Positions 1 to 64,000 of a stretch of 64,000 bases of DNA are shown here, in pieces. The position numbers and the translations under genes are program-made. Source of the DNA: Tamarix chinensis (Eukaryota; Streptophyta; Magnoliopsida; Caryophyllales; Tamaricaceae). The stretch covers positions 7,383,391 through 7,447,390 of the forward strand of contig CM060174.1 of the NCBI GenBank assembly GCA_030549775.1, written 5' to 3'. The notes beneath the pieces were generated by a model, which had not been told where the DNA came from, made no database searches, and saw nothing but the letters and a program-made list of their open reading frames with translations. How positions within the stretch are numbered: the stretch's first letter is position 1; each line of letters opens with the position of its first letter.

Positions 1-520
1 TTTTCATAACTAGTTTAGTAAATGTGTTTATCTAGGGGTTGGGAAGGAAAATAATTTTTGTTTAATATGGTTTTTATTTTGATTTGAAATTTCGTATATG
101 TAAGAAAATTTTAAAACTTTTTTTAACTACTTTTGGTTTAATTGCCATAAATGTGTGCCTGATTTTGCTTCAAATTCGTTTGAATATAGGAGTATATAAT
201 TTAGTTTTATCATCATTTTTTCCTGCATGGTGATAAAACACGAGTTGGGCGGGTCAACTGATTTGACCGGATGCCAGGGTGTCAACCGATGTAAAATTAC
301 CCGATTTTGAAATTAGCATTCCAACTAAAAAAAATAGAGTGAATAAACAAATCTGGTTGAATCAATTTAACTATATACAATTGAAACATCATCATTTCAG
401 TTATTAAGGGAATTCAAGGATGAATAAACCGATCAACCTGGGCAGGCCAGTTAAATTGTAAATGGATCATATCATATCGGATACTTATTTGAATAAAAGC
501 AATTAGTATCATAATTATTA
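1..520. other. AT-rich intergenic DNA
   Basis: I see no gene here. Short stretches rich in GGGTCAA/ACCCGA (about 240-300 and 425-475) resemble the GACCC-rich DNA of the hAT-like elements further along, but I found no ends or target duplication. Confidence 0.5.
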
Positions 521-810
521 TACCTTTTTAATAATAATTTATTTAATCATAATAGCATGCATACACACAAATACCACCACAATTGTTTTACCACATATAT
601 AATAAATTATTTAATCACAACTGCTAACATATACAGTTATCGCCACATTGTTATACTAAATACATAATAAATTATTTAATCACAATTACCAACATACATA
701 TACAATTATCACCACAATTGTTATACCTTTCTACTAATAAATTATTTAATCACAACAAATATATTTAATCACAATTACCAACATACATACACAATTACCA
801 TCATATATAC
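521..810. repeat. Imperfect tandem repeat, period ~67 bp, ~4 copies
   Basis: Four consecutive copies share the block ATAATAAATTATTTAATCAC followed by a variable stretch containing ACATAC and CACCACAATTGTTATACC. They begin near 530, 598, 665 and 734, and the last is truncated and internally duplicated. It is AT-rich and non-coding, and looks like a small local array. Confidence 0.7.
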
Positions 811-915
811 ATTTGATCACAACATCAACAAAATTATATATGGCGTGGTAGCAGTAGTAGTGGTATTGGTAATTTGTGCAAGGTGGGAAAACATAAAAAA
901 CTAAATCAAAATCAT

Positions 916-1050
<135 letters not shown>

Positions 1051-1205
1051 TATAACATAAACACATGAAATTAACAAAAAAATCTAAAGATTAAAGTATT
1101 GTTCTTACCTTTGCATACCGTTGGTGAGGAGAGCATGTAGAGAAAATTCACAGATGAGAAAGAGATGGTTGGGGAAAATAAGGCATTTGCTAGGTTTTTA
1201 TAGTA

Positions 1206-1672
1206 GTTTTAGTATGGACAATTGTTGTCGCTAATCCCTAAATTGTTGTCGCTAATAATGAGAAAAAAAATGTAGTGTGTGAAGCATGTGACCCATTGAC
1301 GATGATACCTAGGTTATTAGCGATGCCTTATCGCCGCTAATAATATAGAGTTGACTGAAAAAAGTTTATGTCTGCTAATATTTTCACCAACTATGTCATC
1401 CCTATATCTACTATTAGTGCTGTCGCTAATTGTTTTTTAGCAAAAAAAATTTAGCTAGGGTAGTTTTTTTGGGGGGAGGGGGGACTTTCACATGAATTAT
1501 ATAGCGACAAGATTATCGTCGCTAATATTTTTTTGGCACAAAACTTTCCAACGATTTTTAGGTTTTCAGAAGTACTTTTTAGAGATTACTTATCGTTACT
1601 AATGGTAAATATTAGCGACGATAGTTATCATTGTTAATATTGTCGTCACTAATTTATTATTTTCTTATAGCA
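1206..1672. mobile_element. Decayed CACTA-like terminus with GTCGCTAAT subterminal repeats
   Basis: The motif TCGCTAAT or its complement ATTAGCGA recurs at least eight times (for example near 1224, 1246, 1318, 1426, 1517, 1612), in the manner of CACTA subterminal arrays. The right edge near 1660-1672 reads TTTTCTTATAGCACTG, close to the common plant CACTA end TTTTCTTGTAGTG. The left end is not recognisable, so the true extent is unknown. It differs from the CACTA at 5109-15150, whose subterminal motif is TAACGGTT. Confidence 0.5.
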
Positions 1673-2194
1673 CTGTACCTATATATATACTCTAGTTTTT
1701 GACCTCTTGTAAGATGTTTTGTTTTTAAGAGATTGCTCAAATACTCTTATGTTGCAGAAAAATTAAAGTGCCATATATCCAACCTTTTATTTTCTTACAC
1801 TAGATGCCATTATATTAATAAATATGCAAACAATATTAGTAATATTTATTATTCTAATAATACTCTTAAGTCTTATTTCTCTTTTACCTTCAACCTCTCC
1901 CCTACCATTTTCCTTTTAGACACACTTACCGGGATATATTATAACTTATATACGTAAATAAAGCGAAGGATATACTTGACAAAATATGCAGAAAAAAGAA
2001 GAAGCATGCACACACAAAAGAAAGTTGGAAAAGTTGATACAAAAAAATAACTACCGAAGATTAACTTATTGTATAATTTGCAATACAATCAATATCCGTA
2101 TTTTAATTTATTTTAAACATACTATACAATAAAGATAAAGTATGACAATATTTTTTTTATCCAATTGCTACCAAATCAATTACTTTACCTTGTT
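1673..2194. other. AT-rich intergenic DNA
   Basis: Nothing recognisable. Short open frames here are AT-biased and lack domain-like composition. Confidence 0.5.
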
Positions 2195-2423
2195 GGCCTT
2201 ATTTGGTATAGGAGTAATATGAACAATTTTGTTTTCATTATAAATTTTTTGTATAAATATTTAATAATAATAATTTTAATAAAATATTTATTTTAGATTA
2301 AATTAAGATCTAAATTAAATATTTGCCTGATTTTTTTAAAATTTTAAATAAATTATAAAAACTATATAAAATATAATAATAATTTTTTACCTCTATTACT
2401 CCTATAGTCCTATCCATAAACCC
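2195..2423. mobile_element. Short inverted-repeat element (MITE), ~230 bp
   Basis: The left end GGCCTTATTTGGTATAGGAG and the right end (complement GGGTTTATGGATAGGACTAT, then AGGAGTAATA) share an inverted TATAGGAGTAATA block. The interior is AT-rich and non-coding. Ends beginning GG are Harbinger/Tourist-like. I could not confirm a 3-bp target duplication (GTT against AAA), so the exact boundaries are uncertain. Confidence 0.45.
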
Positions 2424-3066
2424 AAAGGTAACGCTTCTTTGTGTAGATAAAGGCGATTGATATGACAAAATATAAAAGATAAAAATATCCCTTTCCTTTC
2501 TTTAAATAGTTGAAGAAACAGTGAATAAAAGAAAGCCCGCAAAATGTATATATTTGACTTCAACAAAATTATACAAAGTACGAGTGTATGAAAATTTCAA
2601 CTTTACCATGTCTTTACCGTAGGCGCATGTTCTTCCATATATCTTTAGCTTCTAGTAAAAGCATTTTATTCCTTTTATCAAAAGAAAACATTTTTTTTTA
2701 TGCTAGATGTTAAAGATAAAAATATATTTTTAAAACAAAATATCACTGTAAATTATGATGGAAGCACAGCATTCTCATATTTCTTTGCAACTTACAAACT
2801 TTGTGGGCCCTATATATATAGTGGAAAATGCTTTTCTCTCCTATGTTAACCTGTCAATTGGATACTTGTTGCTTTGTTATTAAAGAGGAAACCCGTCTTC
2901 ATCTTTTTTTTTTTCTTTTTTTTTAACCCTTTTAATGGCCGCTGTGGATAAATTAGATTAATTAGCCTTATCTACATGTTGTCCCAGCCCCAGGTTGTTC
3001 TTTTTTATAAAAAAAAGGGAGTTGGATGCATAGAAGTTGGTTCTTTTTTCTCTCTCTTTGTTTTAA

Positions 3067-3109
<43 letters not shown>

Positions 3110-4480
3110 ATTATTATTGTCGATGGTTGATAAATGGGCTCTTTTTGCATACAAATATATACGACTCACCGTTAGTTACTTCAACTTTGCAAGCCGCACT
3201 TTTTCTTTATTCAAAAAGCTGACTAAAGCTCTTTCCAAACGATACGAGTTTATCAGAGACCGGTAAGTTTGTCGTCAAATTCAACAGGCTTTACAGCTTT
3301 GGATTCTCATAAAATTATTTTAATTTTTTTTTCCTGCGTAGTCAACTTGAATAATTCCATCAGATTACCCTAAAATAATAAAAGAAGGTGGGAAAAAAAT
3401 GAATTAAAGCGCAGAAAAGGTAAGGGAGTAATAAAGCGGTGGAAGAAATAAAATAAATTTGACGTAGCTCGAGATAAAAGAAAAGTTAGCACTACTGGGA
3501 CTAAAATAGGTTTTTGAAAGTTTCCTTTTATTATTAGTTTTCCTCGTCCTCTTTCGGTTCAACTTAACAACAGTCGTAATTAGTATGTTATCATGACAAG
3601 AAATTTTGCAATTGGCTAAAATTTCGGGTAATTAGTGCACTTAAATTGCGTAATATATTGATAATCGTCGTACGGACATATTTAATTTTTAAAAGTGAAA
3701 GATAAAGAACTATATTAGTGGCACGGAAGAGGACGTTTTCAGCTAAAACTTACACAGCAAGTAATCGTTTTATTTTCTGTTATTCCTTAAGCTGTGATTT
3801 TTTTCCCTTTTTTTTGTGATAGTTTTTTTTTATTTAATTTTTTTTAAAATAATGCTAATCCTAAACGGCTTAATAAACGTCTTACCCAATGAACATATTA
3901 TGTAAATTCTAATATATTCGCCTAATTGTAGGATTAATTATCTACTAATCTAGAATAATCGTTTGATAAAAGTGAAATGTATCATAGATCAATTTCATGT
4001 AGCAACTCATATGTTTTTAAATTGATTCTCAATGTATTCATATAAATCATTAAGAAAAACATTCCAATGCCATTGTGGTTACGCACTCTTTTGTGGCACA
4101 ACTATAACTATCAGATTATATTTATAAGTATTACCATAATATTTAGTTTTAATTTTGATTGAGGATATTTGAGAAAGAGTTTTGGTATTAATTGGTAGCT
4201 CTTTAACTATTTTTTTTTTTGAAAATGTTTTATAATATTTCCTAAAACTTATATTCAAAATAGAGATAGATGGTTAATTGCAACGACCGGCAAACAAGCA
4301 ACGTATGTAGACGTGAATTTGGCAGGCTTGATCTAGACATGACCAAGGAAAACAATGACAATAAGATTAAAGCATAAAGCGATCAGGTTTTACCCCTGGT
4401 AAGTGATGTTGTGTCGAAGCTAGGAGTTCTTTTTCCGTCGGGGGTATCCATCAGAGTCTGTTTATGGTATTGGTTATAAG
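2424..4480. other. Intergenic DNA with a (TTA)n microsatellite
   Basis: No gene seen. A (TTA)n microsatellite lies at about 3066-3120, and poly-Leu/poly-Ile reading frames around it are artefacts. The 190 bp before 4480 are less AT-rich but show no coding pattern. Confidence 0.5.
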
Positions 4481-5129
4481 TAGAGCCGGTAAAAATTGGT
4501 CTGATCTGAAAAATCCGACGAATACTAACTCGATCTGTCCGAAATTTAATCTGATTTTAACTGAAAAATTAGACGCCTGAAATTTATCCGACCCAATCCA
4601 ATACATATCCGATATCCGATATAACTCGAGAAATCATACACCCGAAATTAATCCGACTCGACCCGACACTCAACTGAAACCCGATATAACCCGTAAAACT
4701 ATAAATCTAAAATTACCCGATCCGATCCATCATTTATCCGAAATCCGATATAATCCGAAAAAATATAAATTTATAAAGATTCAACCCGGTACTACCCGAA
4801 AATTAACATTAATTCATTACTCAAAATTTTCAAAACTTCATAAAACAAGAAATAATATAGATGTACAACTAGTCCACACTAGTACTTATATCAAAATCTA
4901 GAAACAATATACATTCTTAAAGTTTATATCACTTCTTATGTATATACAAGTACAATATATATTGATACTAATATTGAAGTATAGACATAAAAGTAGCGAA
5001 AAAAACTCTACTATACCATCTAAATATTAGTTCACTTCCATATAGTACATTAAAATAATAATAGTTCAAATACATCCAACACCTTAAACTCAAGATACAA
5101 GCTTCAAACACTACTACAGAAACAGGAAA

Positions 5130-5345
5130 TAATAACGGGACACTAATAACGGTGGTTCGAAAACCGTCGTCAAATCCGTGAAAATTAATGCGCAGGAAGT
5201 TTTAATAACGGTTTTACGTAATAACCGTTATTACAAGTGTAAGGTAAAATTTTGCATGGGAATTTTAATAACGGTTCAAACAAGAACCGTTGTCAAAATT
5301 GGCAAGGTTTTAATAACGGTTCTTACAGGAACCGTTATTAAAATC
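5130..5345. repeat. Left subterminal palindromic array of the CACTA element
   Basis: Repeated TTTTAATAACGGTT paired with AACCGTTATTA forms about four imperfect palindromes with short loops. Such arrays are where CACTA-encoded binding proteins attach in En/Spm systems. That role is known for the family and inferred here. Confidence 0.8.
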
Positions 5346-5349
5346 TCCT

Positions 5350-5620
5350 TTTATTTCGTTCTCTTCTGTTTCGTGTCAAAAATTTCAGACTCTGCCGCTT
5401 CCCTCTCGTACTCTCTTTCTCTTGCGAACTCTTGCACCACCGTTCCGGCTCCTCTGAATTAAGGGAAACCGTCGCACCGCCATCTCTCCACCACCCCTCT
5501 GCCATTCTTGCGAACGTAGCCAGCATTTGTACCTTCGTCGTTGCCGTTCTCAACTTGTACACCGTCGCTCCCTTTACGTACGTGTTGTTCTTCCTTCATT
5601 GCTTAATTTGTCTCTACTGA
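5350..5620 (+). promoter_or_regulatory. GC-rich leader-like block just inside the CACTA left end
   Basis: Base composition jumps here from AT-rich to balanced and CT-rich. Several frames are open across the block, none convincing. It ends near CTTTACGTACGTG, which could be a GTACGT splice donor (about 5577). The layout suits a transcribed leader exon whose promoter lies in the subterminal array, spliced to the ORF at 6786 whose ATG follows a TTTGTAG acceptor-like site. It could equally be a captured host exon. I did not recognise a protein. Confidence 0.35.
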
Positions 5621-6087
5621 TATGTATATATATATATAAATGCATGCATGTTGCACCGAAGATGTTGTGTTTGATGTGTTGTTCGAAAATCTGTTGTTTG
5701 ATGTGTTGGTGAAAAATTTTGTTGTGGCCTTTTTTTATTGTGGCCGGCCGAGACCTTAATATATATATATATATGTGTGTGTTTATAATCTATTTTATAA
5801 AAATATGTATTATTATTTTAAGAGAATCCACAAGCCTAAAATATATATTATTATCATAAGATATGTACGTTCTAAGTATAAAATTAAGGTGTATATATTT
5901 TTTTTAGCACTCACATTATTATATATGCAGATGATCATGTGTATTTATATGCTTTTTTTAATATATATTTTGTAAGACGTGTATGTTTGCTTTTCCGTAA
6001 AATGTGTGTTTATATGTTTTCTATTATATGTATATATATTTATAATATATTTATATATAAGATGTGTATATATAATCTTAAATAATT

Positions 6088-6295
6088 GTGGTTAGGGTTA
6101 GGGTTGGGGTTAGGGGGAGGGTTAGTGTTAGGGTTAGGGTTAGGGTTAGCTATAGGTTTAGGATCATTATCTTATGAGGTTTAGTATTATTTTTTATTAT
6201 AATTTATTAGGATTAATTATTGTTAGGGTTAGGGGGAGGGTTAGGGTTAGGGGGAGGGGAGGGGGAGGGTTAGGGTTAGGGTTAGGGTTAGGGTT
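6088..6295. repeat. Human-type telomere-like repeats (TTAGGG)n inside the CACTA
   Basis: Two blocks (about 6088-6150 and 6222-6295) consist of GGTTAGGGTTAGGG units mixed with GGGGTTAGGGGGAGGG. The unit is the 6-bp TTAGGG, not the 7-bp TTTAGGG usual in plants. Most lies on the plus strand and could form G-quadruplexes. They sit between the leader-like block and the first ORF, perhaps within an intron. Confidence 0.85.
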
Positions 6296-6785
6296 TATCG
6301 TTTATTATACTAAATATAAACTAGGGCTATAAGGAAAAATCCTAAGGATAAGGGTATTGTGCATGGGGAAAAGTTGAGGAGGTTGGTTGGGCATCGGTGT
6401 TGTGATCGATAAAAATTAAATAGAGATGAATAATTGTGTATAATAATAATAATAATAATAATCATATAAGATTTATTAGATTGTACTATATATATATATA
6501 TATTATCTTATTAATATCTACTTGATTTTACTATGCGTAGCTTGAATGATTTGATGATAGTTTGATGTTTAGCCAGTGTGTTAAATATATAACTAAAGAT
6601 TATGTCCTTATTTTAAATAGTTTGATGTTGTTAGGTTTACATAGTTGGTTATGATCTGGTAGAATATATTTATGATTTGTCTAGCTAGTTGAAGATCAGT
6701 TTACATATTCTGTAATTTAGATCCTTTTAATTTCGAGAACAACCTTGATGATAAGATTTAGTGGTTCTCATTTGTAGGTAGTGAG

Positions 6786-7259
6786 ATGACATACCTTCCA
6801 CTATATTTTCATATGGCGCCACATAGAGATGTACAGACTCATGTGATATGGTTATATGACGAGCTATGTTATTTGTACGCGAGTAGCTCATCCTATCACC
6901 CCTTCCATTTCAGATCTTATCACCTTCTGTTGACCCTGCCTCAAATAGAGCCATGGGCATCGGCTACGTCTATTTTTTTGCAGTGGTTTGTCTACCACAC
7001 CGATGCACCACACCCGAGATTTATTGAGGGTGAGTTGTTTTCTAGAGAGTATGATAGGATATCGAGAGAACTGATGGTCATCGATGATGAGTGGAGGTAT
7101 CGTCATAGCTTGCCTCGGAGTATCCACCTCGGTTACCCTAGAGTATCCGTGAGTAGACTCTTATTTGATGATGTCAGGGATCAAATGATATATCGTGATG
7201 AGTGGAATTTTATAGTTATAGTTTTTAGTCGGGCTCGACGAGGCTATCGGGGGATTTAG
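6786..7259 (+). CDS. Unknown 157-aa ORF, first gene of the CACTA element
   Basis: I do not recognise this protein. The frame is open for 157 codons in a region where other frames are broken. Its composition is protein-like, with many aromatic and charged residues (segments such as VIWLYDELCYLY and RDEWNFIVIVFSRARRGYRG) and no low complexity, signal peptide or clear membrane span. The ATG lies 11 bp after TTTGTAG, an acceptor-like site, so it may be the main coding exon of a gene whose leader is at 5350-5620. It precedes the transposase by about 400 bp on the same strand. It may be an accessory protein of the element or a captured host fragment; the sequence does not decide which. Confidence 0.4.
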   Translation: MTYLPLYFHMAPHRDVQTHVIWLYDELCYLYASSSSYHPFHFRSYHLLLTLPQIEPWASATSIFLQWFVYHTDAPHPRFIEGELFSREYDRISRELMVIDDEWRYRHSLPRSIHLGYPRVSVSRLLFDDVRDQMIYRDEWNFIVIVFSRARRGYRGI

Positions 7260-7655
7260 TTTTAGATATGAGTTTTCATTTTTTAGGTATTTGAGTTGTA
7301 GCAACATTTTGATGTATATAGTGCTGCTATTGCTTAAATCCTGTAGTATGCATATCTTTTGTAAATTGAACTATTAATTGTATAATATTTTGCTACATTT
7401 GTATGCATATATATATATATATATATATATATAATGAACTCTTTGTAAGTATGAGGAGTTTCATTGATCAGCATTAATATAATTTTGAAAACTTGTTAGC
7501 ATGATTCGTATATATATATATATAGAGAGAGAGAATAGCATGATACATTTGAGATTAATTCTTTCTAAGCAAGAGTGATTTGAAAATTATTATACTTATA
7601 ATTCAATTAATTTTTAATAATTACTTTCATGGGGATATATCTAGATTCAAATAAT

Positions 7656-10600
7656 ATGGATCGGAAATTGTTGTCTACAAATCGTCTGTCTAGAGAATAT
7701 AACAAAGGAGTGAAGTTTTTCATCAAGTTTGCAGTTGAACATGCTCGGGACTCTAGTAGAATAGTTTGTCCTTGTTTGAAGTGTACTTATATTCAGCGTG
7801 TCAATGCTAATGATTTGAGAGATCATTTATTTGTGTATGGAATTGATACAAGTTACACTTGTTGGATATGGCATGGGAAAACAGAGTCTAAATATGAAAA
7901 TGACGATGTTGGGAGGGATAGTAGTGGATCATCATTTGATAACTATGAGGGACATTTGTTAGAGGAGATGACTCAAAAGGTTGAGGAAAGTGTTCGGGAT
8001 TGTCCAAAAATGTTTGAGAAGTTATTGAATGACTCGGAGAAACCTTTGTACGGTGATTGTAAGACGTTTACGCGATTATCCGCTACTTTAAGGTTGTACA
8101 ATTTAAAGGCATGTAACGGATGGAGTGATAAGAGTTTCACAGAATTATTGTCACTTGTGAAGGATATGCTTCCTGATGATACCCGATCGTACGTATGAAG
8201 CAAAGAAGATTCTATCCTCTATGGGCATGATTTATGAGAAGATACATGCATGCCCTAATGATTGTATTTTATATCGCAATGACAATGCATCTTTGGATAG
8301 TTGTCCTAATCCTGAATGCAAAGCATCACAATACAAGAAGAACAAGGTGCCCGCTAAGGTGTTATGGTATTTTCCTATAATACCAAGATTAAGGCGGATG
8401 TTTAATGATATTGAAGATGCCAAGAACCTAAGATGGCATGCTGATGACAAGATAGATGACGGGCTTCTTAGACATCCATCCGACTCTCCACAATGGATGA
8501 CGATTGATGGGTTGTTTCCTAAATTTGGTAAAGAAGCAAGAAATGTGCGCCTTGCGCTTTTTGCAGATGGAATGAATCCACACAATCAAGGCAGCTACAC
8601 TTTGTGGCCAGTGATTTTGGTTATATACAATTTACCTCCGTGGCTCTATATGAAATGCAAGTATATGATGTTGTCTTTACTCATTTCTGGGCTAAACCAA
8701 CCTGGGAATGATATTGATGTTTATTTGGCACCTTTGATTGATGATTTGAAGTTCTTATGGGACATGGGCGTTGAAGTATTTGATGCATATGGTCAAGAAA
8801 ATTTCACTTTGAGAGCATTGTTATTCTGTACTATAAATGATTTTCCGGTGTATGGCAACTTGTCAGGTTATAGTGTGAAAGGCCATTATGCATGTACGAT
8901 ATGTGAGGAGAATACTTCATTTTTTCAGCTAACACATGGCCGAAAGACTGTGTTCCTTGGGTATCGTAGGTTTTTATCGAAGAATCATCATTATCGTAGC
9001 CAAAGAAAAGCGTTCAATGGATTCCGAGAAGAAGGGCAGGCACCAATCCGGTTGACGGGTTGACAAGTGTGGCTAAAGATGAAACATTTGAGTGTCAAGT
9101 TTGGGAAGAAGAATAAAGATAAGCCTCCATCAGTTGGGTGGAAGAAGATGTCAATATTCTTCAACCTTCCTTATTGGGAATCTTTCTATGTGAGGCATGC
9201 CCTTGATGTGATGCATATTGAGAAAAATATATGTGACAGTCTTGTTGGCACGTTACTTAATGTTCCACGCAAGACTAAAGATGGGATAAATGCTCAAATG
9301 GATATGGAAGAAATGGGTATTAGACGGGAACTGACACCGCGAGACAACGGAAGAAGAACATATTTACAGCCAGCGTGTCATACTCTTTCCAGAAAAGAGA
9401 AAATTTCATTTTGTGAATTCTTGCACGGTGTCAAGGTCTGGGAAGGGTATTCTTCAAATTTCAGAAGGCTCGTGTCGATGAAAGAGTTGAAATTAATTAA
9501 CATGAAGTCTCATGATTGTCATATCTTGATGCAGCACTTGTTGCCGATAGTTATACGTGGAATTATGCCAAAACGTGTTTGAATTACTATCACGAGGCTT
9601 TGTTGGTTTTTTAAAGTCGTCTGCTCTAAAGTTATACATTCTGATAGTTTGGACGCCTTGCAAAAAGGGATTGTGGTTATTTTGTGCCAACTTGAAATGT
9701 ATTTTCCACCGTCATTCTTTGACATTATGGTACATCTAACTGTTCATTTAGTTTATGAGATAAAGATGTTAGGACCTGTTCATGGGCATTGGATGTACCC
9801 CTTTGAACGGTTTATGAATTTGATAAAAGGTTATGTGAAGAATCAATATCGGCCAGAAGGATGTATTGTTGAGAGTTTCCTGGTGGAAGAGGCATTTGAG
9901 TTTTGCACAAAGTACTTGTCAAATGTTGAAACTATTGGTATTCCTAAGTCTCGACATGCGGGCAAATTTGAAGGACATGGTATTAGAGGCAGACAGTTTG
10001 GGCGTGTAGACCCTAACATGTTCCGTGCATCACATCTATATGTATTACACAACAGTGATGATGTTCAGCCGTACATTGAAGAGCATATGACTTCTTTACG
10101 GATTGAAAATCCATCCAAGACTGAGAAATGGATTATCGATAAACATAATCTTTCCTTTATTGATTGGATAAGAGATCGCATCATTCCACTCATCGATCAT
10201 TCCCCAACTTTAATTTCCGAAACCCTGCATTGGTTGTCTCAGAAACCTCGTTATGAAGTTTTTCAATATACCAGTTATGTGATCAATGGTTGCACTTTTT
10301 ATACAAAAGAACAAGATGGGAAGAATACAATGCAGAATAGTGGGGTGACTTTAGTGGCTGAGGCAATGCATGTTGCTAGTGCGAAAGACAAGAATCTAAC
10401 TTATGCAGATATGAATTATTATGGTGTGATTGAACATATATGGGAGTTAGATTACACAGTATTTAAAATCCCTGTATTCGGTTGTAGATGGGTTGATAAC
10501 GGCAGTGGGGTTAGATATGAAGATGCATTCACATTAGTAGATCTTAATAGGGCAGGGCATAAACAAGACCCATTCATCTTAGTATCACAAGCGACACAAG

Positions 10601-10743
10601 TATTCTATGTCACTGACCCTGCTGATAACAGATGGTCTGTAGTACTATCTACGAAAAAAGAAATGCCAATGAATGTGATGATGAAAATGATGCCAATTGG
10701 AATAACGAGTGTGTCTCAGCTGTGCAAGCAACTCAATTATTAA
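7656..10743 (+). pseudogene. tnp2-like: TNP2-type CACTA transposase, broken
   Basis: This is the DDE-type transposase of En/Spm elements, which cuts at the CACTA ends. In order it shows the N-terminal transposase-associated region (7656 to about 7900, with CPCLKC), the TNP2 core from 8176 (CPNDCILYR; FADGMNPHNQG with Asp codon 8566-8568; DVYLAPLIDDL), LDVMHIEKN near 9210, a DUF4218-like region (FFDIMVHLTVHL, HWMYPFERF) and a DUF4216-like region near 10440-10660. I prefer the ATG at 7656 (MDRK) to the upstream 7629. Lesions: a frame change around 8170-8200, an in-frame TGA at 9061-9063, and TGA at 9580-9582 where relatives carry Arg (CGA to TGA). The frame otherwise continues unbroken through both stops. 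Beyond about 10665 another frame looks more natural (acidic), suggesting a further indel. Confidence 0.9.
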
Positions 10744-10979
10744 ACGATGATACCAATACAATTAATGAGAGGAAATATATGTCAGGGATGATCATCGTGA
10801 AGTAATATATGTATCAGATCCTGAATCTAATCCAAAAACAAGGGGGGAAAAAGAAGGAAAAGAAGGCAATGAGGGTAATAATATTGTAACATATAATATC
10901 TATGTTGGTTTTTTTCAACTCAATTATGCTCAATACATAACATTCTAACATAATTTATTTATTGATTTCTTTTAGAGAT

Positions 10980-13900
10980 ATGGCCAATAAGAATATTGAT
11001 AGGGACAACAATGATGAAGAAGGGAAAAGAGGGACGACAATTATGAGAATCATCACAGATATGAGGAATAAAGGAGAACTAGTCGAGTTGGGATGGAATA
11101 CTTACAATCTTCCCATTGGCCCTTATGCAGACATGTTTTTAACTTACATTTCACTTGTGACACGTAACCATGTTCCTATCTCCTATAATAATTGGAAGCA
11201 GGTTCCAACGGGTCATAAGGAGCATATTTGGCAGGAAATCACGGTAAATATACTATTTTATGTAATCATTTATGTATGTAAAATGTTAATAATTTTAATA
11301 CATTAATATCGGTATACATTTGCATGTCTTATAATGCAGAGAGTATTTAATGTGCCAGAGAGTAGGAAGAAATGGCTTCTTAGACATTGTGGGGAGCGTC
11401 TAAGAACATTTAGGTCATTTTTAGCTCGTAGGAAAATGTACAGAAAGAGTGATGGTTCTCTACGGCAGAATCCACCCAAACGATACGGTTTCACCGATCA
11501 AGAAAGTTGGAACCAATTTATTGCATATCGTCTTACGGGTGATTTTAAGGTATTTGTTAGATAACAATTAAATTTTTTTTATCGATCCTAGTATTGTGCA
11601 TAATATTGAAATAACTATGTTACTATGTTTTGGCTGGTGACATAGGAAAAAAGTGCCAAAAATAAAGAGATTGCAAAGCAAAATAAATACCGGCATAATA
11701 TGGCTCGCAAAGGTTATCCAGGCCTTGAAGAGGAGTTGGTATGTATTTTGTGATTTATCTATTTACAGCGTATTGACGAATTTTATAATATTGGTACATT
11801 ATAAGAATATTTTTTGATTTATAGCTCATAGCCCAAGACTTAGACCCATATACTTCGTCCATTAATATTGGTACATTATGGAAGAAGGCTAGAGCAACAA
11901 AAGATGGATATAATAATGAAGATGTAGATGTTGCAGCGAAAAAAATTGGAAGTTTGTAGATATCTGGAACCCTGCTTACTTTTCTTTTAGAAAACTATTA
12001 TATTATACTTATTCATGTAAGCTAATTTTACATATATTATATACATTACAGGACAAACTTCAAGCGTTAGATGATGAGGAGGGGGTAGACCAATATAACA
12101 TTGTATCACAGGCTATAGGAATTGTAGAACACCTTGGAAGACACAGGGGTCTTGGATTAGGTGTTACGAAAACGAGCATACGTGGTCGATCTCGTGGTTC
12201 TCGTAACACTGATGAGCAAGTCGCCATCCTTACACAGAAATTGAACGTGGCATTTGAACGGATGGCAACAATGGAGCAAGAGTTGTCATTTATTAAATCT
12301 CAAGGGTATAAGCCATCCGATTCAGTCGACCATGATCAGCTTCACATGCCTAATGTAAATAGTGTCAGAGACAGTTGTGAAGCTGATGCACGTCTTTCTT
12401 CTCTTTCTGAGGTAAGCATTACATAACTTTGAATTGTTATTAAATGTATTTGGTGTCATAAATAATTAATAATGTGTAATATTTTTGTTTAGGGTTTGCA
12501 TAAATGTGACTTGTTAGCGAATGATCTTTCAACTCTTTTGGCGAAAGGAAGGGTCTGCATCAGTCACAATACCCAAACGCAAACTATCCACGGGTACAAC
12601 TTAGCCCTACTTACAATGCCGGAGAGTATTGACACTCCAATCATTGGTAGTGCGTCCTTGCCTTGTTATAAAGAGGGCGATGAGGCAACCACAATGCTAG
12701 AAGCTCATGGAAGCTTCGTGCCTTGGCATGTGGATCAGATACGTCTCACTACTGAAGAGGTATTGACATTCAATATCTTCATTAGACCTAGTTTAGTAGT
12801 TACATTATTTATACCTTTTTCATATATATATGCTCAATACATATTTTGTTTATTATTATTATTTAAGGAATCAAAGAAGAAGACTGCTCCTGCTAGTAAA
12901 ACTAAGAGAGGTACTAGTAGAACGAGCAACACAAAAGAAGGCGCTGCCAAAGGAAAGAGAGATAAATCTGAAAAATCAGTTGCCCCACAAAAGATTCGTT
13001 CTTCGGAAATACGCCAACCTCCACCAACATTAGCTTTATTGTATTTCTATGCCCAAAACTACCTCGGGAATAATTATATTTCCATTTATTGTCGTCCTGA
13101 GTATGTTGGAAGGGATGATGCTACTTACATGGTATCGACAGTTGACATAAGCGATATTTATAATCAGGAATGGATGTCAACCACGAGTGTCGCTGTTTAT
13201 GTCATGTAAGCATTATTTCATATTTCAGATTTTAGTACTCTTGGAGAAATAGAATTTTTACGACCTCTTAAGCTTATATGAGTTATTAGTTATTAACAAA
13301 TATCCATTATTATTGTCGTCCATATATAGGTTGGTAGCTAGTCGCGCTGCGTTGGAGGGAATGTTGTCCTCTATTATTTTTGTGTGCCCATACTACATAG
13401 CTGACAGTAGTACAATAACAGAGGGTAGGCACATAAACTATTTAGCGGATCGCATTTTGATTGAGGGACACAACAAGCTCTATCTCATTTCTCACCTCGC
13501 AACTGAACATTGGGTTTTGTACGCCGTCCGACCTGATCTTAATAAAGTTTATGTGGTTGATTCCCTTCGAACCTATGACGTGCCTTTTGAGGTCGCTCGT
13601 CGTGGTGGGAAGGAATTTATAGACATGTTAGTATACTTTTCACTTCTTACTTCATTAGATTATTTATACATATATATATATATTCTACTTTCATTATTTG
13701 AGGTATATATACTTACAATATTATGTATCCAACTCTATTTATTAGGGCACTACGGACGGCATATCAAAGGAGAGGTGGGAATGGTGTCCCAGACCCAAAG
13801 AATCTTCAATATGAGCCTATCATGGTAAATAGGAAGACAACTATTTTGTATTTTGTTTTAATTCAAATTAATATATAATAGTTAGAGAGCTAACTGAATT

Positions 13901-14213
13901 CATTTGACAGTGTCCACAACAGCAAAACGACGATGATTGTGGATACTATGTATGTAGAGCAATGGATCTTATAGTCCAGAATAGATCGGTCAACATAGAT
14001 CCAAGCCATGTATGTTTGCTTTTCCATATTTTTCTATTAATGAATCATGACATATATATTTTTGACCTAATGGCTAACTGTATATTAATTGAAACATGGG
14101 TGTTGTAGTTTTTCACCGATGACTATGCACAAGGCCAGCAATATAATGTTGATGAAATTGATGAAGTTAGAGACCAATGGGCCAAGCACGTGCACTCATT
14201 CATTCGGTATTAG
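10980..14213 (+). CDS. Multi-exon transposase-like / Ulp1 (C48) cysteine protease gene of the CACTA element
   Basis: Inferred exons: 10980-11243, 11340-11549, 11646-11738, 11825-11947, 12052-12411, 12493-12759, 12868-13205, 13330-13626, 13746-13824, 13911-14009, 14109-14213, giving about 744 aa. Every junction keeps phase and ten of ten acceptors are AG. Nine donors are GT; the donor after exon 4 reads GGAAGT instead of GTAAGT. Exons 1-5 resemble the plant En/Spm transposase family (PF03004-like; WKQVPTGHKEHIW, then GLGLGVTKTSIRGRSRG). Exon 6 looks like the DUF8039-type region often found with it, and exon 7 has a Lys-rich linker. Exons 8-11 form a Ulp1 SUMO-protease-like domain with His612 (EHW), Asp629 (VVDS), Gln682 and Cys687 (DDDCGYYVC), the full catalytic set. 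Ulp1 proteases cleave SUMO; the substrate of the transposon versions is unknown. The single donor lesion would cause read-through to a stop unless another site is used. Confidence 0.8.
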
Positions 14214-14554
14214 GTAGCGATCTATATATTCTACATGCATTTTCAGGTTTGTATTTTGTCTACATCTTTTGGTCTTCCAATCTAGATCTGTGAACTCTTT
14301 ACTTTGGGGTGTAGAGCTACCAAGTTGTGGTATGCCCACTAATTTTTATTCCTAAGTATAGTTGGTGTATTGAGACATGCATACCAATTATAGATTGATT
14401 GAAATTATGGTGTGATACCCTGCTGGTATGAATTGATGTTGTTTTACATTGCAGATTTGGTAATTGTTTGAACATACAACTGTGTATGTGTGCGGGAACA
14501 AAACAGAAAAATGCTAAAAATATATATATACTTTTAATAATGGTTCTATGAAAA
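14214..14554. other. 3' region of the protease gene
   Basis: Non-coding sequence between the protease stop and the right subterminal array, probably 3' UTR and terminator. No clear polyadenylation signal stands out. Confidence 0.4.
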
Positions 14555-15135
14555 CCTTTATTAAAACCTATGATTTAATAACGATTTTAAATAAAACCGT
14601 TATTAAAAACTCAAGTTTTAATAACGGTTTCTCATAGAACCATTATTAAAAACTCAGGTTTTAATAACGGTTTCCCATAGAACCGTTATTAAAGCATAGG
14701 TTTTAATAACGGTTTTGTTTACGAACCGCTATTAAAACTCCTTATAATCTGGTATTTATGTGCATTTAATGCATATTAGAGGGTTTAACAAACGTATAAT
14801 CAATGTCCAAAACGGTAATTCGATGATGTTTTAACAACGGTTTTTGTATTAACCGTTATTAATACATGGTTTTCAACAATGGTTTTTTCTTATAAATCGT
14901 TATGAAAACCTTATTTTTAACAACAGTTTACTGTGAAACCGTTATTAAAAGATCCTTTTTAACAACGGTTTTTAAGTAAAAACCGTTATTAAATATGAAG
15001 TTTACGCACATATTCGCGGGTTTTTGTGTATTTTTCATGACGGTTATGAACCGTTATTAAAGATATAATAACGGGCGATTCAATAACGGTTGAAAACCGT
15101 TATTAAAACTATAAAATAACCGTTATTAAAAGCCC
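14555..15135. repeat. Right subterminal palindromic array of the CACTA element
   Basis: About ten imperfect palindromes built from TTTTAATAACGGTTT and AACCGTTATTAAAA with 5-12 bp loops, the same motif as at the left end but more copies. The array stops about 15 bp before the terminal TAGTG. Confidence 0.85.
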
Positions 15136-15153
15136 TTTTCCGTGGTAGTGAAA

Positions 15154-16411
15154 AGACACTATATCAACACTTAAAAGGCCTCAAAAGGTACATCTCCACA
15201 TCCATGACTCAAAACACAAATATGTAAGCCTTAAAAGATACGATATAAGCACTTTAAGTACCCGTTTAACCCAAAACACAAATATGCACGCCTTAAAAGA
15301 CACCATAAGATAATAATAATACTAACGCAAATATATCCAACATCTATAACTCAAAAAAAACTCAAAAGGTACCGCATAAGTTTTTGAAAAGCCACAAAAG
15401 ACACACATTCAATACTTAGTTTACCGGGTGTACCTAAACTAATCAAAAGTCTGAGTTTACTACATGTTGGTAGCTTCAGTATCAAAATACTACTGGGTGT
15501 ACCATTAGTCATTATTACTTACTTTATCTAATCTTCACCTTATTTAGCTTGATATGATCTAATCAAAATATAAAAAAACTTATGTTTTGTTATTATTATT
15601 TTTGCCATAATTGATATTATTAATTACTATTATTATTGTTATCATTATTTTTATATTATTGTCATTATTATATTTATTAAAATTATGTTGATATGATTTG
15701 ATCAATTGGTTATAAAAATAATATGAGAAGTACAACTTTAAAAGCCTTCATATGTTATCAATTATCAACAATCATTGTAAGTTAATATTATGTAAGGATT
15801 GTATAAAACATAAATATAATATAAAATTAAAATAATACTCAAACTCAATATAACCAAGCTAATAATGGAATTGAATTATAAACTATACCTTAACATAAAA
15901 GGAAAGTGATCCGATTTGAAGACTTTTAAATTTGAAACGTTAAATACATCTTCAAAGAGGAAATAATGATTAAAAAATTTTAAGGCCCAAAATCAATCAA
16001 TATAATGAGTCCCTTTTTAATTGAATAAGATAAATTGAAATAATCATTCTCAAAATAATTAGATTTTAATAATATCTTGAAATAAAAAAAATGGCACAAT
16101 TATGACTTTAATCTAAAATAACCTAAATCTTATCAAAATTTGATCTAAAAGTATAATAATTCAAACTCACCTAAGCCTGGTATGAACCCCAACCAAAATT
16201 AGAACCACCCAAATTTATCCTAATCCAAGTTCATTTGATCTCAACCCAACCTGATTTGAAATTTTAGAATAACCTGAGATTATTCGATATTGAATTTATC
16301 TGAATCAAACCTGACCCGACAAAATGATTCAAGATTATCTGAAACCAAAATGACCCAATTATCATGTAACACAATATGATAGTGACCCGACCCGTCCGAT
16401 TTTTAGCTCTA
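15154..16411. other. Right part of the first hAT-like element
   Basis: AT-rich and non-coding. At 15150-15310 there is a degenerate direct repeat (CAAAACACAAATATG followed by GCCTTAAAAGA, twice, ~85 bp apart). From 16170 the sequence becomes rich in AACCC/GACCCG up to the terminus. Confidence 0.5.
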
Positions 16412-19122
16412 GTTATGAGGGGCGGGGAAGTCGTTCCAAAACTAGCTTACGTATGGATGATTCAGACCCTGGGTTTTATCTGACGGAGTTAGAAGGTTAC
16501 TTGGTTGCGTTTTGTATGTATGTTGCCATAGATTGTCTACGTTGTGCGCCTGATTTAATAAACTATATATATATAAAGATGTATGAATTGATCAATAAGC
16601 CCTTTCTAGAAAACACGAATTAACCATTTGATATTAATTCATTTGTAAATTTTAACAGTGACATAATAATTTATTTCTATGGATGAAATAGGTCTAATAA
16701 TATTGAAAATTTCATGGCTTTTTATCCAATAGTTTTTGTTCGTTAATGTTCGTTTTTGTGCATATATTGTCAGTGTTTAGACTGTTCGTTAGATATAATA
16801 AATTGTACACAAAAAAAACAAGAGGGTATTGTTAAGTGATCAATGAACCCTTTTGGAGGAACCTAGAGTTAACTATTTGAGAATTTATTAATATGTAGAT
16901 TTTAGTGGAGATGCATGAATAATTTATTTTTAGAGATAAAAATGAGTAGGGTAATATATGTAATTCAATGGATTTTTACCATAGAATATGGGTATAGATA
17001 TATACATAAAAAATACATACACATATGTATGGATAGAGTTTACAAAAGTTGATTCAACCAAATCCAATCCATAGAAAAACTAAGGAATATGTCAAGCACA
17101 CTAACCCAAATATAACCCAATGTTGACCTACCAATAATTAACCCTACTCAGATTCAATCCAACTCGAATCCAACTCATGACCCAAGCTAACCTGAAACTC
17201 GACATGCGTGTGACTAGACTACAACCCAACCTGGCATTAACCTAATATCAACCCAAACCCGACTCGATATCAATCTGACCTAACAAGACTAAAATCTATA
17301 TTAACCCATTTTGATAATAATAAAAAAAATACAAGCATATTCTATTATTCATTTAAAGCTATTGAACATATATTATTTTTTAAAATTTATTTATGTTTTC
17401 TTACTTTTATCCTAGATATTCTTATTCTCCAACCATATTCTATATTCACCACTCGTTTTGCACAAAAAAATATGACATTAAAAAAATCATATACTAACAT
17501 AACAATTAACAACTAACATATTTCAATCACATGCCTACATGAATTCAAACTTATGACAGTAATAAATTTGGACTATTTTTTGTGGTCAAGGTGCATATTA
17601 GGCAATTTTTTTAATATCTCCATATTTTCTAATGAACTAGCTCTACAAGTTGACATCTTATAAAATACACATAGAACATATCCTATCATGTTAAATAAAC
17701 TTATACACTTGACACTAACCTTCCTCAATTAGTTAATTATGGTACACATGCATTGAAGTTCCATTGTTCCTCTAGTTCCATGTATGACAACCTATTATTA
17801 ACAACCACTCTGATCATTACATTACTTTTTTAATATAAAATGAAATAAAGTAAATTATGTATCAATGATCATACTCAAATAGAATGTAAATACACACCAT
17901 CATAACAATAGCTGATTTCTTTGACCAAGAAATATTGTTTACCAACAAGAATCTAAACACACAAAATGGAAAAATAAGAGACAAACATCTTACTGCAACA
18001 ATAGCATACCGTGGAAGATACAAACTGACCTAAGCAAATTGATCTGAATTGATTCAAACCTAAACTAACCCGAATCAAAGTATTTCCATCCAAACCTGTC
18101 TTGCATTTTAAAATTAATCCGATTTTACTAAAACTTGAAATGACTTAATCTAGAATCTCAGCTTGAACCCGGCCCCAACTGTCAAATTAGTCCAAAATAA
18201 TTCAAATTTATACTAACTCGACCTGACTAGTCAAATCAACTAAAAATGACTAGAACCCGAACTAGTATGACTTAGTAAGTTAACTTAATACAATCTGAAT
18301 CTACAATAACCGGACCCGATCTACAACTAACCCTTATAGAAAAATGATAAGTAAATAATCCAACTCGAGAATGATCCAATCTACTACAACATGATACACT
18401 TGACTTTGCTACATCTAGATATAGATAAAGATAAGGGAAACATATCTATCAAATTTGAGTAAGAATACAATTATAAGTCACGAATTCGTATATTTACTCA
18501 TAATAATATCCATACTCATACCTATTTATAATTGAAGTCTATCCCAATGCTAGCATCAAATGACTCTTTCTTTTTAATCATATATAATTTTCTCTTAAAA
18601 GAAATTATTTTCCCTCTAGTTTTGGATCATTGTTCCAATTTTAGATTATCCTCACGGGTAACCATCGAATTTGAAGATAAGCAATGTATTATTGGATATC
18701 TCTTGGATTCAGGCATCGACACGAATGTAAGTTAGAATACCGTATTTCGAAATCGAATATGAAATCGTTGTACAAATCTAACCCGTCTCTTTATTTCTAT
18801 GATTCCGGCAACGAAAAAGCGTTAGTTGGAAATTGAGCAACGTAGTGCAACTGTGCCGGTGAAATAAAAGCTTCAGCCAATAATCACAATGTGGGGTCAC
18901 ATATCTTACCCTACAGAACTTTAAATAGATTGGGAATTTGATACAAACGTAAGAGAGGCCCCATCCATAACATGATTTGGGCTCGCATCACATAAAGACG
19001 TCAATTCATGGATTAGAATTAGACCTTATTTTAATGACATATAGGGTCTATAGAGTTGGTTCCACACAAGAAGTAAACAGAAGCAAACGAAAGGGCGGAA
19101 GGCTCCAACCTGTACCTATCAT
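16412..19122. repeat. Intergenic DNA with a ~240-bp degenerate direct repeat
   Basis: Copies at about 16556-16735 and 16793-16990 share blocks such as GATCAATRARCCCTTT, TTAACYATTTGA and AATAATTTATTT in the same order. Stretches at 17040-17310 and 18010-18400 are again rich in ACCCRA words like the hAT-like elements, but with no identifiable ends. No gene is seen; the 67-codon frame at 18532 is not convincing. Confidence 0.45.
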
Positions 19123-19420
19123 TAGAGCCGGCAAAAGTTGATCCGATCCGTCTAATTCGACCTGATCCGATATAATCCGAAAATTTTAGCAATTCGACCC
19201 GACTCAGACCCGACCCGACAATGACTTGATCTGACACTGACCCGATAATAATCAACCCGACCCGAACCGATCCCAACCCACGACCCGTTATTGACCCGAC
19301 CCGACCCGTCATTGACCCGACCCGACCCGCAATTGACCCGACCCGATAGTGACCCGACCCGCTTTGACCCGACCCAAAGCCGATCTGACCCAACATTAAC
19401 TTAATCAGACATCAAAATAT

Positions 19421-19422
19421 AT

Positions 19423-19466
<44 letters not shown>
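19421..19466. repeat. (AAT)n microsatellite
   Basis: About 15 AAT/ATA units followed by a (TA)n run to about 19486, inside the hAT-like element. Confidence 0.9.
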
Positions 19467-19468
<2 letters not shown>

Positions 19469-20245
19469 TATATATATATATATATATTATTCATTTAAAG
19501 CTTTTAAAAATATAGTATTTTATAAATTGTACTTATTTTTCATAATTTTACCTTAGACATTCTTATTTATTAATGATATCCTAATAAGATATATTATTTA
19601 TAAATAAAAACTAAAATAAAAAAGACAAACATCCAGTTATAATCCTATAAAATGATTTTCAAAACGTGTTCATTACATCTACTAATCCACCTATTTGAAG
19701 AAACTCGTAATAGAAGAGTATAATAATATCATTTATTAGTTATCAATTTATCACTTATCACCCACAAAATCCAACAAATAATAACTATACCCCGTATCAA
19801 GAGTATCTCACGTTACAATCTTAAATTTAAAGTTTAGTTATATTTTTTCTTTTAATATTATTAATTTACTTTAAATATAATTTAGTATTCTATGTTCATC
19901 AATTTTAAATTTACGATATCTAATTATTTTTGTTAATTATAATATTAATATTTATATTTTACATTATTTAATTTTTAATTTATATCAAAATATATAAATT
20001 AATTATTTAATTTAAATTATGTTTAAAATAACTAATTATATTTTTTACTATAATAATAATAATTAACAAAAATATTACAATAAATATAATAATGTTAATA
20101 AAATAAATACAACTAGAGAAATTAATAAGATAAATTATATAGAGAAATGAATATGAAAAAAAGATAGAATAAATGATATAAAAATTATTGGATAAAAAAA
20201 TAATACTTTTGTAGGTAAATATTTTTACTGTTAATATTAACCGTG

Positions 20246-20280
<35 letters not shown>

Positions 20281-20281
<1 letters not shown>

Positions 20282-21320
20282 AATATTTTTACTTGTAAAA
20301 TTTACAAATGTTTAAAGCAATAAAATATAATACAATTAAAACTTATGAATATCTTTATTATTTTCCTTTGTAAAAATAAAACACATATAATATTCTTATT
20401 GTATCTATCTTTACTAGTGATCTTATGATTGTATTGTATCTAATATATATAATGTAATAAATGATAATTATACATTGTATATTCTTGTTATGCTCACCTT
20501 TATTTTATAAAATTATCTTTTTTTAAGTAATCAATTAAATATAATATACAATAAACATCTAATATTTTTACATGTAAAATTTATAAATGTTTAAAGAAAT
20601 CAAATATAATACTATTAAAACTTATAAATATATTTATTATTTACCTTTGTAAAAATAAAACACATATAATACTCTTATTTCATTTATCTTTACTAATAAT
20701 CTTATGATTGTATTGTATCTAATATATACAATGTAATAAATGATAATTATACATTGTTTATTCTTGTTATGCTCACCTTTATTTTATAAAATTATCTTTT
20801 TTTAAGTAATCAAATATTTTAACTAATTAAGTAAATATAATATATTATAAATATCTAATATTTTTACTTTTAAAATTTATAAATATTTTAAGTAATCGAA
20901 TATAATACTATTAAAACTTATAAATATTTTTATTATTTACCTTTGTAAAAATAAAACACATATAATATTCTTATTTCATTTATCTTTACTAGTAATCTTA
21001 TTATTATATCAATATATACAATGTAATAAATGATAATTAATTATACATTATATAGTCTTGTTTTGATCATCTTGATTTTATAAAATTATCTTTTTTTAAC
21101 TAATTAAATATTTTAAGTTATCAAATAAATTATAATCAATGATAAATATCTTTGTTTGATTCAAAGCTCAATATTTTTTATTATTAAAATTTATAAATAT
21201 CTTTACTATTTATTTGTGAAAATAAAGCGCATTTAATATTTTTAATTCTTTTATCTGCAATATTAATCTTATGATTGTCTGTCTCTAATATTTATGATTT
21301 ATGAAATGATAATTACTTAG
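20281..21320. repeat. Tandem array, ~280-315 bp unit, 4 copies
   Basis: Copies begin near 20281, 20560, 20856 and 21169, each with TAATATTTTTAC..TAAAATTT. Each then has CCTTTGTAAAAATAAAACAC, a TCTTATGATTGTATTGTATC block and TTTTATAAAATTATCTTTTT in the same order. Similarity is highest between the first three and falls off in the fourth. It is AT-rich and non-coding, a small satellite-like amplification within the transposon. A (TA)n run at about 20249-20279 precedes it. Confidence 0.85.
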
Positions 21321-22028
21321 GCTCGAATAAGAGTAAACCCGTCAAAACTCGACCCATTAAGTTAACCCGTAACTAATTGAATTCAACCCGTCAAATTGTA
21401 TGAAATGAGTCAAATGACCCCACCCATCAACTTAACTCGAAACAACTCGGACATAACTAACCTGTCATATTATATTATTACATGAAAATATGAAATGACC
21501 TGAACCGGCCGAAGCCACCTACTCACGTGAACTAGAAAATGACCCGAAACCAACCCAATCCTACCACCAGTCAAGTTAACCCGAAATTATGTGAATCCGA
21601 GTTTTCTTAACTCGAATAGCCGGACCTAACCCAACCCGACAAATTAACCTGAAATGACCCGGAACCGAAATGACCCGACCTGAAAATTGACCCGAAATGA
21701 CCCCGCAACCGAAATGATTCGACCCGCAACCGACCCGACCCAACAAATTGACCCGAATGACCCGACTCGTTAATGACCTGACCCGACCCACACCTGACCC
21801 GACCCACACCCGACCCGACAAATTGACCCGAAATGACCCGACCCGTTAATGACCCAACCCGACCCGCATCCGACCCGCCAAATTGATTGACCCGAAATCA
21901 CCCGACCCGTTAGTGACCCGACCCGACCCGCACCCGACCCGCAATAGTCAAATGACCCGACCCGTTAGTGACCTAACCCGCTATGACCTGACCCGAACCC
22001 GACCCGCCCGACCCGATTGCCACCTCTA

Positions 22029-22777
22029 CCTACCATTTCTCCCACACCTTCGCCTTGTAAAAGTGACACAAGAATGTCAGCTGTGGCCACGCTAATGTCA
22101 TGCTCAGCGTTCTACGAAGATCGGAACGGGGACAGACTAACATACGAAAATATCATCCCTTCAAAAAGTTAGTTTACGATAATGGAAAGAAACACACACA
22201 CAGACATATATATATAAATATATATTTAGATATATATTTTAGTTATTTATTTATTTTAATAAATGTATATATTTTTTATTTAATAATCTGAGACTTTATT
22301 ATATACATTAAAAAAATAGATCCAATCCAACAAAATTACGAGATAGGGGGAAAAAATCTTAAATCCACTATCTAACTTAATTATTGTAAATCATTAGAAA
22401 AACCAAAAAAGAAAAAGAAATAAAGTGCACTGAAAATCAAAAAAGAGGAACACAACACATCTCCTTCTTTCTATCTCAACATCACTCCGTCTCCTTATTT
22501 CCATCTCTCATGTCAACCTGACCTCCATCTATTCTCAGTTACATATTATCCTAAATTTTACCTATCTCCTTCTTTCTCCCTTCCTCCTTAGCTCTTCTTC
22601 TCGTCCATCCCAACGCAACATTCCTTCGACGTAACAGCCTACCTCCAATAGTGATAAAAGAGCAACAATTCTTTTAATCATATTCAACATTTTTGGCTTG
22701 GAGTTCATCTTTGAGATGATTTTGGGATGGAAAATGGCACCAATTTACTATTTTTGCACTATCAAGGTCATGCCTGA
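22029..22777. other. Spacer between two hAT-like elements
   Basis: No convincing gene. 22440-22630 is CT-rich. Confidence 0.5.
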
Positions 22778-23059
22778 TAGAGGTGGCAATAGGGATCGTC
22801 GCGAGTCATTTTTTTACGGAGTCGGTTGTGGATTGAGTAGAGTTATTTGGGGTCATTTTATTATTCAAATTAGGTTCGAGATGTTGTGGATACGAGTTTC
22901 ACCAAATTAATTTGTTTAGTTGGGTTTGTATTGAGTTATTTGTGTCTGGGTCATTTAGGTTGATGTCGGATTTCAAGTTTTAGTTTGAATTGGTTTGGGT
23001 TGATGAACTTCTTAGATTATGTCGGATTAGATTTTATGGATAAACTTTTGTCATCTCTA
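22778..23059. mobile_element. Short hAT-like element, 282 bp
   Basis: The left end is TAGAGGTGGCAATAGGGATC and the complement of the right end is TAGAGATGACAAAAGTTTAT, matching the termini of the two larger elements. The flanks ATGCCTGA (22770-22777) and ATATCTAA (23060-23067) agree at 5 of 8 positions and all three differences are transitions, as expected of an old, methylated insertion. Confidence 0.6.
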
Positions 23060-23176
23060 ATATCTAATACCTTTTTTTTATAAGTAAATACTGCTTTCAT
23101 TAATCTAAAACCTTGTTGTTGCATAAGTATCATAAACACCCACTTCCCCCACCTTCTAGGAAGGGTAGCTAATTAT

Positions 23177-23665
23177 ATGTCCATACAAGAGTTAAAGAGA
23201 CAACCTACTATAAATTATTTGATACAACAACTTAACCTCCATACCCCTAAACCGGGAAACCCACCACCATCCCCACCATGTTTTACTCTGTTCATAGACC
23301 ACCTGTTAATGGGAATTAAAAACCCAATACTGAAAAGACTATTCCAAGCACATGGTGAAGTCATAGATGTATTTGTACCATAGAAAATTCATAAAAACTG
23401 TTCCTACCGATTTGCTTTTGTAAGATTTGGAAGGGAGGAAGATGCTGAAAGGGTAATTCAGAAGGAAAATGGTCGTAAGGTAGGGGAATGGAAGATATCG
23501 ATACAAAAGGCACAATTCAATAGGCCACAATACAACGAAGAAAGTAAGAGGAGGACACATGTAGAGACCGGAAAGAAGATGCTAGAATACAGACCGGCTA
23601 GAAGAGATGGGAGATCATATGGAGAGACTTTAAATATGCAGATGGAAAAGGAAGCAAGGCAATAA
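23177..23665 (+). pseudogene. RRM-domain ORF1-like relic of a LINE retrotransposon
   Basis: One frame reads through an RNA-recognition-motif fold. FTLFIDHLL is the RNP2-like strand, LFQAHGEVIDVFVP follows, and RFAFVRFGREEDAERVIQ is the RNP1-like strand and helix 2. A basic tail ends in TAA at 23663-23665. A TAG at 23381-23383 interrupts it directly after DVFVP. RRM proteins of this type occur as the first ORF of plant LINEs and in related host proteins. No endonuclease or reverse transcriptase follows here, so the element is truncated or was never complete. The frame otherwise stays open for about 160 codons. Confidence 0.7.
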
Positions 23666-23987
23666 GAGTAGGTGAAGTTGGATGCAGGGTTGGAAGACAG
23701 GGATGTGAAGAAACAGGAAAAGATATATGGAACGGTTAGTGTAAATAATTCAAAATGGCTCAACTGAAGTTTGATTGCTAACATAAGGACTTGTACTCAT
23801 TTAAGGATGATAGAAGAATAGATTTATACTCAAGGTGTATTGGAAATTAAGATATGTTCCATGGGAGGCTCTAATATCCAATACCACCATTTAAGTATAT
23901 TATTATGGTGAAAGTGTCCTTATCACTAAGGTATATTTCTACCATATCTTAAATATAAATATAGTGTAATTATAATTAATTATGTTA

Positions 23988-24018
<31 letters not shown>

Positions 24019-25934
24019 GATTTACAATAAAAAATTCATTTACATTAAATATAATTATAGTATATTCATAATTAATTATACAATATTTATTATCACAAAA
24101 ATACGACTAAAAATATTAAAAATATACTATAAATATAGAACGGTCGTAAAATACTTGGTACAACCCTACACCTGAAAATGTCTCCTTCATTTGACTCTCC
24201 GAAAGACGAGGGGGAAAAAAAAGCAGAAGCAGGGTTTAAAGCAAATAAAAGCCAAATAAAGAAACACAAAGCTAGCTACCTCATGATCATTTGCATGATA
24301 TCATCATGCGTCAGCTCTATCCTTCCATTTTTAATAATGAGCAGCATTTTAAATTCTTTTTGGTCTCTTTTCTTGTTTTTGCTACCTTTCGTTCGCTGTG
24401 GCCGCGTTGCTTTTTGGAAGTTCCTCTTTTTGCTTGTAGAGAGTGAAAGGTGGTTCCACAGTTAACTCTCTTGGAGGTATGTTCCCTTTATTGGAAACGT
24501 ATTATGAATTAAGGATCGTCTGCTACGGTGAAAATGTGAGTGCATTTTAAGTTTCCATTATAGTATTTGAAAAAAAAAATTATTTGCTTTAAATTGAAAA
24601 AACTATGAAATTGACATTTTTTTTTCAAATAATAATAATAATAATATATGTACTCTTTCCCAAACACACTATAAAAAGAAAAATTATGTGAGTGTATGTA
24701 ACTTACCCTCTTACTACTATCATAATAATGCTCATAACCCTTGAAAAAAAAATTCAATCCATTGTAAGATGGTAAGTAATATTCGAAAAGAAGAATATCT
24801 TTTCTTTGAGACTTAATTGTTCTTTTTATAAAATTATTAGGGTAGAGAGAAATATAATGAGATTTGGGAACTAGAGAATAGAAACACATACCTATGGCCA
24901 AAAAAAATGTTACCATTATAATTCAAAAAAATTGAATGGTATCTGAAATATTATTGCCATCAAAGAGAAAGTTAACGCATAATTTATTTGGTCACAATAA
25001 TTAAAATCTCATTTAAGCAAACAAACACGTTATATTGCAACTAAGGTCGTATATAAATTGAGTACATCAATATTCAGCTTGTTAGAAAAATTGGTTTAAT
25101 TCGTTTGTTTAGTTAAATAATTTAAATATAAATTTCTTTTTTTGGAAGTTCGAATCGAAAAGTGTGAGGCTCAACTTATTTTATAATTTTAACTCGTGAA
25201 TTTGGCTTAGTTTGACCGGTGTTGAAGACAATGGCAAATGTGGATTAGCTTTTGTCTTTTTAGATATTCCATACCGGTAGGAGATTTAGTTCTTGAATAA
25301 TTTATAATTCCTCATATCTAATGGTGTATTTGACTGAAAGGCCTTGGGCCGATCTTTGGATCACACACGAGCGCATGTCCGTAGCTACCGCAGTTTGTCA
25401 AGTTTGGGCTGGATGTGGGTGTGAGTCTTTATTTGAACAGGCCCAGTTATATTATTTCTTTTACTAACACTTTTTTTTAAAACGGTTATTTGATTGACAT
25501 CATCTTATTCCTTCTATTTCTCTAGGAAGATTGAATGTGGATGAAACGTTCAATTGTGGAACTAGTGGCTCGGGGATATGGTCAACAGTTTCTTTCGATT
25601 TTTCTTCTCTTCATATATATATAAAGAGTTTTTTGCTCTAGTTTTCACCGAGAGATGAATATACAAAACAATTGAGGCCTTCTTTCCCCTCAAAGCTCTT
25701 CTATCTTTCACACAAAATAAATTCAATTTTTGGGCATTGTTTCTGTAAGTCCCATAGCTTTTGGTTTTGAGTGCGCATGCTGAAAGTTTGTTGTATTAAT
25801 ATTGGGGGCGAGAAAGAAAATGGACTGCACCACGATTCTACGGGATTATCACTTCAGGGCCGCGGTAGTTTGCGGCACAATAACAGTTTGATAAGTCCTC
25901 TTCTATTTTTTCTTTATATATTACTGCATATATA
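23666..25934. other. Intergenic DNA with an (ATT)n microsatellite
   Basis: (TTA)n at about 23990-24020. No recognisable gene; short open frames near 24178 and 24509-24916 (minus) have no domain-like features. A TATATATATATAAAGAG box near 25613-25629 followed by a CT-rich stretch could be an old promoter or LTR fragment, without an adjoining gene. Confidence 0.4.
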
Positions 25935-26709
25935 GGGGTCGTTTGGTATACTTACAGTTACTTCCACAGTAAATATAACTTCTAGGGAAGTTAGATATTG
26001 GGAAATAGTTTCCTGAAAGAAATATTTATTTGTGTTTGTTGCGTATATATACCTCCTTGGCTCCTTAGAAGTACGATGACTTCCTTAGTTGTTTTGTTTG
26101 GTTTATTTTCTTATTACTTAGGAAGTAGATATAAAATTACATTAATATCCTTTATTAATAAATATCAATATTTATTTTTTTACCTATTTTTTTTACATGA
26201 ATAGAAACTTTATTTACCACTACAAAAATATAAATGATTATAACTTAAAACAATAAAATATTATAAAAATATCATCAAGTAATTGAAATAGCTCCTTTAT
26301 CAAAACTTATCGTAAAAAAATTGATAAATGTAATGGCATAAACTAGAATGATGAAATAATTTTAATACAATACTAAAAAAATACTTATTGAATAATAATA
26401 ATAAATGTGACAATTTATTTTAAACATTCAGAATTAACAAATTGATAATATATGCCCTTCGATAATCCACATCAATATTAAAGAAATTATGAGTAGTTGA
26501 GGATAATTAAGTAATTTATAACTTAGAAAGTATCATTCACTGAATCTCACTTCGGAAAGTAACTTCCTCAACATATAGATGGTTTAAAATTACAGGGGAA
26601 TAATTTTTTTCTTTAACTTTTCACATTCCTTAAACCAAACAATAAAGTATTTTGTATTTTTCGGAAAGTTATAGTTCATTCTTCTACTTACTTGATACCA
26701 AACGACCTC
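25935..26709. mobile_element. MITE with GGTCGTTTGGTAT ends, 775 bp
   Basis: The left end GGGGTCGTTTGGTATACTTA and the complement of the right end GAGGTCGTTTGGTATCAAGT form a terminal inverted repeat of about 16 bp. The flanks are ATA on both sides (25932-25934 and 26710-26712), a possible 3-bp duplication. Subterminal parts mirror each other loosely (GAAGTTA/TAACTTCC words). It is AT-rich with no transposase, and Harbinger/Tourist-like by end and duplication length. Confidence 0.7.
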
Positions 26710-28361
26710 ATAATTTTATTTATTCCGATAGCCGGTTCATTTAATTAAACCTCAAAATTGTTCGGTTTGATTCCTAATTGCAACTACACTCAATCAAAAA
26801 GTAAATGGCCTGTGGACGTGCGGCAAAATTCAACCAGATGTATGTATGTGATCCACCAGTAGGTACGCGTCGTAATGGGGGCGAGAAATTCTCCTCTCGA
26901 GAATAGTATATCCATTTATTTTAGGTCGATTTTTCCTAAACTTTATTGGCCCAACTAATCAAACAAAGCTCTGTCGGCTAAATTAATAGTTAAAATAAAG
27001 GTAATATGTATGATACATGTTGATATTTTCAGATATATTTTTTATATAAATTAACTTATTTTAAGATAATTTATAGTAAATGGTGGTAAAAAAGAGTTTC
27101 GATACTTTTGAAGCTTTAAAAATAAAATAGTAATGCATTAAGTTTTAGATACATACTACATAGATAACCATGATGTAAGATGGTTGTCACTATACAACAC
27201 ACCCTGAATGCGCATCACTATTTTGGAGTGGTTATTTACTTTTGAAAGTTAAACACATTGTATCTTCGGGATTTTTTTTTTTAATTTATTTGGAGAACAT
27301 TAGCTCAAATAGTCTTCTAATTTATTCGATTGTGGATGCTCCGATGATCAAAAACTTCAAAGGACATTATTTTCAAATATCTAAAATTGTCAAAAACTAA
27401 ATATTTTATTGCAAAACAGAAAGATGAGGCTATACAACTCGTTTGATTATAGCAAAATTGTGCAGCATTTTAAAATACATGCAGTTTGTCTAATAGGTAG
27501 GTTCCTGAGTACTCATTAAGACTTTCATTTTTTTTGCCTATAATTATTTAACTATTAAATTGTATATAAATATACAATTTATTTGGTGAATTTAAATGGT
27601 ACTTTTGTTTTTTACTTTCGGTACCATTAACAAGCGTCGTTGAACACTTGTTAGAAAAATTATTTTAAAAATCATAAATTGCATCAATCAAAATAAATTA
27701 ATAATTTGATAGTAATGTGCTTACCAAACACAACCTAGATAATATAGTGATTTGAAAAGTTGAGAGTCGAGACAACGAAGGTATCTGGTAATTAACATAT
27801 TCAGCAACAAAAACAATTGAGGGAAATTAATAAACGTGACTAGCCAATATGCTAATTTATTTATGCGATAGAGAATAAAGTTAACAGAATCGCTAATCAT
27901 GGTCCTTAATAGTTAGGGCAATAATTTAAAATGTATGAACTACATGTGTATTTGATATTCCTTAACTATTAACTATTTCTATTTTTAACGTTTTAACCAC
28001 ATTTTTTAGAATTATCATTAGTATTTTTCTAAAAATAAATGCTACATTGACCTATATATGCTAATCTTCAAATTATTGTTCCCACCAATTTGTTTAAAAA
28101 CTTATTGGCTTTTTGTAATAGAAAAGTCTCCATTAATTACAAGTTATTAATCTACTATTTTTTTAAATAGTTACCGACGCGGACAATAAGATAAAAACAA
28201 TCAAAGCACAAAGAAAGATAAAAGGAAAAGAAAATAATGAGTGCTCCATAGACCCAATTTTTTTTTTTTTTTTTGCTCATGTCACCCACAAAAAACCCAT
28301 CTAACCTCTACCTAAAGCCCCCGGCCATGCTAAGCTTAGCGTCGCCATCATTTTCATCTTC
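26710..28361. other. AT-rich intergenic DNA
   Basis: I see nothing that can be named. A poly-T run lies at about 28258-28274. Confidence 0.5.
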
Positions 28362-28785
28362 TGTAATACCTCGTATTTTAGCTAATTATAATCCTAAGTA
28401 AATTATATCCTAACCTAATTCTAATCTCAAAAAATTTATATTTCTACCTAACCTCGGATGGTTGTTAATTAAATTATAATAATACCCTAACCTAAATTAT
28501 TTTAACCTAGATCTAATTTTAAACCACACTTATTTTTTCTTTCCCTTTTCCCCCTCTTCTTTCTTCTTCTTTTCCTCAATCGGCTAACTTTCTGTTATTT
28601 TCTCATTTTCTTTCTGTGTGAAACATTATCCCAAGACAATGCCTTTGACATCTATCATACCACCATTACCTACATCCTACTATCATCGTCTCCCACCTCC
28701 ACCTCCTATGCATGGGGGTTTGCTGCTTTAATAATGTTACACGATTGTCCCTTTTCCTTCCCTTGTATGCATGTATATATATAAC
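28362..28785 (+). repeat. Truncated Ty3/gypsy-type LTR head
   Basis: It begins TGTAATACCTCG, a typical LTR head of Tekay/Del-type chromoviruses. It continues with the CCTAACCT-rich, then CT-rich profile seen at 56941 (both share an AAAAAATTWATATTTCTACC block). After about 420 bp another LTR head starts, so this copy is cut off. Confidence 0.5.
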
Positions 28786-31700
28786 TATAATACCCCGAAA
28801 TTTCGTAACCTTTGCTTTTGGGTATTAGCCTTTTTATTCAAAAATAACCCTTAAACCTTAGTCTGATTATTTTTATTTATAACATTTGCCCCATAACCTA
28901 AATAAACTCCTAAATATTTTCCTTGACTATTTTACCTTTTTCCTTCCTATTAAACTTATCCTAAATCGGATTATTTTTCCTAATTATTTTTCTACCCAAT
29001 ATCCTAAACTAACCAAATTAAACCTAAAACTAAAATAAACTAAACCTATTTTAGCCTCCTAAATTTACCCTTTTGTGCCCCGATCCCTCCCCCATTCACT
29101 CTCACTGCCTCCTTCCTTACTACACTATACTCAATCCATTTGCGTGTAAATATATACATACATATACATGAACACACTATCTTTCCCCAACTCCCTCTCT
29201 CTCAACCCTAGCCTTCCTCAATCAAACCATCCCTCATTCCCCTATCTTTTCTTTGTTTAATTATTCTCCACCTTATCAGCACCCAAACACACCACCATAG
29301 CCTTTGCACCATCACCCAGCAACCACTACTTACATGTGCACCATCACCACCTCTCATGCACCACTAACCACAACCATCCAACCCTCCAGTCATGCACCAT
29401 ATTCACCAGCCACAACCATCTAGCCACACAACACACTCCAGCACCACCTACCACCTTACTTCTTCTTCTTCTTACCCTCAATTTCGTGTGTCGTCCCTTT
29501 TTGTACGCACCACCACAGCCTCCATTACCAGCCTTCCTCTTCTCTTTCTTCTCCTTTTCTTCTTCTTCTTTATCCCATATTGCCCTTGTTTTTCTTTTCT
29601 CCTTCCCTGCGATAATTTTTGCCAATCCCTTCCCTAACCCTTTTGTTGCTTCTCTCGCAACATCCCCCAAGGCAACGGCAGTTTTTGCCGGTGCATGCCC
29701 CTATCCTCTCGACCCTCGCTGTTGCAGCACCACTTACAATCCCTACACCACCATTAGTCGTGCCACCCTTGACCCTAGTTCCTCCCAACTGAGCCACCCT
29801 CCCAGCCTTCTAATCACCCCATCCTCACAATCACTACCCGTCTTCGACCCCACCTCTTCTTCCTCTCATTTTCTTTTTCTCCCTTTCTCCTCCTCTTCCT
29901 CTAGGTCTCTAGGTCTAGTTGTTTTGTCTCTCCATCCTATGTGCACGACTTGTGCACCTACCTATGCCTCAATAATGCATCTCCATCTTTACGTGCACAA
30001 CCGTGCCTTGCTGTATGACCTGCTCATGCTCCTTCTTGCGCACGTCTCTGGGCCTTCCTACACCACCCTCCTTGCAACCACTAGCCCACTAAGCCACTAC
30101 CAACTCCACCACCCTCCACCATCTGATCCAACACCATCCCCTGCACCAACCTCCTCGCAACCACCAACCCAACACCCCCTCGTGCACCCCTGCTCACTCT
30201 ACATGCATATCGTGAGGAAGTTTGGGTTAAAAATACCTATTATTAATAAGTAAGGGACTCATGGTAATTTCTAAAAATAAATATTTTATTATTATAAATA
30301 TTATTTTATTCACTAAATATTAATATGGTATTTTTATATTAGTTTTATGTGTAAACGTTGATTAGCAGGATCTCATAGCATGTAGTAGGATGCTGCTATT
30401 TTTGAGTTTTTAGTGAAATTCGAGTAACTTTTATACTCTCTTTAAATGCTAAATTTTGCATGACACCACATAATGATTTTTATGTCTGAAAATTGTTAAG
30501 CATGAGTCGTTATATTATAATTATATGTTAGCTATTATATCATGAAATTTTTTATAAAAAAGCATGTTATCATATGTAAAATATTTTGGGTACAAAAGTA
30601 TGGCAAAATGATATCTCATGATTAACTATAAAATGTACGGGGAAAATGAAAAGGATATGCATGTTTAGATATATTTATGGACTAATAATCATGGATGTAT
30701 TCCCTAAGGGAAATTTGATCATTTTATGGGTATTATGATTTTTACCATAACAATCATGTCTAATATGTATTACATGTTGTTAAGCATGAGCTTATGTGAT
30801 CATAGATGCATTAGATAAGCATTTTAGGGTTATATATATAAAATCTTGAATAAGGGGAAAAATGGTCATGCTAATAATTTAACTCTATAATAAATTAATT
30901 TAATTATTATGTTTTAGCCTTTTTATGACAAAGCTATAAATGAAATGGATTTAGTAATTAAAGAGAATTTTAATGTGGTAATTTTGACCTTAGGGGCATT
31001 TTAGTCATTTTTAGCCTAATGTACCAAAAAGTGAATAACTGGTCCTAGGATGGCCTTAGCATATTTTTATGAATGACATTGGTAATGACCTTATTTATGG
31101 TTGTCTCAAAATAATTGAAAGTGAGTAAAAATGTTAATCATGAAAATTGGGTCTATGTGATTGTATGTGATTTAGTGGTCACATTGATAAAATACTAATA
31201 CTTAAAGTGGAAGACCTTGAAATCTAGAATGATGGTTCTTTAGGGGTCGCTACCCTCAAGATGTGGTTTAGCCCACATTTGATTCTGGATATTTGCTGGT
31301 GTGCTTTAATACCCTAGCTAGACTCTATATTTTACTATATTATATTTTATGGGCTGATAGGAGGTATGCATACTTATGGATCAGGTGTTCTTGTCTGTAG
31401 GATACCGTGTTAGATTTATATACCAGTGCAACTAGGGTATCTTTATGGCTTTGAGTTGATAATCGGTAAGATACTATGATGCCTTGGTACAACGATATGA
31501 CCGGAGTACCTTAGTGTCTCCAAATTGATTGATCTCCCCTTTAGTAAATAAAAATAGAAATGATTGATGGATTATTGGATAGGTTGGTAGTAGTCTTGGT
31601 GTTTATCTGTGGTTCGGTAATAGCCTTATTACCTACCTGTGGTTTGATAGCAGCCTATGTACCAACCTGTATTTTGGTAGTAGTCTTTGTATCTACCCGT

Positions 31701-32474
31701 GTTTTGGTATCAACCTTAGTTTCTACTTGTATTTTGATAGTAGTCTTTGTGTCTAAATATATTTCGGTAGTAGTCTTTATGCCTACCCGTGGTTTGATAG
31801 CTACCTTTGCACCTATTTATGATGCGATGAGTTGTTATTGATATGTGCTTGTGAGTCTACTTGTGTTATAAGATTTATTAAGATTGATAAATGAGATATA
31901 TGACATGTAGTTATTTTCTAGGTTTGGGTTGACATTGTTTCTAGTTATACTGCAAAGAACATCTCTTAGATGTTCTATTGGTAAGTTTTAGTTAATTCTA
32001 GATGAACATGCATGAATAGTATATGGCCTTGGTGGTATGTGGTTTAAGGAATGATTATTGTATTTCAATTGATGCATGTACAATTTGATGTTTTATACCA
32101 TATATTATTATGATGCATTACATGTGTTTTATGCTGTTTTTTTTTTTTGTATAAAGGATTTCTAAGTACCGTTGTACTAAATGGTTCCTTTGTGGGCCCC
32201 TGCCTATTCAATTGAAAGTGGTCTTTGCAGGTCAAATTTTGAGTTTAGCTAAAAGCTAGTACTTTGGTTTGAGAACATAGAGTTATCCAATGTCTTTTGA
32301 TATACTTGATTTTGGTTATATTTGGACTCCCGTGTCCTTTTGTATTCTCTCTCTTTAAATTTTGTAAATCATTGATGTTGCTTTTATATAGCACAATACT
32401 TATCTTTTGTCTCCTTTTATTCCGTTCCTTGTCGTGTTATAAATCTAAGCGGAGTAATAATTTTTATCTTAGCA
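28786..32474 (+). repeat. Long Ty3/gypsy-type LTR (~3.7 kb)
   Basis: The head reads TATAATACCCCGAAATTTCG (TG changed to TA). A CT- and CACC-rich region (29050-30210) follows, then an AT-rich body with a 30-bp minisatellite, ending TTAGCA at 32474. Directly after it, TTGGTATGAGAATGA (32476-32490) resembles a decayed initiator-Met-tRNA primer-binding site (consensus TGGTATCAGAGC), which places this as a 5' LTR. The 305-codon Pro/Ser/Thr-rich reading frame at 29336-30253 is a product of base composition within the LTR. Confidence 0.55.
31586..31825. repeat. 30-bp minisatellite, 8 copies without indels
   Basis: Eight consecutive 30-bp units of the form GGTAGTAGTCTTTGT.TCTACC.GTGTTTT, varying by substitution only, fill the interval exactly. 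Because 30 is a multiple of three, one frame stays open and encodes a hydrophobic decapeptide repeat (for example LVVVFVSTRV); I take this as incidental. Confidence 0.9.
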
Positions 32475-32569
32475 CTTGGTATGAGAATGATAAAGGTAAC
32501 CGAACTTTTACCAAGTATAACGCTAACATCCTTCGCTTTTATTGTTTTAGCTTCCGCGCTTAACTTTGT

Positions 32570-33770
32570 AATTTTTTTTTTAAGTTCTACACACCATGGT
32601 GTTACAATAACACATTTAATACCTCAACTAATCTCCTCCCTCGCTTTATTTTTCTTTCAAAACATTCACCACCAAATGTAGCCTTTATACCTCCCTCACC
32701 CTTCTTTTTGCCATTGCCAAACACACTAAAAAAACCACCACCAACCACCCTTGCTACACTTCCATACCTTGCACCAACAGCCTCTACCGAACACCACCCT
32801 TAACCATCAGCCAACACTACCATTCCCTATCCCTACCACCGGCCATAATCACACAACACCCCACCCCTTTTTACAAAATCCACCGTAACCCATTCTTCCT
32901 TTGGCACCAAACACTAGACCACACCTACCACCTACGACCACATCCACCGCAACACCTCACCCACCTCTGGTCCCTTTTTTCATTCCTCACCTCCTAGAAA
33001 TAGCATCTTGTGTTATTACCACTCCCTTAGCTTCAACACTTGTTGTCGCTCCACCCTCATTTGTTACACAAAGTTTCCCCGTCCATACCTTTGAGCCTTG
33101 TTTCAATTTTTATTCCGTCCTATCCCTATTATTACCTTAGCCTTTCCTTAATTATATTATTAAGTTCTAATGGTGTTTTGTAGATTTTTTCTTAGGTGAT
33201 TTACTGAAGTTCTCAAAGGGGCAGGATAAAATACATACTTAGAGACAAGTGTCTTTTTTCAGTAAAGATACTAGTCGTAGTTAGGGTTTTGTTCTAAATG
33301 CCTTTTATGATTCGCTTATTATTGTGTAGTTGTGCTTAAATTCATGTTGATCAATATTATGACTTGGTAATATGATATTATATATTGAAAAGTGAGTAAC
33401 TTGAGAAGCATGTGATATCATTAAATAATTTCTATATTAAAAACCCTAAGAGAATCAATATGATATATAGTATTGTATTGTGGGTTAAATAAGTATGATA
33501 AGTGACATATAAGTATTTAAGATTTATGGTTATAAATGTAGGATTTGGAATTAAGGATATCAAACATATAAGATTTTTGTCAAATAAGAACATTTGGTTA
33601 TCCTTAAAATCATTTTGGTCACTATGGGTTTAATATGGAAATTTTGGTATTTTAATGTGTTAGATGATTTAAAATATTCTAAGGATATTGTGCAAAATGT
33701 TTGGAATAATTATGAATAGCATAAGTTCTACAAAATAAAAAATGGTTATATTACGGAATAATAACTCTAA
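32570..33770 (+). repeat. Second truncated gypsy-type LTR
   Basis: A CACC-rich stretch (32650-33140) is followed by sequence collinear with 58085-58740 of the LTR at 56941: GTGATTT.CTG, a TTAGAG/GTATT block, CGTAGTTA, and GGAATAATTATGAATAGCATAA against GGAATATTCAGAACAATGATGAGTAGCATTA. It breaks off where the LINE sequence starts. Confidence 0.5.
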
Positions 33771-33789
33771 AAGGGATATGTTATTATCA

Positions 33790-35510
33790 CATGTGCGAAA
33801 TGTTGGAATGAGACCAATAATTTCAGACATGTTGTTAATATTGTCATTTTAGCAATTTATACTCATGAGTTAGTGCATAAATATGCAAAGAGAGGAGTTT
33901 CCCCAAGATGCATGTTTAAATTGGATCTTAGGAAGGCATATGACATGATAAGTTGGTAGTTTATCCATGACATCTTATTCTGGTATGGCTTCTTGATTCA
34001 TTTTATCTCCCTCATTATGACGTGTATGAGCATGGTTTCATGGTTTTTTAAATTTATTTTTTATTTTACAATTGGACATTAACCCTTCCTTTCAAAGGTA
34101 AAAGGGGTTTACAACAAGGGGAACCTTTTTTCTCCATACATGTTTCTTTTGGAAATGGATTATCTTTCTAGGTGCCTGAAGTTGTTGTGAGAGAATATGG
34201 ACTTCAAAAGTCACCCACAATGTAAATCCTTGAATAACATTAATTTGTGTTCTACGAATGACTTGATTCTATTGTGCCATGGTGGTGTGAGAAGTGTGTA
34301 GTGCATGCTAACAACATTCAATCACTTTGCTAATATTTTGGGAATGGATTTAAATCTAGCAAAGTGTACTACATTTTTTTAGGGTGTGGAACGGAGAATT
34401 AGAACACATATATGTGAACTGCTTGATTTTTAGGTGGTCTCTTTACCTATCATTTATCTTGTCTTATTGCTCTCATATGCTCATATTTCTTCTAGTCATT
34501 TATAGCCATTGTTGGAGAAGGTAACTCGATTGAGACAAAGGAGTACTTTGTTTTATCTTATGTAGGGTGAATATAACTTATTAACTCTATTATGTGTTAG
34601 CATCCAAGTGTATTTCAACCAGGTTATCTTATTGCCTAAGAAGGTCTTGCATAAGTTCATAAGCTGGTGTAGAGCTTTTCTATGGTTGGGGAAGCTACCT
34701 ATGAGAAGAAGAGTGTTAGTGGTGTGGGATTAGTTGTGTTTCCCTAAGGATGAAGGTGGGTTGCGATTCTTGTAACTTGATATTTGGAATTGGTGTGCCT
34801 TGGCGAAGCTGCTTTGGAATATTTGTAGCAAGAAGGACTTGTGGTGGGTGAAGTGTATCCATGTTGTTTAATTTTGCCATGGTGAAGTTTGAAGCTATCA
34901 ACATTCCTTATATACATCATGGGTTTTTGTGCAAGTCCTTAAGGTTAAGGACAAACTTCACCACCTCACAATTAATTGGATGGATGAGGGCTCACAAGAT
35001 TTCGTAATTAAGAGGACTTATCATGAGTTTAAGTGTAGGGAACCAAAGAAATGCCGGGCTCATATGGCTTAACAATCTCTTACATTACCTAGACATCAAG
35101 TTCTTGTATGGCTAGTTGTGGAAAATAGGATGCCTAATAGAGTGATATTAGCTTTAAGTGGGATGTGTCCTATAAGATGGCAATGTATCTAGAAGCCTAT
35201 GGATGAGCATGAATTAGTGGTGAATTAGGTAATGGAGTTGCAAGCGTTGGTCTCTAGAACAAGGAAACCAAAACACAAGAAAGAAGTCCTCGTCACATTG
35301 CTTGGGGTGTTTGGGGTGACCATTTGGCATGAGCGTAATTTGTGAGTTTTCCAGAATTGGCATAGAGCTACAAGAGATATTTTGAAACTCTTTATTCTTA
35401 CGGTTGTTAGAAGTATTAGCCTCCAGCAGTATAAGTCTAAATATGATAGATTGATACCTTTGTTAGACGATATTTGTTATCCTCGTTGGTTCATTATGTG
35501 GCTATAACAT
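33790..35510 (+). pseudogene. Decayed LINE reverse transcriptase with zinc-binding C-terminus
   Basis: The frames show plant LINE landmarks in order. They are CMFKLDLRKAYDMISW near 33911 (reverse-transcriptase motif A region), GVYNKGN..SPYMFLLEMDYLSRCL near 34115, and LNLAKCTTFF near 34350. Then come PLLEKVTRLR near 34510, LLWNICSKKDLWWVKCIH near 34810, and a zf-RVT-like segment near 34990-35240 (VLVWLVVENRMPNR). The last is VTIWHERN near 35320. There are numerous stops and frame changes, and the catalytic FADD-type motif is not preserved (CSTNDLILL near 34250). It is a dead 5'-truncated copy inserted in or beside the LTR fragment. Confidence 0.75.
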
Positions 35511-37570
35511 TATTACTTATTGAAAAAAAGTGGGAGAAGGGGAAAAACACCCCCAAATTCACCAAAAACCACCAAGGGATGAGATATTAATGTGTTGGGA
35601 GGTTAATGGAAATAAACAAGAATAAAGAAGGAGAAGAAGGCCACAAAATTGTGGCAACAACTATTTGACAAAAAACAGCCATTAGTGGCAACAAATGGTG
35701 AGAAGATGGAAGTTTGGTAAACAACACCTAAACTCTAAGTAACATTGAAGTCAAAGGAAGTTAAATGAAGAGAAACATGAAAGGAACAAACTCAAGCAAA
35801 AAGATCAAGAAAAACTAAAGAGGAAGGGATGTGGAATTGACTCAAAATAGAATAACCCAATCAAGCTGGAAAACATGCAAGTTGAGGAAAGAATTAGAGT
35901 TTTGTGTGTGTGTGTGTGTGTTATATAATGAATGAAATAGATGAAGTAAGATGGGCATGAGGAGGCATGAATCTGCTAATGAGTGGAAATAAGAGAGGTG
36001 AAGCTTACTTCCAACACACATGATTGTCTAGGTATGGTGGTGGAGTATAAAAGGTGTTGAGTGTGTTCGGTGTACATGTCTTAAAATAATGATCTTGACT
36101 AGTTTTTTTTTTTTTTTTTTGCCGAATGAATGCAACAAAGATGGAAAACCGATGTGGTTTAGTTAGGACGGTTATTTAGGATCAAAGGATACTCGGAAGG
36201 TTGGGTTATAATTCAAATTATAGATGTTCATTGGGAAAAATAGTAAAGAACTCCAACAAAAATAAAAAAATTCTAGGAAGGTAAGAAATAAATTTTAGGA
36301 ACCCAAGTATATATACAAAAATTAGTACCGAAGTACATTAGAAGCCCAAATAAATTAAAACAAGCAGAAATAAGTAAAATCATCTAATTAAGTAAGTAAT
36401 TTTTTCTTTGTGATTTAACGATTTAAAGGAAAATAACGAATTATGAATGAATTTGTTAAAATAATAAGTATAGAATATTTAAGAATGGTTAATGAGGTTA
36501 ATCATGCAAGGTATTATAATGCCCGAGCAAAAAATATCTATTCTGATCCGGTCTAATCTGGTTTGGCTATAATTTTTGTTGGTTGGTTGGTTTGCTTGTA
36601 AAGGTTTGGTTTTTGGAGATCATTATTATTATTATCATTTTTTTACGTTTTTTTGGGCGTTGCAACTAAGAGATTGGTAGGAGGTTTACGTTATTTTTGT
36701 TTGATTTGTTCAACTTACGGTCGTTTGTAGGATGAGATTAGGTTGGTGGGGCATGTTTTTCTTGCTGGTGGTTGATAGTGCTCATCTTGGGTGTTGTCAA
36801 CTTAAGTTTGGAAGTTGATTTTACCTTAGGTTGAGGAGAAAGTAGAAACTGATACATTCTTATTTCTACTGTTTGACATGATGAATTTTTCTTTTGTTTT
36901 ATGTGATATATCATTATTTCTCGGATATTTACGTCAATTATTATTTTATATATTTTGTTGTTGTAGGTCCAATTACTTTATTTTGATGAACCAATCAAGT
37001 AAATAATTTTAGATGAATAGGAGAATTAGTTGTGGGGGATGTCCAAATGAAATTTCATTAAATGTTTGTATTGTCTTGACATTTGCTCCCCGTAGATGTA
37101 TTTTGTGAAAATTATTAGCAAAGTCTTTGTATGAACTATCCATTTGAGTATTATTTAAATATTTGTGGTCAATGATTTATAAAATAATATTTATGTATTA
37201 AAATAAATATATATTCATACAAATATACAGTCCGAAAAGATTTCAATGCTGATTATTATTTTGACTATATAATTATATCGTCCGAGACCGTGCTATAGAT
37301 TTAAATATATAAATGAATTTCATCTATAATAATATATGCGTTACAAACATATAATAATAATAGTAATGGTTCAAATCAAGTAGCTGTATCTGATATTTTT
37401 AGTGGCTGATATTATACATTGCCGGTATTACCGCCCATTATAATAGCGACTTTTTTTTTTTTTTTTAAATCTGTTGCAATAACCTTTAGTGAAGAATCAA
37501 AAACAATGAGATATAATTATTGGTATTTTTAAGACTATTGTAATAAGCGGCTAAAATTTAGTTATTAATG
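35511..37570. other. Unassigned intergenic DNA upstream of the MAKR gene
   Basis: No gene found. It contains (TG)n at about 35905-35921 and poly-T runs at about 36102-36120 and 37449-37466. 35520-35900 is purine-rich on the plus strand. Confidence 0.45.
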
Positions 37571-37860
37571 TTCAAAATTGTTCTATCCTAAAACCCCAAA
37601 ACCATGCCGATCCTTTCGATATACCAGAATTTTATTTCCTTTTCCCTCCCCCTCCCTCCCCACCAAAAATCAACTCATTTTTTTCCTTTATATCAAGCTC
37701 CGTCGTCTTCTTTTCAACCCCAGACTCACAGGTAGAAAGCGTTCTTCTTGTCACGAGCAGTGACATAAAACAAATCAAAAATTAGCAGAAAGAAAAGACA
37801 AATAAAATTTCTCTTTACTCGACTCTTTGCTCCTTACCCAATTCTCTCCACTTTCGCCTC

Positions 37861-37868
37861 CTATAAAT
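37861..37868 (+). promoter_or_regulatory. Possible TATA box of the MAKR gene
   Basis: CTATAAAT lies 74 bp before the inferred start codon, in a CT-rich leader-like region. If used, the 5' UTR would be about 50 nt. Other AT-rich boxes upstream are possible. Confidence 0.35.
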
Positions 37869-37941
37869 TCAATTCAATTTTGACCCTACAAAAGCCAGAA
37901 TTTTGTCCACCCTAATCCTTTATCCTATTCCCATCAACAAA

Positions 37942-39260
37942 ATGGAAGCATTAGCTTTACTCAAGTTCTGGAAATCCACCCCAAATACCATCGCTAAAAC
38001 CGCCTGTGGTACCACCATTTCCACCACCGGTAACTTTGACAACTCCTCTGTAAGCATCACTAACTCCAACATTCCCGACCAAACAAAACTAGGCAGTGAA
38101 TGTTTCAAAAACAACGATGTCAGCGATTCTGAAGATGACGAAGAGTCCTTCTTTGAGCTAGAGCTCAGATTACCTGATCACAACCTCCAATTCGAAAAAA
38201 ACGAAAGTGATTCTCAGGATATCTTGAAGAATGATTCTGAAGTACACAGGAACAGCTACGATTCTGACATCGATTCGGTTAACTGGACGCCGATTAATAG
38301 CTTGTTTGAGAAGTCGAAGCCTCGATCTCCGATCTCGACACTTCGACGATCGGCATCTCCCAAGCTTCGTGTCCTAATGTTCGGTAAGCTTCTTAAATCG
38401 AAAGTGCATAAACCGAAAGAAGTAGGAGCAGCAGGTGCTGCTGTGACAGAAATAGAAAGTGTCTGTAGCACCTACACTGCTCCCAGCTACTTTCAGTCAC
38501 AGAAACGGCAGCAGAAACGAAAACTCTTTACTGTTAAACTTAAAATGGACGACGCGTCCATTAATGGAAAGAAACTCACACGGAGCAACAGCTCGAGGGT
38601 CTCTACTTCTTCGTCTTCGTCATCCTCTTCTTCTTCGAGCCCGAAGCATCTGCCGAGGCAGTGCGTAGATTTCGATGGTGGGGTGTCCAAACGATTCTCC
38701 AAAGACTCGATTCAGAAGTACTTTAAACTAATTAAAAAGCCTCCGCACGCCAAGTCTCTAAGGAAGGCCAATGGCGAAACAGTGAAAGTCATGGATCTGT
38801 TTTCTGGTTCTGAGTCGACGGCGACTTCATTTCCGTCGCCATCGTTGATGTGTTCTCCGAAGAAATCTTGTAATTGCAAGGAGAGTAAGAGGTTTCGTGT
38901 TGCGTGTAATCATTTAGGAAAGAGTAAATCGGCATCAGCCATGGCTGTCGGCGGTGCCACTTCTCCGGCGTCGAGGCATGTGGTGCGAAGGAGCGATGAA
39001 GGAAATGGTATTGAAGGTGCTATATTACATTGTAAACGGTCGTTGAATTCCTGCTGCAAAGGTGCTTACGAAAACTTTGCTTCTTATAAACGTGCTTAGT
39101 GATAAGTGATATTTGAATTTAGTGTTTCCTTGATTAATAAATCATGTATGGTGAAGTGATTAACGTTTTAATTTATTTTGGTGTCGCAGAACCATATTTG
39201 CTATCGAGATGTGCCAGTGATCCGTCACAGGAGAAGTCAATTCTGATGATGTCCAAGTGA
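37942..39260 (+). CDS. MAKR-like: Membrane-associated kinase regulator (MAKR family), two exons
   Basis: MAKR proteins are plant-specific, plasma-membrane-attached, disordered regulators related to BKI1 that act with receptor kinases. The sequence shows the N-terminus MEALALLKFW, an acidic DSEDDEESFFELELRLPD near residue 62, a basic KSKVHKPKE patch, a poly-Ser tract near residues 220-237, a KKPPHAKSLRKA basic hook and the C-terminal GAILHCKRSLN box. I start at 37942 (AAAATGG context) because MEALALL matches the family start; an in-frame ATG at 37903 adds 13 atypical residues. The first frame runs to a stop at 39099. A better model splices 39061 (CAAAG|GTGCTT) to 39190 (GTCGCAG|AA) and ends at 39260 with YLLSRCASDPSQEKS, a family-like tail, giving 396 aa. 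The retained-intron form would be 385 aa. It is not clear which paralogue it is. Confidence 0.85.
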
Positions 39261-39591
39261 AAAGGGCAGCGAAAAGAAGTTTCATGGCGTGCCTCTGTCT
39301 GTATTTTGCGGTACTGATTTGTCTTCGCCCTAGGGAATAGCGGGAAAAAAAACCCGTCTCTATCAGCTTTAGTTTTTAAAAAGGAGAAAAAAAAAATCTC
39401 ACTCTGGATCTAGGTCGGAAGTAGTGGTTTAAGTCTGTATTTCGCTGACTGTAAAGGAGAAATACTCAAAAGGAAAAGTTAAAGAGAAAAAGGAAGAGGG
39501 TAATATGTGGATGGAGGCAGGGATTTAATCTTGTTATATATTATATATTGAGAGGCAATGAGCATCTAGGTCTTTGTTTGTTAGATTGAAT

Positions 39592-39650
39592 GCCACTGGC
39601 CAGTGAGTGGGAGTCTCAGTAGTCGTTTCTTCACTCACTAGCCAGTGGCC
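39592..39650. other. Strong hairpin downstream of the MAKR gene
   Basis: GCCACTGGCCAGTGAGTG (39592-39609) pairs with CACTCACTAGCCAGTGGC (39632-39649) with one mismatch around a 22-nt loop. It lies about 330 bp past the stop, possibly in the 3' UTR or just beyond. The remaining downstream DNA (39261-39590) shows no gene. Confidence 0.8.
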
Positions 39651-39661
39651 ACTATTAGTGT

Positions 39662-40461
39662 CGGCTGCAAAGGTGTGGTGCTCAGGATGAAATGATGTAA
39701 AATGTGGTTTTCTCAGTTTCGTGATGCGGATCATAGCATGGGGGTGAAGTGGCAAAACTGTTGGTGAAGTTGTTTTTGTTTTTGTTTTTTTCGATGAGTG
39801 AATTATCATCACTTATTATGTCCTCCGGATAGAATAACTACCTTATCCTATTCAAGACATCTAACCACCAAGTGTTAGGATTGTCGACAACGGGATATTT
39901 ATATCCACCTTATAGGCTGAATATTCAAATTTTTAGGTATTTAAAAGTAAGAATTCGTTATTAAATATATCTGATATTTGAATGAAAATATTATTTTCAT
40001 AATTTTTATAACTTTTGTGAAAAAAATTAAAATAAAGATCTTGTATGAATTAATGTTTATATCTATATTTAGATGTGTAATTTATTTTATTTAAAAATAT
40101 AATTTTTAATGTTTAAATTATAAAAAAAAAATTAACGACTTAACACAATAAAAATATAATATTATGATGTATTTTTTAAATAATCAAAAAAACATCAGAT
40201 ACTTTTTTATTCTATAATTTAGTCAAAAATAAAATGTTATAAATACTAAATATCCATTAGACAAAAATCAAATTGGATAATTTCAATGTTAAATTAAAAT
40301 TTATTTATCACCCTATTCTATTACAAATAACATTAATGACAATAGAGTATAAAACGACCCTCTCATCTCACAAACTATTTTCTCTCACCTCAAATGTTAA
40401 CTATAAAGACACCAAATAAAACTCACAAAGCCATGTTTCCTTAGCTTTGGTTGGCTAAATC
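39662..40461. other. AT-rich intergenic DNA
   Basis: Nothing recognisable. Confidence 0.5.
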
Positions 40462-41420
40462 TGGCCAACCTCATCGCTCCTTCCGGTTACAAATTGAATG
40501 TGCGTCCAAATGATCAAAGCAAACAACATTCCATGAACATGTGCACCATAATCTCACTAGCACTATCACAAAACACACATCTAGTATCCACACACACTCC
40601 ATGCATCATTAATGTCTCCTTGGTAGTGAAGGCTTATCTTGGTCAGAGGCTACCACACCAAATGTGCCCACAACTTCCTAACTTATCTTGGTCTTAAAGC
40701 CTCAGTTGTCCTCCTAATAGTGAAGGCTTACTCAATCTCTTGCCAATCTTAGATAATCTCTCTAATGTTTTCCTTAACAATTAGCATTGGCTGGACCGCC
40801 CATGATGTATATGCTACAACATTATATGTCTAGGCATCATGATGTTGTAAGTGTCATTTAATCCATAAAGACTCTTTCTTGGTACGTATATTCCATGGTA
40901 GCTTCCCCAAAGTGCAAAGGTCCCATAGGCCAATTTGGAGGAAAAAAAAAACTAAAGCACCTTCCTCCATTAGCACACACAATTGGTTTTAGGCAATGAG
41001 CACTCCTTATCTCTCTATTAGCTTATGTGACTAGACGAATACTTTATCAAAGCTTATAAACTTTGTGTTAAATATTCTTCAGTAATAATATTATCTAGCT
41101 AAATTATACATGGATACTAAACATGATTGACTCTATAAGCCAAATCTTTCCTGTATATGATAGATATATAGTATTTGAATGCCGAAGCCTAGAAATCACC
41201 TTCTCTAATAATGGTTGTAAGTAAATGGTGGTAATTCTAGTGGAAGCTAGGGGCATTCCCAAGGAAAAGAGCCTTCCACAAAACCCAAAAAGGAACTAAT
41301 AGGCAACCTGACATCTACATCTACTCCACTAAGATAAATTGCCCATGTAAGTCCACAAAATTTAATGCTAAAATTTTTATTTTGAGGAAGCATAATAATA
41401 AAATAACATGTGTTATCACT
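40462..41420 (-). pseudogene. LINE reverse-transcriptase C-terminal fragment, copy 1
   Basis: Read on the minus strand from about 41400 it shows LASTRITTIYLQPLLEKV and LSYTGKIWLIE (the stretch after the LINE reverse transcriptase core). Next come a LGKLPWN-type segment near 40900 and a zf-RVT-like zinc region (HGVCVDTRCVFCDSASEI) near 40580. There are several stops and frame changes. The part 40462-41057 is repeated at 42966-43590. Confidence 0.65.
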
Positions 41421-42071
41421 GTATCCAACATTAAAAATGTACTCTCTATAACCAATTTATGCTGGTAGCAAAACTAAAAATGTATATCATAACTAAACAT
41501 CATGTGTAAGAAACACTTGATCTTAGGTTACAAGATTACAAAACAAATATGATAGATAGAGAAAAATAGGGGAGAAATATGAGCAATAAGAAGAGAGCCC
41601 ATATAACTGCAATACTATACTTATAACCCAGATTCAACTCTCTACCGCATACACCAAATTACAAAATTGATATCAACAACACATGTACAAAAAAAGGTAG
41701 CATATTCTCACAGGAATAAGCATGTGTCCAAAAAATAAATATATTGGTACTTGCATATGGAGTAATGTGGTTTACTTTAAAGACATAACATGATGCATTC
41801 AACACACATATAAAATGATGATAAAATATGCATACGCATATGATGATTATAATGATAACACACGATATTGAGTCAGATGATTATTTTAAAGGCACAACAT
41901 ACTACACATAGATCATAATACATTTAAAATAAACCATGCGATAACACAAGATGAGCTCAAATTCATAACAAAAGTCACAATCTTAAAGTACAAGTCATAT
42001 TATTATCTTCACTTAGTTGTCTTAAACTGGAGTTCTTATTCATATTGAGTAATTGGGATTTTTAACGGTAT
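41421..42071. other. Non-coding DNA; its right part is duplicated downstream
   Basis: 41825-42090 recurs at 43610-43875 in the same orientation (shared AAATATGCATAC, TATGATGATTATAATGATAA, GAGCTCAAATTCATAACAAA). It ends directly before an LTR head (TGTAATACCCC), as internal sequence before a 3' LTR would. Confidence 0.6.
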
Positions 42072-42867
42072 AAAACTCCTTCTAGGACATGATGTAATAC
42101 CCCATTCCAAAAACACTAATTATAACCCGCAATTATGTGTGTTAGTTGTAATAATTATTTTACGATAATTGATAATACATATTAATTTGTGTAATAGTAT
42201 TACAAATTATTAGATATAAAATTTAACTAGGTTAAAATTTACTAAACGGTGCATATTAAAATTTTAAACCTATGGTAGGTCTTAACTAATATCCGTTCGT
42301 CAAATAAACCTAACCCGATAGCCTGATAAAATTTACCAAGATATTTTACCTTAATTCTTTACCTATAATTTACCTTAACTTATGCTAGATTTTCCTACTG
42401 CCCCTACCCTGACACCATACCCTACGAACCAACCACCCTACACCATCTACACTATACCTCCCCATTTCAAAAACTCCTTCTAGGGCATGATGTAATACCC
42501 CATTCCAAAAACTCTAATAATAACCAATAATTATGTGTGTTAGTTGTAATAATTATTTTACGATAATTGATAATACATATTAATTTGTGTAATAGTATTA
42601 CAAATTATTAGATATAAAATTTAACTAGGTTAAAATGTACTAGAGGGTGCATATTAAAATTTTAAACCTATGGTGGGTCTTAACTAATATCCATTCGTCA
42701 AATAAACCTAACCCGATAGCCTAATAAAATTTACCTAGATATTTTACCCTAATTCTTTACCTATAATGTACCTTAACTTATGCTAGATTTTCCTTACCAT
42801 CACCCTACTGCCCCTACCCTGACACCATACCCTACGAACCAATCACCCTACACCATCTGCACCATAC
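42072..42867 (+). repeat. Tandem duplication of an LTR head, 398-bp period
   Basis: AAAACTCCTTCTAGG.CATGATGTAATACCCC occurs at 42072 and 42470. Both are followed by some 370 bp of nearly identical sequence (GACACCATACCCTACGAACC near the ends). The repeat starts before the LTR head, so the duplication copied a junction between internal sequence and LTR. A third short copy of the junction is at 43855-43905. Confidence 0.85.
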
Positions 42868-42965
42868 CTCCCCTCTCCCTTATGTTTTCCTCTCCTTGTT
42901 TTGCTTATCTTTTCCCTACATGCTACCCCCTTTAAAAACCACTTCTCTAGTATCAATTTCCCAAT

Positions 42966-43590
42966 CAACAACCTCATCGCTCCTTCCGGTTACAAACTGA
43001 ATGTGCTTCCATAATCTCACTAGCATGAACATATGCACCATAATCTCACTAGCACTATCATAAAACACACATCTAGTATCCACAGACACTCCATGCATCA
43101 TTAATGTCTCTCTGGTAGATAGCATATTTTGTACTACCAACCACAATAATACATAATGTCTAGGAAGGGTCAGAGGCTACCACACCAAATATGCCCATGA
43201 CTTCCTAACTTATCTTGGTCTTAAAGCCTCAGTTGTCCTCATAATGATGAAGGATTTCTCAATCTCTTGCCAATCTTATATAATATCTCTAATGTTATCC
43301 TTAACAATTAGGACTCGTTGGACCACCCATGATGTATATGCTACAAGATTATATTTCTAGGCATCATGATATTGTAAGTATATCCCAAGTACTCATTTAA
43401 TCCATAAAGACTCTTTCTTAGTATGTATATTCCATGGTAGCTTCCCCAAAGTGCAAAGTTCCCATAGGCCAATTTGCCAAAAAAAAAAAAACACTAAAGC
43501 ACCTTCCTCCATTAGCAAAAACAACTGTTTGTAGGCAATGAGCACTCATTATCACTCTATCACCTTATGTGACTGGATGGACACTCTATC
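42966..43590 (-). pseudogene. LINE zf-RVT fragment, copy 2
   Basis: Second copy of 40462-41057, inverted with respect to the LINE at 33790. The minus strand keeps an open stretch of 76 codons (43146-42916) with MLSTRETLMMHGVSVDTR and CVFYDSASEIMVHMF, resembling the zinc-binding domain of LINE reverse transcriptases but with the second Cys of the first copy (CVFC) changed to Tyr. Further upstream on that strand the frame is lost. Confidence 0.65.
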
Positions 43591-43904
43591 AAAGCTTATA
43601 AAATAAAATATGCATACACGTATGATGATTATAATGATAACACCTGATATTGAGTAACATGATTATTTTAGAGGCACAACATACTACAAATAAATCATAG
43701 TACATTTAAAATAAAGCATGTGATAACACAAAATGAGCTCAAATTCATAACAAAAGTCACAGTCTTAAAGTACAAGTCATATTATTATCTTTACTTATCT
43801 ATCTTAAAACGGAGTTCTTATTCATATTGAGCACCTGAGATTTTTAACTATATAAAACTCATTCTAGGGCATGATGTAATACCCCATTATAAAACCTCTA
43901 ATTA
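43591..43904. repeat. Copy of 41825-42110 joined directly to the LINE copy
   Basis: In copy 1 the LINE piece and this block are separated by about 760 bp; here they are fused at AAAATAAAATATGCATAC. It ends with the LTR head TGTAATACCCC (43875), cut at about 43905. Confidence 0.75.
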
Positions 43905-44198
43905 TATGAGGAATGAACAATGAGCATTTTGGACATGAAACTAGAGAAGCACACACCATGACCATTCCGCTAGTAAAGGCCCTTTAGTCACAGTATGATG
44001 TTGATGAGGCCATATAGGAGGCCGAGGAAAAGAATCACACCAAGTACTCTAATTTGTTCTCTTAGAGCATTATCTTTAGTGTAACTATTTCTTTTAAGGG
44101 GGTAGTGACCCCTTTGTCTTGTTTTGTGAAATGAGTTATGTGCCATTTACATCATCACATAAGCTTTAGGGACACAGTCTCTTTTTAGGGGTAATACT
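43905..44198 (+). pseudogene. 3' end of a Ty3/gypsy chromovirus pol (chromodomain tail)
   Basis: One frame shows the chromodomain-type ending seen in chromoviruses: VKAL, SQYDVDEAI, EAEEKNHTKYSNLF then TAG, with TAG replacing Trp in two places. It is followed by purine-rich stretches and then an LTR, consistent with the 3' end of the internal region. Confidence 0.55.
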
Positions 44199-47100
44199 GT
44201 ACTACCCCCAAAATTTAATAGTTATAAAATGTAAAATTCTTATATTTAATGAATTTTGGATAATGTTTTATATTCATTTGGAAATATATTTTGAGTCTGA
44301 TTTAAAAAATGAATCAGAAAAGACCAAAAATTTAGAGAGAGAATGGGTTTTCTAAATGCAGCAATAGATTGATTGGTCCATCGTTTTCAACTTGAGTGTT
44401 AATTCGATGGAATCGATTGACTAGTTGGAAAAACTAATTGACTGGTCTATAGAACAATCAACTAATCGACCAAACCAATCGAATGGTTTATGGAGATAAG
44501 TGAATTTTTTGAGCATGAATTTTTCTAGAAAATAAAATTCTTCTAATGATTTGAAAATTGATAATCCAACTCCAAATTACTTCATGAGAAATATGTAACC
44601 ATTTCTAGCATTTTTTCCAACTTTTATTTGCCTCAAGAGAATTCGAATGTTTATTTTTAACAAAAAAAAAGGGAGGATGACCTCATCCCTTATCTTCTTC
44701 TTCCTCTATCCTTTGTATAGCCCTAAAATAAACAATTTGTCTAGAATCACCCCTACACGACTGAAGGATTTGTTTTCCACACTGATACACCCATTTCCCT
44801 TGTTGTGTTAGACCTTTTTCTAAAAAATCATGATTTTCATTCTCCTAAAATCACCATCGAAGCTTTGGGAAGAAAGTCATCCCTATTCTTAATAAATCCA
44901 CCCTTTATGGTCTAATTTTGAATAGTAAAATTAGGGTTTTAATCTATGGTACCTCTCTTCTTAATTCCTTAACCAATTCTTTAGTTATAAATAACCCTAG
45001 TCCTCTTTCCCCATATATATCTTTTTAGCCACTAAAAATATTTAGAATGTTATCCTATAATTGTGCTCCACTCCTCTTGTTTCGAGCCTTCACCCCAATT
45101 TGTTTGCCTCTTCTAATCATTTCTCTATTCCCCTCTTGTTTTATCTTTAAGCAAGAAATAGTTAGATTTAGGAAAAAGTTGAGTTTGTGTATAGCTAATT
45201 TCTTAGAATCTCCTTGGAGGTGGTAGATCCAATTCTCTTTCCCCTAATTCATATTTCTTTATTTTTGAGAATTGTAAGAAGGTTCATGAGTTTTAATCTC
45301 TTATTTTTAAGGTTTTGAGAGTTAAAATATTTCCACTGAAGGTTTTGTTTTCTTAATGTGGAATTGTGCTAAGCTTTCAAGTAAGTAGTTATTGCATTTA
45401 TAATATGATATGAATAAACATATGAGCTACTATAGTTGGTAAATTTCTGATCTTTGTATCCATATTTGGTATTGTTAGTATTTTGGTGGTGCATGTTAGA
45501 ATATTTAAGAATTATGAGAAAAAAGTTTAATTTCATGAGAAATATGGGTGATTCACCGTAAGCGCAATATGATGAGTATATGAGCATGTGTAATCCTTTG
45601 TTTTTCTATAATGTTAATGTTATGATGCTGGTATGCTATGATTTTAGAGCCTTAATCGTGTTTAACATTCGCGCATTGTGTTGTTGATGAGCAAACCGGT
45701 CAATTGATTATGTCAAACCAATTGACTAGTTCTTAGAACAATCGACTACTTAGAACAATTGATTGGTATGACCGATTGACCAACTGGTTTCTGCATAAAC
45801 TTTAGGATTTTGGATGAGCCAAACTGATAGACTAATTTGCTAAAATCAATTAACCAATTTGGCCAAAGAAGGTTGTGTTTGTTCCCTTTGATTTTGGTAT
45901 GGTTTGATATTGGATATTATGCTATTACATGAAACTTTAATGATGAAGACACACATATTGGCATGAATTGATTGACCTATTGGATGGAATAATTATTCAT
46001 AATTCATGGTATTCCTAATTTGTGTCTTTGGAAGGTTTTAATGGAAAAATTGGAGTATGTATGCTATCATGACGCAAATAGATGATGTAGCCCAGATTCT
46101 TGGCATAAATGGATTATCTTAATGATTGAATAAAATTGGTTAAGAACTAATGGAAGTTCCACCACACGGTTTCAAGGGTAGAAATGGTTAAGATGAAATG
46201 ATTATGTAGATGTGTTGTTTTGGTTGCTACATGGGCCTTATGTAATAACATAACCTTGTAGAATAGCACATTAATCACTTAAAGTGAAATGTGATTGAGC
46301 AATACACAAGTTTAGATTATCTGGTCATCAATTAGCTACCAATGATTGGTATGCCTTCAAGCATTTATTGGTGCCTTTGGATGAAATCCTAGTAGATACC
46401 GATGCCTTGCCTACTCTAGACACTCATGATGCGCTATGGAATATCAATATTAAAGGGTATGATCACCTAGGTGGTTTATTTATCTTTAACCAAACTTTAT
46501 GTCCATTAGTGATTACATGGCTTCAGCCAAACTTTATGTCCATTGGTTTGGATGCTTTCCATGGTATTGTGAGAACATGGAGTGGTAATCCTACTCATTG
46601 CTCAAAAAAGAATAGCAAATTATAAATAACTAACCTAAAGGATTATGCAAATTTGCAAGATGAACTTAATGGATAAATTATGTAAGTGGATAGTAGAAAA
46701 GCCTAGTGACTTATTAAGGAATTAGCTTACGTGATTATATATTACTATCCCTAATATTTATAATGTGATGATAAAAGTGATGAGTTACGAATTATTTAAG
46801 TCGGATGACATGAAATCCTAATGCATTATATGACCATGATAAAGCATGTAAATTTGATTATATTATGTAAGCATGATTTCTATATTATGTCATAGCCTTG
46901 TATTCTTGTGACTCCCGTTAATAAAATAACTTGGCTTATTTAGTATGCAGCGTACTGATGTGCCTGTTTTTTCTATCACTTGATCAATCGCACGAGCAGA
47001 AGACCTTATCCTGGTTTTTTATGATGGACGGTAGTTGGTCTACCTTATGTAGAGCTTAAGGGCTTGACAACGTAGACACCCAGAGATCTTTTGTAGGTCC

Positions 47101-47365
47101 TTAATGGACAAAAGTTTAGGTCTTCATCCTATTGTTGTTTTATCTTTCTTATATTTCTATATTTTCAGTTTACTCTCTCCTATGAATTCAAACATTTTGG
47201 GGACCCATTGTGTATTTGTATTGTAAACATTTTTCTTTATGGTATCCGTATATTATATCTTTTGCAAAGTGTATTTTATATTTGGTTTAGTTTATTTTCT
47301 TAACCTTATATTTAACATGGAACAGATACCAGACATCTAATCTTATATTAGACGTTGCGGTAACA
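44199..47365 (+). repeat. Ty3/gypsy 3' LTR, ~3.2 kb
   Basis: It begins TGTACTACCCCCAAAATTT and ends GACGTTGCGGTAACA, TG...CA as expected, and directly follows a chromodomain remnant. The body is AT-rich. Two patches (44370-44480 and 45690-45860) contain clustered variants of AATCGATTGACTAGT and its complement. I could not identify a target duplication. The 85-codon frame at 46368 lies inside the LTR and is not taken as a gene. Confidence 0.6.
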
Positions 47366-47868
47366 ACCTATTTTTTTTAGGTATGTTTGGTATTTTTTAC
47401 TTCCACAATAGTTTTTTAAATCATATTTTTTGTAATGAAAGACGGAAGTATTACATTTGAACCCCGGTGAACCCTCAAAGAAGAGGAATGCCTAAACCAA
47501 TGGTGCTTGCCACATTAGTTGTAACTTTTTTTTCTTTAATTTGTATATTCGTAACTTTTTTTTTTCTTTAATTTGTATATAAATCTCAACATCTATCAAA
47601 ATATTAGTTGTCCATCTTCCTAATCTAATAATCATCACGAGTTCTCAATTCTCATTTAAATTTAGGATCTCACTTGATCCTACACATGCCATTTTTTTTA
47701 AGTGAGAATGTTTAGAGATGAATGGAACAATTTTTGCCTCTCAAGTCTCAACTGAACTTTTGAACATGTTAAAAGTTGCAGGAGGTGAGAAAATTAGTAA
47801 AATAATTCCTCGGGAAATAGGTTTATCATCTATCAAACTGTTGGTTTTCAAACCGGGGTTCAAGCCAA
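47366..47868. other. Unassigned spacer
   Basis: AT-rich, with two copies of a GTAACTTTTTTTTCTTTAAT-like block around 47520 and 47550. No gene. Confidence 0.5.
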
Positions 47869-48487
47869 TGTGATGGAGGTTAGGAAGGACCTAGAGTGGA
47901 GGATTGTGTGCGTAACTTAAGGACGGTTTATGGTCAATTAATACATTTATGACAAATGTTTAATTAGTCCTTAGGAAACGGATGGTATAGTCAATTAGAG
48001 TATTAATTGACATTTAAGGCCTTTTATTAAAGGTATTGATTGTTTTCGTCCGTTACTTTTACCAAACTTTATGGTTGTTTTTAATCCTCAGGTTTGTAAC
48101 GTTTCACATTTAGTTCTAGGTTTTTTCTGAAGCCTATTTAAAGGCTCTTTTGTTTAGAGTAGAGAGATATGCAAAGTGAGGCATATGCACAATACATCCC
48201 GAGGGTGTGCGATAGATCTAAAGAGTAGATCTAGGAAATTCTCAATTGAAACGGGGTTTCGGCATTGAGTGAATTAATCAAGAGGGTTGTTCTTGATTAA
48301 TTGGTAAGATTAAAAACACGGGGAGAGTGTTCTTGATTCTTGTATAGCTTGAAAGGATAGCAATAAAGATTCAAGTTTGATAAATTCTTCTTTGATTTGT
48401 TATTATTCTGTATAGTGCTTGTATTCTTAGTTTTGAAGATTTTATTTTAGATCTCAAAACTGAGGTAATCACGGATATTTCCCAACA
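47869..48487 (+). repeat. Ty1/copia 5' LTR
   Basis: It starts TGTGATGGAGG and ends TTTCCCAACA, about 619 bp. A TATA box (TATTTAAA, 48135-48142) precedes the likely transcription start. The sequence TGGTATCAAAGCC (48490-48502), two bases after the end, is a near-consensus initiator-Met primer-binding site. No matching 3' LTR is in the window. The start is inferred from the TG and the profile. Confidence 0.65.
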
Positions 48488-48546
48488 AGTGGTATCAAAG
48501 CCGAGGTTTGTGTCGGATCTATCTGCTGGTTCAAGTCAGATTGAAG

Positions 48547-49119
48547 ATGGACAAGATCTTGGGAGGAGGGAAGTTAGTGATGGAATTGTTTGATGGAAGG
48601 AACAATTTTGCGCTATGGCAGAGTATGATCAAAGATGTTCTTATCCAGCAGGGACTGCATGCTACCCTGAACGATGAGAAGCCCACAGATGTGGATTATT
48701 CCAAGTGGGAGGATATGAAGTTGCGTGCAACTAGTACGATCCGGTTGGCCCTTGCTCCTGAAGTCAAGTATAACGTTCTTGAGGAAACAAGTCCGAAAGA
48801 ATTATGGGAAAAGCTAGCGAAGACATATGCGTCGAAGTCACTAGCCAACAAGTTATTCTTGAAGAAGGATCTTTTTTCGCTTGAGATGGCAGATGAAGGC
48901 AACCTACAAGATCATCTAAATATATTCAATGGACTGATCACCCAATTGAAGAGTTTAGATGAATCCTTTAAGGATGAGGATCAGACAGTCTTGTTATTAG
49001 CTTCTCTTCCGAAGAGGTTTGGTCCAGTGGTGACTAGCCTGTTGATAGGGAAGAAGACACTTTCTTTGGAAGAAACAATTTTGGTTTTGCTTGAGGCGGA
49101 AAAATGTGTTGATAGGTGA
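48547..49119 (+). CDS. gag: Ty1/copia Gag, N-terminal part, open but truncated
   Basis: The frame MDKILGGGKLVMELFDGRNN runs 190 codons to a stop. It matches the Gag polyprotein of plant copia elements (UBN2-type region): F.GRNNFALWQSMIKDVLI, then SKWEDMKLRATSTIRLAL, LWEKLAKTYASKS, LQDHLNIFNGLITQLKSLDE and LLASLPKRFGP. I start at 48547, 45 bp after the primer-binding site; an in-frame ATG 39 bp upstream is less family-like. The usual zinc knuckle (CX2CX4HX4C), protease and the rest of pol do not follow; the sequence after 49119 is unrelated, so the element is truncated. The absence of stops in this part suggests a fairly recent copy. Confidence 0.8.
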   Translation: MDKILGGGKLVMELFDGRNNFALWQSMIKDVLIQQGLHATLNDEKPTDVDYSKWEDMKLRATSTIRLALAPEVKYNVLEETSPKELWEKLAKTYASKSLANKLFLKKDLFSLEMADEGNLQDHLNIFNGLITQLKSLDESFKDEDQTVLLLASLPKRFGPVVTSLLIGKKTLSLEETILVLLEAEKCVDR

Positions 49120-50765
49120 ATCTTTAAATGTGTTGCAGTCGTCTGTGTCACATTATGATATTTAATGGGTTGCTATAAACGATTCCTAGAGTTTTATATG
49201 ACTCATAATTCGCAAGTCATGATGCAATTTTATTTTATTTTTATTAGCTGTTTAGTAGTAATTCATTGATCAAGAAAATGGAAGTTTGAAATAAATGAAA
49301 AGGTTCATACACTATTCCTCCGCCTTTCCATTTCAATATAAAATACACTTTAAAAATAAGGACAGTTATTATGACATATAGGCAGATGCAGAATCCATAA
49401 TTGAATATACAGGCTGGTTATAAAAATTAAAATTAATCTAACAGTACTGTATACTTTAAATATTGTATCAACCAACTCGACTTGATATCAGCCAAAATTT
49501 TATTCCACAACACAACCCCCATTGGACTAGGTCCTAGATAAATTCAAGTAAACTTAATGATCTAGTTGTCAAGAACGGGGCCTGATACCTTAGGTTCCAA
49601 GTCATATTTTCCCTGTTATATAGGTTTTATGTCAATCAGTGGACTCATATTATACTTGTCGTTCAGGCCCATTATCAGACATAAATAAATAAGGCCTCCA
49701 CTAACTTAAATAAGTGGGCATAGGGAAAGGTTTTGGACTTGCCTAACATTAATTATTAGAATGCAGTAGAGCAAGTCATGGAAAAGACCTCTATACTGTA
49801 TGGCTTAGGGCATTGGACAGATGGTGCACCAAGAAGTGGTAATAGGTTAACAAATGAGAATAATTAGGGAGATGAAAGGTTAGTAATTGATTTTCCATGC
49901 AAAATATATAATTTTCTTGAACAGAAAATGAATTATAAGATGGCCGCACTTATCGTTGCAAATTCTAGTCCATTAACTTCACTAAATGTGTAGAAGAAAG
50001 CACGAGGGATAGACTAGAGGAACTTCCTCGCAAAAACATACACCTATACCAAACAAGAAAAAGAGAAGACAGCCAAAACAGATTCAATGCATAAATAACT
50101 GAGGAAACAGATTAGTTATGCAGTGGTCGTATTCAAACATCAAAACAGTTTAGTCAATACTTTCGGGGTTTACTATTCCTTACCTTACCCAAGGAGGAAA
50201 CAGTTACAGTGACTGGCAAGCTCACCGAAGCAATTGGACAAACAGAAAATGTACATAGCTCATGCATATATGTGAATCAGCACCGAACTAATGGGCCATT
50301 GCAGGCAAAGCATCAACAGAGTATACCGAAGTCTCTATCCCTGAATCTTACCCAATGCACCTAATATATCGATCAAGAGTAGCATTGAATAGGTCACAGC
50401 TGCACAAACAAAATATAAGCAGTTAGGGTAATATTGTATCGTATACACAGAGGCACACCAAGTCAGGAATCAGAAAATAAGTAGGTACGTCATGCGCTTC
50501 CAAATCAGTTACAATTATGTTCAAAAAGTTCAATAATGTCACAAATGCTGGAGATGAGGTGGCCGGAAATGATGACATGGAATTGTTAGTGGGAGTCTGG
50601 TGGTCATGATATGGGCTGTGAGCTGCTGAGTTGGAAGGAGTAATTCTTGTCTGTACGAGTCGGCACTCTTTCCACAGCATTTCTGTTACTAGAATTCGGT
50701 TATTGAGCATCTTTACCTCCCATCCAATAATTAGGATGAAATCAGCTGGTAAGAAGATTTTAGAA
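49120..50765. other. Unassigned DNA with one odd minus-strand open stretch
   Basis: No named gene. On the minus strand 50773-50423 a 116-codon frame includes WKECRLVQTRITPSNSAA and HSPYHDHQTPTNNSMSSFPA, followed by a donor-like GTACCT near 50485. The composition is more protein-like than its surroundings, so it may be an exon fragment, but I do not recognise it. Confidence 0.3.
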
Positions 50766-51186
50766 TGTTCCAAAACACTCTAGAATTAATAGACTTTAGT
50801 AAAATTAGGTGGAAGGATATGTAATATTATAAAGACATTCTAAATAATATAGAACTCTCTAGATTCCTAGATTCCGTAAGTCTAAAAGAATGATCAAAGG
50901 ACCTAGAGAAGAAGTCTCTATAATTCTCATCCAAGTGTTGGATTTGCAGAAGGTCTAAAATACTTTATACTTGCAGAAAGGCCTAAGGGCCTCAACTATA
51001 AATAAAAGAGCACCCAATTTACTTCTATTATCAAAGACTAGTAAAACACTCCCCTTATATAAAGAAGCACTCTCTTCTTACACACAAAGTTCTCACTTAC
51101 TCTTTTAAATCTGTTGGTGTTCTTATCCTTATTCTTCAAGGTTGTTATAGCTAAAGTGTTGAAAAGGTAGACTAACAAAATACTAA

Positions 51187-53936
51187 GGGTATGTTTGGTT
51201 TGTGAAAAATAAGAAGGAAAGGAAAATGAAAAGGAAAGAAAAATGAAGGAAAGAAAATAAGATAAATTAATTTTCTTTCCCTCGTTTGGTTGGTGAAATT
51301 TTTTTTATGGAAAATATAATTCTTGGAAAGTGTTTTTAGTGTTTGGTTTTATAGAAAGAAAATTCTTGTGAAAGTTAATTATTATTATTTAAATACTCTT
51401 ATATATTTAATAAAAATTAAAATATTATAGTAATAGATGAAAATTTTCATAAGATTTCTAAAACATCATAAAAATGCCAAATTTTTGTATTTCTCAGAAA
51501 TATTCACAATAACCATAGATCACTTCTCAAATCATTTGCCATTTTCCAATATCGTAGATTATTGATTCTGCCCTTCTCAAATCTATTGTTGGATCTGAGA
51601 TGAGGAAAGCCTGAAAAGAGAAAAAAAGGAGGAAGAAAATGGGAAAGCAGGTTCAAACCCAAAATTAAACATGATGCATTCAAGGGTCCAATTCACTATA
51701 TTTCCACTCCTTATATGCTTAGAACATCAATAGTAACAAGCACCTAGTCGTCTCACTATTCAAATGTTAACCTCTACAGCTCACAGCAACCCTGTCCTTG
51801 GTACCCAGCATTTGCAACCATAAGACCTCCTTCATCGTTGTGGTCACCATGGATGGTATGATGTGGACATAGGCCACAGCTTACCACCACATTAGGCTGC
51901 TGCTGATGATCATTTGGTACCCTAATAAACCCATAGCTCTTGTTACCATGTCCATGAGCATTGATTTGTTGCAAACCTGTTCTTGCTGGGGGTTCAATCA
52001 TTTCCGCTTCATGAGTAATAGTGTTCTTCAAGTCATCCATTGACGACACACTTCCCTGCAATTCATCTCTCCTATCCTTAGAATCCAATGACCTCTCTCC
52101 AAGACCTCTGGGTTCTAGTGAGGATTTAATGTCGATTTCTGCATCGCCAAACTCTTCTTTGCACATTTCCTCAACCGATGGCTTCCATAAACGAACCCTT
52201 GCATTTATAAACTAGTTTGCAACGGAATCACAAACTCCTGATTCGTTCAGATGTCCCTCTTTATTCTATCATCATCTACTCAAAGCAAAAACATGTAATG
52301 TACTCACAACCTACCTGGAATCTAGTTAATCTAGTCTATCGTGCCAGTATTATCTTCTCTGAATCTTTTGGGTAACTACTCAACATTAAAAAAAATAGTC
52401 AAATAAAATAAAATGTTAGCAAAACCCAGAGCCTCTCCACAAATTATATATATATATTGAAATATGCCCTCTCATAACCTAATAGAAAAAGTAATAGGAA
52501 ACATATGGATGAAGGAAGTGCTCAAACAACCAGGCACAAAGAATCGTGACAGTAGTTTCAGGCAGTCCCCTTTGTGGCCTCCAAGCATGCCTCATCATAC
52601 CAAATTGCTGGAGAGCCCTTTGCTGTCTAAGTTGCTGATCTACAAACCAAAGATAGGGTATTAATCCTCCTTGACTAGTGCCTTGCTCTCCTAGGCTCTT
52701 TCTTGCGACTTGAATATGGTTACTTATCGCATCACACAAGCAGTGGAAGTGACGGGATATGGTTTTTAAGGCCAGAGAAATGTAAGGTTTGGCTGCTCCA
52801 TTCCCAACCACCATATCAAAAGATGAAACAAGAACTTGCATATGATGATAATACTGTTTGTATCTTATATCTACCTATAGAATGAGGAAGACCATGAAAA
52901 TGTGTTTAGACGATGAGAAGACTAATATTGATTTTTCTGCAAGTAACCAGGACACAAAGACTTTAACATCAATAGGATGCCACTAATTCGTCATATAAAT
53001 GCAGTGGAAATTAAATCGAACTTGCACTATACAACCCGTGTTTTCACTAATTTCTGGTTGCAATGAAACAAAACAATCCCAAATTCCACCAAAGTTGCAT
53101 TCAATCTACATTATTGGCTAGCAATTTCCATGACCATAAATCATCAACTCAATCAATAGCAGCAGTTGGAGACTAGGAACCAAACAACCAGCCACCAATC
53201 AGAATAGTTGAGTGGGCCAAAGCTTGAACGGGATCATTATGTTAAGCAAGATGATATTTGAAGGGTACATAGATCAATGATGAATAAACAACTATGAAGA
53301 TCTAAAGGTTTGAATACTCGTAAACGAACTAGTTAATTGAAACATCAATCAAGATTCATGTACCTAAATCTCATTCTTGACCTAAAGGAACATAAATAAA
53401 AATAAAAAATAGAACCCAAATTTCTGATCCCCAAATTCGCAACTCATAAACCCCAAATTAAAAATCAAATAAGGGTTTTGAATTCAAATCAAAAGATAAT
53501 TAAGCTTACTTATTCAAATCGAGTCAGTAGATTTGCATATCGAGTTGAGATGGTTGATCTGAATGTCTACTGACATGAAGCTCGGTTGAACTTGACGGAC
53601 GAGCACTATAAAGGTAACACCATGTTGTTCGAACCATGACATGAGCAAGGAAGGATGAAGAAGAAGAAGAATTTTGGTGATGTTAAAGGAGGAGGAGTTG
53701 AGGAAGATGATAAGCTGAAGTTGTAAACTATCGGGCAATCTCCCAAAATAATTTTCCACAAAACTTACTTATTTTCCGTAGGCTTTGGTGAGGAAAAGGG
53801 TCTTATAAAACTTTTTCCACCTTTTTTCTTCTTATTTTCTTTCATTATCATTTTCCTTAATAACCAAACAACATGAAAACATTTTCCTTCTAATTTTTTT
53901 CTTTCCTCACTATTTTCTTTAAACCAAACAGAGCCC
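51187..53936. mobile_element. Harbinger-like inverted-repeat element carrying a homeobox gene fragment, 2750 bp
   Basis: The left end is GGGTATGTTTGGTTTGTG and the complement of the right end is GGGCTCTGTTTGGTTTAAAG. Both are followed by AAGGAAA/GAAAAT-rich DNA with further GTTTGGTT words. The flanks TAA (51184-51186) and AAA (53937-53939) could be a mutated 3-bp duplication. No transposase is present. The cargo is part of a BEL1-like homeobox gene on the minus strand. The ends fit PIF/Harbinger-type MITEs; an hAT origin is less likely because no 8-bp duplication is seen. Confidence 0.55.
51774..52841 (-). pseudogene. BLH-like: BEL1-like homeodomain (BLH) gene fragment, pseudogenised
   Basis: BLH proteins are TALE-class transcription factors that pair with KNOX partners. 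On the minus strand an exon at 52841 to about 52500 encodes the second half of the POX/BELL domain ([28 protein letters not shown]) and the homeodomain start ([19 protein letters not shown]), ending at a GTTTCC donor. A small exon at 52371-52315 encodes PKDSEKIILAR, a stop, then LTRFQ, ending CCAG|GTAGGT. The last exon (about 52220-51774) encodes FINARVRLWKP and a C-terminal tail to a normal stop. Stops replace Gln (CAG to TAG) in the small exon and the invariant Trp of helix 3 (TGG to TAG, 52214-52212). The first exon is missing. Introns are kept, so it was copied as DNA, not via mRNA. Confidence 0.85.
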
Positions 53937-54003
53937 AAAGGAATTGTGAAATCTAAATGTCGCATGGGAAAAGCTAAAAGGGAAAAAAAGTTATCCCATG
54001 ACA

Positions 54004-54518
54004 TGTGATATCAAAGCCTTGATTGGTGGTAAAACTTTTGTTATAAGGAATCATGACCATGGTAAAAGACAAGGTACCAAAGAACCCAAGTGACTCAATT
54101 GTGTCCCATGAGGCTCGTGGATGGGAAGGTCATACAATTAAATATCGGTCCTGATCCACAATATCGGCCAATATTTATCAAATTTTGAGTCAGTCGATAC
54201 GCAAAATTAGCAATACACAATGGATTTAGAATTTTACATATTTATCGATAATATATTAGTTAACGGTCGATATGTTACCGATATTTAGTGATATATGTCA
54301 ATATTTACTTATATTTGCTAATATTTATTGAGAAAAAGGTAAAAAAATCACCCCACAACAACCGCAACAAATAAAATATAATTTACAAAACTTTGATACC
54401 GGGATTGCAATCGCAATCGTGACCATGATTTTATTGCTTGAAGAAGAGGATGAATAGTGGGAAGGAAAAGTCGGTATCCAAGGACCAACTCTCTGCAATT
54501 GAGACAGGGGTAGGCTGA
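54004..54518. other. Primer-binding-site-like motif and unassigned DNA
   Basis: TGTGATATCAAAGCC (54004-54018) is followed by a short frame (KDKVPKNPSDS) that could be the start of a lost gag. 54140-54340 is rich in ATATCGG/CCGATAT words. No gene. Confidence 0.4.
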
Positions 54519-56800
54519 GTGGAGAAAAAGGATGATGAGATGATGGAGAAACTTGATGCTTCAGAAGGTTACGTTTTTAGGTCATGTAGTTACAATAGGA
54601 AGAGTCGACATTTATTTCTAGGTTTAACCAGGTACTACAAGCGTTTTATTCATGAATTTTCAAAGGTAACTCGTCTCTTAACAAACCTTCTGAAAATGAC
54701 TACCAAATTTTAGTGGAATAATACATGTAAGGATGTATATCAGGAACTAAGGTGGTGCTTGACTACAGCACCGATTTTGACTCTATTATTAGGACCAGGC
54801 GGGTTTGAGATTTACAGTGGTGTATTGAAGCATGGACTGAGATCTACAGTATCAGATGGGATCAGACGGGTTTGAGATCTACATTGATGCATTAGAGCAT
54901 AAACTGAGGTGTGTATTAATGCAGCATGGTAAGGTTATCGCTTACGTTTCTTGTTAGTTGATGCAGTATGAGTAGAAATACCCAACACATGATTTGGAGT
55001 TGGCTATAATCATCTTTGCACTGAATATTTAGAGGCACTATCTATATGACACTCAGTGCAAATTCTTCACCATCCATAAAAGCCTTAAGTATATACTCAC
55101 TCAAAAAGAGTCGAATATGAGGCAAAAAAGATGGATAAAATTGGCGAAGGACTTTGATATCAAATTAACCTACCCTAAGAGTAAGGCCAACGTCATTGCA
55201 GATGTCTTGAGTATGAAGACATCACACTCCTTGAGTTTTTGTATTGTGGCTAATCAGTTGCTTAAGGAGCTCAGTGAGATGGGGATAGAGTTGATCTAGT
55301 AGGGTGATTTGGAGATCTAAATGAGTGCTTTGATGATTACGCCAACAGTATTTGATGAGATTCAAGCAAAATAGCATGGGAATGTTAAGCTTGAGAGGAT
55401 TCAATATAAGATACATGACAGTCGAGTAGCTTCCAGATTTATAAGGATGGTAGTATTTTCTATAGTTGACATTAGTGCGTACCTTAAAGTTGCGGTGATT
55501 AGAAGAATCGAATTTTAGAGAAAGATAATTGTGTTGTATATTCCTTCTATCTAGGAGAGGATAAGTTGCACAAAGACCTCAACAAGATTTGTTGGTGGCC
55601 TAGTATGAAGTGAGAAGTAGTAGAGTTAATGTCAAGGTGTTTAACCTGTCAGAAGGTTAAGATCGAAAACTGCAAGCCTGTTGGGTTTTTCTAGCCTTTA
55701 GATGTTATGAGATAGAAGTGGGACTCCATCTCAATGGATTTTGTGAGTGGAATATCGAGAACTCACACTGATTGTGATACGATATAGGTTGTCGTCAATT
55801 AGTTGACTAAGTCCGTAGTTTTTATGCCTATGTAGTCTATTTGGAGTATGGATTAGTTGACCAATACTCACATGAGGTTTGTGGTGAGTAGGCATGGTAC
55901 GCCTACCAATGTAGTTTTTGATAGGGATTTGAAATTTCTTTCACACTTTTGGAGAAAGTTACAAGAGACTATGAGCAAGAAATTGAGGATGAGTAGCGCC
56001 TTTCACCAACCTACAAACGGGAAGACTAAGAGGATGATTTAGACACTCAAGGATATGCTATGGGCCTATATTTTAGACTTCCAAGGCAATTGGGAGGATC
56101 ATCTACAAATGGTGAAGTTCCCGTACAAAAACACTTATCACATCAGTATAAGGATGGCATCCTTTGAGGCATTGTATAGACATAAGTGTCAGACACCCTT
56201 ATGTTAGAGCGAGATTAGCGAGACTATTGTGTTTAGACTAGAAATGATTGAGGAGATGATTTAGAAGGTTTGGTTGATCTAGAACAAGATGGGCTAGCTT
56301 AGAGTTGCCAAAAAAGCTATGTAGATCAGAAGCATCATAATGATGAATTTAAGCCAGGGGATAAAGTTCTGTTGAGGGTCTCACCCACCAAAAGGGTAAA
56401 GAGATTTGGTCGGAAGGATAATTTGAGCTCGAGATATATTGATCCTTATGAAATCCTTGATAGGGTCAGCAAGGTTTCTTACCACTTGACAATACCACCA
56501 AAGTTAGCCTGATTTCATAGCATCTTCCATGTCTCTCATTTAAAGAAGTATGCCGCGGATCCTTCCCACAAGATCAAACCACAAGAGATCAAGCTCGACA
56601 TTTTATTAACCTATAAGGAGGTACCCTTGAAGATTCTCAACACCAAATTATGTCAAGCTCAAATGAGCTCAATTTTACTTGTAAAGATTCTCTGGATCTG
56701 CCATAGAGTAGTGGAGACAATATGGAAGATAGAGAAGGATAAATGCAAGTCACACCCCAATCTTTTTAGCACAGGTGTATTAGTTCCAAGGTCCTCTCTC
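54519..56800 (+). pseudogene. Ty3/gypsy chromovirus pol, heavily broken
   Basis: Domains appear in pol order across shifting frames. They are the end of reverse transcriptase (VTFLGHVV near 54570, FLGLTRYYKRFIHEFSKV near 54615) and RNase H (TTAPILTLLLGPGGFEIY near 54760, later AKDFDIKLTYPKSKANVI near 55145). Integrase follows (GTPTNVVFDRDLKFLSHFW near 55895, SSAFHQPTNGKTKR near 56000, FEALYRHKCQTPL near 56165). A chromodomain-like tail ends the series (LLVKILWICHRVVETIW near 56670). The layout and LTR head type point to the Tekay/Del clade. There are many stops, mostly TAG in place of Trp or Gln, and an internal deletion after VTFLGHVV. It is followed by a purine-rich tract and an LTR. Confidence 0.85.
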
Positions 56801-56913
56801 TTTCAGGGGGTAATACCCAGTAGCATAGTATCGACTTCTTTAGAATTCACGACAAAATTGCCTTTTCTTACATCATCTCTCTCTTCTTCCCTAACCTTGA
56901 CTTGCTAAATCTA

Positions 56914-56940
56914 GGGACGAAGTCTCTTTTAAGGGAGTAG
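56914..56940 (+). other. Polypurine-tract region before the 3' LTR
   Basis: GGGACGAAGTCTCTTTTAAG then GGAGTAG abuts the LTR head at 56941. GGACGAA...TTTAAGGG is the usual pre-LTR sequence of this gypsy group; a similar stretch (GGGACACAGTCTC) precedes the LTR at 44199. Confidence 0.65.
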
Positions 56941-59889
56941 TGATATAATACTCCAAATTTATCTAATCTTAATTTTGAATAATTAATATATTAATCTAAG
57001 GCTAATATCAAAAAATTAATATTTCTACCTTATCTTAATTCTTTAATCTTAAATCTTAATCTAATCCTAATCCTTATTTTAGGTCATCAATATTTTTTAA
57101 CCTAAATCTAATCCTAAGTGGTTAATATTTTAATCTTACCTAATATAATAAATCACAATTTTTAACATATTCCTAACCATAGCCCCACACTTATCTCCTT
57201 TTTCTTTTTTCTCTTTTACTTTTACTTTTCCTTTTCTATTTCTTTTTCTCTTATGCCCGATTTTCCTTTCTTCTCTTTTCTACCTTGCATGTTCTTCTTC
57301 TTGACCCCTACAACTTACCGTAATCTGACTCTACCATCCCCTCCCTCAATCCATGGGATTTATTGTTGAAAAATTTGCAAAATTTTTCCCTAATTGTGCT
57401 CCTCATCCCATGCATGTGCTCCTTGGCTTTTCTTCTCTACCGATTCACCTCATCTATGCGCACTATGTATATATATGCCTCTACCAAGCCTTCCAAAATT
57501 TTTGCCTCAAATGCCTCACTCCCTCCATTTCTTTTAAGAAAAGCCAGCTCAAACAACCCTTCCTTCTCCTCTTTCCTTTCTTGGTCTATTTGTCGTGATC
57601 ATCCACAATTTACACCACTCGCTACCAAACCACTAAACACCACCATTTTCCTGAAAAATCAACCACCACTACCAACCCATCATTTCCCCTCATCGCCGCC
57701 CAACCATCACCACCCCCATACCATTCCTTTTTCCCTCTCCCCATTGTGTTCAGTTTTGTTTTCATTGAGACACACGACCATGCACCCTCACATGCTAGAG
57801 TCGTGGCCCTTTAGCACGACCCACACACGATTTCTCACAAAGCTTGTGCTCACCCTACACTCCTTGCCCATACTTGTTCCATAGTCAGGACTTGTGCATA
57901 TGTTGCATTCTACGCCCATGCCCCTTCAACATCCTTTTGGCATAGTCATGCTTTCCTCCTAGCACACCTCATGCTTCACTCTAGCACCACCATACTCCCA
58001 CGCAGCCTAAACTTCTCCACTTGTTTCAGTTGTCCCCATTTCCACTCTCCTTTATCTTTTCCTCATTTATATTCCTAAGTTCTTATTGTATTTTATTCTT
58101 GTTTTCATAAGTGATTTTCTGGTGATCTTAGAGGAGATGGTTTAGGCTTATGTGCTTAGAGTCCGGTATTCTTTTTGGTGAGGATACATATCGTAGTTAA
58201 GGCTTGTAAGTGCAATATTTATTTGTGTATGATATTCCAATTGGTAATGTTATATAGATAATGTTGATTATGATAATGAAATTACATGATATCTTGAAAG
58301 AAAGAAAATGGTCAAATCATTCATTTGTGTATATTGTTGGGTGGCATAAATCCGGCTACATGGTACCTATACATAATTGGGGTTATGTAGTTCATATGAA
58401 TATTTGAGGTTGAAATTTATTAATATTAGAATTCCTAAGGTCTTTGAAAAAAATACAAGTATTTTAGCTATCGTAACTGCGTTATGGTCATTTGATGATC
58501 ATATGGGAAATAATCATGGCATGCTAACCTTTTAGGGTGTTGTCAATTACTTCATAAATATTGTGATTAAATTTTGTTCGAGTAAGATACAATATGAGTT
58601 CTGATATTTTTGATAAGAGGAGTGTATTTTGATCAACCAGGGTTAAAAATATAATTTTAGTGATTTAAAAAGGAAAATAGACTTTAAATAAGCTAAGTAT
58701 GATACTTGGAATATTCAGAACAATGATGAGTAGCATTAGTAAAATAAAATGAGAATTTATACTCACCTTATAAAAATTTGGGTTTCTTATGGGAATTATG
58801 GAAATTTTCCTTGGGAAATGCTCCAATTACTAAGTGGTTGTGATTTACATGTTTTCAATTATTTGTTGAGCACCTACATGATTCATGCATGATGATCTTG
58901 ATAAAAAACAACTCCGAATAAGATACTAATCATTTAAATTGAAATATCATGTGAGTCGGATCGAGGTATATCATGGGTCTATTTCACTAGACAATAATAG
59001 TGGCTTAGAGGCGTTCTATCCTAAGAGGTGTATTAATCTATTCCACTGGATTAAAAATAGTGAGGTCTTAAAATTAACATGAATAAGAATATAATTCTAA
59101 GATAAGAACTAATGGATAAGATATTAATCACTTAAAGTAAAAGATTACCTGAGTTAGGACCTAAGTGTTGTGTTTAATCCATCAGACGATAATAGTGGCT
59201 TAGATATGTTCAGCCTTGAGAGGTATTTCAGACTATTCCACTTGTTTAGGAATAGTGTTAAGGATCATATTGCCTTAGTATATGTTAGATCCGATCCTTC
59301 AGATGATAATAGTGGCTCAGGTGTTTTCTACCCCTGAGAAGTTCTTTAACCTATTCCATCAGATTAAGAATAGTGGGATATTGATCTCAATGTAAATAAA
59401 AGTATGGATCTTGTTTACCCTGCATCGCTTATTGTTAACTTACATGTATGTTTATTTTCTTTTGTACCCTTATTTCAACTGTATGGTTACCTTACTCATT
59501 GCATAGCGTATTGATCATCATTTTCACAGGTGTTTTTCATTTACATAAGTAAACAACCTTTTTGCAGGTCGATGAGGACCCCTTGAATGATTTTGCAGTA
59601 TATGATGCCTTATGTGTGAGGGAATGATTATTATTTATCAGGGTTTAGTGTATAATCATGTTATTTGGTATTTAGCTTTTACCCAAATATCTTTTTAGAT
59701 TTTTGGTTTCATGGGATCACTTTTATTGTATTTTGATATTACACTCGGAGTTAACCTCCAAACTTTTATCTATGTGTATGGAAGTTTTCTTATTCTCTAA
59801 TTATCATGTTTTAAGTCTAAACTATCTACCTTGAATTTGATATAAAAATATTATGATAAGCTAGACTTATGTCTAATATAGCAGTAACA
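56941..59889 (+). repeat. Ty3/gypsy 3' LTR, ~2.9 kb
   Basis: It begins TGATATAATACTCC and ends ATATAGCAGTAACA, next to the polypurine tract of the pol remnant. The CT-rich first part (57170-58060) creates misleading Ser/Pro/His-rich reading frames such as 57363-57884. The middle is AT-rich with a three-copy degenerate repeat (58975-59380). It is related to the LTR pieces at 28362, 28786 and 32570. Confidence 0.65.
58975..59380. repeat. Three degenerate repeats within the LTR
   Basis: The block GAYAATAATAGTGGCTYAG, then a TTCTAYCC.GAGA segment, then CTATTCCA...GATTA...AATAGTG occurs at about 58980, 59165 and 59285. Spacing is uneven (~185 and ~120 bp). Confidence 0.75.
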
Positions 59890-59962
59890 CCCCGATAATT
59901 TAATATTACGCTTCTATTAAAAATAAAAATAAAAATCAATAGCAAATTTTGGGGGTATTACA
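59882..59962. repeat. Two LTR heads facing each other
   Basis: CAGTAACACCCCGATAATTT (59882-59901) reads as an LTR head on the plus strand. AAATTTTGGGGGTATTACA (59944-59962) is an LTR head on the minus strand (complement TGTAATACCCCCAAAATTT). Some 40 bp of A-rich sequence separates them. It marks a rearranged junction between gypsy pieces. Confidence 0.55.
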
Positions 59963-60560
59963 ATAGAGTTGGATAAGAACATATTGATGTCAAAGGATGG
60001 GATCAAGTCATGAAAGGGCTTGATGTATATCAAAGCCAAGGTAAATGGTGAAGACACCAAAGTAGTGGTGGACAAGGGAACCTCACACAACTTTGTAGCT
60101 AAAGGGGAAGCCACAAGACATAGGTTCAAATATATCAAGGAGATTAGTTAGATGAAGGCCATGAACTCAACTTTTAGGCCTATCCTTGGCATTTCTCATG
60201 AGGTACCCATTCAGTTGGCCAAATGGGAAACCATGGTGGACTTGATAGTAGTACCCATGGACACCTTCAAGATGATGATTGGCATAGATTTCATCAATAA
60301 AGTACAATCACTCTCATTTTTGGATTCTAACACCATGCATATTTCTAAGGAATAGGAGTCTTATGTTGTTCCCCCTATTATGAAAAAAGATAGAGTCCAA
60401 GATATTTCCTACTATGCAAGTATTTAAGGGACTCGAGAAGGATGAGGTCACTTGCTTAGCTACATTGAATGGAGAATCATTGCCTGTAAGATTGGGTGTG
60501 CCCAAAGAGATTAAGGAAGTCCTAAAAGATTATAAGGACGTGTTTCCCACCCAAGCTGCC
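59963..60560 (+). pseudogene. Ty3/gypsy retropepsin fragment
   Basis: Frames show KGLMYIKAKVNGEDTKVVVD, then KGTSHNFV, RHRFKYIKEI, MKAMNSTFRPILG and VPMDTFKMMIGIDFI, the layout of the aspartic protease of plant gypsy elements. The catalytic DTG reads DKG, which would abolish activity. A further piece (LPVRLGVPKEIKEVLKDYKDVF) corresponds to the stretch between protease and reverse transcriptase. Stops at 60149-60151 and 60353-60355. It is cut by a CACTA terminus at 60579. Confidence 0.75.
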
Positions 60561-60578
60561 TAAGAAGATCCCACCTAG

Positions 60579-60833
60579 CACTACAAAATAATTGACTTTT
60601 GCCAACAGAAACTTAGGCACAGATACTTTTTTGTTGGTAAAAGCAACTAATACCAATAGATAATTTTCTGTGGACAATAATGTAGTTTTTTTAACAGAAA
60701 TTTTTTATATGTTGGTATTAATATGTTATGCCAACAGATCTTTTACCATCACTTATATCTGTGGTTATTAGTAGCATTATACCAACAGAACTAATACCCA
60801 CTTTTACATCTGTTGGTATTAGTGTTTATGAAA
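60579..60833. mobile_element. CACTA left terminus with CCAACAGA/TTGGTATTAG repeats
   Basis: CACTACAAAATAATTGAC at 60579 is a typical CACTA end. It is followed by repeated CCAACAGA and its partner TCTGTTGGTATTAG, a third subterminal motif type in this window. The repeats fade after 60833 and no matching right end is found, so only one end may be present. Confidence 0.6.
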
Positions 60834-61278
60834 TTCAACAATAATATTTGTTTTTATATAATTTTAATAATGATTAATTCTATTCTTTTTAATATAATAA
60901 TAATAATAATAATAATGAAGTCATTAGTCATTATTAGAAATAATAGTTTACATATATTATTATTAATTATTATTTTATTTCTAATTTTTTATATTAATAT
61001 TGTTCATAATGGTGTCTTTTAACAATTATAATGAAATAATATATATTATATTTACTACCACTTACTATTAAATTAATTTATTATTAAATACTGCCAATTA
61101 TCATTCAAATCTATATTATCTTAACAATAATAAATATTATCAATAATCATTCACATTATTAATAATATATTAGTAATTATTAGATACTATTATTAATTTA
61201 TTTAAAATAATGATTCATATTATTCTTATTAATATAATTCTTTAATAATTATTACTAAGAATAATTATTTTAGGACAT

Positions 61279-61311
<33 letters not shown>

Positions 61312-62400
61312 TATTATTATTATTATTATTATTATTTTAATAAAAAATATTATTACTAATCGTTGGAAGTTATGATTAATATTTATATTATTCATATTTG
61401 TATTTATTTCCCATTACTAATTATTTTAAATAATTATTATTTTATTATAAATTATGATTAATATTATCTTAATAATACATTATAAAATATTAATTTTATA
61501 TTAAATATTTTTAAATAATACTAATTATTATTTAAATTTATTATTTAATAATATTATTAGATAATTAATAATAATATTATTAGTAGTAGTAGTAAAATTA
61601 ATTATATTATTTGTAAGAAAAAAATTATAATTATTATAGTTAATATTATAATAATTAATTTTTATTAATAGAATTATTTTTTTAGGGCTTACAGATGGAT
61701 TTTTTTTAAATGTGTTAAATTATTTTTAGTCATTTAAACTATTATAAGAATATTTCTCGAATGTATTTGAAATATTATCTTTAATGTCATCTATTATAGA
61801 ACCTTTTAATATCTTTATCTGTAGTAAATATTTTTATTTTTTAATTTATTTAATTTTACGAGGTTGATAAGATCTTAAAAAAATATTAAATTAAAGATTT
61901 TCATAACTTATTTATGTTTTTCTTTCCATTTTGGCTTATGAATGACTTTTTGAAAATGTGTTATTTTATTTTTAGTCACTCAAAAATTAATAAAAATATT
62001 TCTTTTGATTTATTTTAAATATTATTTTTTCTTTATATTTTTTTATTTTAATAAGCGTTACGATTTATTTAAAATAAAATCATTTATTCGAATAAGTCTT
62101 TTATTTTTATCTGAAAACTATTTATAGTTTTTATGAGTGTATTTCTATTATAATTTATTTTATAAATATTTTCTAAAGTTAAAAAAGAAGATATTATTTC
62201 GAGGACTTATAAAATATTTTTGTAAATAATATAGATCTTTACACTCATTGGTAAATTTTTCCGAAAATATTTCGAAATTCTTTATATAGCTCTTATATTG
62301 ATTTTAGGCTTTCGCATCCTTTTGAAATGATTATTTGTTAAATAATTTTTAGATAAAAATTTTCAAGAATATTTTTAGATGTATAGTATTTATTTATATA
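60834..62400. other. Very AT-rich DNA with a palindromic microsatellite
   Basis: No gene. (AAT)n directly abutting (ATT)n at about 61280-61337 makes a near-perfect palindrome of about 57 bp. (TAA)n also lies at about 60895-60916. Confidence 0.7.
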
Positions 62401-62796
62401 CGTGTATTTGAAGGGAAAAAAAAAAGACAAACCCAACCCCGACCCTCTTCCTTTTCCCTTTCCCTCTTCTTCTCTCCCTTCTCTTCTGTTATGTTTCCCG
62501 TCGGTCTCCCTGCCCTCTGCGCCCCATCGACGTCGCCACCAGCTCCTCCATTGTCAACAACCGACTGTCGGCCACCATCGACGTCGCCACTCCAACCGCA
62601 CGCCACTGTTGTGCCTATCAGCTCCAGTGCTGCAGCAACTAGCAGCCGAAGCAACAGCCGCACGCAGCAGCACAGGTCGTGCCGCCATCCTCCAGCCACG
62701 GCAAGCCTCACTGGTTGCGGGCGAGCAATCCTCGAACTCCGACGTATCTTCTCCGGCCTTCACCCATTAAGATTTATTAGTTTCATTTGGTATAAA
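62401..62796. other. GC-rich, CT-rich block, probably part of an LTR
   Basis: An abrupt change from AT-rich to GC-rich DNA with CCGTCG/CACCA words. Several frames are open on both strands for 60-120 codons, all Ser/Pro/Arg/Ala-rich and mutually overlapping, as expected from composition alone. It resembles the CT-rich parts of the gypsy LTRs. Confidence 0.4.
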
Positions 62797-64000
62797 TGAA
62801 ATGCCCCAGAAATTTCTAATTTTATAAACTACATTTAAAGGATATTTATTATAAAAATTATTGAAATAAATTATTTTTAAATTGAATTAATTAGGGCAAA
62901 TCAAGAAGAAATTTATAAGTATTTATTAGAAAGGAATTTGGGTATTTTAGCTAATTAAGCATTTTATTTTGAAAATGAATTAAATAAATTATTTTATTTA
63001 AAATAAGAATAAGAAAATAGTTTCAAATTAATATTAATTTTATAAATAATTTAATTAGATAAAATTAGGGTGTTTTTACTAATTAAAATAGAATTTATGG
63101 AAAATCTTTCAAAAATCCTAATTTAGCCTAAAAAGTGATTTAAATATTATTTTATTTAAATATATCAAATATTTTAATTAATTTAAATACCCAATATTAT
63201 TATTTTTCCTTTTCCCCTTTTTTCCTTTTTCCTTTTCTTCTTCCTTTTTCTTTCTTTTTCTCCTTTTCTTTTCCCTCCCCTTTTCCCCGTTGGGCTGCCA
63301 TCTCCCGCAGCCCAAACTCCTCCCTTCTTCCTTCTTAGGCACGGCCCAGCCCGCGCCGCGCATCCTTCTTCCGCCCCATGCCACACGGCGTTTTGAGCCC
63401 TTTTCAACCGAAACTCGGCGTTTCATTTAAACGCCTTCGACCAGCGCCCGACCAGCCCGGTCTGCCCCTCTTTTCTTTTCTTTCTTTCTCCCCTGAACCG
63501 CCCGGTCCCCCACCTTTCTTCTTCTTCTTCCTTCCTTCCCTCGTTCGATGCCGACCTTCGACCTGCACCTGCACCGCCGCCCCGCCCTGGTTTTTCGCCG
63601 GCGATCTCGCCCGAATTGACCGAACTTTTCCTCCCTTTCTCTTCCTCTTGTTTTGGTAGCCTCATAAACCCAATCAACTCCCCTATTTCCGCGCGTTCTT
63701 CTCTCTCCAGCCGGCCACAACCCATGCCCCGACTTGGATTTTCGCCGGCTTTGTTGCCACCGGCGACCGGAACCCTAGTTTCATTACTCGGAGCCAACCC
63801 ACAGAACCCTACCCTCTCTTCTAAAGCCTATAAATATCCCCCATAATAACCTGTATCGAGACTTTTGTTTTCATAACCCAGAATCCCGACCTTGCCACCA
63901 CCTACCCTTTAGACGTCTCTTCCGCCTCCTCCGGCCAACTACGCCGCCTTCTCTAGCCACCCGTGTCATCCTTGCACTGCCCTCTATCTAACCAAATCTA
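62797..64000 (+). repeat. Gypsy-type LTR, 5' part, runs off the window
   Basis: The head reads TGAAATGCCCCAGAAATTTC, related to the TGTAATACCCCGAAATTT heads seen elsewhere. An AT-rich 390 bp follows, then a CT-rich region from 63190 with GC-rich stretches to the end of the window. CTATAAATATCCCCC near 63828 would suit the LTR TATA box. Reading frames in 63178-63846 on both strands are low-complexity and not called as genes. Confidence 0.5.

Follow-up and report, generated by a model that had tools for sequence, protein, structure and literature searches.

A TNPA-like gene with an Ulp1-type protease domain in a young CACTA family: past constraint on both element genes and a frame probably spared by chance

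The presence of Ulp1-like proteases in many plant transposons still calls for an explanation. The closest described system, cited here like the others from excerpts of the published account, is CACTA Type 4 of Chenopodium iljinii and C. vulvaria (PMC8978399). Its ORF1 encodes TAD, Transposase_21, DUF4218 and DUF4216; its ORF2 encodes Transposase_24 followed by Peptidase_C48; and the element has CACTA ends and subterminal repeats. In that account, the six-domain Type 4 is known only from these two species, near matches occur in grapevine and Citrus, and grapevine proteins with both Transposase_24 and C48 domains are listed. The excerpts describe no selection test and, among the four types, no transposase-less derivative. 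CACTA-ULP elements are also known from grapevine and rice (PMC2528002). The grapevine families Cactavine-2, -3, -4, -5 and -13 likewise combine a CACTA transposase with an ULP1-like region; the excerpted description includes no Transposase_24 fusion or selection analysis.

Three further systems supply parts of the comparison. The Kaonashi ULP-like (KIU) genes of MULEs are also transposon-borne C48 proteases of unknown purpose (PMC6117577, PMC6117582, review PMC13317346), but they belong to the Mutator superfamily and have a different partner domain. At least 97 MULEs have intact C48 domains (PMC6117577), and the excerpts describe the KIU proteases as many in number and silenced, their activity never having been assayed (PMC6117577, PMC6117582). 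TnpA of En/Spm-type elements, a Transposase_24 protein from a second, multi-exon gene, binds subterminal repeats (PMC8195511). Finally, the accessory protein VANC of VANDAL elements attaches to short motifs that recur in the element's own non-coding DNA, and has a demonstrated anti-silencing action (PMC5735166).

The window, a 64,000-nucleotide stretch of Tamarix chinensis DNA, contains a complete CACTA element (5109-15150) with imperfect inverted ends and a perfect 3-bp target-site duplication, AAA. The following reading is considered probable. The element is a defunct member of a CACTA family that is young and present in many copies; the family's second gene joins a TNPA-like part to an Ulp1-type cysteine protease. 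The intact protease frame of this copy is due to chance; since insertion the two genes have decayed alike, at a nearly neutral rate, having been under purifying selection before; and the encoded protein would bring a ubiquitin-like protease to the element ends. The features of the element are as follows.

5106-5108, no strand: 5' target-site duplication AAA, the same as 15151-15153
5109-5126, no strand: 5' terminal inverted repeat, CACTACTACAGAAACAGG
5109-5408, no strand: 5' subterminal repeats, with six exact TAATAACGGT motifs within the element's first 300 bases
7470-7571, plus strand: leader stretch retained in transposase-less copies
7656-10743, plus strand: TNPD-type transposase gene, broken (gene 1), from Pfam domains
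10980-14213, plus strand: TNPA-Ulp1 gene (gene 2), 11 exons, 744 codons
11496-12171, plus strand: Transposase_24 (TNPA-type) domain, residues 141-270, exons 2-5, from Pfam
13478-14003, plus strand: Peptidase_C48 catalytic domain, residues 602-708, from Pfam
13508, 13559, 13920 and 13938, plus strand: catalytic positions H612, D629, Q681 and C687
14507-15150, no strand: 3' subterminal repeats, TAATAACGGT, 11 exact in the last 644 bases
15133-15150, no strand: 3' terminal inverted repeat
15151-15153, no strand: 3' target-site duplication AAA

Membership of the CACTA (En/Spm) superfamily is evident from the CACTA terminal inverted repeats with their 3-bp duplication; from the Transposase_21 (TNPD) gene, broken in this copy; and from the short subterminal repeats in both orientations. 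Exact TAATAACGGT is absent from the 9.1-kb middle of the element and from the remaining 53,956 bases of the window. Gene 1 matches the Pfam families Transpos_assoc (E 9.1e-20), Transposase_21 (1.6e-81), DUF4218 (7.4e-41) and DUF4216 (1.1e-18), and the element has all six Type 4 domains (TAD, Transposase_21, DUF4218, DUF4216, Transposase_24 and Peptidase_C48) above the Pfam cut-off. This domain architecture is known, namely from Chenopodium CDA Type 4, as excerpted (PMC8978399); the end and repeat sequences differ. As in the excerpted TnpA of En/Spm-type elements (PMC8195511), Transposase_24 here lies in a multi-exon second gene and would be expected to recognise the subterminal repeats; what differs is its fusion to a C48 protease.

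The eleven exons of the TNPA-Ulp1 gene (10980-11243, 11340-11549, 11646-11738, 11825-11947, 12052-12411, 12493-12759, 12868-13205, 13330-13626, 13746-13824, 13911-14009 and 14109-14213) join, as an earlier note on this DNA had proposed, into one frame of 744 codons plus TAG without an internal stop. Nine of the ten introns are GT-AG. Base composition puts the probability of 744 codons free of stops at about 1.5e-22, and the two other frames of the spliced sequence contain 31 and 86 stops. The exon model is supported at the DNA level by the old copy C7 (70-78% identical), which has GT at all ten donors and AG at seven of ten acceptors.

Two Pfam domains are found in the product: Transposase_24 (E 6.1e-8; 33.4 bits, cut-off 28.7), which makes this second gene TNPA-like and is absent from the earlier note, and, behind it, Peptidase_C48 (E 7.2e-9; 36.2 bits, cut-off 20.7). 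The C48 match, at 36 bits, is remote. Assignment to the Ulp1/C48 family follows from the match above cut-off together with the presence of His, Asp, Gln and Cys. Of the four residues named beforehand, His612, Asp629 and Cys687 stand, and Gln682 gives way to Q681, with which the second Gln of the SENP1 PQQM motif aligns; that Gln is presumably the active-site residue. No solved structure matched below E 0.01, an NCBIfam search gave no match, and protein searches with the spliced gene found no relative, though the same database contains many plant transposases.

Copies were sought in the 1.32-Gb assembly (28 contigs). A C48 profile search found 28 places (150 of 2,075 candidates scored), the window's copy not among them; tblastn assigned 13 of the 28 to the window's CACTA family, and 11 of these were counted, the partial L004 and L026 being excluded. 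With the protease gene as a DNA query, 40 places were scored, the window among them (4,807 candidates), 95-97% identical to it; the 12 best-scoring matches other than the window are the close copies L031-L042. Altogether, the protease-gene comparison covered 23 copies besides the window's: L011-L014, L016, L017, L019, L025, L027, L030, C7 and L031-L042. L011-L030 and C7 came from C48 matches, a route that favours copies with readable C48 exons. L032, which lost its transposase through a separate deletion, was excluded from the transposase counts; the ten-copy stop count omits L025, whose transposase is partial, and the nine-copy counts omit both L025 and C7.

N and S changes in these copies were sorted into singletons and changes shared by copies. 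In the nine copies with both genes, pN/pS falls from 0.86 for singletons to 0.29 for shared changes in the protease, and from 0.66 to 0.34 in the transposase; for the protease in 17 copies the values are 0.95 and 0.31. Low shared against high singleton values show that, among source copies and before insertion, both genes were under purifying selection, which maintained them during the spread of the family; after insertion they drifted. The constraint extends along the whole TNPA-Ulp1 gene (shared pN/pS in the 17 copies: residues 1-140, 0.18; Transposase_24, 0.26; middle, 0.39; C48, 0.38). Pairwise dN/dS with C7 is 0.30 for the transposase and 0.33 for the protease. Among the 13 close copies, the protease gives 0.85 for singletons and 0.42 for shared changes, the latter with seven shared stops. 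Stops at 11199, 11232 and 12109 recur in copies distant on the tree, so the shared class includes repeated hits.

Changes were also counted on individual stems. The stem of the young group has 14 N and 27 S changes in the protease (0.14) versus 17 N and 14 S in the transposase (0.30; P=0.10), and the transposase count there does not differ from transposase singletons (P=0.15). The next deeper stem has 24 N and 31 S in the protease (0.20), and 19 N and 26 S in the transposase (0.18). Two observations run contrary to a simple picture of past selection: the lack of a difference between young-stem and singleton changes in the transposase, and the position of transposase singletons (0.58-0.66) below protease singletons (0.83-0.95).

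What might such a protein do? The observations at hand are the presence of Transposase_24 and C48 in one gene, the dense TAATAACGG repeats at both ends of the element, and the past constraint along the whole gene, C48 included. They suggest, as the simplest model, one in which the amino-terminal part would bind the TAATAACGG repeats at the element ends, and the protease would free host proteins at these sites of SUMO or some other ubiquitin-like tag; removal of the tag may weaken silencing or help assemble the transposition complex. SUMO as the substrate is a guess. Plant C48 proteases include a deneddylase, and action on SUMO was considered unlikely for the KIU proteases, according to excerpts of PMC6117577. 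Excerpts of another study link, through MOM1-PIAL2, a SUMO ligase-like protein to plant transcriptional silencing, and state that MOM1's SUMO interaction is not required for silencing (PMC6084981).

Such a protease might equally act not on silencing but on transposition itself, for example by processing the transposase or an excision complex; this second role is given somewhat less than an even chance. The protease sits in the TNPA position, and Spm transposition needs both tnpA and tnpD (cited in PMC8195511, as excerpted). Against this stands the precedent of VANC, a transposon-carried, motif-specific anti-silencing protein of other plant DNA transposons (excerpts of PMC5735166). The resemblance has its bounds: for the window's element, motif binding is presumed only, and the anti-silencing action shown for VANC would be an extrapolation.

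One lineage within the family, unexpectedly and not anticipated in the earlier note, lacks the transposase. Six copies (L013, L014, L016, L017, L027 and L030) have no transposase match in the fetched 10-kb stretches. In all six, the leader end at 7571 is joined to 10923 through one common filler of about 30 bases (12 bases of it are missing in L013, 3 in L014). The six are monophyletic (bootstrap 100) and nested among transposase-bearing copies. L013 (5,147 bp) and L016 (5,559 bp) are complete, with perfect target-site duplications TTT and ATA, respectively; L014 (5,222 bp) is complete with only a near-match (TCT/TGT); L017 and L030 contain insertions of 4-5 kb; and a 3' end was looked for in L027 and not found. 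The repeat consensus TTAATAACGGTT is the same as the window's in the four transposase-less copies looked at, and repeat sites are fewer in L014 (9 versus 25). Since ends and binder would be shared, transposase-less elements could keep the TNPA-Ulp1 gene and borrow a transposase.

L014 has the same junction and filler as the other five copies, and lies outside them; the branch after its split, common to the five, is therefore post-loss. That branch has 10 N and 15 S changes and no stops, with pN/pS 0.185 (0.16 at zero tolerance, and 0.20 when the out-group is enlarged). The terminal changes of the same five copies, by comparison, number 164 N and 60 S (0.75; Fisher P=0.001 versus the branch). 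Measured against singletons of the six (200 N, 92 S), P=0.007, which is conservative because those singletons include branch changes, the terminal comparison being the cleaner one; against singletons of the 17 copies, P=1e-4. Without the C48 exons, the branch has 8 N and 13 S (P=0.007 versus six-copy singletons). These 25 codon changes, in copies found through C48, indicate that the TNPA-Ulp1 gene was apparently constrained after the transposase was lost.

The signal does not persist visibly. Changes common to only some of the five copies number 16 N and 10 S with 4 stops (0.44), and their difference from the branch is not significant (P=0.16). Among the six, shared changes come to 0.63, again with 4 stops, so the group gives no evident sign of constraint at later stages. 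Lesions have meanwhile arisen in all six. L027, for example, has no stop or frameshift, and has lost the exon-1 donor and carries Tyr in place of His612.

There is a sizeable minority chance that the apparent constraint is an artefact of few changes or of sequence exchange between groups. The branch has only 25 changes, later constraint is not evident, and copies so similar can swap sequence by gene conversion. Such an artefact is harder to reconcile with the junction and filler that place the branch after the loss, and with bootstrap values of 100 at both nodes.

The fuller form of the silencing reading is offered tentatively: a CACTA lineage dropped its transposase and kept TNPA-Ulp1 under purifying selection, the fused protease countering silencing specifically at the element ends, chiefly to the benefit of its own encoding copies, with catalysis borrowed from full-length relatives. 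It is rated as possible and no higher because of the 25 changes, the lack of evident later constraint, the C48-based sampling and the later lesions. Constraint without a transposase would need either an advantage to the encoding copy or few active copies at once. A search of the open-licence literature (titles and abstract openings) found no report of a transposase-less CACTA lineage with TNPA-Ulp1. If the fuller form is true, the Ulp1 part was worth keeping once the transposase was gone; if post-loss constraint is borne out, the element gains from its protease instead of carrying it along as baggage, and the substrate of the protease and its effect on silencing are open to direct tests. The family is a natural test of the wider question, with its many close copies, its fused putative end-binding domain and its constrained-looking transposase-less sister lineage.

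It is improbable that the Ulp1 part is a fragment captured from a host gene, a passenger or camouflage whose catalysis the element does not use. Both capture and camouflage have been proposed (excerpts of PMC8978399), and CACTA elements do contain captured gene fragments (excerpts of PMC2528002). Against this reading stands the pN/pS of 0.38 for shared C48 changes, the neutral value being near 1. Cys687, retained in 22 of the 23 other copies and replaced by Tyr in C7, points the same way, weakly at such divergence.

The preferred reading also holds that the intact protease frame beside a broken transposase in the window is due to chance, and here the copies provide the evidence. The transposase lesions are as follows.

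8179-8180, plus strand: frameshift, 8 bases missing that are present in 8/8 copies covering the site (L011, L012, L019, L031 and L033-L036)
9061-9063, plus strand: in-frame TGA, also TGA in L011 and L034, sense in 7 other covering copies
9580-9582, plus strand: in-frame TGA; CGA in L012, L031 and L033-L036, CAA in L011 and L019, TAA in C7
10653-10768, plus strand: single bases missing from the transposase tail at two places, near 10653 (5/5 comparisons with five other copies) and near 10768 (4/5)

The frameshift and both stops had been noticed before; that count was too low by the two single-base losses. Within the window alone, the contrast between the genes is weak. Three transposase lesions to none in the protease give P=0.19-0.21, and five to none P=0.063-0.075; with the protease's donor lesion counted, 3:1 gives 0.43-0.47 and 5:1 gives 0.20-0.23. 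Across the ten copies with both genes, window included, stops are equally frequent: 53 in 7,413 protease codons (7.15 per 1,000) and 66 in 9,643 transposase codons (6.84 per 1,000; Fisher P=0.85). The six youngest of the ten agree (13/4,464 versus 22/5,964, P=0.61). Protease stops in L031-L042 number, in order, 2, 5, 3, 4, 2, 2, 3, 2, 2, 0, 4 and 2 (total 31, mean 2.6), and at that mean a single copy has a probability of about 0.08 of having none.

The window's own changes likewise appear near neutral. From the majority of the 13 close copies its protease differs by 31 N and 10 S changes and no stops (pN/pS 0.86), and codons peculiar to the window account for 18 N and 6 S. Neutral pN/pS simulated from the intron spectrum has a mean near 1 and a range of 0.58-2.17 for 50 changes; other single close copies give 0.33-1.52, some of them under that range. 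Pairwise dN/dS between the window protease and L025, the nearest of the first-found copies, is 0.97. A domesticated gene, under purifying selection in this copy after insertion, is not what 0.86 on 41 changes and a donor lesion describe. Equal decay across copies, near-neutral changes and a chance of about 0.08 of escaping stops together support a frame spared by luck.

Present selection on the window's protease, as a domesticated or element-kept gene beside a transposase free to decay, is very improbable and largely refuted: the open 744 codons against five transposase lesions (at the P value given above for five to none) speak for it, and against it stand the near-neutral changes, the private exon-4 donor lesion, the equal decay in ten copies, and L040, which also has no protease stop, though it has one frameshift and two lost donors. 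The earlier note had offered two possibilities, selection acting on the protease and a chance difference in an element of fairly recent origin; the second is the one supported. Its selection option fell with the equal decay in other copies, which it had itself named as the contrary outcome, and dN/dS below 1 in the protease only, which it had expected under selection, was not found, shared changes being alike in both genes. An intact frame next to a broken one in a single copy is no evidence of selection.

The transposase, too, appears to have been lost recently. Its core was compared in conserved columns with 85 full-coverage protein relatives, taken from 120 listed of 1,710 found. Unusual residues occupy 0/35, 1/51, 5/90, 9/114 and 11/133 columns at five thresholds, at or near the relatives' median and slightly above it at 114 and 133; the lack of a clear excess argues for recent loss. 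The best identity among the 120 listed relatives is 70%. The frameshift at 8179 and the TGA at 9061 fall inside regions that protein relatives read through; the relatives stop short of 9580. One scan each of viral contigs and of bacterial and archaeal contigs with the transposase pieces found no relative. The organisms named among the 120 listed are flowering plants, bar one frog record.

One lesion of the TNPA-Ulp1 gene is the window's own.

11948-11953, plus strand: exon-4 donor GGAAGT, private lesion, GTAAGT in 12/12 close copies and C7

This GGAAGT in place of GTAAGT, reported previously, is real: all 12 close copies and C7 read ATT|GTAAGT, which makes the window's GG a private lesion. Exon 4 is 123 nt long with phase 0-0, so the frame survives its skipping; translation running on past the exon would reach a stop three codons into intron 4. 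The window's gene is probably not intact in any case, as judged from its sequence: a full-length protein would need an unusual GG-AG intron, and skipping would lose 41 residues, which fall within the Transposase_24 region. A broken exon-4 donor as the mark of a sub-lineage (L011, L019 and L025 read ATAAGT) was considered as well, and is ruled out by the GTAAGT of all 12 close copies.

A lineage of the CACTA element in the Tamarix genome lacks the transposase and keeps the TNPA-Ulp1 protease gene. Its members (copies L013, L014, L016, L017, L027, and L030) share one deletion junction. L032, a close copy of the window element, also retains the protease gene, and its transposase carries an internal deletion corresponding to window positions 8184 to ~10778; this loss is an independent event.

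The exon-4 donor of the TNPA-Ulp1 gene, GGAAGT in the window copy (11948-11953), reads ATAAGT in three other family copies (L011, L019, and L025). In these copies, too, this splice site is lost.

Two further features lie inside the element:

6090-6295, short arrays of GGTTAG hexamers
6762-7259, an open frame (165 codons) that precedes the transposase gene

The 165-codon frame has no match in Pfam. Runs of GGTTAG similar to these arrays are present in the transposase-less copies.

Other features lie elsewhere in the window:

~1200-1680, TATCGTCGCTAAT-type repeats in both orientations, seen by reading the sequence
20258-21113, three tandem copies of an AT-rich 279-bp unit
37867-39099, an open frame of 410 codons, with an ATG at 37939
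48469-49119, a Copia-type gag (Pfam Retrotran_gag_2, E = 1.8e-31)
51774-52874, minus strand, a POX domain (Pfam, E = 6.4e-21)

The POX-domain locus is perhaps a BEL1-like homeobox gene; a nearby frame, which we take to resemble the end of a homeodomain, has no match in Pfam. The 410-codon frame may be a real host gene; searched from its ATG, it too has no Pfam match. The TATCGTCGCTAAT-type repeats perhaps mark the end of another DNA transposon. Finally, GC skew is strong (-0.57) across the 2 kb at 28001-30000; an open frame in this stretch has 330 codons and a simple composition.
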